64,000 nucleotides of DNA from Tridacna crocea. Taxonomy: Eukaryota > Mollusca > Bivalvia > Cardiida > Cardiidae. Position 1 is the first letter of the stretch, and every line of letters begins with the position of its first letter. A program made the translations under genes and the position numbers. The notes under the pieces were generated by a model that searched no databases, had not been told where the DNA came from, and was given only the letters and a program-made list of their open reading frames with translations. The stretch covers positions 43,682,728 to 43,746,727 of the forward strand of contig OX031069.1 in NCBI GenBank assembly GCA_943736015.1. The letters run 5' to 3'. This document shows, one piece after another, positions 1 to 64,000 of this stretch.

Positions 1-29
1 AATTGAAAAGCTTAGCCTCTGATATCTTT

Positions 30-260
30 TTAACTCTTTACCACTCAATCCCAACTTTAACCAACCCTGCGAAAAAAAAGCCTTTTGAAAACATTGTGGG
101 TAAAAGACAAAATGCTGATAATCAGCATTTTCCCTTTTCCCACAACTTTTTCTACCCTTCCCAAATCAAATTTCAAATTTTCAGTCACATTTATTTTGTC
201 TTCTGCAAATGTCTTCGATTTGGACAAACCTAAAGATTTTGTCATTTGGTAATGAGTTAA
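30..260 (-). mobile_element. Family P MITE
   Basis: Intact TTAA at both ends. The core hairpin is imperfect (GACAAAATGCTGATAATCAG). Confidence 0.8.
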
Positions 261-423
261 CCCATTTAGGGTTCCCACGTTCTAGCCCCACTGGAAGCAC
301 TTAATTTTTTTTGTGAGAGTGTCCATAAAGTCCAGATCCCCAGCTTTGAGATCTTAAGATCAAGAACATACATGAATATAAGCAAGATGTTGTGATGAGA
401 CTGAAAAAAGGTTGAAAGCAGTT

Positions 424-680
424 TTAATCCTTTCCAAAATGACAAAAATTTAGACTGGTCCAAGTTGAAAGCAAATTGAAATTGAAAGTTTTGTTTGCAG
501 AATGATGACAAAATATGCGTAACTCACAAATTAAGAAAATGTGCTTCAAGCAGGGTAGGAAACATTGTGGAAAAAGGTGAAAATGTCAGTTACTAGCATT
601 TTTCTCCTTTTCCCACAATGTTTTCAAAAAGTTTCTATCTCTGGGTCGTAAAAAAAATGATTTATTTGGAAAGGGGTTAA
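424..680 (+). mobile_element. Family P MITE, diverged
   Basis: TTAATCCTTTCCAAAATGAC start and AAAGGGGTTAA-type end; the core carries mismatches (AAAATGTCAGTTACTAGC). Confidence 0.7.
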
Positions 681-755
681 ACAATTGATCAATCTCATAA
701 TGATATTATGGGGAGGAGCTTCAGATTTCCTCTTGCATGCCAGGGCTGTGTCCAT

Positions 756-984
756 TTAGCCATTTACCAAACAATCCCTGGTTTTTACGACCCCGAGATA
801 GAAGCCTTTTGAAAACATAGTGAGAAAAGAAGAAAATGCTGGTAACCAGCATTTTCTCCTTTTCCCACAATGTTTTTTATCCTGCCACAACCAAATTTTA
901 CTTTTGAAGTCACATTTATTTTGTCTTTTGTAAATGCTTTGAATTTGGACCAGTCTACAATTTTGTCGTTTGGTAAAGAGTTAA
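756..984 (-). mobile_element. Family P MITE
   Basis: The left TTAA has decayed to TTAG, the right is intact. CCTGGTTTTTACGACC variant arm. Confidence 0.75.
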
Positions 985-1137
985 AAAGCTTGTAACAGCC
1001 CTTGATATCTAAATGTTTCACTGTATAATCTGTAACTTTATTTTCAGCTGTTACAGCATAGAGACTGGAGACATCTGTCCTACACCTAAATGTGTCAGTA
1101 ATTTCCTAAAAGACAAAGAGACTCCGTAAATAGAAGT

Positions 1138-1319
1138 ATGCTAGAATGGATCTGGGATGACGAAATCTGGTTTCCAAAAGAGTATTCTTATGTAAATGTC
1201 ACATGGAAAGATTTCGAAAACAAGCCTGGCGCTGCAGGCTACTATCCTGACGTGAAAGATCTTCATTGGTCCTTTCTCCTCGGAATCGTGCTTCTTGGCA
1301 TTCGATATGTTTTTGACCA
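1138..1319 (+). CDS. CERS: Ceramide synthase coding exon 1
   Basis: Residues 1-60 plus two bases of codon 61. The exon is preceded by an acceptor-like TTTTCAG ending at 1047, so 1048-1137 is probably 5' UTR spliced to an upstream non-coding exon outside my view. The donor is GTATGT at 1320. A family P MITE starts 46 bp after the donor. Confidence 0.9.
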
Positions 1320-4300
1320 GTATGTATGATTTTAAAGATGCACCTTTACTCGTTTTTCATCGTTTTAATTCATTACCAAACGACAAAATTTTAGACTGGT
1401 TCATATTGAAAGCATTTGCAGACAACAAAATAAAGGTGACTAAAAAAATTGAAATTTGTTCTGGGAAGGGTAGAAAACACTGTAGGAAAAGGAGAAAATG
1501 CTGGTTACCAGCATTTTCTCCTTTTCCTACAGTGTTTTCAAAAGGCTTCTATCTCAGGGGCGTCAAAAGTAGGGATTGTGTGGTAATGGGTTAAACCAAT
1601 TTGATAATTATTTTGTAAAAACTTTTAATCATTTCTTACGAACATTTAAGTTCACAACAAATGCATAGCTGAAAAACAAACGGCACCTGCCGAGATTCGC
1701 ACCCACGGCAGACCCATACCATTACCACTGAGCTAAAGAGATACTAGTATCTCCTCAATGCATTGATTGATTATTTTCGTTTATTTATCGTCGCTACCGG
1801 TTGCCCATCTGAGCGACGCCCCAGAAGACGGTTAGTTGTTACAGGGGATAGTGCAAGGATACAGGACAAAACTACTGAGAATTCCTCCTGGTTCTTTAAC
1901 GTGCTCGGTGTGTAGCACCGTCACAAGGGACCTCGGTTTACCGTCTCATCCGAAAGACTATTAGTAATTTTTTAGTTGGCCAGCCAGGGATTGGAACCCA
2001 CAACCTGTAGGATATTGTGTTCACAAGTCCTACACTCTACCTACTGAGCTATATCGGCTGGTTACTCTCCTCAATGCAGTGATCAGGTATGGTATTTAAA
2101 CCTTTACCACACGACAAGATTTCACACCTGTCTGAATTTGAAAGCATTTGCTGATAACTGTTCCAATGTGGCTCATATGAAATGAGTTTTCTTTAATAGG
2201 CTAGAAAATATTGTGGGAAAAGGAGAAAATGCTGGTAACCAGCATTTTCTCCTTTTCTCACAATGTTTTCTAAAGCTGTCATGCCAATGAATAAACCTGC
2301 TCAATGTATTGCCTGACAGTGTTCATTGTTTTTGAAGGCACTCAATATAAGGGTCAAGAACACTTCAATTTTTGTGGTAATGGGTCAAAAAGCCAGTGGA
2401 GCAATACAGGGTCATCTTGGCCCTATTGTTTTATATATCAATACAACTTCATTTTCAGGCTTGTTGTTGAACCAGTCGCAGTATATTGTGGGGTTTCAAC
2501 AAAGAAAAGACCAGCTCAGAAAGAAAATCCTATCTTAGAACAAGAATATAAAAGAAATAAAACAAAATTAGACTATGCAAAAATTCAGGTAGGTACTGTT
2601 TTCTCTTGGTTTTACAAGTAGAATGAAACTTGCTTGGAAGCTTCTATTAACTCTTTACCAAACGAAAAAATTTAAGACTGCTCCAAATTGAAAGCATTTG
2701 CAGACCACAAAATAAAAGTGACTGAAAATTTGAAATTTGTTTTGTGAAGGACAGAAAACATTGCAAAATATTTTTTTCCGGGTCACTAACTTAATATTGG
2801 GAGAAGAATGAGTCTTGTCTCAATTACTATCACCATTAAAATTTTGTTGAAAAGAAACTAGTTTAGCAATGGATTCAAACCACAGGAACCGTCAGGTTCA
2901 CGCCCTGCACAGAGTCCCATCTAATCACCATTTTGTTAATATCTAGACAGGTCTGTAGTCTGTAGGAAGCAATTTTGGAGGGGGGGGGGGGGGGGGGGCA
3001 ACATCATTTTAGAATCGGCTTGTCCTCATTTTACATATATTGTGTTTGGTTATGCAGTGAGAAATAACCCAATTACTAATACCAATGACCGAAAAAGAAG
3101 GAAATTTGTTCAACAATGTGGTGAATTATGAGATTTGGAGAAAAAAATAAAGCAGAAAATCACATGGAATGAAATGTGACATCAGAAATTGTTTGGTGTC
3201 GGTCAGATAACAAAAATAGAAGAAAAATTTCCATTTCTCGCCACCATTTGTTCAGAACTACATGTATTTTAAATCGTTTGAAATTTTCTATCATTTCATT
3301 CTGTTTATGCACGATGATTGTCTAGCAATATTCAGCGAAATACTGACACTGTCATTTTATTGGTGATCAAACTATTGGGGGGCCCGGCCCCCCTGGCCCC
3401 CCTTGCCCCCCTGTTCCTACGGCCCTGCTAGATGAATCGAAACTGAAGTGAAACTTGCTTCAGTAGATTCTCAATTTTGACAAATGAATTGCATTTGTCT
3501 GGTATGTTTCTATTATGGACAAAAAATTAATGCTTAACTCTTTACCACACATTGCCGACTTTTAATGACCTTGGGAAAGCATCCTTTTTCCCAAAATGTT
3601 TTCTACTCTATCAAAGAAAAATTGCACCACTTAAGCCACATCAAAAATGTCATGTGCAAATGTTTTCAATTTGGACATGGCAAAAACTTGGTTGTCTGAT
3701 AAAGGGTTAACCCTTTACCACAAAATGACGACTTTTAACACCCCAGAGGAAGAAGCCTTTTGAAAACCTTGTGGGAAAAAGAGAAAATGCTTGTAGCCAA
3801 TTTTTTCTCCTTTTCCTTCAAGGTCTTCTACCCTATCAAAGTAAAATTGCTACATTTGAGCCACTTTGAAATTGTCGTCTGAAAATGCTTTCAGTTTGGA
3901 TAGGTTTAAAATTTTGCTGTATGGTAATGGCTTAAATAAGAGGTGTTACTTCCAAATTTATGAAATTCTGCAGAATAAGACCAATAACAGATTTAAGAAT
4001 GGTTGTTGAATACGAGCCTAGGACAAGACATTTCGATTTCTTTTTCATCTGGTTTCTTTTTGCAGACCCTGTCAAAACAAACAGATTTAACACAAAGACA
4101 AATAGAAATTTGGTTTAGAAAAAGAAAGCAGAGGGATGCTCCAACACAGATACAGAAAGTGAAGGAGTGCAGGTAAATCAACGTTTTGTTCACCTGGCTA
4201 AAGCTCAGTTTCATAAAAAAAAACTGAAGTCTCTTGCTCAGATCCAATATTGAACTTGAGTTTTAATGTTTGAAATATATTCTGTAACCTTAATAGTCTT

Positions 4301-7300
4301 AACCCTTTCTGAAGCAATCCCTGGTTTTTACGGGTCTGGAATAGTAGCCTTTTGAAACCGTTGTGGGAAAAGGAGAAAATGCTGGTACCAGCATTTTCTC
4401 CTTTTCTCACAATGTTTTCTACCCTATCATAGACAGAAATCATCATTTCAGCAAGAGTTGAATTGTCGTCTGCAAATGCTTTCAATTTGGTCTGGTCCAA
4501 AAGTTTGTCGGTTGGGAAAGGGTTAAGTAATGTTTTCAGATCCTATGTTGTGAATGCAATGTTTCAGGCTTAACTCAGCAAAACAAACAGATATAGACTT
4601 TATTTCATCAGCTTGTGATTGATATGGGGAAATATTTGCCGAAAAAGGGAAAGGTATACGAAAATAATGAGTGCTGTAAGGCATTATGTAAATTACTTAT
4701 GGTAATTGTCTGATAAAGAACAGGCAACAATGGTTTATCTACATGTATTTCAACTGCACTTAAAAAAAAAACAACAGACAACACCAAAAGTATCCATGGC
4801 ATCTACCCAGTAAACAAAAGGTGAGGCTACAGACAAAATTTAATTATCCATGGTAATTGTCCAATAAACAGGACATCAAAAGGTAGCTTATCAATAGAAA
4901 CTGTCCAGTTTTACAAGCAAGTATCAAATTCTTCCATTTAAATTTTCCAATAAAGTTCAGGCAACACTCAATTTATCCTAGGGAAGTATCATTTGAACTA
5001 AAAGCAACACAAAATTTATCCCAGGCAATTCTCCAATAAACATCAAGCAACACCAAGTTTGTTATTGCAAAATTTAAATTTTCCAGTAAACTTCAGGCAA
5101 CACTCAATTTATCCTTGGGAAGTATCATTTCAACTAAAAGCAACACCAAATTTATCCCTGGCAATTCTCCAATAAACATCAGGCAACACCAAGTTTAATA
5201 TGGCAAAATTTAATTTTCAATGAACAACAGGCAACACCAAATTTATGCAAGATAACTTTCTATAAAACATCAGGCAATGCCATTTTTTTCTCAGGGTAGC
5301 TGCTAAATAGATATCAGGCAACAGAAAATATATACACAGCAAGTGTTCAGTTAACAATAGGTAACATTAAAATTATCTGTTACAGGTAGATAACTGTTCC
5401 ATGAAAATGAGGCAAGACCAAATTTATCCACTGCACCTATTGAACAAACAATAGGCAACACCAAGTTTATATCTATGGCAACTGCTTAGTAATAACAGGC
5501 AACACAAAATTTTTCCATTCAGCTGACAAGCAAACAACAGGAAACAACCTATTTATCTTTGGAAACTAATAAAAAACAACAGGCAACACCCAATTTATCC
5601 ATGGCACCTGTCAAATAAACAACAGAAAACACCCAATGGCAACTGTCATGTAAATAGCAGGAAGCACCCAATATATCTATGGCAACTAACAAAGGAACAA
5701 AAAGCAACACCCCATTTATCCATGGCAACTGTCAAATAACTTTCAGGAAAGACTTAAGTTATCCATTGCAAATGTTATATAAACAACAGGCAATGCCAAT
5801 GCCATCTATGGCAGCTAACAAAGAAACAACAGGCAACACCCAAATTATCCAAAAGGTTAATGTACGAAACCAGAACTTGTATCTATTATCCCTGTTATGT
5901 AATTTTTCTTTTTTCTTTCAGTTGGCATCTTATATTTTATGGTATAGCATTTGTTTATGGTACAGTTATACTCTGGGAAGTAAGTTGAAAGTTTTCTGTC
6001 TATTTTTACCTACTTAAGCCTTTACCACACACTGCCGATTTTTGACACTACTGGAAAAGAAGCCTTTTGAAATGTTGTGGGAAAATGCTGGTTCTTTTCC
6101 CACAATGTTTTCTATTCTATCAAACAAAAATTACGCCATTTGAGCCACACTAAAATTGTTGTCTGCAAATGCTTTCAATTTGGACAGGGCTAAAATTTTG
6201 TTGTCTAGTTAAGGGTTAAGTCTTTTCCACACGATCCCATTATGTTTCAGTATTTCTGAGAAAGAAGCCTGTCAAAATATTGTGGGAAAAGAAGACAATG
6301 CTGGAAACCCGCATTTTTTTCTTATCCCATAGTATTTTGTTCTCTTTCAAAGAGCTTCTGCTCAATTGTTCTGACTTCAAATTGTCATCCACAGATGTTT
6401 TAAATTTCAAAGAGTCCAGATGTCTTGTTTAACTCTCTACCACACGACAAAATGTTAGACTGGTCCAAATTGAAAGCATTTGCAGACGACAAAATAAAGG
6501 TGACTGAAAAATTGAAATTTGTTCTGGGAAGGGCAGAAAACACTGTGGGAAAAGGAGAAAATGCTGGTTACCAGCATTTTCTCCTTTTCCCACAGTGTTT
6601 TCAAAAGGCTTCTTTCTCAGGGGCGTCAAAAGTAGGGATTGTGTGGTAATGGGTTAAGAAGGAGTTCACTCCTTACAATGTTTCCTCCTTTTTAGGCTTG
6701 TTTTAAAAATCATACTCAGTAACTCTTGACAAAATGACAAAATTTTAGACTTGTCGAAATTGAAAGCATTTGCAGATGACAAAATAAAACTAACTCAAAA
6801 ATTTAAAATTTGTCTCAAGGAGGGAGGGAAAATTGTGGGAAAAGGAGAAAATGCTGGTTTGAAACACAGAGTTGATTGGTAATGAATTATAGCAATACCT
6901 TATGCAAATTTAAATATTTTACAGCGTGAATAGCATGTACTGGATAATCCACCCTCACACAAATCCGGGAATGAGGACCCCTGCGGAAAGAAGCTTTTGA
7001 AAAGACTGTGGGAAATGGAGAAAATGCTGGAAGGAAGCCCTTTCTCTTTTTCCCACATTGTTTTCTTTCTAATCATGCTAGGGGGGTCAGGGGCATGCTC
7101 CCCCGGAAAAATTTTGAAAATAAGATGCTCTCTGGTGCATTCTGGCGCATTTTTTTAGGTTTATATTACACATTTTTTTCGAAAATTGATCCGGCCATTT
7201 TTCATTTTCTGCCAAAAATTTGGTCCAGCCATAGCCAGACCGGCCGGACTGCTTCCAATGGCCTTGTCATGATGAAGTATGTTGCACTATCAATGTAAAA

Positions 7301-10300
7301 TCATCTAAAACTAAAAAGTTTATATGAAAAACTTAGTCAGTATCCACTCATTACCAAACAAACAAGATTTTAGACTTGGCCTTAACTCTTTAGCAAATTA
7401 CATACTTTTAGACAAGTCCAAATTGGAAGCATTTTACAGACACCAAAATTAATGTGACTTTAAAAAAGATGAAAATTATTTTGAGAAGGGAAGAAAACAC
7501 TGTGGGAGAAGGAGAAAATACTGGTTACCAGCATTTTCTCCTTTTCCCACAATGTTTTCAGAAGGCTTCTTTCTCAGGGTTGTGAAAACCAGGGATTGTT
7601 TGGGAAAGGGTTGGAAGCATTTTCATTATATTCCTTTGTATTTTAGAAACCGTGGCTATGGGAAACAAAATACTGTTGGATAGGCTGGCCAAAACAGGTA
7701 CGTAGATTTTGTTCAAATGATTGCGATAGGTTGACATCTTGCCTTTGAGTAGGTCATAAGTCTTGGATCTATATTCATCAACTATTCTTAAAGTTGGGTA
7801 TTTAGATTTTTCACATCTCACCAAATTAGAAAATATATATACAGTTAAACCTGTGTTAGAGACTACCTGTATTAAGAGACCACTTGCTTTAAGAGACCAA
7901 CGTTCTGATACGACAACCCTTCTTACATTAACCTTATATAACCTGTGTTTAAAGACCACCTGCTGTAAGAGACCAATCTCAGTACTTCCCTTTACTGGTC
8001 TCTGAATACAGGTTGTAAAGAAGCCATTTGAAAACTTTTTGGGAAAAGGAGACAATGCTGGTTACCAGCATTTTCTCCTTTTCCCACAATGTTTTCCACC
8101 CTTCACAAAACAAATTTCAAATTTTCAGTCACTTTTAGTTTGTCATCTGCAAATGCTTTTAATTTGGACAAGCCTAAGATATTGTGGTTTGGTAATGAGT
8201 TAAAAGGCTACATAGCCTCTTAAGGTATTTTAGATTTTGCACCAGAAATAAAAAAAGACATTGTGGGAATGTCAAATGACTGGCATGTGACTAATGATGC
8301 TTAAGTTCCATAACATTGCAAATATGTAAATGTTTTACCTAATGTCTTATTTCGAAGCTGTTTGAAGCTTTGTCTGTGTATTTCCAGTATGTAAATGAGG
8401 GAGTGCTCATGTAAAAATAGACCATGTTTCCCATTGGTGTCAACCTGGGCCGTAATTAATTTCTAATTTCTCTTGTTGTCTGATGTATTTTTAACCACTG
8501 GGGTTTTATGAATGAAAATTAAATGCTTTGGGATAGGGATGATTTTTTGTATTTTTGTAAAATTTTTGTCCAAAAATCTGAAGGGCCACCTTTAAGAATG
8601 CTGTTTGTTCTGTTCTTCAAGATTTTCTAAATGTTCAAAGTAAGACACTTTCTGTTTGGCCAAACTAAATGTTTCAGCCATTCAGAAAGTGAAATATTTA
8701 GAAAATTCTGTAGAATAACATTCTTAACTCATTACCAAATGACAAAATTTTATACTAGACCAAATTGAAAGCATTTGCAGACAATGATTCAACTTTTGCT
8801 TAAAAGATGATTTCTGTCTATGATAGGGTAGAAAACATTGTGGGAAAAGGAGAAAATGCTGGTTACCAGCATTTTCTCCTTTTCCCACAACGTTCTCAAA
8901 AGGCTACTATTCCAGACCCGTAAAAACCAGGGATTGTTTGGGAAAGGGTTAACTCATTACCAAATGACAAAATTTTAAACTGGTCCAAATTGAAAGCACT
9001 TACAGATGACAGAATAAAGGTAAATCGAAAATTAAAACTTATTTCCAGCAGGGTAGAAAACCAGCATTTTCTTCTTTTCCAACAGTGTTTTCAAAAGGCT
9101 TATTTTCAATAAAAAATAGGGATTGTGTGGTAAAGAGTTACATGTACCTCATAATCTTGACTTTAACCCATTACCACACAATCCCTACTTTTGACGCCCC
9201 TGAGAAAGAAACCTTTAGAAAACATTGTGGGAAAAGGAGAAAATGCTGGTAACCAGCATTTTCTCCTTTTCCCACAATGTTTTCTACCCTTCCCAGAACA
9301 AATTTCTTTTTTTTAGTCACATTTATTTTGTCGTCTGCAAGTGCTTTCAATTTGGACCAGTCTAAAATCTTGTCGTGTGGTAAAGAGTTAAATGGCCTTG
9401 AAGAAGAAGCCTTCAGGAAACATTTTTGGAAAAGAAGAAAATGGTGATAATCAAAACAAACAACAACATTTTAAACTATTCCAAATTGAAAGCACTTGCA
9501 GACGACAGGATGAAGGTAACTCAAAAATTAAAATTTGTTTCCAAATGTCATTTGAACTAATGTGGTCCTCTTGTTTCTTTTATTTCTTTCAGCAATATAT
9601 TGATAATGATGTGTACTGGTACTACATTATAGAACTTGCATTTTACTGGAGTTTAGTATTCACAGTTTTTACAGATCATAAAAGAAAGGTAAAATGTTAT
9701 CATGAAAATGGTTCCCGAAGGCATCTTTCACTATGCTTGTTTAAAAATATTTTATGGAGGTCTTATCAATATCGCAGTTTTGTCAAGGTGACATTTCTCA
9801 TGTTTTACATAAATTGGTATCAGCAACACTTGGCTTGGGCCTTGCAGTGCCAAGCCCAATGATATTCCACCCAGACAAAATGAATGCTTTTAACTCTATA
9901 CCACACAATTCCAACTTCTAACGACCCTGAGAAAGATGCCTATCGAAAACATTGTGATCGGTCAAGAAACATGGCTCTGGTGAATGGGGTTTACTTGCAC
10001 TATACGGACATGAAGAAATTCTTGAAAATTCTTCTTCTCTGAAATGGCTGGTCAGATTTTTGAAATAATTTCACAGCAATGTTCCTTGAATGACTCTTTT
10101 AAATAACTGCTGGCGAAATTTTGATCCATCAAGAAACATGGCTCTGGTGAATGAGGGCTAGATGCACCATATGGAAATTAAGAAGTTCTTAAAGATTCTT
10201 CTTTTCTGAAACTGATGGTCAGATTTTGAAATGACTTTTACAGGACTGACCTTTTGAAAACTGCTTTGCAAAATAGTATTTTTGTTTCCAATGTTGCAAT

Positions 10301-13300
10301 TCCTCTAAAAAAAATAGGCTATGGTCCTCTCAAAAATTCAGGTGAGCAATCCAGGGCCATCTTGGCCCCCTTGTTAAAAGACTGTTAAGCATTAAAGCAC
10401 CTTTCACAGCAATAGTTTGCTTTGCCACTAGAGTAGACCAAGATCAGACTACAGAAAATGTGTGTTCTGACCATTGATCTACATTTTGAATTGTATCATC
10501 TAACTTTAGTTTTCAAAATTTTATTTCATTCTGCTCGCTTATTTTTTTATCGGATTCTGCCTTCTTATTATACGCCCCTCAATGTAGTGGAAGGGGGTAT
10601 ACTGGAATTGCCATGGCTGTCTGTCTGTTCGTTTGTACATCTGTCTGTCTGTCCATCTGTCCATAGACACAAATTTGTCCAGAGCAATACTCCTACAGTT
10701 TCACATACTGAACTCAAATTTACACACAGGCTTCCCATATATATGAAGTTGTGCATGTGCAATTTTCATGACCCTGCTGTGATTTGTTATGGAATTATCT
10801 CCCCCTGAACTTTTTCTACTGTATTATTGTACAAAACCATACTGTATTCTGTGACAAAGACCTGTTTTTGTGACAAGGAGCTGGTGGGGGTATAATCACG
10901 TTTATTGAAAGCTCTAGTTTTATTTCCGTTTTCAAACTTTGTTACCTTATTTTTGGTACTAAACATCATAATACCTTATTCTTGTTTTCAAACTTATAGG
11001 ATTTTACAGAAATGATTGTTCATCATGTTGCAACAATACTCCTTATGTATTTTTCCTGGATGTGTAACTTTGTACGAGTGGGTACGCTAGTTCTGTTGGT
11101 GCATGATGCCTCAGATCCCTGGCTAGCTGTAAGTATCAATACCCTCAGAGACCACCTGTGTTCAGAGACCACTCAGGGAAAATTCTACAATTCATTGTTA
11201 ACACTACTTTCGGCAATGTGTCAGTCATATAATCTGTTGTGAACACTGCTTATGGCATTGTGTTGGTCATATTTTGCCGTAAACACTAATTTTGGCAATG
11301 TGTCAGTCATATAATCTGTTGTGAACACTGCTTATGGCATTGTGTTGGTCATATTTTGCCGTAAACACTAATTTTGGCAATGTGTCAGTGGTAATATTAT
11401 AACTTGTTCTCAACGCTGCTTTTAACAATTCGTTAGGCATATAATTTTTCTAAACACTGCTGTGTCAGTCATACAATTTTTTCTTAACACTGCTTTTAAC
11501 AATGTGTCAGTCATATAATTTGTTGTTAACACTGCTTTTAACTCTTTCCCAAACAAGCCCTTGTTCTTATGTGTCTGCAGTCCAAGTCTTATGAAAACAC
11601 TGTGGGAAAGGGAGAAATTGCTCGTAACGAGCAATTTCTCTTTTTCCCACAGAGTTTTCTACTCATTTGGAGAATTTTCTGCCATTTTTATCAAATTTGA
11701 AATTGTCGTCTGCAACCTCTTTGAGTTTGGAAGAGTCTAAAATTTGTCGTTTGGGAAAGGGTTAATGATGTGCCACTAATACAATTTGTTGCAAACCCTG
11801 CTTGTTACTGTATGTCAGTCATATAATTTGAAGATCTCATTGATTTAAGTCTTTTACCAGTACTATTTTGTTGTTCAGTCCTCAGTAACTTGTAGGGGAT
11901 TACTCGATCCTACTAATACAAAGTTTTGTAATCTATGCAAAACTGATTAGCAACAATATCAAATCTCACATATCTGTATCAGACAATTCCATATTTTGTT
12001 GGACCTAGAAGAGAGAGATGACGAAAACTTAGTGTGGGACCACGAGAAAATTCTGGTCTCCAATTTGCACGGTTTTCTACAAGTGCAGAAGCCAGTCTTT
12101 CATACAATTTCTTTTTTTCTGAGATTTTCAACTCACCTGAGCACAATTAAAGAGCTCAGGGTGGGCTTTTGTGATCATGCTATGTCCATTGTGCATATTG
12201 TAAACGCATCAGCATTTACCTTGTTTACTCTATAGAGGCCACATTTTCAATCCAACACTCAACAAACTTGATCAGAATGATTGTCTTGATGCCTTGATAA
12301 AATCTTTGATAGAGTTGAAATTGGATCATGATGGTTCAAAGAGTAGGCCACTAGGTTAAATCGAAGAAAAACTTGTGTACACTCCTGAGCCCACATTCTC
12401 GGCCTGGTTCTCATGAAACTTGGAATGTTTGTCTTGGTGATATCTTAGGCAAGTTCAAAATAGGGTCACATGGGGTCAAAATATAGGTCATTGGGCCAGA
12501 TTTAAAAAAAACTTTATGTGACCACATTTTCAGCCTGATACTCATGAAACTCAAGATAACTCAGATTGTTTGTCTTAATGATATCTAGGAAAACTTTGAA
12601 AATGAATGATGCTGAGTCAAAAAGTAGCTACTGGGACAAATCTTAGAAAACTTTGTTTGCACCAAGGATGTCACATTTTCATTCCAGTACTCATGAAGAC
12701 GAGTCAGAATGTTTGTCTTGATAGTGTATCTCATGATATCTTGGACAAGTTTGAAATTTGGTCACACTTGGTAAAAAAGTAGCGCAGTTACACTCTTTTG
12801 TCTTACTGAAGATAAAACAGGATCTCTTCAGTGTTATTGACCATGATTTTACTCAGGTGAGCACTCTAGGGCCAATGGCTCTCTTGTTTTAACTCATTAC
12901 CAAACAACAGAATTTTAGACTGGTTCAAATTGAAAGCATTTGCAGATGACAAAAAATTAAAGGTGACTGAAAATTTGAAATTTGTTCTGGGAAGGGTAGA
13001 AAACACTGAGGGAAAAGGAGAAAATGCTGGTTACCAGCATTTTCTCCTTTTCCCACAATGTTTTCAAAAGGCTTCTTTCTCAGGGGCATCAAAAGTAAGC
13101 ATTGTGTGGTAATGGGTTAAGATGTGTTTTCTGTTGATGCGTGGGTCCTTTACAAAACATTCCTTTATTATTTTGAACAGGAACAAGAACAAGCTTTTAA
13201 GAAGTATTGTCGAGGAAAGAGATAAATACTGTTCTTATACTTAAAAAGAGTACTTTCTTCTTTGTCATCTTGAAAAGGGTTAAGTTACATTATTTTATTG

Positions 13301-16300
13301 TCATCTGCTAAAGTGTTAAAATTTGGTCTAGTGTGAAAGTTTGTTACCTTGGACATGCAGGGTGTCCGTAAAGTAAGATAACACTTTTGTATATCTATAA
13401 TATGGCTTTAAGTATTAGATAAAGAGGTAGAAATAAACGTATACATATGTACATAAAATGTGCAAGTTTTTTGTGTGGTAATTTCAGTTAATTTTCTTAA
13501 CAATATGCACTTTAATACAGATTTCAAATCGGAAGTACCCATTGTCAATCACTTAGGATACATTCAAATATAAATGATATTGAGTTTACTTGACAGACTT
13601 TTAAACAACATGTCTGTGCTGTCTGGGTATGGATCGTAAACTGGCCTTTGACCTCAAAGTAATGCAAAGGAAGAAGTTACGCAGTTTGAGGTTGGGACTG
13701 AATGCAAGCCACAATGTTCAGCAATCTGTGACTTCCGGAATATCGTTTTGATATTATCCTATCACATATCATATAAAAAGTTTGTGACAGATTTAGATGT
13801 GGGTACCTTAGCACTATCCACCATCAACCATTTTTTTTGCCACGATATCTGTATGATTTTATCCCGACCGCGACTTGTGTGACTTCTTTCTGTGGGGTTA
13901 TGTGAAGTCAAAGGTCGACAATTCAAACCAGATAGCATAGATAGGTGGTTGAAGAACACTTAAAGTGAAATCAAGAAAATTGATATTGATAGGTATGCTG
14001 AAGTGATTGAAAAATTTATTCTGCATGTTTGGCAAGGAAAGAGAATAATCGGTCGTCACTTTGAAAACGTCATCAATTGTTAAAATGGCGCAAATGACTT
14101 TTAAATTAATATCTGTATAAAAACGCAAAATGTAATGAAAATCGGATTAAATTATCACACATAAAACATAAACGCTTTATTTAAATTTGTATGTATTTTT
14201 CACCCCGCTATCCTATATTTTAGGCCAAAATAATTGTAGATGTGGGAAAGTGTTACCTTAGTTTCAGGATACCCTGTACTTAAAATATGGAATTGTTAGT
14301 TGCAGGGCTAGTTAGATATTGAATCTTTTGTGATTTTTCTATATGATCTTTTTCCAGGAAGTCTAAAATATGAAATTGCTTTCCCCCTTGAAAATTCAGA
14401 AGCAGATAACCATTGCTTCACTTTATTTACAATCGCAAATTTAGGCCTACTGTCTTCTTTTCCAGCTTGCCAAAATGTGTAAATACGTTAAATATGAGAG
14501 AGGAACAGATACATGTTTTGGCATTTTTATCATAGTTTGGACTGTGTCCCGATTGTTCTGCTATCCATATTAGTAAGTATTATTCAACTCTTTACCAAAC
14601 GACCAAATGTTGAACCAGTCCAAATTAAAACCATTTGCAGATGACAAAATAAATGTGAATAAAAAATTTAAATTTGCTCTGGAATAGGTAGAAAACATTG
14701 TGGGAAAAGGAGAAAATGCTGGTTACCAGCATTTTCTCCTTTTCCCACAATGTTTTCAAAAGCTTTCTTTCTCAGGGTCGTTAAAAGTCGGAATTGTGTG
14801 GTAAAGAGTTAACTCTTTACCAAACAACACAATTTTAGACTTGCCACAATGGTAAGTTAGAATTAGTCTATGAAAGGGTAGGAAACATTGTAGGTATAGA
14901 AGAAAATATTGGTAACAAGCATTTCTCCATAAATCACAATATTTTCATAAGCCTTTCTGTCATATTATAAAAACGTTAGATTATTGGATAAGGGAAGAAT
15001 CTCTCTTTTTTTTTTTACAGTGTTTTATACTCAACGACGATAGAACCCTACTATTACTTGATCCAGAAGACGTTTTTCACCCACTGGTTCTTCAACGTAA
15101 TGCTCTATACTCTGATGGTACTACATATCATGTGGTCTTACAGCATATTTAGAATTGTTGTTAAAAAAGTCATAAGTGGACAGGTATGTGTATTTTTTTT
15201 CATAAACCCCACTTTAAGTGCCCAGACGTTGCTAGAACTTTTATTACAACGTCACCTAAAAAAACTGCGTATTTTCAGGATAAAGCACTAGAATCTGATT
15301 TAATCACATAACTTCCCGTTTTTAAAGTAATTTATCATACTACATAGAAATTTCTTGTAATCTGATTGGTTAACATGCTAGGAACATAATTATAGCATGT
15401 ACCCTGGCAAAAACCATGTAAAGCCCTTTTGAGTGCCCCGTAAACATCACTTGCAACACAACATCCAAAATGGCAGTGTCGATCTATCACCAGAATGCAC
15501 ATTTATGCACCAAGCTGCACGTTTTTGTGATGTCAGTTCCCAGTGACATTAGTTTTCATTGAATTGAGGCATTTCAATGAAAGGGAATTTCTACTTCGCC
15601 AGCATACTCGATTTGTGAGACTTAATACGCTTTGAAAGGGTATGACTTTGCAGTATAATAAATTTGTTGTACGGTCAGGTGGCAGGGGACTTGGAAACTT
15701 GTTCATGGCTGTGGTAAACCATGTTGCAACCTCGCCTTTGGCTCGGCACAAGATGATTAACCAGCTGTGAACAAGTTTCCAAGTCGCCTGCCACCTGACT
15801 GTATAACTAATAATTTTCTTTACAGATTTCCGCTTGGTACGGAAAACTCCCTTGTTTTCAATGTGAAAAAGTCTGTACAAATTGTTTGAGACAAAATTTT
15901 ATGATGTCATGGCCACATTATCTGACAACAGAATATTCAGCAAAATACTTAATCTTTTACCAGTTGAAAAATTTGGAAAGCATTTGCATAGGATGATTTC
16001 AATGTTGCTAAAATGGTGCAATTTCACTTTGACAGGGTAGAAAACATTGTTGGAAAAAAGAAAAAATGCTGGTTACCAGCATTTTCTACTTTTCCTACAA
16101 TGTTTCAAAAGGCTTCTTTCCCAGGGTCGTAAGTCGGCATTGTTTGGTAAAGGGTTAAATTTAATTTTCCAGGTGTAGTAGGTTTCTGACAAACTTTTTT
16201 ATAAATTAGTGTATTAATAGTTAGATGATTATTATAGAAAATTCTATCACCAGTCTTGACTTGCTCTACTATTAAACAGGTTGAAGATGTTCGCAGCGAC

Positions 16301-16387
16301 TCTTCAGAAGATCAAGACAGTGACAGTGAAGAAATCAACCACAAGAAAAAAAATGGTGTGCCCAATGGCTCCTCTGCAGCACAGTAA
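1138..16387 (+). CDS. CERS: Ceramide synthase, complete 10-exon gene (CerS5/6-like)
   Basis: Ceramide synthases N-acylate sphingoid bases with acyl-CoA in the ER membrane. Coding exons are 1138-1319, 2459-2588, 4066-4172, 5922-5979, 7647-7697, 9593-9688, 11000-11128, 14466-14572, 15021-15183 and 16280-16387. All introns are GT-AG, phases agree, and the sum is 1131 nt = 376 residues plus TAA, the usual family length. Seen in order: N-terminal segment starting MLEWIWDDEIWFPKE with an NVT sequon at residue 20; a first membrane segment near 44-60; a partial homeobox-like domain ending LTQRQIEIWFRKRKQRD (about 112-128); then the TLC/Lag1 domain with KPWLWETKYCW, ELAFYWSLVF and the Lag1 motif, including His216-His217 and His243-Asp244 with Asp247. 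The acidic tail RSDSSEDQDSDSEE looks like the phosphorylated C-terminus of animal CerS. The isoform is not resolved. The start was chosen because it gives the conserved N-terminus. Confidence 0.95.
1365..1594 (+). mobile_element. Family P MITE with matched arm changes
   Basis: TTAA at both ends. Both arms have TGTAGG / CCTACA instead of TGTGGG / CCCACA. Starts 46 bp after ceramide synthase exon 1. Confidence 0.85.
1635..1767 (-). mobile_element. Diverged relative of the TRIM LTR (5' part on the plus strand)
   Basis: Begins CTTACGAAC like the TRIM LTR, contains AAATGCAT and the tRNA-like block (GCGAATC B-box, TAGCTCAGTGG A-box on the minus strand) and continues into ATCTCCTCAATGCA. It is interrupted by a SINE at 1768-2066 and resumes at 2067-2098 with CAGGTATGGTATTTAA, matching the LTR's CAGGTATTGTATTTAA. 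Confidence 0.6.
1768..2066 (-). mobile_element. tRNA-derived SINE inserted in the LTR relative
   Basis: Flanked by 17-bp direct repeats CTCCTCAATGCATTGAT (1751-1767) and CTCCTCAATGCAGTGAT (2067-2083). The minus-strand head (about 2061-1979) can pair CCAGCC with GGCTGG and has TAGCTCAGTAGG and GGTTCCAATCC boxes. The body holds the GGTTCTTTAACGTGC core seen in marine invertebrate SINEs. Confidence 0.75.
2096..2387 (+). mobile_element. Family P MITE in the LTR relative
   Basis: Inserted at the TTAA of GGTATTTAA, where the intact TRIM LTR has GTATTTAAATCGG. The right arm is expanded and diverged and ends GGTAATGGGTCA. Confidence 0.7.
2459..2588 (+). CDS. CERS: Ceramide synthase coding exon 2
   Basis: Completes Gln61 and encodes residues 62-104, starting LVVEPVAVYCGVSTKKRP. 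The acceptor is ATTTTCAG, the donor GTAGGT. It encodes the loop into the homeobox-like region and ends in phase 0. Confidence 0.92.
2780..3470 (+). repeat. Possible dispersed element with G-rich and C-rich ends
   Basis: A G19 run at about 2980 and, at 3378-3425, GGGGGGCCCGGCCCCCCTGG then CCTACGGCCCTG. The same C-rich GTTCCTACGGCCCTG ending is common in marine invertebrate repeats (recollection). No coding signal. Confidence 0.35.
3534..3935 (-). mobile_element. Two family P MITEs abutting at one TTAA
   Basis: Copies 3534-3710 (one hairpin arm lost) and 3707-3935 share the TTAA at 3707-3710. Confidence 0.8.
4066..4172 (+). CDS. CERS: Ceramide synthase coding exon 3 (homeobox-like segment)
   Basis: Residues 105-139 plus two bases. 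Contains TLSKQTDLTQRQIEIWFRKR, the truncated homeobox-like helix typical of animal CerS2-6. The acceptor is TTTTTGCAG, the donor GTAAAT. Confidence 0.95.
4299..4526 (-). mobile_element. Family P MITE, GGTTTTTACGGGTCTGGAAT subtype
   Basis: TTAA at both ends. The arm ends GTTGGGAAAGGGTTAA. Same subtype as 8724, 31180 and 34565. Confidence 0.8.
4800..5870 (+). repeat. Degenerate minisatellite in ceramide synthase intron 3
   Basis: Roughly 60-bp units of the form CAGGCAACACCAAATTTATC, CATGGCAACTGTC and AATAAACA repeat about 17 times with much drift. No gene signal. Confidence 0.7.
5922..5979 (+). CDS. CERS: Ceramide synthase coding exon 4
   Basis: A 58-base exon completing codon 140 and giving WHLIFYGIAFVYGTVILWE, a membrane segment at the start of the TLC domain. 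Flanked by TTTCTTTCAG and GTAAGT. Confidence 0.93.
6014..6657. mobile_element. Three family P MITEs in a chain sharing TTAA sites
   Basis: 6014-6219 (-, core mostly deleted), 6216-6432 (-) and 6429-6657 (+). Each junction has one TTAA used by both neighbours. The last copy is full and near consensus. Confidence 0.85.
6718..6888 (+). mobile_element. Family P fragment
   Basis: Left arm through GGAGAAAATGCTGGTTTG, then a short tail; the right hairpin arm is missing. Confidence 0.6.
6968..7076 (-). mobile_element. Family P fragment
   Basis: GAAAGAAGCTTTTGAAAAG and TGTGGGAAATGGAGAAAATG; broken at AATCATGCTAGGGGGG. Confidence 0.55.
7382..7612 (+). mobile_element. Family P MITE
   Basis: TTAA at the left; right end GGGAAAGGGTTGG. 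About 36 bp before ceramide synthase exon 5, close to its branch-point region. Confidence 0.8.
7647..7697 (+). CDS. CERS: Ceramide synthase coding exon 5
   Basis: A 51-base, 17-codon exon, KPWLWETKYCWIGWPKQ, matching the KPW...CW..YP block of the family. Flanked by ATTTTAG and GTACGT. A family P MITE ends about 36 bp upstream. Confidence 0.94.
7850..8008 (+). repeat. CCTGTGTTAGAGACTACCTG repeat
   Basis: Alternating AACCTGTGTTAGAGACTACC, TTAAGAGACCAC and TAAGAGACCAATCTC units. A short related piece (GAGACCACCTGTGTTCAGAG) is at 11144. Confidence 0.45.
8010..8203 (-). mobile_element. Family P MITE, left end lost
   Basis: Starts mid-arm at TGTAAAGAAGCCATTTG; right TTAA at 8200. Confidence 0.7.
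8724..9141 (+). mobile_element. Two family P MITEs in direct orientation sharing a TTAA
   Basis: 8724-8952 is full length (hairpin intact) and abuts 8949-9141, which has lost one hairpin arm. Confidence 0.8.
9163..9391 (-). mobile_element. Family P MITE, full length
   Basis: 229 bp, TTAA at both ends, hairpin intact. About 200 bp before ceramide synthase exon 6. Confidence 0.85.
9398..9545. mobile_element. Family P fragments, rearranged
   Basis: GAAGCCTTCAGGAAAC then TTCCAAATTGAAAGCACTTG: pieces of two arms joined. Confidence 0.5.
9593..9688 (+). CDS. CERS: Ceramide synthase coding exon 6
   Basis: Residues 177-208, containing YWYYIIELAFYWSLVF and ending DHKRK. This is the conserved loop and membrane segment before the Lag1 motif. 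Flanked by TTTCTTTCAG and GTAAAA. Confidence 0.95.
9958..10380 (-). mobile_element. Truncated reverse copy of the 166-bp-unit element
   Basis: Two reversed units (TCAAGAAACATGGCTCTGGT at 9962 and 10129, 167 bp apart), then GGACCATAGCC on the complement and GGTGAGCAATCCAGGGCCAT at the end. Confidence 0.6.
10568..10915 (+). repeat. Dispersed repeat with GGGGGTATA ends
   Basis: Starts TATACGCCCCTCAATGTAG, has CTGTCTGT microsatellite-like sequence and ends GGTGGGGGTATAATCACGTT. TATACGCCC is the complement of the GGGCGTATA end at 40.23 kb, so the two may belong to one class. Confidence 0.4.
11000..11128 (+). CDS. CERS: Ceramide synthase coding exon 7 (Lag1 motif)
   Basis: Residues 209-251. Carries the catalytic Lag1 motif: MIVHHVATILL with the His pair 216/217, then GTLVLLVHDASD with His243, Asp244 and Asp247. 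All key residues are present, so the enzyme looks active. The donor is GTAAGT. Confidence 0.96.
11180..11845 (+). repeat. 41-bp minisatellite split by a MITE
   Basis: Units around AACACTGCTTTTAACAATG and TGTCAGTCATATAATTTG, in places paired into an 82-bp higher unit. A type B MITE (11538-11765) sits at a TTAA inside one unit and the array continues after it. Confidence 0.75.
11538..11765 (-). mobile_element. Family P MITE, type B core
   Basis: The core reads GAGAAATTGCTCG / CGAGCAATTTCTC instead of GAGAAAATGCTGG. Inserted at TTAA in a 41-bp minisatellite. Confidence 0.8.
12130..12888 (+). mobile_element. Tandem-core element of another family
   Basis: Bounded by CTCACCTGAGCACAATTAAA and CTCAGGTGAGCACTCTAGGG. 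Inside, CTCATGAAACT units recur at about 12411, 12542 and 12691. The GGGCCAATGGCTCTCTTGTT end resembles the neighbours at 10.3 and 32.9 kb. Confidence 0.5.
12889..13120 (+). mobile_element. Family P MITE
   Basis: TTAA at both ends. One arm has GAGGGAAAAGG against CCTTTTCCCAC, an unmatched change. Confidence 0.82.
13358..14276 (+). pseudogene. Dead mariner-type transposon in a ceramide synthase intron
   Basis: Ends are imperfect inverted repeats: CAGGGTGTCCGTAAAGTAAG on the left and, on the complement, CAGGGTATCCTGAAACTAAG on the right, both continuing to ATAACAC or GTAACAC. Plus-strand translation near 13874 reads RDLCDFFLWGYVKSKV, the third catalytic-Asp region of mariner-type transposases, followed by stops and, later, IGRHFENVI. 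At 919 bp it lacks much of the transposase. Confidence 0.75.
14466..14572 (+). CDS. CERS: Ceramide synthase coding exon 8
   Basis: Residues 252-286 plus two bases: LAKMCKYVKYERGTDTCFGI and a membrane segment ending SRLFCYPY. Flanked by TTTTCCAG and GTAAGT. The intron before it holds a dead mariner element. Confidence 0.93.
14584..14993 (+). mobile_element. Two family P MITEs in direct orientation sharing a TTAA
   Basis: 14584-14812 is full length; 14809-14993 is decayed. Ends 27 bp before ceramide synthase exon 9. Confidence 0.75.
15021..15183 (+). CDS. CERS: Ceramide synthase coding exon 9
   Basis: Completes codon 287 and encodes residues 288-341, including FFTHWFFNVMLYTLMVLHIM, the last TLC membrane region, and ending KKVISGQ. 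The acceptor has a long T tract; the donor is GTATGT. Confidence 0.94.
15640..15812. mobile_element. Palindromic element in ceramide synthase intron 9
   Basis: CAGGTGGCAGGGGACTTGGA and CTTGTTCA pair with TGAACAAG and TCCAAGTCGCCTGCCACCTG. The centre is CCTCGCCTTTGGCTCGGC. Confidence 0.65.
15949..16158 (+). mobile_element. Family P MITE
   Basis: TTAA at both ends; the core is imperfect (TGTTGGAAAAAAG). Confidence 0.75.
16280..16387 (+). CDS. CERS: Ceramide synthase coding exon 10 (C-terminal tail)
   Basis: 35 residues plus TAA: VEDVRSDSSEDQDSDSEE then a polar end. The acidic serine-rich tail fits casein kinase 2 sites described for animal CerS. An ATTAAA lies at 16417 and an AATAAA inside the MITE that starts 104 bp after the stop; either could serve for polyadenylation. 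Confidence 0.92.
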   Translation, partial: VEDVRSDSSEDQDSDSEEINHKKKNGVPNGSSAAQ

Positions 16388-16490
16388 TCCTCCTTGCATT
16401 GGCTGGTCCCCGGACCATTAAACCTATGTCATAATTTGGCAAAATGATTCATCATTTGATTGTATTGTAGTTAAATGCTGTTTTAACAAC

Positions 16491-16719
16491 TTAACTCTTT
16501 ACCACACGAGAAAATTTTAGACTGGTCCAAATTGAAAGCATTTGCAGACGACAAAATAAAGGTGACTGAAAAATTGAAATTTGTTCTGGGAAGGGTAGAA
16601 AACACTGTGGGAAAAGGAGAAAATGCTGGTTACCAGCATTTTCTCCTTTTCCCACAGTGTTTTCAAAAGGCTTCTTTCTCAGGGGCGTCAAAAGTAGGGA
16701 TTGTGTGGTAATGGGTTAA
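16491..16719 (+). mobile_element. Family P MITE in ceramide synthase 3' flank
   Basis: Full 229 bp, TTAA at both ends, perfect hairpin: a good reference copy. Starts 104 bp after the stop codon and carries AATAAA at about 16554. Confidence 0.88.
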
Positions 16720-16729
16720 GTCATATGGC

Positions 16730-16935
16730 ATTCAGTGCACCAAGGCATATGTTTCCAGGCTTTCTCACACCAATACCGACACAACTTTCTATCCAAGTGA
16801 CCGACTACTTTTATCACATGCATCAGAGATAAGAGGCGAAAAATCGACAAAAAAGAGAGTTTGCCTCAGCAGGGTAGCAAACTCACAACCACCAGGTCAC
16901 AAGTTGGATACTCAATCTGGCCAGGCTTTGTAAAT
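16730..16935 (-). mobile_element. SINE-like fragment related to 22.3 kb and 58.1 kb
   Basis: Contains CACCAATACCGACACAACTT, repeated nearly exactly at about 58.09 kb, then a tRNA-like tail (CACAACCACCAGGTCACAAG). It follows the ceramide synthase 3' end. Confidence 0.4.
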
Positions 16936-17049
16936 TCAATGACTGTGAACTCTGTACCAGATGACAAAATGTTAGACTTGTCTAAAGATAAAGCCTTTAC
17001 CGAAGGCATTTGAAATATTTAAAATATTGCTATTTTTCTTGGATAAGGT

Positions 17050-17215
17050 AGTCCGGATAGCTTTTGGTGTGGTACAGGACTTGAGAACAGGAGGTCCCTC
17101 GTTCACTCCTAGGCTCAGCCAGTTTCTTTTTCGAGGAAAGATGATAGTCATTTTGACAAGATTCATTCCTCTCTCACCTCTGACCATTGTTTTTTCAACG
17201 ATGTTTATGTGGGAA
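17050..17215 (+). mobile_element. SINE-like fragment
   Basis: TACAGGACTTGAGAACAG...CTCATTCCTCTCTCA-type sequence; a sister copy is at about 25950-26110, where the B-box-like GTTTGAATCCC is better kept. The two share order and spacing. Confidence 0.4.
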
Positions 17216-17228
17216 AGTAGCCTTTGGC

Positions 17229-17454
17229 TTAACTCTTTACCTCACGAGAAAAATTAAGACCGGTCCAAATTTAAAGCATTTGCAGACGGCAAAATAAAAT
17301 CGACTGAAAAAATGAAATTTTTGCTGGGAAGGGTAGAAAACACTGTGGTAAAAGGAGAAAATGCTGATTACCAGCATTTTGTCCTTTTCCCACATTTTCA
17401 AAATGCTTCTTTCTCGGGGGCGTCAAAAGTAGGGATTGTGTGGTAATGGGTTAA
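17229..17454 (+). mobile_element. Family P MITE
   Basis: TTAA at both ends; hairpin slightly damaged (TTGTCCTTTTCCC). Confidence 0.8.
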
Positions 17455-17567
17455 AAAGAATATTGTGTGGAATACTGTTGTAAGAAACTCCAGGAAAGCA
17501 TGAATAGGTGCACTGGCTCCCATGATATAACTGAAATACTGTTTAAAATGCATTAAATATCATACAA

Positions 17568-17812
17568 TTAACTCTTTAGCCAACAACAAAATATGTATTG
17601 GACTAGTCCAAAATTGAAAGTATTTGCAAATAAGAAAATAAACGTGATCAAAAATTGAAATTTAATATGGAAAATACAAAAAGAGAGTCGTAAACATTGT
17701 GGGAAAAGGAGAAAATGCTGGTTACCAGCATTTTCTCCTTTTTCCCACAATGTTTTCAAAGGTTTTCTTTCTCAGGATTGTCGGAAGTCGGGATTGTGTG
17801 GTAAAGAGTGAA
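17568..17812 (+). mobile_element. Family P MITE
   Basis: Left TTAA intact; right end GTAAAGAGTGAA. Core intact with an extra T. Confidence 0.75.
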
Positions 17813-17908
17813 GTTTTTTTTCTGAGAGTTGTTAAAGTCGGGATTTGGCGGTATAAAGAGCCAATCAGTCTCAAGTCCTATTCTCTACCAACTAGGCTAC
17901 AGGGGTAT

Positions 17909-18137
17909 TTAACCCATTACCACACAATCCCTACTTTTGACGCCCCTGAGAAAGAAGCCTTTTGAAAACACTGTAGGAAAAGGAGAAAATGCTGGTAACC
18001 AGCATTTTCTCCTTTTCCCACAGTGTTTTCTACCCTTCCCAGAACAAATTTCAATTTTTCAGACACCTTTATTTTGTCGTCTGCAAATACTTTCAATTTG
18101 AACCAGTCTAAAATTTTCTCATGTGGTAAAGAGGTAA
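17909..18137 (-). mobile_element. Family P MITE
   Basis: Left TTAA intact; right end AAGAGGTAAA. One arm has TGTAGG without a partner change. Confidence 0.8.
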
Positions 18138-18165
18138 AGTATCATAAGATAAGGGGATGTTGGTT

Positions 18166-18398
18166 TTAACTCTTTCCTAAACAACAAATTTTTGGACTGT
18201 ACTGGTCCAAATTCAAAGCATCTGCAGACAACAAATTAAACCTTGGTAATTTGGTGATTTCTGTCTTCGATAGGGTAGAGAACATTGTGGGAAAAGGAGA
18301 AAATGCTGGTTACTATCATTTTCTCCTTTCTCACAATGTTTTCTATAGGTTTTTTTCTTAGGGTTGTTAAAAGTTAAGATTGTGTGGTTAAGAGTTAA
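18166..18398 (+). mobile_element. Family P MITE
   Basis: TTAA at both ends; the core has lost pairing at TTACTATCATTTTC. Confidence 0.75.
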
Positions 18399-18492
18399 CC
18401 AGCAACTGTTCCTTGTTCCACAATATTTTCAACAATTGTCTACCACAAGGGCTGAAGACGTTTTCTATGTACAGCAGTTTATGGATTGATTA

Positions 18493-18898
18493 TACCTTTA
18501 CCACACAATGACGAGTTTTAACGACTCTGAGGAGAAAGGCTTTTGAAAACATTGGGGGAAAAGGAGAAAAATGTGAAAAACCAGAGCATTTTCTCCTTTT
18601 TCAACAATGTTTTCTACCTTGTCAATGACAAAGCAGTGCATCTGAGCCACAGTTAACGTTTTACCACACAATCCTGACTTTTAACGACTCTGAGAAAGAA
18701 GCCTTTTAAAAACATTGTTGGAAAAGGAGAAAATGCGGGTAACCGGCATTTTCTCCTTTTCCCACAACATTCTTTACTCTTCCCAAACGAAATTTCAATT
18801 TTTCAGTCACATTTTTTGTGTGGTAAGAGGTTAAATTGTCACCTGCAAATTCTTACAAGTTAGACAAGGTAAAAACTTTTTCTCGAGTGGTAAAGGGC
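18493..18898 (-). mobile_element. Family P MITE interrupted by another family P MITE
   Basis: The outer copy runs to GAGCCACAG, then TTAA, the inner copy 18653-18834, TTAA, then ATTGTCACCTGCAAATTC continues the outer copy to about 18898. Both are in the same orientation. Confidence 0.8.
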
Positions 18899-19138
18899 AA
18901 TACAAATACAGCCTGTTGCACCATTGCTCTTTCATTTTATATAAGAACCATTTGAGCTCATTGTGATAATTGCTCAAAACATGCAAGTTTTTCCATATAT
19001 CATGATGTTTGACCATATCTACATTCGAGGTTTGTATGACTATGCACTCTTTACCTTTTGAAAAAATACAAGACTTTTCCAACATGGAAAGAATCTGCAG
19101 ATAAATGAACTGAATTGTAGCTGAGAGTTGGAGATTAT

Positions 19139-19494
19139 TCATCTCACCCTTTACCAAACAATCCCTGGTTTTTACGACGCTGAGAAAGAAGCCTTTTGAA
19201 AACACTGTGAAAAAAGGAGAAAATGCTGCATTCTCCTTTTCACACAATGTTTTCTACCCTGCTGGAAACAAATTTCAATTTTTGAGTTGTGTTTATTTTG
19301 TCATCTGCAAGTGATTTCAATTTGGACCAGTCTAAATTTTTTGTTGTTTGGTAAAGAATTAAAGACATTGTGTGAAAAGAGAATGTGCACAAAATCTGCA
19401 TTTTCTCTTTTTACCACAATATTTTCAAAATCTTTTTTATGGGGGGGGGGGGGGAACGGTGTTGTTAAAACAGAATTACTTGGTAAAGAATTAA
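19139..19494. mobile_element. Family P MITE (19139-19362) plus a decayed fragment
   Basis: The first is (-) with a shortened core (AAAATGCTGCATTCTCC). The second has TGTGTGAAAAGAGAATG and a G14 run. Confidence 0.65.
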
Positions 19495-19671
19495 AATTTT
19501 AAGGAAGACTTCCATGTTGGCAGCCTTAAATTTTTGCCAGTATGGTAAAAGGGGCGTATGATAAACTATTACCTTAGCCATGCTCTGATAAAAGGGAAGT
19601 TAGTGCATCTTTGCAATGAATTGTACTTAGCCAAGTCATAAACTAAAGACATTAAATCCAGTTTGGTTAGG

Positions 19672-19912
19672 TTATTTCCGTATATCTATCGTCGCTACCA
19701 GTTGCCTATCTGAGCGGTGCCCCCAGAAGATGGTTAGCTGTTACAGGGGATGATGCAAGGATACGGGTCGAAACTACTGAGAGGTTCGCCTGGTTCTTTA
19801 ACGTGCTTGGCATATAGCACCGTCACACGGGACCTCGGTTTAATGTCTCATTCGAAGGCCTATTAGTAATTTTAGTTGGCCAGCCGGAGATTCAAATTCA
19901 CAACCTGTGACA
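19672..19912 (-). mobile_element. Second SINE copy of the same family
   Basis: Matches 1790-2000: TATCTATCGTCGCTACCAG, the TGGTTCTTTAACGTGC core and GGGACCTCGG. The tRNA-like head is truncated at 19912, where a family P fragment begins. Confidence 0.7.
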
Positions 19913-19914
19913 AC

Positions 19915-20709
19915 CAGAAACATTGTGTTAAATGCTGGTTACCAGCATTTTCTCCTTTTCCCACAATGTTATTTCCATGCTGCTGGAAACAAATTTCCAA
20001 TTTTTGAGCTACGTTCATTTTGTCATCTGCAAGTGCTTTCACTTTGGACCGGTCTAAAATTTTCAATCCCCGGTTTTTATGACCCTGAGATAGAAGCCTT
20101 TTAAAAGCATTGTGGGAAAAGAAGAAAATGCTGATAACCAGCATTTTCTCCTTTTCCCGCAATGATTTCCATTTTTTGAGTACGTTCATTTTGTCGTCTG
20201 CAAGTGCTTTCAATTTGGACCAGTCTAAAATTTGTCATTTGGTACAGAATTTACCCTTTACCAAACAATCCCTGGTTTTAACGACCCCGAGGTAGAAGCC
20301 TTATGAAAACATTGTGGGAATAGGAAAAAATGCTGGTAACCAGCATTTTCTCATTTTCCCACAATGTTTTCTATCCAGCTGGAAACAAATTTCAAGTTTT
20401 TGAGTTGTGTTTCTTTTGTTGTCTGAAAGTGCTTTCAGTTTTGACCAGTCTAAAAATTTGTCATTTGGTAAAGAGTTACAGTAACTCTTTACACAACGAC
20501 AAAACTATAGACTGGTCCAAATTGAAAGCATTTGCAGACGACAAAGTGAATGTGACTAAACAATTGAAGTTTGTATAAGAAGGGAAGAAAACATTGTGGG
20601 AAAAGAAAAAAAATGCTGGTTACCAGCATTTCCTCCTTTTCCCACAATGCTTTCAAAAGGCTTCTTTCTTGGGGTCATTAAAAGTCGGGGTTTTGTGATA
20701 AAGAGTTAA
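19915..20709. mobile_element. Cluster of four family P MITEs
   Basis: 19915-20075 (-, left end cut at the SINE), 20066-20252 (-, right part complete), 20249-20479 (-) and 20479-20709 (+). The last two form a head-to-head pair about GTTACAGTAAC. Confidence 0.75.
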
Positions 20710-20870
20710 AGAGGTAGAGTGGACCTCAGACAAACACAGGATTTACTAAGCGCATAAAAGTTTGATCCTTTTCATCTTGGGTGGATCCTTTTAGCAGATG
20801 CATTAAGTTCCTTTTTCACAGAGTGTGTCCTTACGGTTTTATTGCTTCTCATGCTCACTCATTCCATTGA

Positions 20871-21099
20871 TTAAACTTTACCACACAATCCCTACTTTTG
20901 ACGCCCCTGAGAAAGAAGCCTTTTGAAAACACTGTGGGAAAAGGAGAAAATGCTGGTAACCAGCATTTTCTCCATTTCCCACAGTGTTTTCTACCCTTCC
21001 CAAAACAAATTTCAATTTTTCAGTCACCTTTATTTTGTCGCCTGCAAAATGCTTTCAATTTGGACCAGTCTAAAACTTTCTCGTGTGGTAAAGAGTTAA
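20871..21099 (-). mobile_element. Family P MITE, full length
   Basis: 229 bp, TTAA at both ends, hairpin with one mismatch (TCTCCATTTCCC). Confidence 0.85.
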
Positions 21100-21359
21100 A
21101 CTTTACGGCAGGATAAATTATGTTGTATGTACTAACAAAATGTGCCAGAGATATTTTTATAACAAAAAGGAACATCTTTTAAAACTTTTAATAATTGTAA
21201 ATGTTATTTAATACTAATTTATTCCATGTATCCTTTTATAATATCTTAATATTTTCCACCAGTGATTAAACAACTTTATGCACTATTTCAAAAATTGGCT
21301 TAGACTTTCTATCAAAAGATATAAACAGTCCAAGTTTCTTTTTTTTTTCTTTCAGCTTG

Positions 21360-21374
21360 TATATATAGATAGAT

Positions 21375-21430
<56 letters not shown>
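21360..21430 (+). repeat. (GATA)n/(GA)n microsatellite
   Basis: ATAGATAGATAGAGAGAGAT followed by an uninterrupted GA run of about 40 bp. Confidence 0.9.
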
Positions 21431-21431
<1 letters not shown>

Positions 21432-21762
21432 TATGATTGTATGGTGCTCAATGCAGTTTTCAACATTATTTCAGTTACATTGCAGTGGCCATAGCACCTA
21501 TTCATGCTATCCTCCAGTTTAATATTACTCTGTGCGATATCCTTCCCAAGTCAATGGCTTCTTCCCACGTAACTAATGCCAAAAGAATAAAAGAATGATC
21601 AGCAGTGTGAGAGGAATGAATCTGGTCGCAATGAGTGTCATCAACTCTTGGAAAGAAATTGGCCGAGCCCAGGATAAATCCAGCGATCACATTTTCAAGT
21701 CTTGTATGATACTGACTAAGCTAACGACTAGAAAGATATAAAGAGACAGAGATAGACGGAAG

Positions 21763-22235
21763 TTTGACCCTTTGTCATACAATGCCGACTTTTAACATTC
21801 ATACAAAAGAAGAACTTTGAAAACATTGTGGAATGAAGAGAAAATGGTGCTTATCGGCATTTTCTCATTTTCCCAAAATGTTTTCTATGCTATCTAGGGA
21901 AAAATTGCATCATTTGAGCCGCATTGAAATTGCCATCTGCAAAATAATGATCTCAATTTGAAAATTTTGTCATCTGGTAATGGGTCGATAATCTACTTAA
22001 ACTCTTTACCGAACAACAAAATTTTAGACTTTTCCAAATTGGAAGCACTTGCAGATGACAAAATAAATGGAACTCAAAAATTGAAACTTGACTGTAGAAG
22101 AATAGAAAACATTGTGGGAAAAGGAGAAAATGCTGGTTACCAGCATTTTCTCCTTTTCCCACAATGTTTTCAAAAGGCTTCTTTCTCAAGTAGAGATTGT
22201 GTGTCAAAAGTACGGATTGTGTGGTAATGGGTTAA
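21763..22235. mobile_element. Two family P MITEs, (-) 21763-21988 and (+) 21997-22235
   Basis: The first has a damaged core (GGTGCTTATCGGC). The second has a perfect hairpin and TTAA at both ends; its right arm holds an insertion near GATTGTGTGTCAAAAG. Confidence 0.78.
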
Positions 22236-22239
22236 ATGC

Positions 22240-22500
22240 AGTTTTTCAACATTAAACAAGTTATACATGGCAAAAGCAAAGGCACCTATAACCCAGCTTT
22301 CTTGGCGTTACGTTTACCAGTGCTTCACACAATATTTTTCCGAAGCAACCAGAATGTTACTTTTCAACAAAACCATTGTGGAAACAATGACCAATAGAGA
22401 GGAATGTATCCTGTGTAAATGATTGTCATCAATACCCTAAAAGTACTTGGCTCGTCTGGGAATTGAACCAGTGACCTCCTAATTTCAGGTCCTGTATGCT
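22240..22500 (-). mobile_element. tRNA-like SINE fragment
   Basis: The minus strand has GGTTCAATTCCC and, upstream, a tRNA-like stretch; the plus side carries CACCTATAACCCAGC and CACAATATTTTTCCGAAG. Related pieces are at 21480-21720, 16730-16930 and 58020-58180. Confidence 0.45.
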
Positions 22501-22671
22501 AATGGCTGCACTTCCTCACAGTCATTGACACACAGCATAGTGCTGTCCACACTTCAGGAACAAATAGCACTAGTAAAAGAGAAGTATTGGATCTGACATG
22601 AGTGAGCTTTTGAGATAAGATTTTATTAAACGAGTTGAGGGAAATGTTATTAAGCGAGCCATTGGCGAGCT

Positions 22672-23857
22672 TAACCCATAACCACACAATCCCTCCTTTT
22701 GAAGACCCTGAGAAAGAAGCCTATAGAAAACAATGTTGAAAAAGGAGAAAATGCTGGTAACCAACATTTTAAGCTCTACTGGCTGAAAGCCAGCAGAGCT
22801 TATGTCATGTCGTGGTTTCCGTCGTCCATCTGTCTGTCCATCCGTTAGTCTTTTTCTTGTTTACGCGATAGTCTTCATTTCTGGTCAGATTTTCGTGAAA
22901 CTGACACAGTTTGTTTATCTCATCAATAGCTTTAACCCTACTGATTTTGAAAAAAAAACAACTGACAAACAGTATGAGAAAAGTAGCCATTTCAAGTTTA
23001 AAATTTCCATTTCTTGTTTAGGCGATAAAGTCTGTATCTTTGGTCAGATTTCCATGAAACTTGCAGAGTTTGTTTATCTTATCAATAGCTTCAACCCTAT
23101 TGATTTTGAAAAAAATCCAACAAACAGTATGAGGAAAGTAGGCATTTCAAGTTGAAAACTTTCATTTCTTGTTTACATGATTAAGTCTGTAGTTATGGTC
23201 AGATTTACATGAAACTTGCAGAGTTTATTTATCTTAACAATAGCTTTAACCCTTTTGATTTTGAAAAAAATCTGACAAACAGTATGGGAAAAGTAGCCAT
23301 TTCAAGTTAAAAACTTTCATTTCTTGTTTACGCGATTTAGTCTTCATTTTTGGTCAGATTTCCGTGAAACTTACACAGTTTGTTTCTCTCATCAATAGCT
23401 TTAACCCTATTGATTTTGAAAAAAATCCGACAAACGGTATGGGAAAAGTAGCCATTTCAAATTGAACAATTTCAAATATTGCCTGTTTACATGATAAAGT
23501 ATTTATTTATGATCAGATTTTTATGAATTTTTCAGCTTGTTTATCCCATCAATAGCTTTTTAACCCTTTTGAGTTTGAAAAAATTCAACAAACAGTAATG
23601 CAAAAGTAGCAATTTTGACTTGAAAATGTCAATTTTTTTGTCTTTTTGCTTAATGAATTCCTATGTATGCTTTATTTAAAAGCAAACTCTCTGCCAGTAG
23701 CACATATTCAGGTCCTTCAGGGCCTTCTAGTTTTCTTTTTCCCACAATGTTTTCTACTCTTCACAAGGCAAATTTCAAATTTTCAGTCATTTTTATCATC
23801 TGCAAATGCTTTCGATATGGACAAGCCTAAAATATTGTTGTTTGGTAATGGGTAAAT
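22672..23857 (-). mobile_element. Family P MITE split by a tandem-core element
   Basis: Left part 22672-22772 stops at ACCAACATTTT; the right part resumes at 23730 (TTTTCTTTTTCCCACAATG) and ends GGTAATGGGTAA at 23857. It is itself inserted in the TTGAGATAAGATTTTATT palindrome. Confidence 0.75.
22773..23729 (+). mobile_element. Tandem-core (pearl/HINE-like) element inserted in a MITE
   Basis: Starts with a hairpin (GCTCTACTGGCT / AGCCAGCAGAGC), has about five diverged 155-159 bp units marked by GGTCAGATT (22883, 23042, 23197, 23352, 23511), and ends with a short hairpin GGTCCTTCAGGGCC then TTCTAG. TTTT lies at both junctions. The interrupted MITE resumes at 23730. Structure fits pearl elements of bivalves / Helentron-derived repeats (inference). 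Confidence 0.6.
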
Positions 23858-24471
23858 AACATTATTCCTAATTGAGTTTACTAAAAATTTTTATCTCAAA
23901 TACCCACGAATGTCAGATTCTTTTTATCACATAATGACATTTCACAAAATACAGATCAGATGATGCAAAAACATTTAGGAATGCATCAGATGTAATGTCC
24001 ATAAGACGCATTCACTGCTAAAAAATACATACAAAATGACATCAAAAATGACATTGCAAAATGTGATATCAAACATGTATAAGATAAGAAAGTTCGTAAT
24101 GGGTATATTACACTGAAAACAAGGGAGGTTATGTGATAAAATTGCATTTGTAAATCTAGGGCAGACTCCTTGGTATTTTTATTTTGATCTCGAAATCCAC
24201 ATTGATGAAATCTGTTAAAGAATTTGTATCCTAAACAGACATGAAGTGCCTTTGATCATCCCAGTAACTGTTTTTAGCTGATCAAGACCCAACTCCTCAT
24301 TCTTTATTGCCTGTTTGGGATCCACATTCACTAAATTTGTGAAAGACATTGTGACAATAACACACTTCAAGTTTCTTTTCATGTTTGAAAATGAATCTTT
24401 AATTTATTGATACATCAACAATTGATAATATCACAATCCAATCTATAACTATGTGAAATCTACAAGAAGAT
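23858..24471. other. Intergenic, nothing recognised
   Basis: AT-rich unique sequence between the split MITE and the TRIM; lies between the convergent ceramide synthase and TACO1 genes. Confidence 0.4.
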
Positions 24472-24593
24472 CACCACACAATCCCAAGTTCAATGACCCT
24501 AAGGTATAACCCTTTTGAAAAAATTGTGGGAAAAGGAGATAACCATCATTTTCCCCTTTCCCCACAATATATTCTAACCTTTCAAAACACATC

Positions 24594-24595
24594 TT
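24594..24595. other. TRIM target-site duplication ATCT (left copy ends here)
   Basis: ATCT at 24591-24594 and 25123-25126; extendable to ATCTT if the LTR is taken one base shorter. Confidence 0.7.
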
Positions 24596-25122
24596 CTTAC
24601 GAACGAAGTCCGTAACAAAGAAACAAATGAATAAATGCATGGCAGAAATAAGGATCGGAGCGGGATTCGAACTCCGAACTCCCGGACGCAAAGCCAATAC
24701 CCTAACCACTGAGCCAAAGAGATATCTCCCTGACGCAGTAGCCAGGTATTGTATTTAAATCGGGAGTATGCCATGCAGGAAGGAGTGGTCTCCCGTAACA
24801 CACCCCTTCTTAAAGTCATCATTTATTGATGACTCAAAGCCTTATTAGGCAGGAAGTCCAATTTTGGACAACAAATGGGATTAATGGCTCAATGGCCAAT
24901 CCCGGACGAGCCCCCATCTTACGAACGAAGTCCGTAACAAAGAAACAAATGAATAAATGCATGGCAGAAATAAGGATCGGAGCGGGATTCGAACTCCGAA
25001 CTCCCGGACGCAAAGCCAATACCCTAACCACTGAGCCAAAGAGATATCTCCCTGACACAGTAGCCAGGTATTGTATTTAAATCGGGAGTATGCCATGCAG
25101 GAAGGAGTGGTCTCCCGTAACA
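24595..25122 (-). mobile_element. TRIM: miniature LTR retrotransposon with tRNA-like LTRs
   Basis: Two 206-bp direct repeats (24595-24800 and 24917-25122) differ at one base (CTGACGCAG versus CTGACACAG) and flank 116 bp. On the minus strand the LTR starts TGTTACGGGAG. Directly after the 5' LTR is TGGGGGCTCGTCCGGGAT (24899-24916 on the complement), a perfect 18-base match to the tRNA-Pro primer-binding site known from gammaretroviruses. A purine run AAGAAGGGG precedes the 3' LTR. ATCT flanks both sides (24591-24594, 25123-25126). There is no coding capacity, so it must depend on another element's proteins. It sits inside a family P MITE whose halves lie at 24472-24594 and 25123-25235. The near-identical LTRs imply recent insertion. 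Confidence 0.88.
24663..24717 (-). promoter_or_regulatory. tRNA-like Pol III box pair inside the TRIM LTR
   Basis: Minus strand: A-box-like TGGCTCAGTGG (24707-24717) and B-box-like AGTTCGAATCC (24663-24673) at tRNA-like spacing. The same pair is in the other LTR at 25029-25039 and 24985-24995. The acceptor stem does not pair, so this is not an intact tRNA gene. Confidence 0.75.
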
Positions 25123-25363
25123 ATCTTGTGATTTGAACCTGTTATTTCAGCTACATCTGATTTGTAATTGGCAAATGCTTTCAATCTGGACCATGAGACA
25201 GTTTTGTCATTTAGTAGAGGGTGAAATGTTAGCAAAGGTTTGAAGCACATATTTTCAGTAATGACAAAGATATTATATTTTTCTACACGAGAATAAAACA
25301 GGCACAGACAACTACAACAAGGCTATCACACAACTTAGATATTCTTCAAAAACAAGTAAGCCA

Positions 25364-25839
25364 AACACTCATTACCAAACAAAAAAATTTTTGACATTTA
25401 TCCAAATTGAATGCACTTACAGAATATAAAATCAAATCTGACTCATACTTTGACATTGTGCATGCAAATGGAAGAAAACTATTGCTGAAAAAAGGATAAA
25501 ATCCAGGTTACCAGAGAATTTTCTCCTTTTATCTGCAATGTTTTCAAAAGCATTCTTTCTTTGGGTCATTAAAACTTAGGATTGTGTGATGGAGGGTTAA
25601 AAAACAAGGTATAACTCATTACCAAACCACAATATTTCAGGCTTGTCCAAATTGATAGCATTTGCAGACGATAAAATAAAAGTTACTGAAGATTGGAAAT
25701 TTGTTTTGCGACGGGCAGAAAACATTGTGGGAAAAGGAGAAAATGCTGGTTACCAGCATTTTCTCCTTTTCCCACAATGATTTCTAAAGGCTTCTTTCCC
25801 AGGGTCGTCAAAAGTAGGGATTGTGTGGTAATGGGATAA
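25364..25839 (+). mobile_element. Two family P MITEs, 25364-25600 and 25610-25839
   Basis: The first is decayed; the second has a perfect hairpin. Only 9 bp separates them. Confidence 0.75.
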
Positions 25840-25949
25840 TTACATTTTTTAGCAGACCTGTCAACTCACTACCTTCCACAGATAGTTCTTGTGTCTTACT
25901 GCAGACCCTTTTGAGGGCAAAAAATATTGTGGATAAAGGAGAAATTGTT

Positions 25950-26115
25950 CAAAACAAGCTTGTAGCACATTCTGTTGCATACAGGACTTGAGAACAGAGG
26001 GTCATCAGTTTGAATCCCTAGCCCTGGTAATTTCTTTCTGAGCACTGATGATAAAGCATTGCAAACTCATTCCTCTCTCATGATTGATCATTACTGCAAT
26101 GATGGCTATGTCCTT
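25950..26115 (+). mobile_element. SINE-like fragment, sister of 17.1 kb
   Basis: Carries TACAGGACTTGAGAACAG, GTTTGAATCCC and CTCATTCCTCTCTCATG in the same order as at 17.05 kb. Confidence 0.4.
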
Positions 26116-26133
26116 GAATTTAAATCAAGCCAT

Positions 26134-26516
26134 TTAACTCTTAGTACCACATGACAAAATTCAAGACTGGTTCAAATTGAAAGCATTTGCAGACGACAAA
26201 ATAAAGGTTACTGAAAAATTGAAATTTGTTCTGGGAAGTGTAGAAAACACTGTGAGAAAAGGAGAAAATGCTGGTCACCAGTAGGGATTGTGTGGCAATG
26301 GATTATCTCTTTACCAAACGACAAAAATTGAGACTGGTCCAAACTCACAGGATTTGCAGACGACAAATTAAATGTTACTGAAAGGATGATTTTTGAAAAT
26401 ATTGTGGAAAAAGGAGAAAATGCTGGTTACCAGCATTTTCACCTTTTCCAACAATGTTTTCAAAACCCCTCTCCTACAGAGTCGTTAAAACTCAGGATTG
26501 TGTGGTAATGGGTTAA
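26134..26516 (+). mobile_element. Two family P MITEs in a chain
   Basis: 26134-26306 has lost its right hairpin arm cleanly (GGTCACCAG joined to TAGGGATTG). 26303-26516 is fuller and ends in TTAA. Confidence 0.75.
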
Positions 26517-26732
26517 AGTATGAAATTATAGTAAAGATGACAATCTGTTATTGCACAATCACTCCAAGTGTTAGTCGATGGCAGTAAAATAAATTCAAAA
26601 ACTCAGTAAAAAGTTTCCAACTTATTCTGTCCTTTGTTCATTTTTCAACTGGTTTTTCGATTTATTTGTCTGCTTCATACAATGACAGACAACACAATCA
26701 CAGAATGTCATCTTAACAATAATTTCTATTCT

Positions 26733-27093
26733 TTTAACTCTGTACCAAACAACAAAATTTTGGACTGGTCCTAATTGAAAGTAATAATTATTGCAGATGA
26801 CAAAAAAGACAATCCAATCACAGATCAATTATTGTCATCTTAACAACAATTTCCATTCTTTTAACTTTGTATCAAACAACAAAACTTTGGACTGGTCCAA
26901 GTTGAAAGTACTTACAGATGACTAAAATATATTTTTGTGACTCAAAAATAGAAATTTGATTTGGAAAGGGTAGAAAAAGTTGTGGGAAAAGGAGAAAATG
27001 CTGGTTACCAGCATTTTCTCCTTTTCCCGCAATGTTTTCAAAGGCTTTCTTTCTCAGGGTAGTCAGAAGTCAGGATTGTGTCTTAAAGAGTTA
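26733..27093 (+). mobile_element. Family P fragment and full copy with duplicated left ends
   Basis: TTTTAACTCTGTACCAAACA at 26733 and TTTTAACTTTGTATCAAACA at 26859, with a shared preceding ATTTCYATTC: a local duplication. The second runs to 27093. Confidence 0.65.
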
Positions 27094-27199
27094 GGTGGTG
27101 TTATTCTAACTCAAATACATCTTAAAGTACATCAGCTACTTACTTTTCCACAACAGGTGGGCTAGGCTTTTCATGTAGTTCATTGATGGAACTTGTTTT

Positions 27200-27296
27200 T
27201 AACTGGGCAGAAAACATTGTGGGAAAAGGAGAAAATTGTGGTAACCAGCATTTGTCCTTTTCCTACAACCTTTTCAAAGCCCTAAAGCTCAGGTTT
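27200..27296 (+). mobile_element. Family P core fragment
   Basis: GCAGAAAACATTGTGGGAAA ... GTAACCAGCATTTGTCC; lies in the TACO1 3' flank. Confidence 0.6.
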
Positions 27297-27330
27297 ATAC
27301 AACACAGAATTGCTCAATGGAAGTACACCA

Positions 27331-27552
27331 TCAGTCTGCTGCCGACAGTGTTGTGTTGTCGTAAACTTTAACCACTTCCTCAATACTATACATTTTATCG
27401 TGCACAGCCTGACAAAAGTTTGCTTCCTCTTCCGTTTCCAGTTGTATATAACTGTGAGGTATTAATTCCACTTCCTGAGAGAAAACACTGAGTTCGAATG
27501 TGTCTTGAATTTCTTGACCTACTTGGTCCACCATGACTGGGTCACAATGAAA
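27331..27552 (-). CDS. TACO1: TACO1 coding exon 6 (C-terminus)
   Basis: 73 codons plus TGA: FHCDPVMVDQVGQEIQDTFE, then VELIPHSYIQLETEEEANF and IEEVVKVYDNTTLSAAD. Matches the last YebC subdomain (IP...V.L.......L...LE...DV..VY.N). The acceptor is TATGCAG. The intron side of this acceptor is duplicated about 220 bp away (see findings). Confidence 0.93.
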   Translation of the reverse strand, partial: FHCDPVMVDQVGQEIQDTFELSVFSQEVELIPHSYIQLETEEEANFCQAVHDKMYSIEEVVKVYDNTTLSAAD

Positions 27553-30500
27553 CTGCATAGAGAAACAACACTTCAGTGGATTAATTACTGGTTTTAAACC
27601 ATTACCACACAATCCTTACTTTTGACGACCCTGAGAAAGAAGCCTTTAGGAAACATTGAGGGAAAAGGAGAAAATGCTGGTAACCAGCATTTTCTCTGTT
27701 TTTCCCACAATGCTTTCTACCCTTCACAAAACAAAATTCAAATTTTTAGTCACTTTACATTGTTGTCTGCAAATGCATAGAGAAGCAGCACTTCAGTGGA
27801 TTAATTACTGGTTTAACCCATTACCACACAATCCCTACTTTTGACCACCCTGAGAAAGAAGCCTTTAGGAAACATTGAGGGAAAAGGAGAAAATGCTGGT
27901 AACCAGCATTTTCTCCTTTTCCCACAATGTTTTCTACCCTTCACAAAACAAAATTCAAATTTTAGTCACTTTTACATTGTCGTCTGCAAATGCTTTCAAT
28001 TCCGACAAACTTAAAATTTTGTTGTTTAGTAAAGACTTAACTCATTTGAAATTTGCTTTGTGGAGGATAGAAAACATTGTGGAAATAGGAGAAAATGCTG
28101 GTTACCAGCATTTTCTCCTTTTCCCACAATGTTTTCAAAAGGCTTCTTTTCCAGGAGCGTCAAAAGTAGGGATTGTGTGGTAATGGGTTAAAGGGTCAGG
28201 TTCAGTCTGACAGGCATTGGTATCAAAGTTTTTTGGCAAACATTGATAAAAACTCAACATAACCGAGTCATGTTCTGGCAAAAGGAGCCTTAACGTATCT
28301 CCATGATTCACAATACCGAGCAAGTCACCACACGATTATAAATCACAAAATCCATTTCGTCGAACAACAATCTGAATCATGCAGTAAACTGGTCCTTGGA
28401 CATCAGAGCTCTAGATAGAGGGAATGATTTTGTTTTCAAAATTGAAATGTTAATTAATGTCCACTAAACCCTATGTTGTGGGTACTCATTAGAATCGTCT
28501 CATCCAGACGATTCTAATGAGTACTCACAACACAGGGTTTGGAAGAGAAATAATGGCTTTAGAATACTATCACTCCCTCTAAACTGGAGCTCTGAACATG
28601 CAGAAAACTCACTGATGGCAAAAAGTTGGCCCAGGTTGGCCTGCGGGAACACTGAAGGCTGCCTTGTTCCATACTTTGTGCAGATGTATTTGGCACCCTT
28701 TTCATGCCTTGATACTTTGCTTCGCTAGCATAGAGACATTTGAAACAAGAAGACCACAATGGCCCTGGATCGCTCACATGAATTTTTGAGAGGACCATAG
28801 CCAATTTTTTTTTTCTTTTTTTTTGAGGTATTGAAACACTGGAAACAAAATTGTTATTTTGCCAACGAATTTTCAAAAGGTCACCTGTTTCTTAATTTCC
28901 GTACAGTGCAAGTAGCCCCAATTTCCCAGAGCCATGTTTCTTGACCTATCAAAAATTTCGCTAACATTTTTGAAAAGAGTCATTCAAGGAACATTTCTGT
29001 GAAATTGTTTTTAAATCTGACCAGCTGTTTCAGAAAAGAAGAATTTTCAAGAATTTCTTCATGTCCGTGTAGTGCAAGTAGCCCCCATTCACCAGAGCCA
29101 TGTTTCTTGACCTGTCAAAATTTTGTGAACGGTATTTGAAAAGAGTCATTCAAGGAACATTTCTACGAAATAATTTTAAAATCTGACCTGTAGTTTCAGA
29201 GAAGAAGAATTTTCAAGAATTTCTTCATGTGTGTATAGTTCAAGTAGCCCCCAATCACCAGAGCCATGTTTCTTGACGAATCAAAATTTGACGAACACTT
29301 TTTGAAAAAGGTCACCCATGGAACATCTCTGTGAAATTATTTCCAAATCTGATCTGCTGTTCCAGAGAAGAAGAATTTTCAAATTTTTTCATTTCACTAT
29401 AGTGCAAGTAGCCCCCATTCACCAGAGCCATGTTTCTTGACAGATCAAAATTTCATGAACAAAGTTTGAAAAGGGTCACCCAAGGAACATCTCTGTGAAA
29501 TTATTTCCAAATCTGACAGGTGGTTTCAGAGAAGAAGGATTTTTAAGAATTTCTTCATTTCTGTATAGTGCAAGTAGCCCCCATTCACCAGATCCATGTT
29601 TCCTGCTGAATCAAAATTTTGCGAACAAGTCTTGAAAAGGGTCACCCAAGAAACATATCTGTGAAATAATTTCAAAATCTGACCAGTGGTTTCAGAGAAG
29701 AAGACTTTTAAAGAATTTGCTAAAAAATTCTATTTGGTTGCCATGGCAACCAGAGTTTTTGACTGAATCAAATTCTGTGAACAATTTTTGAAGAGGACCT
29801 CCCAAAAAACATTCCAGCCAAGTTTGGTCCAAATTGGCCCAGCAGTTTAGGAGGAGTTGATGTTTAAAGAATTGTTGATGATGGACATCGGGTGATCCTA
29901 GAAGCTCCCCTTGAGCATGTTGTGCTCAGGTGAGCTAAAAAGGTGAAATTTTGACATTTGAACAGGATGGCTTAGTGATTTAAAACAGAGATATTGGGTT
30001 ATTTTTTCATAACTCCATGAAAATGAACAAACAAAAACCTCTTCTTCCTTAAAGGACAGCCGGCTTATTGTTACCATTCTTAGGTTACAGAGGTTACAAA
30101 AAGTTTCTAACAGAAAAAAATGTTATGCACAAATTAATTTTATGACTTTAAAATAAGAGGCAATGTCATTCAGTTTATTTGTTTGATAAAATGGATTTTA
30201 CAGATCCCTGATTATGTCTTGCTTGGTATAATTAGGAGCATTAACACTTCACCAAAAAAAAAACTTCAGACCTGTCCAAATTGAGAACATTTGCAGACAA
30301 CAAAATAAATATGACTGAAAAACTAAAATTTCTATTTGGAAGAGTAGAAAACATTGTGTGAAAAGGAGAAAATGCTGGTCACCAGCATCCTTTTCAAAAG
30401 GTTGTTTTGAAAAGCTTTCTTTCTCAGGGTCGTTAAAACTCAGGATTGAGTGGTAAAGAGTTACTTAAAACCCTTTTGTCAGAGCTTTGCACATATATTT

Positions 30501-33500
30501 TCCACTTCAGTTATTTGAAACAGATGAGAAATTCATTATAATTGCTGGTGAATAAAGGACGAAATAGCACCTGAAATTCTAAATGAAATTACCTTCAATA
30601 TATTTTCTACGCCTGGTACATGTGCATCATTCTTTGTAACTATCACATCTTCAGCCCCTGACTCGATCGCTATCTCAATATATTTGTCCATATTCGTTAC
30701 ATTCATGTCTTTGCTTACTGGTACTATTATGACACCTCTCTGATCAAACAATGTGTTCCATCTGTTTGTTTTTCCTCCTTTCAAACTGAATGCATGACAG
30801 GGACAAAAAAAAACATTAAAAAGGTCATTCTCTGTCAGAAGGAGGTTTAATGCATTAGCAAATAGTATCTTCCCATGTTAACCCATTACCACACAATCCC
30901 TACTTTTGACACCCCTGAGAAAGAAACCTTTTGAAAACACTGTGGGAAAAGGAGAAAATGCTGGTAACCAGCATTTTCTCCTTTTCCCACAGTGTTTTCT
31001 ACCCTTCCCAGAACAAATTTCAATTTTTCAGTCAATTTTATTTTGTCGTCTGCAAATGCTTTCAATTTGGACCAGGCTAAAATTTTCTTGAGTGGTAACG
31101 GGTTAACCTGCACAGTCCACATAGGCCGACATGCATCAAAATTTTTAAGTTTTCCACATGTCAAAGGAGCCATTTTACCTTAACCCTTTCCCAAACAATC
31201 CCTGGTTTTTACGGGTCTAGAATAGTAGCCTTTTGAAAACATTGTTGGAAAAGGAGAAAATGCTGGTAACCAGCATTTTCTCCTTTTCCCACAATGTTTT
31301 CTACCCTATCATAGACAGAAATCATCTTTTCAGCAAGAGTTGAATTGTCGTCTGCAAATGCTTTCAATTTGGTCTAGTCCGAAAGTTTGTCGTTTGGGAA
31401 AGGGTTAAAATGGTTTGGTAAAGGGTTAATAAAGCTGTTACTGAAAATGGAATAAAAACCTCTAGAATTAGTGCAGCACAAGTCTGATACTTTACCAAAT
31501 AATCCCATAGTCAATTCCGTGACAAAGATGTACATTGTAATTGGGACTCCTTTTCCTTTCACCATACTGTGCAAAATCTGCCAAATGCAGCAATTATTTG
31601 TCCCTCTGCAACAATGTTGAAGATAGCAGCTGATTTTGGCATCCAGAGCCCCTACGGCCTCTTCCTCTTATATCAAAACATAAAATCTTTTGCGATAAAC
31701 CACATAGCTTTTACAAACAAGTGGGCCAAGATGGCCATGGATTGCTCACCTGAAATTTTGAGAGGACCATAGCCTTTTTTTTTTTGAGGCATTGAAACAC
31801 TGGAAACAAAATCATTATTTTGCCAAGCAATTTTCAAAAGGTCACCTATAAAAGTAATTCCAAAATCTGACCAGCATTTTCAGAAAAGAAAAATTTGTAA
31901 GGGTTTCTTAATTTCTGTATGGTGCAAGTAGCCCTCATTCACCAGAGCTATGTTTCTGGACCTATAAAAATTTCCTGAACACTTTTTGAAAAGGGTCATT
32001 CAAAGAACATTTCTTTGAAATTATTTTAAAATCTGAACAGTTCTTTCAGAGAAGAAGAATTTTCAAGAATTTCTTCATGTCTGTATAGTGCAAGTAACCC
32101 CTATTCACCAGAGCTATGTTTCTTGACGGATCAAAATTTTGCCAACAACTTTTGGAAAGGGTTACCCAAGGAACATTGCTGTGAAATTATTTTAAAATCT
32201 GACCACGGATTTCAGAGAAGAAGAATTTTCAAGAATTTCTTCATTTCCATATAGTTCATTTAGCCCCAATGTACCAGAACCATCTTTCTTGACGAATCAA
32301 AATTTCACAAACAAGTCTTTAAAAGGGTCACCCAAAGAACATTCCTGTGGAATTATTTTAAAATCTGACCATCCATTCGAGAGACGAAGAATTTTTAACA
32401 ATTTCTTTATTTTCCTATAGTTCCCCCATTCACCAGAGCCATGTTTCTTGATGGATCAAAATTTCAAAAGCAAATTTTGAAAGGGGTCACACAAAGAACA
32501 TCCCTCTGAAATGATTTCAAAATCTGACAAGTGGTTTCTGAGAAGAAGAATTTTTAAGAATTTCTTTGTTTCTGTATGGTGCAAGTAGCCCCTATTCACC
32601 AGAGCCATGTTTCTTGACGGATCAAAATTTCACGAAAACTGTTTGAATAGGGTCATGCAAGGAACATATCTGTGAAATTATTTTAAAATCCCGCCAGCAG
32701 TTTCAGAGAAGAAGATTTTTAACTAATTCCATAGAGAATTCCATTTGGTTGCCATGGCAACCGGAATTTTAGACTGAATCAAATTTTGTGAACAAATTTT
32801 AAAGAGGACCTCCCAATGAACATTCCAGCCAACCAAATTGGCCTAGCGGTTTAGGAGGACTTTAAACAGGAGGGCCATTGGCCCTGGAACGCTCACCTTA
32901 GACTATAGCTTATGAGTGAAATTCAATTCTAAGAGCAACTTTGGTAGAGCTTCACCCAAGGAACATCCCTGCCAAGTTTCATCAAGATTGGCCCATTGGG
33001 TTAGGAGAAGAAGATGTTTAAAGAAATTGTTGACGGGCGACAGACGCCGGACATAGGGCAATCAAATATCAAAGCTCTACACCTTCCAGTTTCAAAGAAA
33101 AATTTTAAATTTTCCTTCTTTGTCCTATGTTCGAACTTGTGGTCCCCTGAGCTGGGTCAGTTTTAACCAAAGCAGCATCCTTGGAACAAACTTGGTAGAG
33201 GTCCACTAAAAGATGCTACATACCAAGTATCAAAGCTGTACACCTTCCCATTAAGACAAAAAGAAATTAAAAATTTTCCTTCTTTGTGTGACCTCTGGGT
33301 CATAGCCAGTTTTGACGCTAGGGACATCGTATGACCAAACTTGGTAGAGGTCCACCAGAAGATTCTGTATACCAAATAATTATCAAAGCTCTGCACCTTC
33401 AAGTTTTAGAGACGATTTCTGAAGTTTTCCTTTTTAGTTGCTATGTTTGAACCTGTGACCTCCCGGGGCAGGGCCACTTTTGACCCTAAGGGCATAATAT

Positions 33501-36500
33501 GAACAAACTTGGTAGAGATCCACCAGGAATTGCTACATGCCAAATATCATAGCTCTATGCCTTCTAGCTTTAGAGAAGAAAAATTTTGTAATTTTCTTTC
33601 TTTGTTCCTATGTTCAAACTTGTGACCCCCGGGGAGGGCCCCCCCCCCCCAGGGGTGGGGCCAGTTTTGACCCCAGGGACATAATTTGAACAAACTAGGT
33701 AGAGGTCCATTAGGAGATGCTATATACCAAATATCAAATCTTCTAGTTTGAGAGGAGAAGATTTTCAAAAATTTCCTTTTTTTTCTTTTTGTTGCCATGG
33801 CAACCAGAGTTATGGTCAGAATTAAATTCTTTGAACAAATTTGGTAGAGCTTCACCCAAGGAACATTCCTGCCAAGTTTCATGAAGACTGGTCCAGTGGT
33901 TTAGGAGGAGAAGATGTTTAAAGAAACTGTTGACTGACAACGGACGACGGACATAGGGCGATCACAATAGCTCACCTTTAGCAGTGAGCTAAAAGGTGAG
34001 CTAAAATTTGTTGAGGACTGATGACGCATGTTGGACATCAGGTGATCCTAAAAGCTCCCTTTGAGAATGTTGTGCTCTGGTGAGCTTAAAAAAATTCAAT
34101 GTTGCAAGATAATTACATTGGAGTGAATGAGACTAAGGACCCTAACTCTCATATTATAAGACAAAAGCTGCCAAGGTTGGCCAGAATGGCCTTTACCAAA
34201 ACGTTGATGTTACACAATATTTACAGACAAGTTAGGGCTGGTAGACCTTAACCCTTTACCTGATAAGCCAATTTGAGGCTCTTCCATTTCAGCAGCAAAT
34301 AAAGATACAATGTCAAAAATATGGCCAAATGTGGATGCAAATATCTGATTGAGTTGAAAACATTGTAGGAAAAGGAGAAATTGCTTGTTAGGAGCAATTT
34401 CTCCTTTTCCCACAATGTTTTCAAAAGCTGTCTGTTGTTGATACGTCAAAATGAGTATCTATGGAGTAAAGGGTTAAAGGACAAACGCTGCCATGGTTGG
34501 TCCAAATAGCCTTTATGAAAACGTTGATGTTACACAATATTTACAGAGTTAGGGCTGGTAGACCTTAACCCTTTCCCAAACAATCCCTGGTTTTTACGGG
34601 TCTGGAATAGTACCCTTTTGAAAACATTGTGGGAAAAGGAGAAATTGCTGGTAACCAGCATTTTCTCCTTTTCCCACAATGTTTTCTACCCTATCATAGA
34701 CAGAAATCATCTTTCCTGCAGGAGTTGAATTGTTGTCTGCAAATGCTTTCAATTGGGTCTAGTCCAAAAGTTTGTCGTTTGGGAAAGGGTTAAATGGCTA
34801 AAAAATATGAAAAAGTAACCTTACTTCACTTTCTTAGCTCTCTGGTTAATGAGGTTCCGCACTTCCACTGTGTCAAAGGCTATTTTCAATACAAAAACAA
34901 TACCTCTCGGTCCATGTAACTCCACAAATGAAGGACCTTTGCTTTTTGACTCCACCTGAAAAACAAGTTGAGGGGATACATTAAACCCTTTACCAAGCAA
35001 CAGGGTTTTAAACTAAAATTTAAACCCAAATTGAAAGCTGTTGCAGACGACAAAATACGTGTAAATGTAACTCAAAAATTGAAATTCGTTTCCAACAGGG
35101 TAGAAAACAATGTGGTAAAAGGAGAAAATGCTGGTCACCAGCCTTTTCTCCTTTTACCACATTGTTTTCAAAAGGCTTATATCTCAGGGTCATAAAAACC
35201 AGGGATTGTTTGGTAAAGGGTTAAAGAAACCATTTCAGGTCTATTCTTTACCCCCTCACACATTTCAAAGTTTCAATGACTCTCAGAGAGGGACTTTTTT
35301 AAAACACTGGGAGAAAAGGAGAAAATGCAGGTGACCAACATTCTCTTCTTTTCCCATATGTTTCAAGACTATCTGATACTGCAATTCCTATCATTTGCAT
35401 CATGTAATTTGTGATTTTTTTTTTTTTTGGAGGGGGGGGGGGGTGCTTTCAAACTGAACCCGTAAAAAATTTTGAGGTATGGTAATGTATTAGATAGCTC
35501 TTGACCAAGCAATAAAAATTTTGACTGGTCCTCGCAATTAACTCTTTAAGGAGCCATCACACCATGACGTTTTGGTCAAAGTTCAACGTTCAGGAAGTAT
35601 AGAAAACATTATAGAAAAAGGAGAAAATGCTGGTTTCCAGGATTTTTTTCTTTTTCCCACAATGTTTACAAAAGACTTCTTTCTCTGGGTCAATAGAACA
35701 GAGGGTTGCATGGTAGAAAAGGGAGAAAAAGCTGATTACCAGCATTCTCTCCTTTTTCCACAATGTTTTTCAAAGGCCTCTTCTTATGGATAATTAACCC
35801 CTTACCAAAAGACAAAATTTTAGCCATGTCTAAATTGAAAGCATTTGAAGACAAAAATTTCAGTGTAGCCAAAATGATACAATTTCCTTTGGATATGGGA
35901 GAAAACATTGAAGGATCAGGAGAAAATGCTGCTATTAACCCATTACCACATGAGAAAATTTTGGACTGGTCCAAAATGGCAGCATTTGCAGGCGACAAAA
36001 TAAAGGTGACTGAAAAATAGAAATTTGTTCTGGGAAGGGTAGAAAACACTGTGGACTGGTCCAAATTGGCAGCATTTGCAGACGACAAAATAAAGGTGAC
36101 TGAAAAATAGAAATTTGTTCTGGGAAGGTAGAAAACACTGTGGAAAAAGGAGAAAATGCTGGTTACCAGCATTTTCTCCTTTTCCCACAGTGTTTTCAAA
36201 AGGTTTCTTTCTCAGGGGCGTCAAAAGTAGGGATTGTGTGGTAATGGGTTAAAGGTTAAAACTGAGGGTCGTGTGGTAACAGTTTAAGTGGGATATAACA
36301 CAAAGGAAAGCTACTTACAAAGCTTTTGATCCAGCCCTGTATATAAGTCTTAGGTACATTAGCTGCAGTACACTCCTGAATAACCTTCTCCAAGTTTCTG
36401 TTTAGCTTAGGATCAGGCCCACCACCTATAATGACAAACAAGAATATGTGGATGCCAAGGCTTGGTTTGATTTTCAGTAAAACTTTAAAGGTGGGTATTT

Positions 36501-39500
36501 AGAATTTTTACATCTCACCAAATTAAAAAATATATATATCACTGAAATTCATATGAAAAAATAATACAAATAATCAACAATTAAGATTCATAAAATTACA
36601 CAAATTTTTTTTTTGATGGTGTTCCCTTAAAAGGCTACGTAGCCCTCTAACTCTTTTTCACATGAGAAAAATTTAGACTGGTCCGAATTGAAAGCATTTG
36701 CAGACCACAAAATAAAGGTGACTGAAAAATTGAAATTTGTTCTGGGAAGGGTAGAAAACACTGTGGGAAAAGGAGAAAATGCTGTTTACCAGCATTTTCT
36801 CCTTTTCCCACAGTGTTTTCAAAAGGCTTCTTTCTCATGGGCATCAAAAGTAGGGACTGTGTGGTAATGGGTTAAGGTATTTTTAGATTTTGCGCCAAAT
36901 ATCAATAAAGCATTTTGAGAATGTCAAGTTAAATTCCATTACATAACAAACATGTAATAATTATTTCCATAATGTCTTCTTTGGACGCTATGTTTGAAAC
37001 TTCGTCTGTGTATTCCTGTATGTAAATGAGCAAATCGATCATCTAAAAATAGAACATGTCTCCTGTTGGTGTCAACCTGGGCTGTAGTAAATCTCTAATT
37101 TCTCGTGTAGTCGGATGGTTTTCGACTATTTGGGTTTTATGAATGAAAATTAAAAGGCTTTAGGAGTATAGGGATGATTTTTTTTGCATTTTTGTAAAAT
37201 TTTCGTCCCAAAATTTAAAGGGCCACCTTTAACCCTTATCTGGCTAAATAACTAAAATGAAATTTTCGATTCAATAGTAAAACATCAAATATTCCCAAAC
37301 AAGCCCTGGTTTTTACATGTCTGCAGTACAAGACTTTAGAAAACACTGTGGGAAAAGTAGAAAATGCTCATAACAAGCCATTTCTCCTTTTCCAATAGTG
37401 TTTTCTAGCCTATCAGAAAACTTTCTGCCATTCTCATCCAATTAAAAATTGTTTTCTGCAAACACTTTGAGTTTGGCACGGTCTAAAATTAGTCATTTGG
37501 GAATGATTTTACTCTTTACCAAACGACAAAATTTTAGACTAGTCTAAAATGAAAGCCTTTGCAGACGATAAAATAAATGGGACTTAAAAAATTAAATTTG
37601 TTTTAGGAAGGGAAAAAAACATAGTGGGAAATGGAGAAAATGCTGGTCACCAGCATTTTCTCCTTTTCCCTCTATGTTTTCAAAAGGCTTCTTTCACTGG
37701 GGTGTTAAAAGTCGGGACTGTGTGGAAAAGGATTAAGACACATTGTAGATCAAAGATCTGTGCAGTCTGATCTTGATCTACACTGCCCAAAGAAGATCAG
37801 TAAATCTCAGTTAACAGTCTATGGATAACAGTAAAAAAAGAGGCAACATTGCCAAAAAGACTCGGATAGCTACCTGCCTTTGTTTTATTGGTTTCCCCTT
37901 GTGTTGGTGAACAACTTGTTTATCTAAATTTAACCCTTTACCGCACATTGACGACTTTTAACGACCCTAAGGAAGGAGCCTTTTGAAAACATTATGGGAA
38001 AAGGAGAAAATACTGGCAACCAGCATTTTCTCCTTTTTCCAGAATGTTTTCTACCCCATCCAAGCAAAATTGCACCATTTGAGCCACTTTGAAATTGGCG
38101 TCTGCAAATGCTTTCAATTTGGATAGGTCTAAAATTTTGCTGTGTGATAACAGGTTAAAGCAAATATCTTCAGTAATGACGGAGATATTTTGAAATATTT
38201 ACATTTCGAAAACTCATACATTGTATATGTCAAAGTTTCTGCACAACGACACAGACAACCGTGCAGACATCAACCCAGAGCTATGACAAAACCTCAACGA
38301 TATCCGTAAAAACAAATGCCGCACTAAAACTTGAATAAGTGGTTACCATGTGTAGTTTCCATGCATTTTCCAAAGAGTTTCTTAGCCCTCTTGGCACTAA
38401 ATCTGTATTAACACTTTACCAAACATCAAAATTGTACACCAGTCCAAATTGAAAGCATTTGCAGATGACAAATGAAGTATGGCCCAAAAATTTAATTTTT
38501 TTGAGGGGGAAGGGCAGAAAACATTGTGGGAAAAGGAGAAAATGCTGGAACCAGCATTTTCTCCTTTTCCTACAATGTTTTCAATAGGCTTCTTTGTCAG
38601 GGTAGTTTAGTTTAGTCGTATGTATTCTACATCGATTGAGAAGCAAGTTCTTACAACTTATACTGTGAAAACATCAAAGAACAAGAGCGGCAAATTGTCG
38701 CAAGATACGCCCGTCTTACCCCAAGTTGTAAAGGTGGGGCATGCACCGGACAAAATTCAAGTATGAAAAACAACAAAGGGCAATAACTCAAAAATAAAGC
38801 AAGCAAAAGTTGTGATTCCTGTGCACTGCACTCCCCATGGATGAGATCTATCCACCCATGAAATTTCATAACCCTAGCTACTATAGTTTTGGAGATATGC
38901 TCCGGACAAAAATCAAGTATGAAAAACGACAAAGGGCAATAACTCAAAAATTAAGCAAGCAAGAGTTATGATTCTTATGCACTGCACACACCCTCGGTAA
39001 GATCTATCCAGCCATGAAATTTCATAACCCTAGCTAGTATAGTTTTGGAGATATGCTCCGGACATAATTCAAGTATGAAAAACAACAATGGGCAATAACT
39101 CAAAAATAAGCGAGCAAGAGTTATGATTCCTGTGCACTGCACTCTCCCTTGATGAGATCTATCCACCCATAAAATTTCATAACCCTAGCTAGTATAGTTT
39201 TGGAGATATGCTCCGGACAAAATTCAAGTATGAAAAACGACAAAGGGCAATAACTCAAAAATTAAGCAAGCAAGAGTTATGATTCCTGTGCACTGCACTC
39301 CCCCTCGGTGAAATCTATCCACCCATGAAATTTCATAACCCTAGCTACTATAGTTTTGAAGATATGCTCCGGACAAAATTCAAGTATGAAAAAAAACAAA
39401 GGACAATAACTCAAAAATTAAGCAAGCAAGAGTTATGATTCTTGTGCACTGCACTCCCCGTCAATGAGATCTATCCACCCATGAAATTTCATAACCCTAG

Positions 39501-42500
39501 CTAGTATTATTTTGGAGATATGCTCCGGACAAAATTCAAGTATGAAAAACAACAAAGGGCAATAACTCAAAAATTAAGCTAGCAAGAGTTATGATTCTTG
39601 TGCACTGCACTGCCCGTCAATGAGATCTTTCCACCCATGAAAATTCATAACCCTAGCTAGTATAGTTTTGGAGATATGCTCCGGACAAAATTCAAGTATG
39701 AAAAACAACAAAAGGCAATAACTCAAAAATTAAGCGAGCAAGAGTTATGATTCTTGTGCACTGCACTCCCCCTTGATGAGATCTATCCACCCATGAAATT
39801 TCATAACCCTAGCTAGTATAGTTTTGGAGATATGCTCCGGACAAAATTCAAGTATGAAAAACAACAAAGGGCAATAACTCAAAAATTAAGCCAACAAGAG
39901 TTATGATTCTTGTGCACTGCACTCCCCCTCGATGAGATGTTTCCACCCATGAAATTTCATAACCCTAGCTAGTATAGTTTTGGAGATATGCTCCGGACAA
40001 AATTCAAGTATGGAAAACGACAAAGGGCAATAACTCAAAAATTAAGCAAGCAAGAGTTATGATTCCTGCGCACTGCACTCCCCCTCAATGAGATCTATCC
40101 ACCCATGAAATTTCATAACCCTAGCTAGTATAGTTTTGGAGATATGCTCCGGACAAAGAACTGGACGCCGCCCGCCCGCCCGGACGCCCGCCCGCCACGG
40201 GTGATCCCATAATACGTCCCGTCTTCGACGGGCGTATAAAAAGGAGAACTATCATTTTGTCCTTTTCTCACAATGTTTTCTACCCTTCCAAAACCAAGTT
40301 TTAAATTCTGATGGACATCAATTATGTCCTCTGCAAATGCTCTCATTTTAATTAAGTCTACAACTTTGTCATCTGGTTAAGAGATAAAGAAAAAGAATTA
40401 CGAAGTTACTATTCACATAGGTCCAGATAGAGGTAATGACATTGATTTAAAAATTTGAAATAAAAATTATTCCCTTTTAAAACCTATGCTGTGGATACTC
40501 ATTAGAATCATCTCATACAAACAATTCTAATGGGTACCAACAACATAGAGTTTTAAAGAGAAGTAATGACTTCAGAATACCATCACTCCCTATTATCCAA
40601 AGTTCAGTATTCACTATGTGTAGATTTCAAACATTCTACAAAAAGTACCTTGGCCATTACGGTGCTATTTTTGGATTTAACTGCTTATGCAGAAAGAGTA
40701 GATCAAGATCAGACTGCAAACAACATGTATTTGATCTTGAATCTATTCTGTTGCTTCTTTTCTAGTTACTCTGTAGACAAAAAGAATCTAAAACTTGGTG
40801 TCCATATTTTTTCAAAAAGCTATCCTTGCCCTTGTAGCATTACCAAATGACAAAATTTTAGGCTTGCCCAAACTGAAAGCATTTGCAGACAACAAAACAA
40901 AAGTGACTGAAAATTTGAAATTTGTTTTGTGAAGAAAACATTGTGGGAAAAGGTAAAAAAAGCTGGTTGTGCAGTCTGATCTTGATTTACACTGTCAATA
41001 AAAGATCATTGAGTTACACTGAGCAGCCGAAGGGTTCATACTTAATAACATACTTCTACAGGCTTCTCTCATTTTGACATAGAGTGGAGCTCTTAGTGCT
41101 GCTCTTTCCGCACTTTTCTCTTTCTTGATATGTGCAACATTCTGCCAGTGTGCGTGACCTACAAAATATAAAAAGGTCAATGAAAGGTCAAGTCATCAAA
41201 TGTACCTCTAAAAAAAGTGACATCAATTAACCTTTAGAAAATGACCTTTAATTATCACAATGCTACAGGAACAGTCTTTTGAAGGCATTATGGGGGAAAA
41301 GGGAAAAAAATCTGTCAACTGCCAAAGACTATCTTAAAAAATGTTGAGGGAAAATGAGCATGATCTTGTACCATGCAGATGCCTTTTATCCAACAAATCG
41401 GTCTCTTCTACCAGGTGTCTCTGTCTGCAATGATTTTTTAATGTCTTAACTCTTTACCACATAATCTCTACTTTTGATGCCCCTGAAAAAGAAGCCTTTA
41501 GAAAACATTGTAAAAAAAAAGGAAAATGCTGGAAACCAGCATTTTCTCCTTTTCCCATAATGTTTTCTACCCTTCACAAAACAAATTCCAAATTTTCAGT
41601 CACTTTTATTTTATTTTTATTGTCTGCAAAATTAATGCTTTCCATTTGGACAAACCTAAAATAGTGCTGTTTGGTAATGAGTTAAAATCTTTACCACAGG
41701 TCAAAATTACTGACAGATCCAAGTAGGAAGCACTTCTAAAGGACATAGTAAATGTGGCAGTGGTAATGGGATTTGTCCATGAAAGAAATTAAAACAGTGT
41801 GGGAAAAGAAGAAAATGCTGGTTAAAATTACCTGTGTTTAGGGCTCCCCAACCCCATCTACAATATGGAGTGCAACACGCGAAAAGGTGCATTCGGACAT
41901 TTGCGTAAAGTGTCCTCCCGGAGTAGCCTGCGCAGGCTAATCCGAGACGACACTTTACGACTACATTAGATGTTCTGCTACAGTAAACTTGCGTAAAACA
42001 GAAAATCACATAAAATCGGAAAGTGTCGTTTCGGATTATCCTGTGCGGACTGCGCAGGCGGATCCGAGACGACACTTTACTCAAATGTCCGAATGACCCT
42101 TTTCGCATGTTGCAGGCCATATGCTATCAACTAGAGCTCAGATACAAGGGCTGATTTTGATTTCAAACTTAAAAATATTAATTATATTATTCTGCACCAA
42201 ACCCTATGTTATGGGTACTCATTAGAATCACCTCATCAACCAAAAAGTAGGAAAAAATGATAGTAACCAGCACCTTTACTTTGTTTACTTTGTTATCTGC
42301 ATATATTTTTTATTTGAACTAGGTCACCATTTTATCATTTGGTAAAAAGGTTATCATTAATTTTATTATATCTGTTCAACATTTGAATTATCATATGCAA
42401 GGACTTAACCCTTTACTCCATAGATACTCATTTCTACACATTGCTTGTAGGAACCTTTGGAAAACATTGTGTCAAAAGGTGAAATTGCTCGTGACGAGCA

Positions 42501-43302
42501 ATTTCACCTTTTGTCACAATGTTTTCAATGCTATCAAAAGGTGTCATTTACACATAAGAAACAGCTTCATCCTTGCTGTTATTTAGGGTCAATTAGAGAT
42601 GCCGTAGAAATGCCTTATGGAGTAAAGGGTTAAATGCTGAAAAATCTATACTTAAGTTATGTAGTAAACAGTCAACTCTTTACCAAACAACAAACTTTCA
42701 GACTGGTCCAAATTGAAGGCATTTGCAGATGACAAAGTGAACACAATTCAAAAATCAAAATTTGTTTCCAGCTGGGTAGAAAACATTTAGGGAACATGAG
42801 AAAATGATGTTTACCATAACAATGTATTCAAAAGCCTTCTATCTCAGGGTCAGAAAAACAATGAAGTGTGTGGTAAAAAGGTTTAATTCAGAACTTCAAC
42901 TCTTTATCACACAAGACACAATCCCAACTTTTAACGACCCTGAAAAAATAGGCCTTATGAAAACATACCCTTCCAAAAAACAAATTTCAACTTCTGAATC
43001 ACTTTAATTTTGTTATCTGCTAATGCTTTCAATTTGGATGAGTCAAAACTAAAGGTTGTTTGGTGAAGAATTAAGAATTAAATTGTGGTACCTTTACACC
43101 TCCTTGGTTGAAATATCACATTTGAGCTTGCAGATATGACCGGGTGTATGTTCCATCTCCATTTACTGTGTAACTGTTGTGTTGGTAACTGCTTAGCATG
43201 GCCTGAAGACCATTGTGTACTTACAGCTCTACAACCCACTGTATGTGTTAAAGCGACACATGCTGGTCTTGTGGAAAAAAGTAATAAATCCTTGGTAAGC
43301 AT
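27331..43302 (-). CDS. TACO1: TACO1, YebC-family mitochondrial translational activator, complete 6-exon gene
   Basis: TACO1 is a mitochondrial matrix protein needed for efficient translation of COX1. Coding exons on the minus strand, in order: 43302-43092, 41158-41054, 36425-36319, 34955-34825, 30785-30593, 27552-27331. Phases match at all five junctions, giving 969 nt = 322 residues plus TGA. Family landmarks: GHAHWQNVAHIKKEKSAERA near residue 71 (YebC GHNKWSKIKHIK-type start), GGPDPKLNRNL near 107, FDQRGVIIV, AIESGAEDV, and VVKVYDNT near the end. Residues 1-70 start MLTKDLLLFSTRPACVALTH and fit a mitochondrial targeting peptide. An in-frame upstream ATG at 43347 would add an acidic stretch and was not preferred. 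The gene converges with the ceramide synthase gene. Confidence 0.93.
27594..28191. mobile_element. Three family P MITEs in a chain beside TACO1 exon 6
   Basis: 27594-27776 (-, cut), 27813-28040 (-) and 28037-28191 (+, left arm shortened) sharing the TTAA at 28037. Confidence 0.78.
28404..28594. mobile_element. Palindromic MITE, GAGGGAATGAT family, copy 1
   Basis: Ends CAGAGCTCTAGATAGAGGGA and, on the complement, CAGAGCTCCAGTTTAGAGGG. The centre pairs CATTAGAATCGTCT with AGACGATTCTAATG. Confidence 0.7.
28745..29940 (+). mobile_element. Tandem-core element with 166-bp units
   Basis: Starts near ATGGCCCTGGATCGCTCAC. GCCATGTTTCTTGAC-type landmarks at 28931, 29097, 29263, 29427 and 29593 give 164-166 bp spacing. 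Ends with TTGCCATGGCAACC, then GGTGATCCTAGAAGCTCCCC and CTCAGGTGAGCTAAAA. Confidence 0.65.
30241..30464 (+). mobile_element. Family P MITE, damaged core
   Basis: TTAACACTTCACC start; GCTGGTCACCAGC centre kept but the right arm lost TTTTCTCC. Confidence 0.7.
30593..30785 (-). CDS. TACO1: TACO1 coding exon 5
   Basis: Encodes LKGGKTNRWNTLFDQRGVII, then IEIAIESGAEDVIVTKNDAH and ENILK. It carries the FxxxGVI and AIEAGAEDV family signatures. Phase fixes the acceptor at CATTCAG just before 30785. The donor is GTAATT. Confidence 0.93.
30878..31106 (-). mobile_element. Family P MITE, full length
   Basis: 229 bp, TTAA at both ends, perfect hairpin, 93 bp upstream of TACO1 exon 5 (minus sense). Confidence 0.87.
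31180..31408 (-). mobile_element. Family P MITE, GGTTTTTACGGGTCTAGAAT subtype
   Basis: 229 bp, TTAA at both ends. Left arm TGTTGG against CCCACA on the right, unmatched. Confidence 0.85.
31720..32870 (+). mobile_element. Second copy of the 166-bp-unit element
   Basis: Same start (AAGATGGCCATGGATTGCTC, ATTTTGAGAGGACCATAGCC), landmark spacing 166, 166, 159, 166 from 31947 and the same TTGCCATGGCAACC near the end. Confidence 0.65.
32871..34020 (+). mobile_element. Related tandem-core element with 150-187 bp units
   Basis: Starts GGGCCATTGGCCCTGGAACG. Units are marked by ACTTGGTAGAGGTCCACCA near 33191, 33340, 33508 and 33695, then TTGCCATGGCAACC and, at the end, ATAGGGCGATCACAATAGCT and AGTGAGCTAAAA. 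Unit length is looser than in the neighbours. Confidence 0.55.
34248..34477 (-). mobile_element. Family P MITE, type B core
   Basis: GAGAAATTGCTTG / GGAGCAATTTCTCC core; right end CTATGGAGTAAAGGGTTAA. TTAA at both ends. Sits at the same site as the next copy in a duplicated host segment. Confidence 0.82.
34565..34793 (-). mobile_element. Family P MITE at the duplicate site
   Basis: 229 bp, TTAA at both ends, type A core with one A-to-T change on one side only. Confidence 0.85.
34825..34955 (-). CDS. TACO1: TACO1 coding exon 4
   Basis: Encodes VESKSKGPSFVELHGPRGIV, FVLKIAFDTVEVRN and LINQRAKKV. This is the G..G.....E..TDN..R....R segment, more diverged than its neighbours. The acceptor is TTTTTCAG, the donor GTAAGG. 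Confidence 0.88.
34981..35224 (+). mobile_element. Family P MITE with matched arm changes
   Basis: TTAA at both ends. Arms read TGTGGTAAAAGG / CCTTTTACCACA. 26 bp upstream of TACO1 exon 4 (minus sense). Confidence 0.82.
35245..35796. mobile_element. Decayed family P copies
   Basis: 35245-35491 (-) with an inserted T and G run, then two cores at 35605-35670 and 35712-35770 with partial arms. Confidence 0.6.
35793..36252 (+). mobile_element. Family P pair; the second has an internal 90-bp-class duplication
   Basis: 35793-35938 lacks the right half. 35935-36252 repeats its left arm (GACTGGTCCAAAATGGCAGC, then GACTGGTCCAAATTGGCAGC) before a single hairpin. Confidence 0.78.
36319..36425 (-). CDS. 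TACO1: TACO1 coding exon 3
   Basis: After a split Ser codon, encodes GGPDPKLNRNLEKVIQECTA and NVPKTYIQGWIKSF, matching the GGPDP..N..L..A...A....P...I block of the family. The donor is GTAAGT. Confidence 0.93.
36480..37232 (+). repeat. Dispersed repeat J, copy 2 (filled by a MITE)
   Basis: Matches copy 1 through GTGGGTATTTAGAATTTTTA, GGCTACGTAGCCCTC, GTGTCAACCTGGGCTGTAG and AGGGCCACCTTTAA, but has a family P MITE at 36647-36875 where copy 1 has plain TTAA. Confidence 0.7.
36647..36875 (+). mobile_element. Family P MITE at a site with an empty counterpart
   Basis: 229 bp inside repeat J; left TTAA now CTAA, right TTAA. The empty site is 8220-8223. Confidence 0.87.
37283..37736. mobile_element. 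Two family P MITEs, (-) 37283-37511 and (+) 37508-37736
   Basis: The first resembles the 11.5 kb copy (TTTTTACATGTCTGCAGTAC). The second has CCCTCTATG at one arm. Confidence 0.72.
37930..38158 (-). mobile_element. Family P MITE
   Basis: 229 bp, TTAA at both ends; same subtype as 3707-3935 (TTTGAGCCACTTTGAAATTG). Confidence 0.82.
38408..38606 (+). mobile_element. Family P MITE, right end lost
   Basis: TTAACACTTTACC start; core has one base deleted at the centre; stops at CAGGGTAGTTTAG. Confidence 0.72.
38690..40238 (+). mobile_element. Tandem-core element with 156-bp units and GC-rich hairpin end
   Basis: Landmark GGAGATATGCTCC recurs at 38891, 39047, 39202, 39358, 39514, 39670, 39826, 39982 and 40138: spacing 155-156 bp every time. 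The array ends in (GCCC)n, GGGTGATCCCATAATACGTC, then the hairpin CCCGTC-TTC-GACGGG and CGTATAAAAA. The right side abuts half of a family P MITE. Confidence 0.75.
40239..40388 (-). mobile_element. Right half of a family P MITE
   Basis: Begins in the hairpin (GGAGAACTATCATTTTGTCC) exactly where the 156-bp tandem-core element ends. Confidence 0.65.
40420..40608. mobile_element. Palindromic MITE, GAGGGAATGAT family, copy 2
   Basis: Same layout as at 28.4 kb: CAGATAGAGGTAATGAC, CATTAGAATCATCT, ATCACTCCCTATTAT. A further fragment (CTATGTTATGGGTACTCATT) is at 42200. Confidence 0.65.
40840..40968 (+). mobile_element. Left half of a family P MITE
   Basis: ATTACCAAATGACAAAATTT ... TGTGGGAAAAGGTAAAAA, then stops 86 bp from TACO1 exon 2. 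Confidence 0.6.
41054..41158 (-). CDS. TACO1: TACO1 coding exon 2
   Basis: Encodes GHAHWQNVAHIKKEKSAERA then ALRAPLYVKMREACR, the start of the YebC domain. The acceptor is ATTTTGTAG, the donor GTATGT, ending in phase 1. Confidence 0.92.
41446..41826. mobile_element. Two family P MITEs, the second cut
   Basis: 41446-41685 (-) full with an inserted TTTTATTTTTAT; 41683-41826 (+) ends mid-core at the TA-flanked MITE. Confidence 0.72.
41864..42121. mobile_element. Palindromic MITE with TA flanks, copy 1
   Basis: Termini TGGAGTGCAACACGCGAAAA and, on the complement, TGGCCTGCAACATGCGAAAA. The interior carries GTAAAGTGTCGTC palindromes. TA on both sides. It truncates a family P copy at 41826. Confidence 0.75.
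42238..42352 (-). mobile_element. Badly decayed family P remnant
   Basis: GATAGTAACCAGCACC and TTGTTATCTGCATATATTTT are the only recognisable parts. Confidence 0.4.
42405..42633 (-). mobile_element. Family P MITE, type B with many matched arm changes
   Basis: 229 bp, TTAA at both ends. Arms TTGTGTCAAAAGGTGAAATT / AATTTCACCTTTTGTCACAA pair perfectly yet differ from the consensus at several positions on both sides. Confidence 0.85.
42672..43074. mobile_element. Two family P MITEs in TACO1 intron 1
   Basis: 42672-42886 (+, damaged core) and 42895-43074 (-, hairpin deleted). The second ends 17 bp from the exon 1 donor. Confidence 0.68.
43092..43302 (-). CDS. TACO1: TACO1 coding exon 1 (targeting peptide)
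   Basis: 70 codons plus one base, rich in Ser, Thr, Arg and Ala with few acids, ending FQPRRCK. The donor GTACCA is weak but is the only one keeping phase with exon 2; a nearby GTGTAA breaks the frame. A family P MITE ends 17 bp inside the intron, and a hAT-type element lies 96 bp upstream of this ATG. Confidence 0.8.
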
Positions 43303-43398
43303 CTTTAGGTCAATTTGTAGAGCTTCTGAAAAATCATTCATTGTCATTAATGTTTTCTTGTTATTTTCTACAAAAAAAAAGTTTCAAATGCAATAGAT

Positions 43399-44472
43399 TA
43401 GTGGTGAAACGGTTCACTGATATACCGATTAACCCCTGTCTGTTCAAAGAAAAAAACGAAAGTGGTACGAATTTTACCGTATCGGTATTTCTGCAATATG
43501 TCAACTTCTCTTAATTGCATTAGAAAGTCTGGTTTTCCCAAAAATTTTGTCAGAAATCGATCGTTTTTCCACTAACTGAAAGATTTATGAAAACGAAAGT
43601 TGTTTATTTTTTCAACAGGCGGTGTCACCGTTGTTAACCCATTACCAAACAACAAAATTTTAGACTGGTCCAAATTGAAAGCATTTGCAGACGACTAAAT
43701 AAAAGTGACTGAAAATTTGAAATTTGTTTTGTGAAGGGTAGAAAACATTGTGGGAAAAGGAGAAAATGCTGGTTACCAGCATTTTCTCCTTTTCCCACAA
43801 TGTTTTCTAAAGGCTTCTTTCTCAGGGGCGTCAAAAGTAGGGATTGTGTGGTAATGGGTTAAGGTAAAATAATGAACACCTCAAATACACAACACAAACT
43901 CCATATAACCATCAACCGATTTTGGACCAAAGGAGTGTGTTATTCCTTTCCTACAACTTTCCTCACACTTATTTTGCAGTTTTTTTTCCTGGTAGATAAG
44001 CGGGAAAGTATTAGTGTTAGTGACAGAGTAAGTTAGTGCATTGCACTGTCTTCTCTGTTGAGCTCCCAAAGTTCATAATAGTAGAACAGCTGGTTTCTAC
44101 ATAAACAAGTGCGCCCTCTTTGCGAGTGTTCAGTACTGCTGGTGACTTCTTGTCAGCAAAGAGGGCTTCTCTGGGTGCTGACAAGGTTGACATGCTTATA
44201 TTTTTGAAAAAAAACATGACTTGACATGTCACTGAGTTATTTACTTGTTTCTATGGACAAGTCTTAATTTCTTTGTCATTTCAGTTTAGTCTGTGTTAAA
44301 GACTAGTCAAAGTTTTTAGCATATGCTACTCTAACAGTGACTACAAGTGGTTGGATATGCTAAATGTCAGCATATAGGTATACAGCATATTGCAATACGT
44401 ATTGCAATACGGGTCAGCCATACTGCAATATATTGCAATACGCTTTTTACCGTATTGTTTCACCCCTACCTA
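43399..44472. mobile_element. Non-autonomous hAT-type element with 8-bp target duplication
   Basis: Flanked by CAATAGAT at 43391-43398 and 44473-44480. The left end TAGTGGTGAAAC matches the complement of the right end (TAGGTAGGGGTGAAAC) apart from a 4-bp indel; hAT termini of the type YAGGGGTG are well known. No transposase frame is seen. A family P MITE (43634-43862) is nested inside. The element lies 96 bp upstream of the chosen TACO1 start codon. Confidence 0.75.
43634..43862 (+). mobile_element. Family P MITE nested in the hAT-type element
   Basis: 229 bp, TTAA at both ends, perfect hairpin. Confidence 0.87.
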
Positions 44473-44483
44473 CAATAGATACA

Positions 44484-44662
44484 CCCTTTACCTGAAAAAA
44501 ATTCAGAATTTGGCCCCAAGTTAAAGAGGCTTCTAAAAAAGGATGGCAAAAAGGGGAGGATTTTCTCTACACATTTTAAAACAAATTCCAACTTTTACTT
44601 CACGTTATATTTTTTGTCTTCAAATGATTCTAATTTGGACGAATCTGGAGTGGTGATAATGA
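44484..44662 (-). mobile_element. Decayed family P remnant
   Basis: CCCTTTACCTGAAAAAAATT start and AATTTGGACGAATCTGGAGT; adjoins the hAT target duplication. Confidence 0.4.
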
Positions 44663-45839
44663 TGGCTAGCCTAAATCTCGGACGTTCGAATAATACCCTG
44701 TTGCTTAGTTTTTCATGTGTTTTCGCGCCCTCTCTGGTAAATCTGTGGTGCGATCTGTTTTGTTAGAGTTTTACTTTAAATGGCTTGCCATGAAGTATTT
44801 GTGCAAATATTGGTAATAAGATCAAAGTGAAACTATATTGTGAGATTGTTATAGTGATAAATTACCCCACGGATTATAGCCAGTGTGTGTAACCTTCGCT
44901 TGAAGTAAAATGGTTGTACAGTTTTAACTATAGATGGCAGTGAGGTTGACGTCAAAGTAGTTCCGGCCACTCAAATGTACCGGTGTATATATGGTGATAC
45001 CGGAGTCTACGGATATCGGTACATAGTAAAAAATATTTTAAACGCTTTGCCCTTTTAGTTCAACCATGACCTAGACAGTGTGAATCCCCATTTACTTTTT
45101 AGATATTTAAGTATACGTGCAATAATCTATTAGATAGAATTTCGTCAACCGATTTGCATGTTGTTTGAATGTTTAATAATCCGAATTATGTTTACATTCT
45201 GCTTAACAGTATTTATAAATAAATCGTCACTTACAACTTCGAATTGTAGCGGTTGTTGCGTTAACAAACGAGATGACATGCAAGGGAGACTATACCGACT
45301 GGTTAAAAATATTATTATCATTCTTTTACGTTTGGATTTTAAAGCAATCTTTCAGAAACGTAAATATTTACGTTACCATCGTGAAAACATTATATAATCC
45401 ATTATAAGTAAGCGATAGAGTTTTTTTTATGCCCATCGTCTCCACAAACTATAAGCGTGTACCATATTTTATTCGTCTTTGGTTTGAGGCGGCTCAGAAT
45501 TGTAAGGGAGACGACTCTGGGACTTACGCAGATTTAAGAAAGTACGAGTTTTCTCCCTTAGACCATTAACTGTTTGCAATTTCGCCAGTCTTCTGTATAA
45601 TGAAACATAGAACTTGATTTGGGTTTTATTCGAATGAAGAGCGCAAAGGGAAGCATATACGTGTGAAAATATAGAGAAAAAGAAATAAATATTTGTAAAT
45701 AAATAGGTAAATGGATATGTTTTGCTTCACGTGGCTGCACAATTTCCTTATTACATTTTCAATTTTGGTTGCTATTAAAACAGCAGGAACAAAACTACTG
45801 GAAACAAAGGAAATGACTCCAATCCATAATAAGCATTAA
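44663..45839. other. Unassigned; probable TACO1 upstream region
   Basis: Low repeat content compared with the rest of the window. I see no convincing exon, CpG-rich core or TATA element. A short GGTGATACCGGAGTCTACGG motif at 44993 resembles sequence at the hAT ends. Confidence 0.4.
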
Positions 45840-46640
45840 CTCCATAAACAGTATCAGAAACCATTTTACCAAAATATTTTCACTAAAATGGTAAAGAGTT
45901 TTGAAATTCATTTCTTTTTTTTTTTTTTTTTTTGTTCTGTTTTACCCTATTGTATGAAAGACCTTTCTTCCTCAGTGTTTATAGAAGTTGGCAATGCATG
46001 CTCTTACATTATATTGCAGTTTCAGACATAAAAAAGCAAATGTGCAGAAACTCCAAACCATTTTAACAAAATATTTTTACTAAAATGGTAAAGAGTTTTG
46101 AAATTCAATTTTTTGGTACTGTTTTACCCTATTGTTTGAAAGATCTTTTTTCCTCAGTGTCTTAAGAACTTAGCAATGCATGGTGTTACATTATATTGCA
46201 GTTTCAAGGCATCAAAAGCAAATTGAGTAGAAACTCCCAACCATTTTACCAAAATATTTTCAATAAAATAGTAAAAGGTTTTGAAAAAAAAATCCTTTTT
46301 CAACTCTTCGTCTTTGTGAAAGTATAAGAAGAAGTAGATACTCTGTACCATCTTACAGCACACAAATCACTGTTGGATAAAATTTCAGTTTCTTAAACAT
46401 AAAGGTAGAAACTCTTTACCATCTTACAAAAGAAAAAATGAAGCTTACATGCTAAAGAGTTTCGAGAACAGAAAAGAATTACTTTTCCCGCAATGCTTGC
46501 AACAGCTTTCTTCCTGAGTGACCATTAAATTTAACACCGTATGCTGTAGATAAAGTTCAAGTTTTTCAGACACTGAAAAGCAAATAAGTAGAAACTCTTC
46601 CCATCTTTTAATATAAAATGGTAAGGAGTTTCGGAAAATT
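45840..46640 (+). repeat. Five tandem units of 170-197 bp with ACTCTTTACCA-like sites
   Basis: Each unit holds a short palindrome (ACCATTTTACCAAAATATTT ... TAAAATGGTAAAGAGTTT), recurring near 45890, 46088, 46271, 46451 and 46621. The site resembles the family P terminus. Confidence 0.65.
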
Positions 46641-47271
46641 TGCTATTGATTCAAAATCAAAGGGCTTGCACATATACGAAAGAAATCATTCGATATGTAT
46701 CAACATAGAGTTTTTAGAAACATTTTTATGATCAAAATTTTGAAAAGATCAGATTTCACGGCCTTGTGAGATTCCCCTGCTAGAAATTCCCGGGATTTTT
46801 TGGTAGCGGACGAAAATTAGTTCGCATGTTGAACATATGTCTTTTGATGTTTCCAAGATGAAAAACAGTTTGCATGACCTCTTGAATTTAAAACTACAAG
46901 AAAATATATTACACTGTATACTTCTTACAATATTAAATGGCCGTATTCAATTTCTTTCAAACCGTACAACCATCGAAAAATGAAAAAATAAATAAATCGC
47001 CTGACCATTTTAGTTCGATCGTAACCTTCCAATATTTCTTGCTTTCGGTAAGGTCCGCGTCTAACTGTTTATATCGTTGTCGTCCATTAAATTAATCGTG
47101 AACCGTCTTGTGCGCAGTGCAGGAGAGACAAAAAAAAAAAAATACGGTTTCTGATCTTTGATCTTAGATCGTCCGATTCTACCTTTATAAAAGATCAGAG
47201 TGTCAGTGGATGTCGTATTTTCAGGCTTCAAAAGAAGGCGAGTTTGTACATTTGACCACAGGAATTTGACA

Positions 47272-47404
47272 TTCTATATAACCAAAATAAATGATTAAAA
47301 TATGGAAAAAAAATCTTCCCTATCTTATATAAGCACACGTGTCTATATTAGATCTATACAGGAGATTTTTTTTTTTCATATTTAATCATTTATTTTGGTT
47401 ATAA
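47272..47404. repeat. Inverted repeat, ATAACCAAAATAAATGATTA
   Basis: ATAACCAAAATAAATGATTA near 47278 pairs with TAATCATTTATTTTGGTTAT ending near 47402. AT-rich interior. Possibly a small MITE. Confidence 0.6.
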
Positions 47405-47949
47405 AATGTCAGATTCCTGTGATTTGACGATGACACCGGGAATTAATTTAAACAAGGGATCGTAACGCGTCACAGAAACTTTTGTACCAAATTTTTCACT
47501 TGAATTTAAATCACTGTGGAAGAGATTCCTTAATGACTGTTTCATACCAAGGACTAAATCTAAAGGGCTTAATCGCAGTTGCTCCTGTGAGTAGGCCCTA
47601 CTCGTACGCCTGTGCAGTTTGTACCGCCTTCTGTTCAATAGAGAAATCCTTACCAACATTTATTTCATGCTTTCCGGTAGGATATCGAGAAATAGCAGTG
47701 AAAATATTAATATTTTTTTATCTTACACTGGTACAACCAGTGAAAATACCGATTTTCACGTTCTTGATGCCTAATTAAGTTGAACGTGCCTAACAACCAG
47801 ATGGGAAATATGACGTCATATACTTTACATTTCTCGCGCTTGACGTAATTGTAATGCGTTGCTATGCAGGAGGGGTGCGCCATGGGGAATAACGGAAAAG
47901 AACTGTACTGGATTTTGATAAAGCTCCTCCCAGAAAGGGTTAAAAGCAT

Positions 47950-48145
47950 GAAATAAATAGAATATTTGGGGTTTTTTTTTTTTGTTTTCGGTGAAAGATC
48001 GAAAATCATTTCATCTCGTGAACACCATCGGTAATATTTTCACGAGTGGCTTCGCCACTCGTGAAAACATTACCGATGGTGTCCACTCGATGAAATAAAT
48101 TTCGACCTTTCACCGAAAAAGACAAATATCCTCTATTTATTAGTT
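47950..48145. mobile_element. Long palindromic element
   Basis: Left arm AAATAAATAGAATATTTG...TTTTCGGTGAAAG pairs with CTTTCACCGAAAA...AATATCCTCTATTTATT. The centre is CACGAGTGGCTTCGCCACTCGTG. Confidence 0.7.
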
Positions 48146-49896
48146 TTTCACGAACATTGGCAGAGTTAGTCTCAAAAACGATTCTGCCAGATTTTCACAT
48201 TCTGTGTTTAATCGGTCGTTAGACCGATTAGAGACGGCGTTTTCCACAATCCAAACTGACCCAATTCCCGAAAAGGCCCTTTGCAGGAATGGACGCATAC
48301 AAATTATACATAATTGGTATAGAGACTGTTAGATTAGCTACTATTCAAGGAACATCAGATTTACTTTGTTTTTGTTTTCTTTGTATGGCGAATATGACAT
48401 ATTATTATCAATGCGTACAATAATGAATTATGACTCTCTTCTTCTAAATACCAGCACGTTATTGCATAGATTCTAGATACTGGTCAACAAATTGAAAATT
48501 TCCGACGTTAAGGTAAAAACTAGTCACGTGATATATTCAGGTGGAGGTTTCTGGCGAAATAGAAATCACATGATACAAGTGACAACTGAGCGGAGAACGA
48601 ATCAAATTCTTCTGTGTGTATCACGTGATCGATTACTGACGCTTTGAAGTCTACTACAGTCGTCATTTTGAAGAAGGTTGCAGAGAGAGAGTCTCAGAGA
48701 GAACGAGATAAAGTCTAAATAAGAAGCGACAACAACTGAAATTTAAGTTTTCATTTAGTTCTTGTATGCAAGTACTTTATCTGGATTGATTCCTTTGAAT
48801 TTTTAAGAGACAGAACTTGTACACTTTGGGTTAGCTTCGCATTGATTCCCGTGGATCGTTTTCGTTTATGCTGTACGCCGTATCCCCCCTCTACTATTTT
48901 TAAAGTTAAGTAGACGGCAAGGTATGATGTGTGTGATGAAGGAAGCATCTTCGTTGCACGGATATAAGTTGTGCATCGATCGGCAATGTGTTCAAACCCA
49001 CAAAAGTATAAGTTTGTAGATTTGTTGAAAAGAGTACCAGTCTGTCTGGAAATGGGGAAATGGGGTACTGCCATTTAGAGCTAGTCATCTAAGGGAACTT
49101 ATCAATTATTTAACTTCATGTGTATAGAGCTGATTTTTGAGAAGTTTGTATACGGGTACTCTATTTGATATCTATCTGTGCTATTTAAATGTTTTGTTAC
49201 AGTTAGTACTCCTTGCTCATTTTTTTAACTAGTAAGGAGTCGTAACCGGCCATTTGATAATTTAGATTTAGCACGGGTTCTTATATATTTTCGTCGGGAT
49301 AAAACTATTTTTTTACCATTCAGAATCAAATGCTCAGCTATTCAAAGTCTATGAAAGAAGCCTTTCTGTGCATTCAATAAATTTAACAAAATACAGCCCT
49401 GAAGAATAGAAGTTTAATATTTTCAGTTTCACAGATCATTTTGCCAAGAAAGCCATTTTTGGTTAAGAACTCTCAAAATGACATTTCATGTTTTTTACGG
49501 GTTTCATTAGTCAGATTAAGAGGAGGTACAGGGAAGTAAAAAGTTTTTGGAATTTTTTCAATCATACAATGTGATGCTCATTTAAGGGTAGAAATAAGGA
49601 AAGAAAGCTTCAAAGATCCTTTTAAGCTTACTATTTGACTATCTCATACATTTATTGGCATTGCCTATGTCAGCTGTAGATCTATTTGCAAAAATGACTA
49701 GAAAATTTTAAATGAACTCTAACTCGCCTCCAAGAAGTAGTACTCGCGGCAAGTGTTATATGTGTCCACTAGTAATTGGTGAAATGCTTTTCTCGAGTCA
49801 AATTTTAAACTAACTTTAGAAATTTTCATTAAAAACTCTAGTTGCCGTGACAACGATTTTATTCTTGAAAATATTCACATTGCTTAATCACTCAGT
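48146..49896. other. Unassigned, low-repeat region
   Basis: No exon, RNA gene or repeat family recognised. CACGTGAT near 48530 and 48622 and AGAGAGAGAGTCTCAGAGAG at 48685 are the only local patterns. Confidence 0.4.
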
Positions 49897-50190
49897 GGCT
49901 CCGCCCGGGTGGCTCAGTGGTGAGGGTGTCGGACTCATGACCCGGTGGTTGTGAGTTCTATCCTTGGTTGAGGCGAACTTTCTTTCCGTCGTATTTTCCC
50001 CTTTCACCTCTGCAGAAGCATGTGAGAAAGATAGTACAATAGGTGATTTTGGAAAGAAAAGTTGTGTTAGCACTGGTTTGAGAAAGTCAGGAACACATGT
50101 GCGTCATCGATCGCCATAATATGACCTTAGCTGTTAAAGTGGCGTTAAACTCCAATACAATCAATCAACCAACCAACCAACCGACCAATG
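49897..50190 (+). mobile_element. tRNA-derived SINE with AACC-rich tail
   Basis: The head GGGTGGCTCAGTGGTGAGGG has an A box and TTGTGAGTTCTATCC a weak B box. The body ends AAGTGGCGTTAAACTCC and an imperfect (AATCAACC)n tail. A different SINE family from that at 1.8 kb. Confidence 0.65.
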
Positions 50191-50194
50191 GGTC

Positions 50195-50965
50195 TAGGAC
50201 ATTTGCCCCCTTGACTTCTGCCCCCCGGACTTCTGCCCCCGGACTTTTGCCCCCTTAGGAAACCTGCCACTGGACGTTTGCCCCCCGGACATCTACCAAC
50301 CTAGGACATCTGCCCCACGGACATCTGCCCCCTTAGGACATGTGCCCCCCTAGGACATGTGCCCCCAGACATCTGCCCCCGTAGGACATCTGCCCCCTGG
50401 GCATCTGCCCCCTCAGTTTGTTTACAACTTGGATGTCTAGCTCCTTTACGGGAAAATCTCAAAAAAGCAACTTTGAGATATACACGTATATTGTACATGG
50501 TAATTTTGATCGGCACTACGAAAAAGATCTCTCAGCTGTTGTATCGTTAAGTGCTATTTTGTTGAAAATCTGCCGATTAATTGATTTCAGTTTTAATATC
50601 AAACTTCCAGTATGATAACTATAGAGTCAGTTACTCATCTGGCATGCCTTCTGTAAACCCCGATAAAAAAATCTTTTTTGCATTTTAAGAAAAATAAAGC
50701 AAAATTCAGGATGCTATTAGTTTTTCAACATCATTAAACTTTAGAAGAAGCTTATCGTTTCCCAGGAGGCAGTTGTCCTACGGGGGCAAATATCCAGGGG
50801 CAGATGTCCTACCAGGGCAAATGTCCGGGAGGGGATGTCCTAACGGGGGCGAATGTCCGGGGGCAGATGTCCAGGGGGGCAAATGTCCGGGGGGCAAATG
50901 TCCTACGGGGGCAAAAGTCCGGGGGGGGGCAGATGTCCAGGGGGCAAATGTCCTGATACCCCAAC
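50195..50965. mobile_element. Foldback element with G-rich tandem arms
   Basis: Left arm 50195-50412 is a run of GGACATCTGCCCCC-type units of about 20 bp; right arm 50780-50960 is the same in reverse (GGGGGCAAATGTCC). The ends GGTCTAGGACATTTGCCCCC and, on the complement, GGTATCAGGACATTTGCCCC match. The arms flank about 365 bp of unique DNA. Confidence 0.65.
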
Positions 50966-51157
50966 CAATAATCATGCACTGACGACTGATTACAGTGCTT
51001 ACAGCACTTTGATTTACTTCATTTTTGTACGCATTTCATACCAGTGAATGGGTCTCATTGAAAATACAGCGGGTGTATTCATGAATGCTTTTGCATCATC
51101 TGATCTATATTTTGTGAAATATCGTTATGTTATAAAACGAATCTGACATTTGTGGAC

Positions 51158-51275
51158 GTTTGAGATAAGATTTTATTATATCAAACTCGTCAAGGAAAAT
51201 GTTATTAAGCTCGCCAAAGGCTCGCTTAATAACATTTCCCTAGACTCGTTTAATAAAATCTTATCTCAAAAGCTA
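51158..51275. mobile_element. Palindromic element, TTGAGATAAGATTTTATT family
   Basis: TTGAGATAAGATTTTATTA ... AACTCG ... AATGTTATTAAG pairs with its reverse through GCTCGCCAAAGGCTCGC. Partial copies at 22603-22675 and at the window edge, 63963-64000. Confidence 0.75.
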
Positions 51276-51297
51276 ACTCATATCAGATCCAATATGT

Positions 51298-51585
51298 CTT
51301 CAACAAATGCTTTGAATTTAGACGCTGTAGTCTAAATTTTTGTAGTTAGGTAAAAGGTTAATATCTTAACCCTTTACCAAACAATCCCTGGTTTTTATGA
51401 CCCTGAGATAGAAAACCCTTTGAAAACATTGTTGGAAAAGGAGAAAATGTTAGTAACCAGCATTTTCTCGTCTTCCAACAATGTTTTCTATCCAGCTGGA
51501 AACAAATTTCACTTTTTGAGTAACGTCGTCTGCAAATGCTTTTAATTTGGACCAGTCTAAAATTTTGTCGTTTGGAAAGAGTTAA
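51298..51585 (-). mobile_element. Family P right-end fragment then full copy (51366-51585)
   Basis: The fragment ends GTAAAAGGTTAA. The full copy has TTAA at both ends and damaged pairing (TTCTCGTCTTCC). Confidence 0.72.
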
Positions 51586-52278
51586 GTCAAAGCACTGAAA
51601 GCACTGACAGAAAAGTGAATTTGAAATAAGTGGTTATGGTAAAGATAAAAATTTCTTAATTTATACAAGATTGAAGAAAAATTGTTGGATTTGTTCAATG
51701 ATTCCGTTCCATTCCGGTAATTAAGTCTGGTCCGGTCTAATCCAGATCCGCTTCAACGTAATGACTTTACCTCAAGCTCTTGACTATATAATTGTCGAAA
51801 TAAGAAATACTACGAAAGACTTCAGTTTCTTAACTTACAATTTAAAACAAGTTATTTCGTTGAATAAGACCTTGTTACCTCGCTTAATAAGACCTTGTTG
51901 ATAGAAAGAAAAAATGTTTTGCATGTTCAAGTGATCTTTTTGTTATTGTTCCATAATGAAATTATATTTTAAGTCTTCTTTTTCAAAACCATAGTATATC
52001 ATTAGATAAAAACAAGTGCTGATTGTCTGTGGCTAACGATTACTAAATCGTTTCTGCCTGCCATGATCTAATGCTTTTGGAACCTTTCATTAACCAGATC
52101 TGTTGCTATTAAAACACTAGATGAATATAATATCACTAAAACTTAGTTGAATACGGCGTAACTTATATTCAAACAAAAACACACACAAATAGTTCAAAAG
52201 GACAAATTGCTAATTTGTGTGCAGCTTCACTAACTAACGTATGTGTCAACAAGATCAAGTTTATTTAAATAGTCTCTA

Positions 52279-52509
52279 TTTAACCCGTTACCACACAATC
52301 CCTACTTTTGATGGCTCTGAGAAAGAAGCCTTAAGAAAACATTGTGGGGAAAAAGAGAAAATGCTGGTTACCAGCATTTTCTCCTTTTCGCACAATGTTT
52401 TCTACCCTTCACAAGACAAACTTCAAATTTTCAGTCACTTTTATATTGTCGTCTGCAAATGCTTTCGATCTGGATAAGCCTAAAATAGTGTCGTTTGGTA
52501 ATGAGTTAA
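52279..52509 (-). mobile_element. Family P MITE in the 3' UTR of the membrane-protein gene
   Basis: TTAA at both ends; GGGGAAAAAGAG / CTCCTTTTCGCAC core. Ends 17 bp before the stop codon coordinate 52527. Confidence 0.8.
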
Positions 52510-52526
52510 TTCATATTCTATGTTCG

Positions 52527-52802
52527 TCAAAATTTTCTTGGTTTCCAAACTTCACTGATTTCGCTTATTTCTTCCTCTGTACGCAAGCCATCTCCTTCTT
52601 CGTCTATAAACCGCACACGGGTGTCGCCAGACGTTGCTGGAATATATTCTGTTACTCCCCCGGAAGCGTACACTGGTTCCCGTTCTAGGTGAGCCTTCAT
52701 TGTACATGCTGGATAGTGAATTGGCGAATCGTCTGTGTAAGGAACCATACTGTGGATATGGTTAAACGCTTCAATTGCTGGGGTTCCTATAGGCATGTCG
52801 AT
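52527..52802 (-). CDS. Membrane-protein terminal exon and stop
   Basis: Acceptor TCCTGACAG. 91 codons plus TGA, starting IDMPIGTPAIEAFNHIHSMV, acidic near the end, and finishing SEVWKPRKF. A family P MITE (52279-52509) starts 18 bp after the stop, so the 3' UTR is partly MITE sequence. Confidence 0.75.
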   Translation of the reverse strand: MDMPIGTPAIEAFNHIHSMVPYTDDSPIHYPACTMKAHLEREPVYASGGVTEYIPATSGDTRVRFIDEEGDGLRTEEEISEISEVWKPRKF

Positions 52803-55800
52803 CTGTCAGGAAAAATATCAGTTAACAAAAATATTAAATTGTGCACCGAAAAAAAAAATACTTTCTTTTGCTATATAATGCACTAAACTGTCCGTGAGTT
52901 AAATGGATCTACTTTGTCCTAAAACCGACTGGATCAGATGGCAGAATGGTCCTTCAATGAAATGCAGAAAAGGAAAATAAAAGAAAAAAAAGTTGATGTA
53001 GTTTAGCCCACGCAAACTGCACAGGCTGATATGATGCATAAAAAACCTCCTTTTCACGAATAACAATTCATATGTAAATAGACTGAGAGAATAATATGTA
53101 TAAAATTAGCATAGGCCTACGGCATTCCATTATGTATGTACCTCGGCCATATTTCGTTTGTTATTCTTGAAAAAGGCCGTCGCCCAACCATTGAAGAAAG
53201 ATCCTTAATTTATGCATGATGAAGTCAAAAGTGGCGTAATTTAGGTTCCCATCCTTAATTAAGTACCTTGGATAGCTCATTACGACTGGTAATCATACTG
53301 ATGGACAATTACATGTTTCGAATATTTCTATTTTGCTGGTCATATTAATATTTTTATTGTGCCTTTAATTTATTACTATATGATCCATCATTTACATATA
53401 GATAAATGGTCTTTTCTTTATCAATTATTGTAGTTAAGTTATCATATCCTAAGTCAGGCGAGAAACCAAGAGAGTGTCACCGTGGAAGTCGAGCATAAAA
53501 ACATTTTTAAAACATGTATATTATATATTGCCTCTATTACTCAGTTGATATACTGTAACTTCTTTTGTTTCCGTCCAAAAAATATTCCAGATCAAAACCT
53601 GGTTTAATGCCACTTTAAAACTCGAGTCGGTTTGAAAGATTCTATTACGATCACATTTTCAAATAAACACTCGATTCCACCTTTTTGTTAACATAGGTAG
53701 TAGTCAAAAGGAAGCGAAACTTTTATAACATTATGAGCCTTGTCCCATTTCGTACAACAAAAACACCAGCGAAAAAATTCTTCTTTAGGAATAACTTTCA
53801 CCGGCACAAAAACAAATTGTCAGTTGAACAAGGTAAAGGCGCTAAGCCGGTCGATGCACGAAGCGGGAACGTAATAATACATGTAGCTCCGTACCAGACG
53901 CAAAAAAAAAATAGACATGTCGAAATTGAAATCATTTTAAGACAACAAATTAAATGTGCGCCAATTAATGGCTTTTGTCTATATTATGATACAAAACATG
54001 GAAGGAAAAAGAGGAAATGCGGATTATCAGCATTTTCTGCTTTTCCCGCCACGTTTTCAAAACCCATCTGTTTCAGGGTAGTTCAAACTCGGGATTGTGC
54101 AGTGTGTGGTAGAACTTTATTTCTGTTCCAGACTATAAAAAAATTAGACTTGTTCTTAAGTTCTTATTTTTGCATATTTGCACAGTCTGATCTAATCCTA
54201 TGCCAGTGGTTATTTCCTATTTCCATTGTTTATCTTTTACGCTTTAAGTGAAACTGCTAGCGGCTAACGGACTGCACATGTGTACAGTATGATTGACAGC
54301 CCTGAGAAAGAAGCCTGTAAAGGGCATTGTGAAAAAGGAGAAAATGCTGGTAACCGTCATTTTTTTCCTTTTCCCGCAATGTTTTCAATGTTTTCAATGT
54401 TTTCTACCCTTCAAATTTGCAGTCACTTTTATTTTGTCGTCTGCAAATGCTTTTGATTTTGGTAAGTCTAAAATTTGGTGGCTTGCAAGTAATTACAGTC
54501 TGATCGTTTTGAATAATTGCTATTTTCTATATTTAACTTTTTTTTTATGTTTTCAAAAGACTTCTGCTCTATTACGACTATATTGTAAATATGTAATATA
54601 CTTCTGCAAATTTGTTTGGTTAATCAAGATACATTATAGCTATTACAAATGTTTCTGAATATGACGATTTTCTATCGCTCCCTTTGTTTATTCTCAATTT
54701 TGAACGCAGATGGAGTGATAGTAAGTTATCATTAAAGAATAGTTACGCAATTTTTTGCAGACGATGTTTTTCGATTTATTCCCCAGCAATCCATTTGTCT
54801 ACCTTGCTTTTTCGTTTCGAACAAGGAAGGCATTAATGGAATGAAGGGGATTTATGTCAAAAAAATATTACTTTTCATAATATTGGAATAGGTTCGCCAT
54901 ATTGTATTATACATTTATATGTTTTTCATATACCTCATAGGTCTATGACCTTCTGGTTTTCATTAATAAAGACACATTGAAAGCATTTGGAGACGACATA
55001 GTTACCTTGAAGCCTGCTAAGCAAAACTCTAAGACCCTTTGCAGACAGTGTAGATCAAGATCAGACTGCACAGAACGTGCAGTCTGATCTTGTATCCACA
55101 CTGTCTGTTAAGAAGATATTTTTCCTATTAAATACCCTTCAAATAACAACGTTTCGGTTTTCTTTTCCATCGACTTGAAAATTTCATTTAACTATGAACT
55201 CTTAGGCTTCTAAACACTTCTCACTGACCTTTGCAGACAGTGTAGATGACGATCAGACTGCACAAAACGCGCAGTCTGATCTTTGGTCGACATTTTCCGT
55301 TTAAGAGATAATTATTTTTTGTCCAAAAACTCTTTTCGAAAAAGAAAGATCTTCATTTTACAATAGGCTTAAAATTTCATTTAGTTCTTTTGGTAGTCAA
55401 GGCTAGAATTTTGTCGTCTGGTAAAGGGTTAACCCATTACCACACAATCCCTACTTTTGACGCCCCTGGGAAAGAAGCCTTTTGAAAACACTGTAGGAAA
55501 AGGAGAAAATGCTGGTAACCAGCATTTTCTCCTTTTCCTATAGTGTTTTCTACTCTTCCCAGAACAAATTTCAATTTTTCAGTCACCTTTATTTTGTCGT
55601 CTGCAAATGCTTTCAATTTGGACCAGTCTAAAATTTTCTTGTGTGGTAAAGAGTTAAGCGTATTAAGGATTAATCAAGGCTCACGTGATAGGACTTGTCC
55701 CTGAAATGATAGCAAAAGAGTGGAAAATGATGTTGATCATCCTTTGCTCCCTTCTACAAAATGTTTTCTAAATTCTCATCACTCTATGTTGTCAATTCTT

Positions 55801-58800
55801 GATCATTGTTTTCGGGGGGTTTTTTTTTCCGAATATTAAAAAAATTAAAGAACGTTCACAGTTTTTTTTTCTAATCGAGGGCGAAATGTTTCGTAGATTT
55901 GTTTATAAACAAAACCATCTGCGATTTGAGAAAGGTAAAAAAGAGCGATACTGCGTAGTTCCTGAGATTTTTTTTCACACAAAATAAGAAAGTCTTCAGG
56001 GAAAAAGAGATAATTTTCGAGACATAATCCGATTTTACTTCGCTTTAATTACGTACAGGGCACATGTCTGCGGCATTGAAATATATGGCTTGGAACATAC
56101 GAAAAGGGGCATTCGGACATTTGCCGCGCGGTAAAGCGCCGTCTCGGATTGGCCTGCGCAATACGTACAGGCTAATCCGAGACGACACTTTGTGACTTCA
56201 ATAGACTTTGTGCAACAGTAAGCTTACGCAAAACAGAAAATTACATAATAACGGAGATAACAGATCACGCTGCGTGGACGCAAATGTCTAAATGTCCCTT
56301 TTCACATAACGCAGGCTGTATAATGCGTGCAAAAAAGATTTATCTTGGAACAGACTGTACTCCGGAAAACGTGACATTTAGATTTTACGGTCGTTTTGTA
56401 CTAGAGTACCATTTCGTTTTTGGCAGCGGGTGAAACCCGCTGTCATAGTCGCCAGGCATGAGTTACTGATTTTCAACGCCTACGGTATTTATCTAGGTCG
56501 AGAATTCTTGCATCCGGCAGCTTTTTCCTGGATACGCGAGGTAAACAAAACTTGATTGCTACACGTGACTAAATAGTTCCTCCGTGAATACACAAACGAC
56601 CATTTATAAATACGCGCTACTCTCGCAGGCGACACCCTTCAAAACTGCCTTACACCTTACGAGTTCATACGTAATGCAGAATCGAAATGGAAAGAGGGCG
56701 TCGGTATATATATACATAGACTGAAAAAGTGCAAAAGAAAATATTTTCAGAGCAAACGTTTTTATTAGTCGCCGCGCAGAAGCACGCGTCTATATGTTTA
56801 ACAGTTTTTCGAGTTAGAACACGGACAATGAGAACTTCTTTTTATAGAGGTTAACAATGAATCTTTCTACTTCGCCTTAAACTGGCTTTTTAATTCATTC
56901 TTAAACTACAAAGTATATACAATACGATATGGAGTGCAACACGCGAAAAGGGTCATTCGGACATTTGCGTAAAGTGTCGTCTCTGATCAGTGTGTGCAGT
57001 CCGCACAGGCTAATCCGAAACGACACTTTCCGATTTTATGTGATTTTCTGTTTTACGCAAGTCTACTGTAGCAGAAAATCTAATGTAGTCGTAAAGTGTC
57101 GTCTCGGATTAGCCTGCGCGGACAGCGCAGGCTAATCCGAGACGACACTTTACGCAAATGTCCGAATGCACCTTTTCGTGTGTTGCACTCCATATATACT
57201 ATTTTTGCTCTGTTAATACTTACAACACCAAAAAAAAAAATCCGCCCAATTATTACTATCATTACTATTCGTGAGAAATCGACTCATCCAAATAAATGCC
57301 TTGTTTCCATCGGTCAAGGCTGTACAGGTTTCCAGTCATTTCATACCTAGTTAATTTCGTACGATTTTGGTCATTTCGCACAGGTCCTATACTTTCTATT
57401 TTGATCATTCATTTCGTACCCAGGGGTCATTTCATACCTACTTTGGTCATTTCGTACACAGGTTTAATTATTATTCTGATTATTTAATACCTAGTTTTTC
57501 CTACTAATTGTGTGTTTTTTGTTGAATGGCCACCGCTAAAATTGTACATGGTTGAAATTGTGTTAAATTCCACCGAAGAACGAGTATGATGGTTATGATT
57601 GTATCTAACCATTATTAGTTACTTCTTTCTAAGTTTAGTTTTTAAAACAAACATTGTTTAGAACCCTTTTGTTTATTTTTATTTTAAAGGATAGAAAACA
57701 TTGTGGATTAAAGAGAAAATGCTGGAAACATTGTTTTCACAAGTCGGCATTGGGTGGTGAAGAGTTAAAAGTAGTTATAATTGCTAATTATGTTATACAT
57801 TTACTTGTACAACACAATCTCAAGTTTTAACGACCCTTAGAATATAACTTTTTACAAACATTGTAGGAATGGGAGAAAATGCTGGTAAGCAGCATTTTCT
57901 CCTTTTCCAACAACGTTTTCTACCATATCAAAGATGTACGCTGTTTTTGAGCCATGTTTCAATTTTTGTCTGTAAATGGCTTCTTTCAGTATAATTTATT
58001 GGTAGTTAATGCAATTTAAACAGCTTGGGTCATAACAGCTGCCAGTGCACCTATGCATGCGTTTCTTGGCTTTTTCGCATCAGTAACCAGTACTGACACA
58101 ACTTTCTTTCCAAACTAGGCATCTGAGGTCAGAGGCAATAAATCACATAAAAGACAATTTGCTGAACAGAGTATTTTTGCCACACAATGAAAACTTAACA
58201 ACCCTCGGGTAGAGGCCTTCTGAAAACATTGTTGGAAAAGGAGGAAATGCTGGTTACCAGCATTTCCTCCTTTTCCAACATTTTTTTTATATTCTTTCAG
58301 AAATAAACTTAACTATCTGAATGTCGAATTCGTTATCTGCAAATGCTTTGAATTTGGACTGGTCTAAAATTTCCTTGTGTAATAATGAGTTGAGTACGCT
58401 CATGAATCGATTCATCCCCTTTCAGACATTAAACCAAATGTAGTAAGAATCTGCTGAAGGGAATTAGAAATTGGTACTTATCTGTAAATCAAACAGTCTA
58501 ATATGGTGAAAAAACGTTGATAAACGTTGATAAACAAGTGAACTTGCTTATTACAGGCAATTTACCCACTTCTCACAAAGTTTTCCTTGGACTTCTTCAG
58601 CATGTAAAAATGTTCGATTTATAAATAAATTTGTAAAAGTGCAGATTAAGTATTAGCTGTTGTTTCTACTTCAAATGTTGCTGCTCACGATTTTGGACAA
58701 TCCAACAAGTTTCCTTAAAGTCATGCACTGAATAACAATATGGCATGAATGATAAGTGGATCAGAAAGAAGACCATGCTGGAAATTTAAACCAGCGGTAC

Positions 58801-61800
58801 CAACTTCAAGTCTTTGAATTACAAACTCCTTAAAAGGGATCGGCAAAACTTTTATAAAGCACATTATTTGGCCTACAAGGATTTTGAGGTGTAAAACCTC
58901 AAAATTATAGTAAAACTGGTTTTCAGTACTTTAAGATACCTTTCAAGAATTTTATAACTGTTACGGATTGATATGACAGAAAACATTGATTAGAAGCACT
59001 TTCTCCATTTCCACAAATATCTTTAAAGGCCTCTTCCACAGGGTCATGAAAACCTGGGATTGTTTCGGAAAGGATTAATATCATTTATTCAAGTCTTGTT
59101 TTCTGCCTGTGCTCATGTACTAGATTTTATCTTTATTTTAGCCACAAACAAATGAGCTGTGCTTTTGCAAAAGGTGGCTTCTTGCATCCTCATGATGGAT
59201 TATACCAAGCAAGACATAAATAATTATTGATCCATAGACCGACCCTTCCATGTACAGAAAATTGACCAATGGCGAAAAGTTTCAGCTCAGGTCAGACTGT
59301 GAAGACTGCACAGACTGACTGTCTACACAGGCTGACCTAGGTCTATACTGTTTGCAGATCGATTAACCCTTTTACCAAACAATTTCTGGTTTTTACGACC
59401 CTAAGACAGATCCATTTTGAAAACACTGTGGGAAAATGTGACAATGCTGGTTACCAGCCTTTTCCCACGTTTTATACCTTACTAGAAACAAATTTGAATT
59501 TTTGAGTTACATTTATTTTGTCATCTGCAAGTGCTTTGAGTTTGGACCAGTCTAAAATTTTGTCGTTTGGGAAAGGGTTAAGGCACCTTTTTACTTTTTA
59601 GAGTCAAGTATAAAGGAAACCTGTGCAAAGAAAATAGTAAGATCTGTAGCTGGCACAAACCCGCTGCCGTCAGTGCGTCAGCGCTTTGATTAAAAATCAT
59701 GATCGTTTTTGACGGCGGGTAGTTTAAGAAACGTACAATCCGGTTGGTGGGCGAACGACCGGAAGTAGATGGCATTGTGGGAAAACGACAAAAAGCTGAT
59801 TCATGTGGCCAGCTGGTATCCTTAGCTGGTAGCCATAATTTTCTTCTTAACCGTTTCTTTTCTTTCATTTATTCATCACTTGCACTGTTCATTTTTCATC
59901 TGCAAATGCCATCAGTTTTAGATAAGTCTCTTCTTTAACTACAAAATCTTGAGTTTTAGCAACGCTTAGGAAGAAAGCATCGTGGGCAAGTGAGAAAATG
60001 GTAACCAGTAATTTGGCCTTTATCACGGATGCTATCTACCATTTTATAAAAAGAATTTATGCTTTTCAGCCTCATTGAATTTGTCGTCTGCAAAATACTT
60101 TCGAGTTGGACAGATCTAAAATTTTGTTGTGTGGTGCAGAGTTGAACGTTGTCTTCTTGAACAGCAAAAAAAACCCCTTCTATACCAGTCTTCTTGAACA
60201 GGCAAAAAGAAAAAAAACTTCTTTACTTAACGGAATTCAAAGAAACAAACAAACCTCGAAACCGTTACAATGGTTTTCTGCAGGGTAATTCCCTGTCTGA
60301 GACGAACAACTACTCTGTCTGTTTAGAGGTCGTCGACTTGAACTACGGGATCCATCTCGGTACAAATTAGTGTTTCTGTGAAACACTGAGTAATCTCGCA
60401 TTCTGCGCCTACAATAGACAGATATAATGACAGAAATAGCAGCGGGGAGCCAAGTCATTAATTAATGGTATAATGTTATTACATATTAAACATTTTTGTT
60501 TCCATGGTTTTTCTTTTGTTTTAAAAAAAAATGTTTGATGAGAATAAGAGTTATTCAAGTTTTATAAATGCGACATACATGTATATACCATATATTAATT
60601 TGATTCCTGTTTCACCCACGCAAACAGTTGATTCTGTCATTTCTTACGCAAACACACCTGGCGATAACGGACATTTCTCATCGAGATCGTGACACTTAGT
60701 ACCCGTCCCCTTCAAAAGAATGTAAGTAAACAATAGGGAACAAGCAATTTCGTTGAAATTATATCCCCCGCCGAAAAAGACCTTTTTTGATACAAACGTA
60801 TAAGACGTATTGTGTTTTGAATGTAAATGTGGCCTTTTTGTTATTGGTCCATGATGAAATTATACATTAAGCTCCTTTGTTCCATGGCACGGGATTTCAT
60901 TACATAACTAGACACATACACATTTTCAAGTTGATAGATGAAACACTTTTCAAGTTATGTTCTGGACAAAAAAATTGGCCTGAAAAATAACTCCAAAAAT
61001 TTGAAGGACAGAGTTGTCATTCATGTACACTGCACTCCTCCTTAATGAGATCTGTCCACTTACGAAGTTTGAAGTTGGTATCTGAAATACTGTTTAAGTT
61101 ATCTTCCGGATAAAAATGGGGGACGGAAGGAGGGACTGACAGAGACTATTAGCATATCCCCCCCTAACCAAGGGGATAATAAGCATTGAAAATAAACTAG
61201 CACTTGTCCCAGAACAGGATAAATTCACCAAAGGTTAATCAGTCAAAAAAAGCCTGTGAATCTAAATGGAAATGTGCGAACAAAAATCCAATGTAAAAAT
61301 TTACAAAGGCCAATAACTCCAAAAATACTGAAGATAGAGTTATGGTTCTTGTGCACTACACTTCTCCTCAATTAGTTCTATATGTGTGTGAAGTTTCAAG
61401 TTCCTAGCTTTTATACTTTGGAGATATACGCCAGACAGAAATCCAAAGTAAAAATTAACAAAGGGCAATAACTCAAAAATTACTGAAGACAGAGTTTTGG
61501 TTTTTATGAACTGCACTTTTCCTTCATGAATTCTATAAGTGTATACAGTTTGAAGTTCCTAGCCTTTGTACTTTTGGAGATATGCTCCCGACAAAATTCC
61601 AAATTGAAAATTTACAAAGAGCAATAACTCAACAATTACTGAAGATAGAGTTATGATTCTTTAGCACTGCACTTCTCCTTAATTAGTTCTATATGCATGT
61701 GATGTTTCAAGTTCCTAGCTTTTATACTTTTGGAGATATGCTCCGGACAAACATCAAAAGTTAAAATTTACAAAAGGCAATAACTTCAAAAATGCTGAAG

Positions 61801-62728
61801 ACAGAGTTATGGTTGTTGTGCACTGCATTTTTCCTCAATGGGTTCTATATGTGTGTGAAGTTTCAAGTTCCTAGCTTTCATACTTTTGGAGTTATGCTCC
61901 GGACAAAAATTCAAAGTAAAAATGTACAAAGGGCAATTACTCCAAAAACACTGAAGACAGAGTAATGGATCTTGTGCACTGCACGCCTCCTCAATAAGTT
62001 CTATATGAGTGTGAAGTTTCAAGTTCCTAGCTTTCATACTTTTGGAGATATGCTCCGGACAAAAATTCCAGAACAAAATTTACAAACGGCAATAACTCCA
62101 AAAACACTGAAGATGGAGTAATGGCTGTTGCACACTGCACGCCTCCTAAACGAGTTCTATATGTGTGTGAAGTTTCAAGTTTAAAGCTTTCATACTTTTG
62201 GAGATATGCTCTAGACAAAAATCCAAAGTTAAATTTTACAAAGGCCAATAACTTCAACAATACTGAAGACAGAGTTATAGTTGTTGTGCACTGCACTTTT
62301 CCTTAATGAGTTCTATATATGTGTGAAGTTTCAAGTTCCTAGCTTTTATACTTTTGGAGATATGCTCCGGACAAACATCCAAAAGTTAAAATGGGAGGAA
62401 TTTGGGGCTATGAAACCTGGCTGCATGTGGCTTTACGCTTAGCCACAGAAAAATGGAAGGAATTTGGGGCTATGAAACCTGGTTGCTTATGGCTGTAACA
62501 CTTGGCCATAGAAAGTGGAAGGAATTTGGGGCTATGAAACCTTGTTGCTTGCAACTTAAATACTGAACCACAGAAGACAGAAGAAATTTTGGGGTATCAG
62601 ACCTTATCATTACTTTTACCTCCAAATGACGCAGATAAGTATGATGACGATTGCGCCCCAAAGTACCACAACAAATGCGCCGCCAACTGCTCCGGCTACC
62701 TGGTCCGTTCCGAATCGGCCAACTTCTT
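52527..62728 (-). CDS. Unrecognised single-pass membrane protein, C-terminal three exons
   Basis: Three minus-strand exons join in frame: 62728-62620 (starts one base into a codon), 60408-60255 and 52802-52527, giving 178 residues and a TGA. Seen: EEVGRFGTDQ, then a hydrophobic segment of about 24 residues (AVGGAFVVVLWGAIVIILIC), then the stop-transfer run RRRMR, then a hydrophilic tail rich in Ser, Arg and Asn, and finally an acidic end with TEEEISEISEVW. The layout suggests a type I plasma-membrane protein with its ectodomain encoded upstream. I do not recognise the family. All splice sites are GT-AG and phases agree. The N-terminal exons were not found between 62.73 and 64.0 kb. Confidence 0.72.
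52803..53894. other. Membrane-protein gene intron, no feature seen
   Basis: Plain AT-rich intron sequence without any family recognised in this window. Confidence 0.4.
53895..54112 (+). mobile_element. Decayed family P copy
   Basis: GAGGAAATGCGGATTATCAG and TTTTCTGCTTTTCCCGCC; a fortuitous frame reads through it. Confidence 0.55.
54285..54488 (-). mobile_element. Decayed family P copy with a 9-bp triplication
   Basis: TGTTTTCAA occurs three times at 54380-54405; TTTTGTCGTCTGCAAATGC follows. Confidence 0.65.
55036..55115. repeat. Hairpin CAGACAGTGTAGATCAAGAT, copy 1
   Basis: CAGTGTAGATCAAGATCAGA / TCTGATCTTGTATCCACACTG around GCACAGAACGTGC. A second hairpin of the same kind is at 55230-55305, with fragments at 37745, 40700, 40975 and 59280. 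Confidence 0.65.
55228..55306. repeat. Hairpin CAGACAGTGTAGATCAAGAT, copy 2
   Basis: CTTTGCAGACAGTGTAGATG ... GCACAAAACGCGC ... TGATCTTTGG. More diverged than the copy 190 bp before it. Confidence 0.6.
55429..55657 (-). mobile_element. Family P MITE, full length, on an older fragment
   Basis: 229 bp, TTAA at both ends; TGTAGG / CCTATA arms. It abuts an older right-end fragment (GTCGTCTGGTAAAGGG). Confidence 0.85.
56083..56321. mobile_element. Palindromic MITE with TA flanks, copy 2 (diverged)
   Basis: ATGGCTTGGAACATACGAAA at the left; AGGCTAATCCGAGACGACAC inside; the right end is weak. Confidence 0.6.
56930..57192. mobile_element. Palindromic MITE with TA flanks, copy 3 (best preserved)
   Basis: Termini TGGAGTGCAACACGCGAAAA and its complement at the right end differ at few sites. 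Core 57091-57153 is a near-perfect hairpin (AAAGTGTCGTCTCGGATTAG / CTAATCCGAGACGACACTTT). TA flanks. Confidence 0.8.
57688..58015. mobile_element. Two decayed family P copies
   Basis: 57688-57768 (+, right hairpin arm gone) and 57806-58015 (-, core GGAGAAAATGCTGGTAAGCA). Confidence 0.62.
58020..58177 (-). mobile_element. SINE-like fragment
   Basis: GCCAGTGCACCTATGCATGC and AGTACTGACACAACTTTCTT match the 16.75 kb fragment. Confidence 0.4.
58178..58393 (-). mobile_element. Family P MITE with matched arm changes
   Basis: Arms TGTTGGAAAAGGAGGAAATG / CATTTCCTCCTTTTCCAACA pair fully, with two changes from consensus mirrored on both sides. Confidence 0.8.
58967..59079 (+). mobile_element. Right half of a family P MITE
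   Basis: CAGAAAACATTGATTAGAAG ... GGGTCATGAAAACCTGGGAT ... AAAGGATTAA. Confidence 0.6.
59363..59581 (-). mobile_element. Family P MITE
   Basis: TTAA at both ends; the core lost TTTTCTCC on one side. Confidence 0.78.
59936..60146 (-). mobile_element. Decayed family P copy
   Basis: TTGAGTTTTAGCAACGCTTAG ... TTGTCGTCTGCAAAATACTT; a further loose core match (GGCATTGTGGGAAAACGAC) is at 59772. 109 bp from a coding exon. Confidence 0.55.
60255..60408 (-). CDS. Membrane-protein exon, juxtamembrane basic tail
   Basis: Acceptor CTATTGTAG, donor GTTTGT. After a split Arg codon encodes RRMRDYSVFHRNTNLYRDGS, then an SR-rich stretch and NGFE. YSVF fits a Yxx-hydrophobic sorting motif (inference only). 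Confidence 0.72.
60470..60955. other. Intron sequence, nothing recognised
   Basis: AT-rich, no repeat family or exon seen. GTTATTGGTCCATGATGAAA at 60838 resembles GTTATTGTTCCATAATGAAA at 51942, a minor dispersed match. Confidence 0.35.
60960..62393 (+). repeat. Second, diverged 156-bp tandem array
   Basis: Landmark GGAGATATGCTCC at 61576, 61732, 61888, 62044, 62200 and 62356, exactly 156 bp apart. Shares CAATAACTC, GAGTTATG and GTGCACTGCACT with the 38.7-40.2 kb array but is older. Confidence 0.75.
62394..62580 (+). repeat. Three 61-bp tandem units
   Basis: GGAATTTGGGGCTATGAAAC recurs three times about 61 bp apart, directly after the 156-bp array. Confidence 0.7.
62620..62728 (-). CDS. Membrane-protein exon with the transmembrane segment
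   Basis: Acceptor ATGTCTGCAG, donor GTAAAA. Encodes EEVGRFGTDQVAGAVGGAF, continuing hydrophobic to LICVIW. It enters in phase 1, so at least one upstream exon exists. Confidence 0.75.
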
Positions 62729-62794
62729 CTGCAGACATATAAATAACTATTTTGAGATATGATACCGGTATGTGACACCTTCGTCTTGATGCTC

Positions 62795-63285
62795 TATCGT
62801 GTCTTATTGGTCTTGAGAAAGAAGGCTTCTGAAAACTTATGGAAGGAGAACATGCTGTTAACCAGCATTTTCCTTTTTACCATTGGAAATACAAATCAAA
62901 GAATAGCGCAACTATGAATTTGTATTCTGCAAATGCTTTCATTAGTTTGGACAAATCTAAAATCTTGTCATTGGGCAGAGAATTAGATCTTTCATATTTT
63001 CATTCTGTGACTAAACTCCCTACATAAATCTTATTTAGCCTTGAAGACTCATTTTCTGACTGTTTTAATCCTTTCCTACACAATTCCGACTTTTAACACG
63101 CCTGTGAAAGAAGCCTTTTGATCACATTGTGGGAAAATGGTTACCAGCATTTTCTCCTTTTCACACGATCTTTTCTTCCCTTCCAAAAAAAATAAATTTT
63201 GATTCTTTAGTCACATTCATTTTGTCATCTGCAAATGCTTTCAATTTCGACAAGTCTAAATATTTGTCGTTTGGTAAAGAGGTAG
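62795..63285 (-). mobile_element. Two decayed family P copies (62795-62987, 63063-63285)
   Basis: Cores GGAGAACATGCTGTTAACC and, in the second, a deleted left hairpin arm. Confidence 0.62.
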
Positions 63286-63330
63286 AGTTGAGTTCATTAT
63301 TTGAAATACATTTTACTAACATTTAAATAC

Positions 63331-63559
63331 TTAACTCATTTCCACACGAGACAATTTTGGACTGGTCCAAACTGAAAGCATTTGCAGACGACAAAATAAA
63401 GGTGACTGAAAAATAGAAATTTGTTCTGGGAAGGGTAGAAAGCACTGTGGGAAAAGGAGAAAATGCTGGTTACCAGCATTTTCTCCTTTTCCCACAGTGT
63501 TTTCAAAAGGCTTCTTTCTCAGGGGCGTCAAAAGTAGGGATTGAGTGGTAATGGGTTAA
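63331..63559 (+). mobile_element. Family P MITE, full length
   Basis: 229 bp, TTAA at both ends, perfect core hairpin. Confidence 0.86.
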
Positions 63560-63962
63560 GTAACATTCTTAATTCCTGGTCTGACGCAGAGTTTCAGACT
63601 CGGCTTAGCATAGTAATAGAATTAAGTCTCTTTTCTGAGTTCAGCCAGTTTATTTTTTTGACTTGAGTCTGAATCGCAATGAACTATATTTGTTGTAAAT
63701 GGTTAATGAAAACCCCAGCTCAAGTTACAAGGGCGTTAAGCTATTTTTAGTGCCTTTGCGAAAGTTAACGACCGAAAAACAAACAAACAAACGAACGATT
63801 GAAATCTCTATGGGAAAAACGAAAATCTATTTTAGCAATACTTTGCCACGGAAGCGAATAATATTTCCAGAGATACGCATAGAAACGGTTTTGAAAAATA
63901 CAGACTCGTACCAGAAAAATCGGAGATCAACTAAATTATATAAGATCTGCCATAAGTTATCT

Positions 63963-64000
63963 TTTGAGATAAGATTGCATTAAACGAGTCTAGGGAAATG
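63963..64000 (+). repeat. Edge fragment of the TTGAGATAAGATTTTATT element
   Basis: TTTTGAGATAAGATTGCATT then AACGAGTCTAGGGAAATG, cut off by the window end. Confidence 0.65.

Follow-up and report, generated by a model that had tools for sequence, protein, structure and literature searches.

A young family of Helenus-like TRIM elements with a tRNA-like module in their LTRs in Tridacna crocea

Described relatives and anatomy of the element

TRIMs, which are non-autonomous LTR retrotransposons, include a kind that carries tRNA-derived sequence in its LTRs and occurs in fungi, animals and plants, described under the name Helenus (Kojima 2024, PMC10886601). According to that account, Helenus is placed in the proposed TRIMp3 group, for which transcription by Pol III is a criterion, and comprises 51 families in pteriomorph bivalves; a primer region in common with an autonomous Gypsy element is a further trait, its animal members generate 4-bp duplications, tRNA-Pro is among the primers in bivalves, and the box B sequence GGTTC is conserved in most families (PMC10886601). 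Cassandra of plants is likewise a TRIM with a small-RNA promoter in its LTR and with tandem arrays, but this LTR is derived from 5S rRNA and contains terminators (PMC7215508). Ajax, an animal TRIM whose LTR also derives from a small RNA, differs in being 5S-derived and in its 5-bp duplications and tRNA-Leu primer, and is described from two nemertean genomes (PMC10886601). For bivalves, the biv-TRIM elements have terminal repeats of 202-218 bp and occur in solo and tandem forms; the main text of that report makes no mention of a Pol III module (Satovic 2019, PMC6934838). Bivalve transposons are also the subject of a further paper (PMC10294476).

Within the window, by which we mean the whole 64-kb stretch of DNA that was analysed, a 528-bp element lies on the minus strand and consists of two LTRs and an interior (Table 1). 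We are highly confident that it is a TRIM of the Helenus kind, a placement made by published description. Like Helenus as described, it has two LTRs and stays below 1000 bp in length, carries tRNA-derived LTR sequence with a box A containing TRGCY and YGG (here TGGCTCAGTGG), has a primer site adjoining the LTR as well as a purine tract, produces a 4-bp duplication (exact in 35/38 two-LTR copies, see below), and contains no functional tRNA as a rule (here ARAGORN and Rfam were negative); tandem arrays, described for one zebrafish family, were found here at two loci (PMC10886601). It differs in box B, which reads AGTTC in the young family as opposed to the usual GGTTC, a form retained by many older sister copies. 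The main text of Kojima refers neither to a TATA box nor to a hairpin (PMC10886601), two kinds of feature that we describe below. A sequence-only reading of this DNA had proposed an animal analogue of Cassandra, namely a TRIM whose LTR contains a Pol III-like module of tRNA origin, and the many paired-LTR copies with 4-bp duplications bear this out. The novelty that it implied does not stand, since Helenus had already been published (PMC10886601), and the element appears to represent, in well-preserved form, a kind in print since 2024.

Table 1. Positions of the element, its parts and the older sister LTR in the window.
Feature	Positions	Strand	Basis
Whole TRIM element, 528 bp	24595..25122	-	paired LTRs with primer site and purine tract, duplicated 4-bp target; full-length copies elsewhere
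5' LTR, 206 bp	24917..25122	-	LTR comparison
3' LTR, 206 bp	24595..24800	-	one base off 5' LTR
Interior, 116 bp, no gap after 5' LTR	24801..24916	-	sequence reading
Primer-binding site TGGGGGCTCGTCCGGGAT, 18 nt, interior start	24899..24916	-	same in 42/42 interiors
Purine tract AAGAAGGGGTG, adjoins 3' LTR, interior end	24801..24811	-	sequence reading
Target-site duplication ATCT	24591..24594	.	flank of element
Target-site duplication ATCT	25123..25126	.	flank of element
A box TGGCTCAGTGG, 5' LTR	25028..25038	-	motif, LTR position 85
B box AGTTCGAATCC, 5' LTR	24985..24995	-	motif, LTR position 128
A box TGGCTCAGTGG, 3' LTR	24706..24716	-	motif, LTR position 85
B box AGTTCGAATCC, 3' LTR	24663..24673	-	motif, LTR position 128
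TATA-like TTTAAATAC, 5' LTR	25073..25081	-	LTR position 42, 43 nt upstream of A box
TATA-like TTTAAATAC, 3' LTR	24751..24759	-	LTR position 42
Interior hairpin GTCATCA-ATAAA-TGATGAC, before purine tract	24815..24833	-	motif; recurs in 4/19 older loci
Older degenerate sister LTR, split by SINE	1634..~2100	-	sequence comparison

The anatomy given in the same reading was recovered in its details. The two LTRs, said to be one base apart, are identical at 205 of 206 positions, and their termini form an imperfect inverted repeat (TGTTACGG versus TCTTACGA). The primer site assigned to tRNA-Pro directly follows the LTR; TGGGGGCTCGTCCGGGAT is presumably the complement of the tRNA-Pro 3' end. The purine tract and the flanking ATCT duplication are likewise present, and besides its hairpin the interior contains GTCCAAAATTGGAC, a second small palindrome. 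The A- and B-box-like motifs reported for each LTR are present and exceed chance expectation: with a degenerate pattern for an A-plus-B pair 30-70 nt apart, only these two LTRs were found within the 64-kb window, and 60 dinucleotide-preserving shuffles of the window yielded a mean of 0.017 pairs (maximum 1).

The LTR module is not recognisable as a tRNA gene. ARAGORN predicted no tRNA gene in the 64-kb window, and Rfam returned zero gathering-level matches in the window and no 5S; when positions 24595-25122 were searched at E<=10, the sole output was a pair of matches, both at chance level, to a frameshift element that is unrelated. The tRNA model that the sequence-only reading had suggested running on the LTR thus gave a negative outcome, and a working tRNA gene is rejected. 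The 5S or Cassandra type is rejected as well, given the lack of a 5S match in Rfam; in place of a 5S-derived LTR with terminators, the element has a tRNA-like module and no TTTT. We also weighed whether the element is biv-TRIM and not Helenus, as the terminal repeats of biv-TRIM (202-218 bp) are about as long as those found here and both form tandem arrays. However, biv-TRIM is described with an interior of 77-80 bp, no identifiable primer site and the purine tract GGGGAGA in most copies, as compared to 116 bp, an 18-nt site and AAGAAGGGG here; set apart in this way by description only, it is a highly improbable identity, which we rejected (PMC6934838).

Other sequences share the window with the element. 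A MITE-like palindrome is very abundant (e.g. 1485-1527, 6548-6590 and 9230-9272): a 43-base probe gave 169 BLAST rows in the window, counting both orientations and partial matches, and a peptide from one MITE-like copy had 5442 relatives. Satellite-like tandem arrays occupy 38741-40157, 61280-62392, 28888-29718, 31862-32722 and 22853-23626, with units of ~156, 156, 166, 166 and 155 bp, respectively. Probable host exons encode a TLC domain (11000-11239, plus strand, E 1e-13) and TACO1/YebC domains (27334-27615, 30539-30877 and 36259-36498, minus strand, the last under the Pfam cut-off).

Copies in the host assembly and in other contigs

We searched the host assembly (1.049 Gb, 31 contigs) with the whole 528-bp element and scored the best 40 of 749 candidates. 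All 41 matches listed, including the window, span positions 1-528 at 99-100% identity, in a sample that represents the best-scoring end of the family and was obtained with a query favouring full copies. The 40 other matches fall into 39 retrieved loci, giving 40 loci together with the window. Among the matches listed, 38 of these 40 loci contain two LTRs in a constant 528-bp unit, and the remaining two, L028 and L029, are tandems of the form LTR-interior-LTR-interior-LTR; L028 extends past the retrieved stretch, while the outer ends of L029 carry GCAT on both sides. Exact 4-bp duplications flank 35 of the 38 two-LTR copies (window included, among the matches listed), the exceptions being L015 with one mismatch and L024 and L044 with non-matching ends. 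The two LTRs are identical in 21 of the 38 copies, differ at one base in 13 and at two bases in 4, and the upstream 20-mers of all 38 are distinct. Many full and young copies therefore exist, and they constitute a recently mobile TRIM family. The host-genome search for paired LTRs and 4-bp duplications that had been proposed from the sequence was thus positive.

Within the duplicated bases (n=38), A is foremost at the first position (24/38) and T at the last (19/38), and outside the duplication T prevails three bases to the left (23/38) and A three bases to the right (19/38). These raw base counts suggest a target preference in the form of a weak palindrome, which would fit an integrase. Across the 81 young LTRs, the A box is found in 79, the B box in 79 and TTTAAATAC in 80, and variable sites number 2/11 in the A box, 2/12 in the B box and 30/206 in the whole LTR; the boxes of young copies are thus roughly as variable as the remaining sequence, a point against Pol III.

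A SINE is a single unit lacking LTRs and a primer site, and its duplications are usually longer than 4 bp. Instead of an LTR element, the unit could in principle be two tRNA-derived SINEs that came together by accident or in tandem, given the tRNA-like boxes with tRNA spacing, the tandem forms L028 and L029, and the finding that 15/19 older copies (see below) have no primer-site-like stretch after the LTR, although a 3' LTR would also lack one. The primer site, the purine tract, the 4-bp duplications and the constant 528-bp unit argue against this reading; contradicted by the full-length two-LTR copies, it was rejected, and we consider its probability negligible. The related question of whether most genomic copies are single SINEs without paired LTRs is answered in part, for the best 40 of 749 candidates and with a 528-bp query biased towards full copies: at 38/40 loci the copies have two LTRs with a primer site.

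Relatives of the element were also detected in other contigs. An 82-aa open frame spans the LTR, and when this reading frame was used as query, 9 predicted peptides were obtained from ENA contigs; a profile built from them retrieved 169 related peptides, of which 120 were listed, in a sample biased to open frames and shared 5-residue words. All 120 listed peptides match the element DNA, with best frames +1, +2, +3 and -1 in 43, 47, 29 and 1 cases. Since the relatives match all three sense frames, the likeness resides at the level of DNA and not of protein; a conserved protein is rejected, and the earlier statement that the 116-bp interior leaves no coding room is true in effect, despite the 82-aa frame. 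The transition from LTR end through primer site to interior is contained in 57 of the 120 listed peptides and that from interior to the next LTR in 59, so that at least one junction type occurs in 84, both in 32 and neither in 36. An A-box peptide signature is present in 57/120 (2.3 in shuffles) and a B-box signature in 90/120 (20.0 in shuffles), the two lie 8-20 codons apart in 40/120 (shuffle mean 0.08), and 37 of 45 such A-B signature pairs are at a distance of 15 codons. The exact primer-site signature appears in 19/120 listed peptides and in none of one shuffle. In viral contigs, the LTR-end pattern had 0 matches; profile A1 yielded 15 pattern stretches in viral contigs and 17 in genome contigs, with 0 confirmed in either.

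An older sister family

The window additionally contains a degenerate sister LTR (Table 1) that is interrupted by a tRNA-type SINE of 304 bp (1763-2066) with a 12-bp duplication (1751-1762 and 2067-2078). With a SINE nested in the sister LTR, this arrangement is a snapshot of how such elements have been proposed to originate, by insertion of a SINE into an LTR. The SINE sits between the TATA-like box and the A box in the same sense; at 23.8 bits, its tRNA part stays under the gathering score of 29, and a second partial copy of it is located at 19672-19908. With the 3' part of the sister LTR as query, 41 matches were scored (best 40 of 882 candidates), the LTR itself at 100% and the others at 74-91%. 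We retrieved 20 sister loci (L048-L067), and all of them except the copy in the window entered the alignment (19 loci).

By strict motifs, the 19 older copies include 13 with GTTC[AG]AATC, mostly preceded so as to read GGTTC, 7 with the A box and 7 with the TATA-like box. Both the TATA-like and the A box were scored in 5/19, 43 nt apart in 4 and 45 nt apart in 1. In the 5 copies in which both A and B boxes were scored, they are 62, 64, 30, 62 and 51 nt apart, and the spacing is thus inconstant in the older copies. A primer-site-like stretch follows the LTR in 4/19 copies as judged by eye (L050, L060, L063 and L066); because a 3' LTR would have no primer site after it, at least this many copies derive from elements that were once full. 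The interior hairpin was recovered by motif at L049, L058, L060 and L063, and at L050 and L066 the stretch is present but altered. In several older copies, a TCTTTTAAACC-like segment looks like an anticodon loop with TTT; the legend of figure 2 in Kojima 2024 aligns molluscan Helenus with tRNA-Lys-TTT (PMC10886601).

We used the alignment to compare conservation along the LTR, with five copies that lack the 5' part (L052, L053, L061, L062 and L065) excluded from the 5' statistics. Conservation amounts to 0.88 for the A box, 0.93 for the B box and 0.81 for the TATA-like box, against an LTR mean of 0.83, in an alignment whose query, the 3' part of the LTR, favours that side. Among 191 windows of 11 columns, the B box ranks 21st, the A box 79th and the TATA-like box 123rd, and the most conserved window starts at position 162, ~24 nt past box B. 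A faster decay of the A and B boxes than of the remaining LTR, raised beforehand as a possible outcome, was not observed, as both exceed the mean. Still, they are not the most conserved parts of the LTR, which counts against Pol III.

Transcription and proposed life cycle

The evidence on transcription is mixed, and we regard use of the element by Pol III as somewhat probable, judging from its sequence. In favour of Pol III, besides the A and B boxes, LTR and interior together contain no TTTT, against a mean of 3.26 in 2000 shuffles, 0.7% of which have none; the LTR alone has none either (as in 2.8% of shuffles), and TTTT is absent from all 81 young LTRs and 42 interiors, which are not independent copies. 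In two-LTR copies, TTTT is first met in the 3' flank, at a median distance of 51 nt, and it occurs within 300 nt in 35/38. Against Pol III, TTTT is present within the final 140 nt of the LTR in 9/19 older copies (9/14 of those with the 5' part).

The TATA-like box would leave open a role for Pol II. According to this alternative, the same TRIM is now transcribed by Pol II from the TATA-like box, and the tRNA-like module is merely left over from the insertion of a SINE or tRNA. Consistent with it, TTTAAATAC, positioned 43 nt upstream of the A box, is present in 80/81 young LTRs, this spacing is nearly kept in the older copies in which both boxes were scored, several older copies have TTTT inside the module, and the A and B boxes are not preferentially conserved. 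On the other hand, the LTR lacks all four poly(A) signal variants looked for, and the sole AATAAA is an interior one, lying before the 3' LTR; both boxes are retained in 79/81 young LTRs, and the TATA-like stretch is no better conserved than the LTR mean in older copies. We consider Pol II transcription a credible but rather doubtful alternative. TATA, A and B elements are used together by Pol III in yeast SNR6. A composite promoter is conceivable though unlikely, in which the TATA-like box ~43 nt upstream of the A box would set one start usable by Pol III or Pol II, the same repeated RNA end would be kept under both, and the interior hairpins would serve a Gypsy partner as signals for packaging or dimer formation.

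Under the favoured Pol III reading, the RNA would start shortly upstream of the A box in the 5' LTR from the tRNA-like promoter. Because the element has no TTTT, the transcript would read through the interior and the 3' LTR and stop at the first T-run, usually in flanking DNA. As in established LTR-retrotransposon biology, a tRNA, here tRNA-Pro, would prime reverse transcription of the element's RNA, the second strand would initiate at the purine tract, and the DNA would be inserted by an integrase supplied in trans. Since the 3' LTR repeats the start region, the jump of the first strand to this LTR would still be possible. A putative Gypsy-type element sharing the primer is the probable source of the enzymes.

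Elements of the Helenus kind can inflate tRNA gene predictions. Being young, present in many copies and contained in an assembly of chromosome scale, the family described here would be a suitable system for asking whether Pol III really transcribes tRNA-like LTRs, a question left by Kojima 2024 (PMC10886601), and likewise for how a terminator-less LTR transcript gets reverse transcribed.
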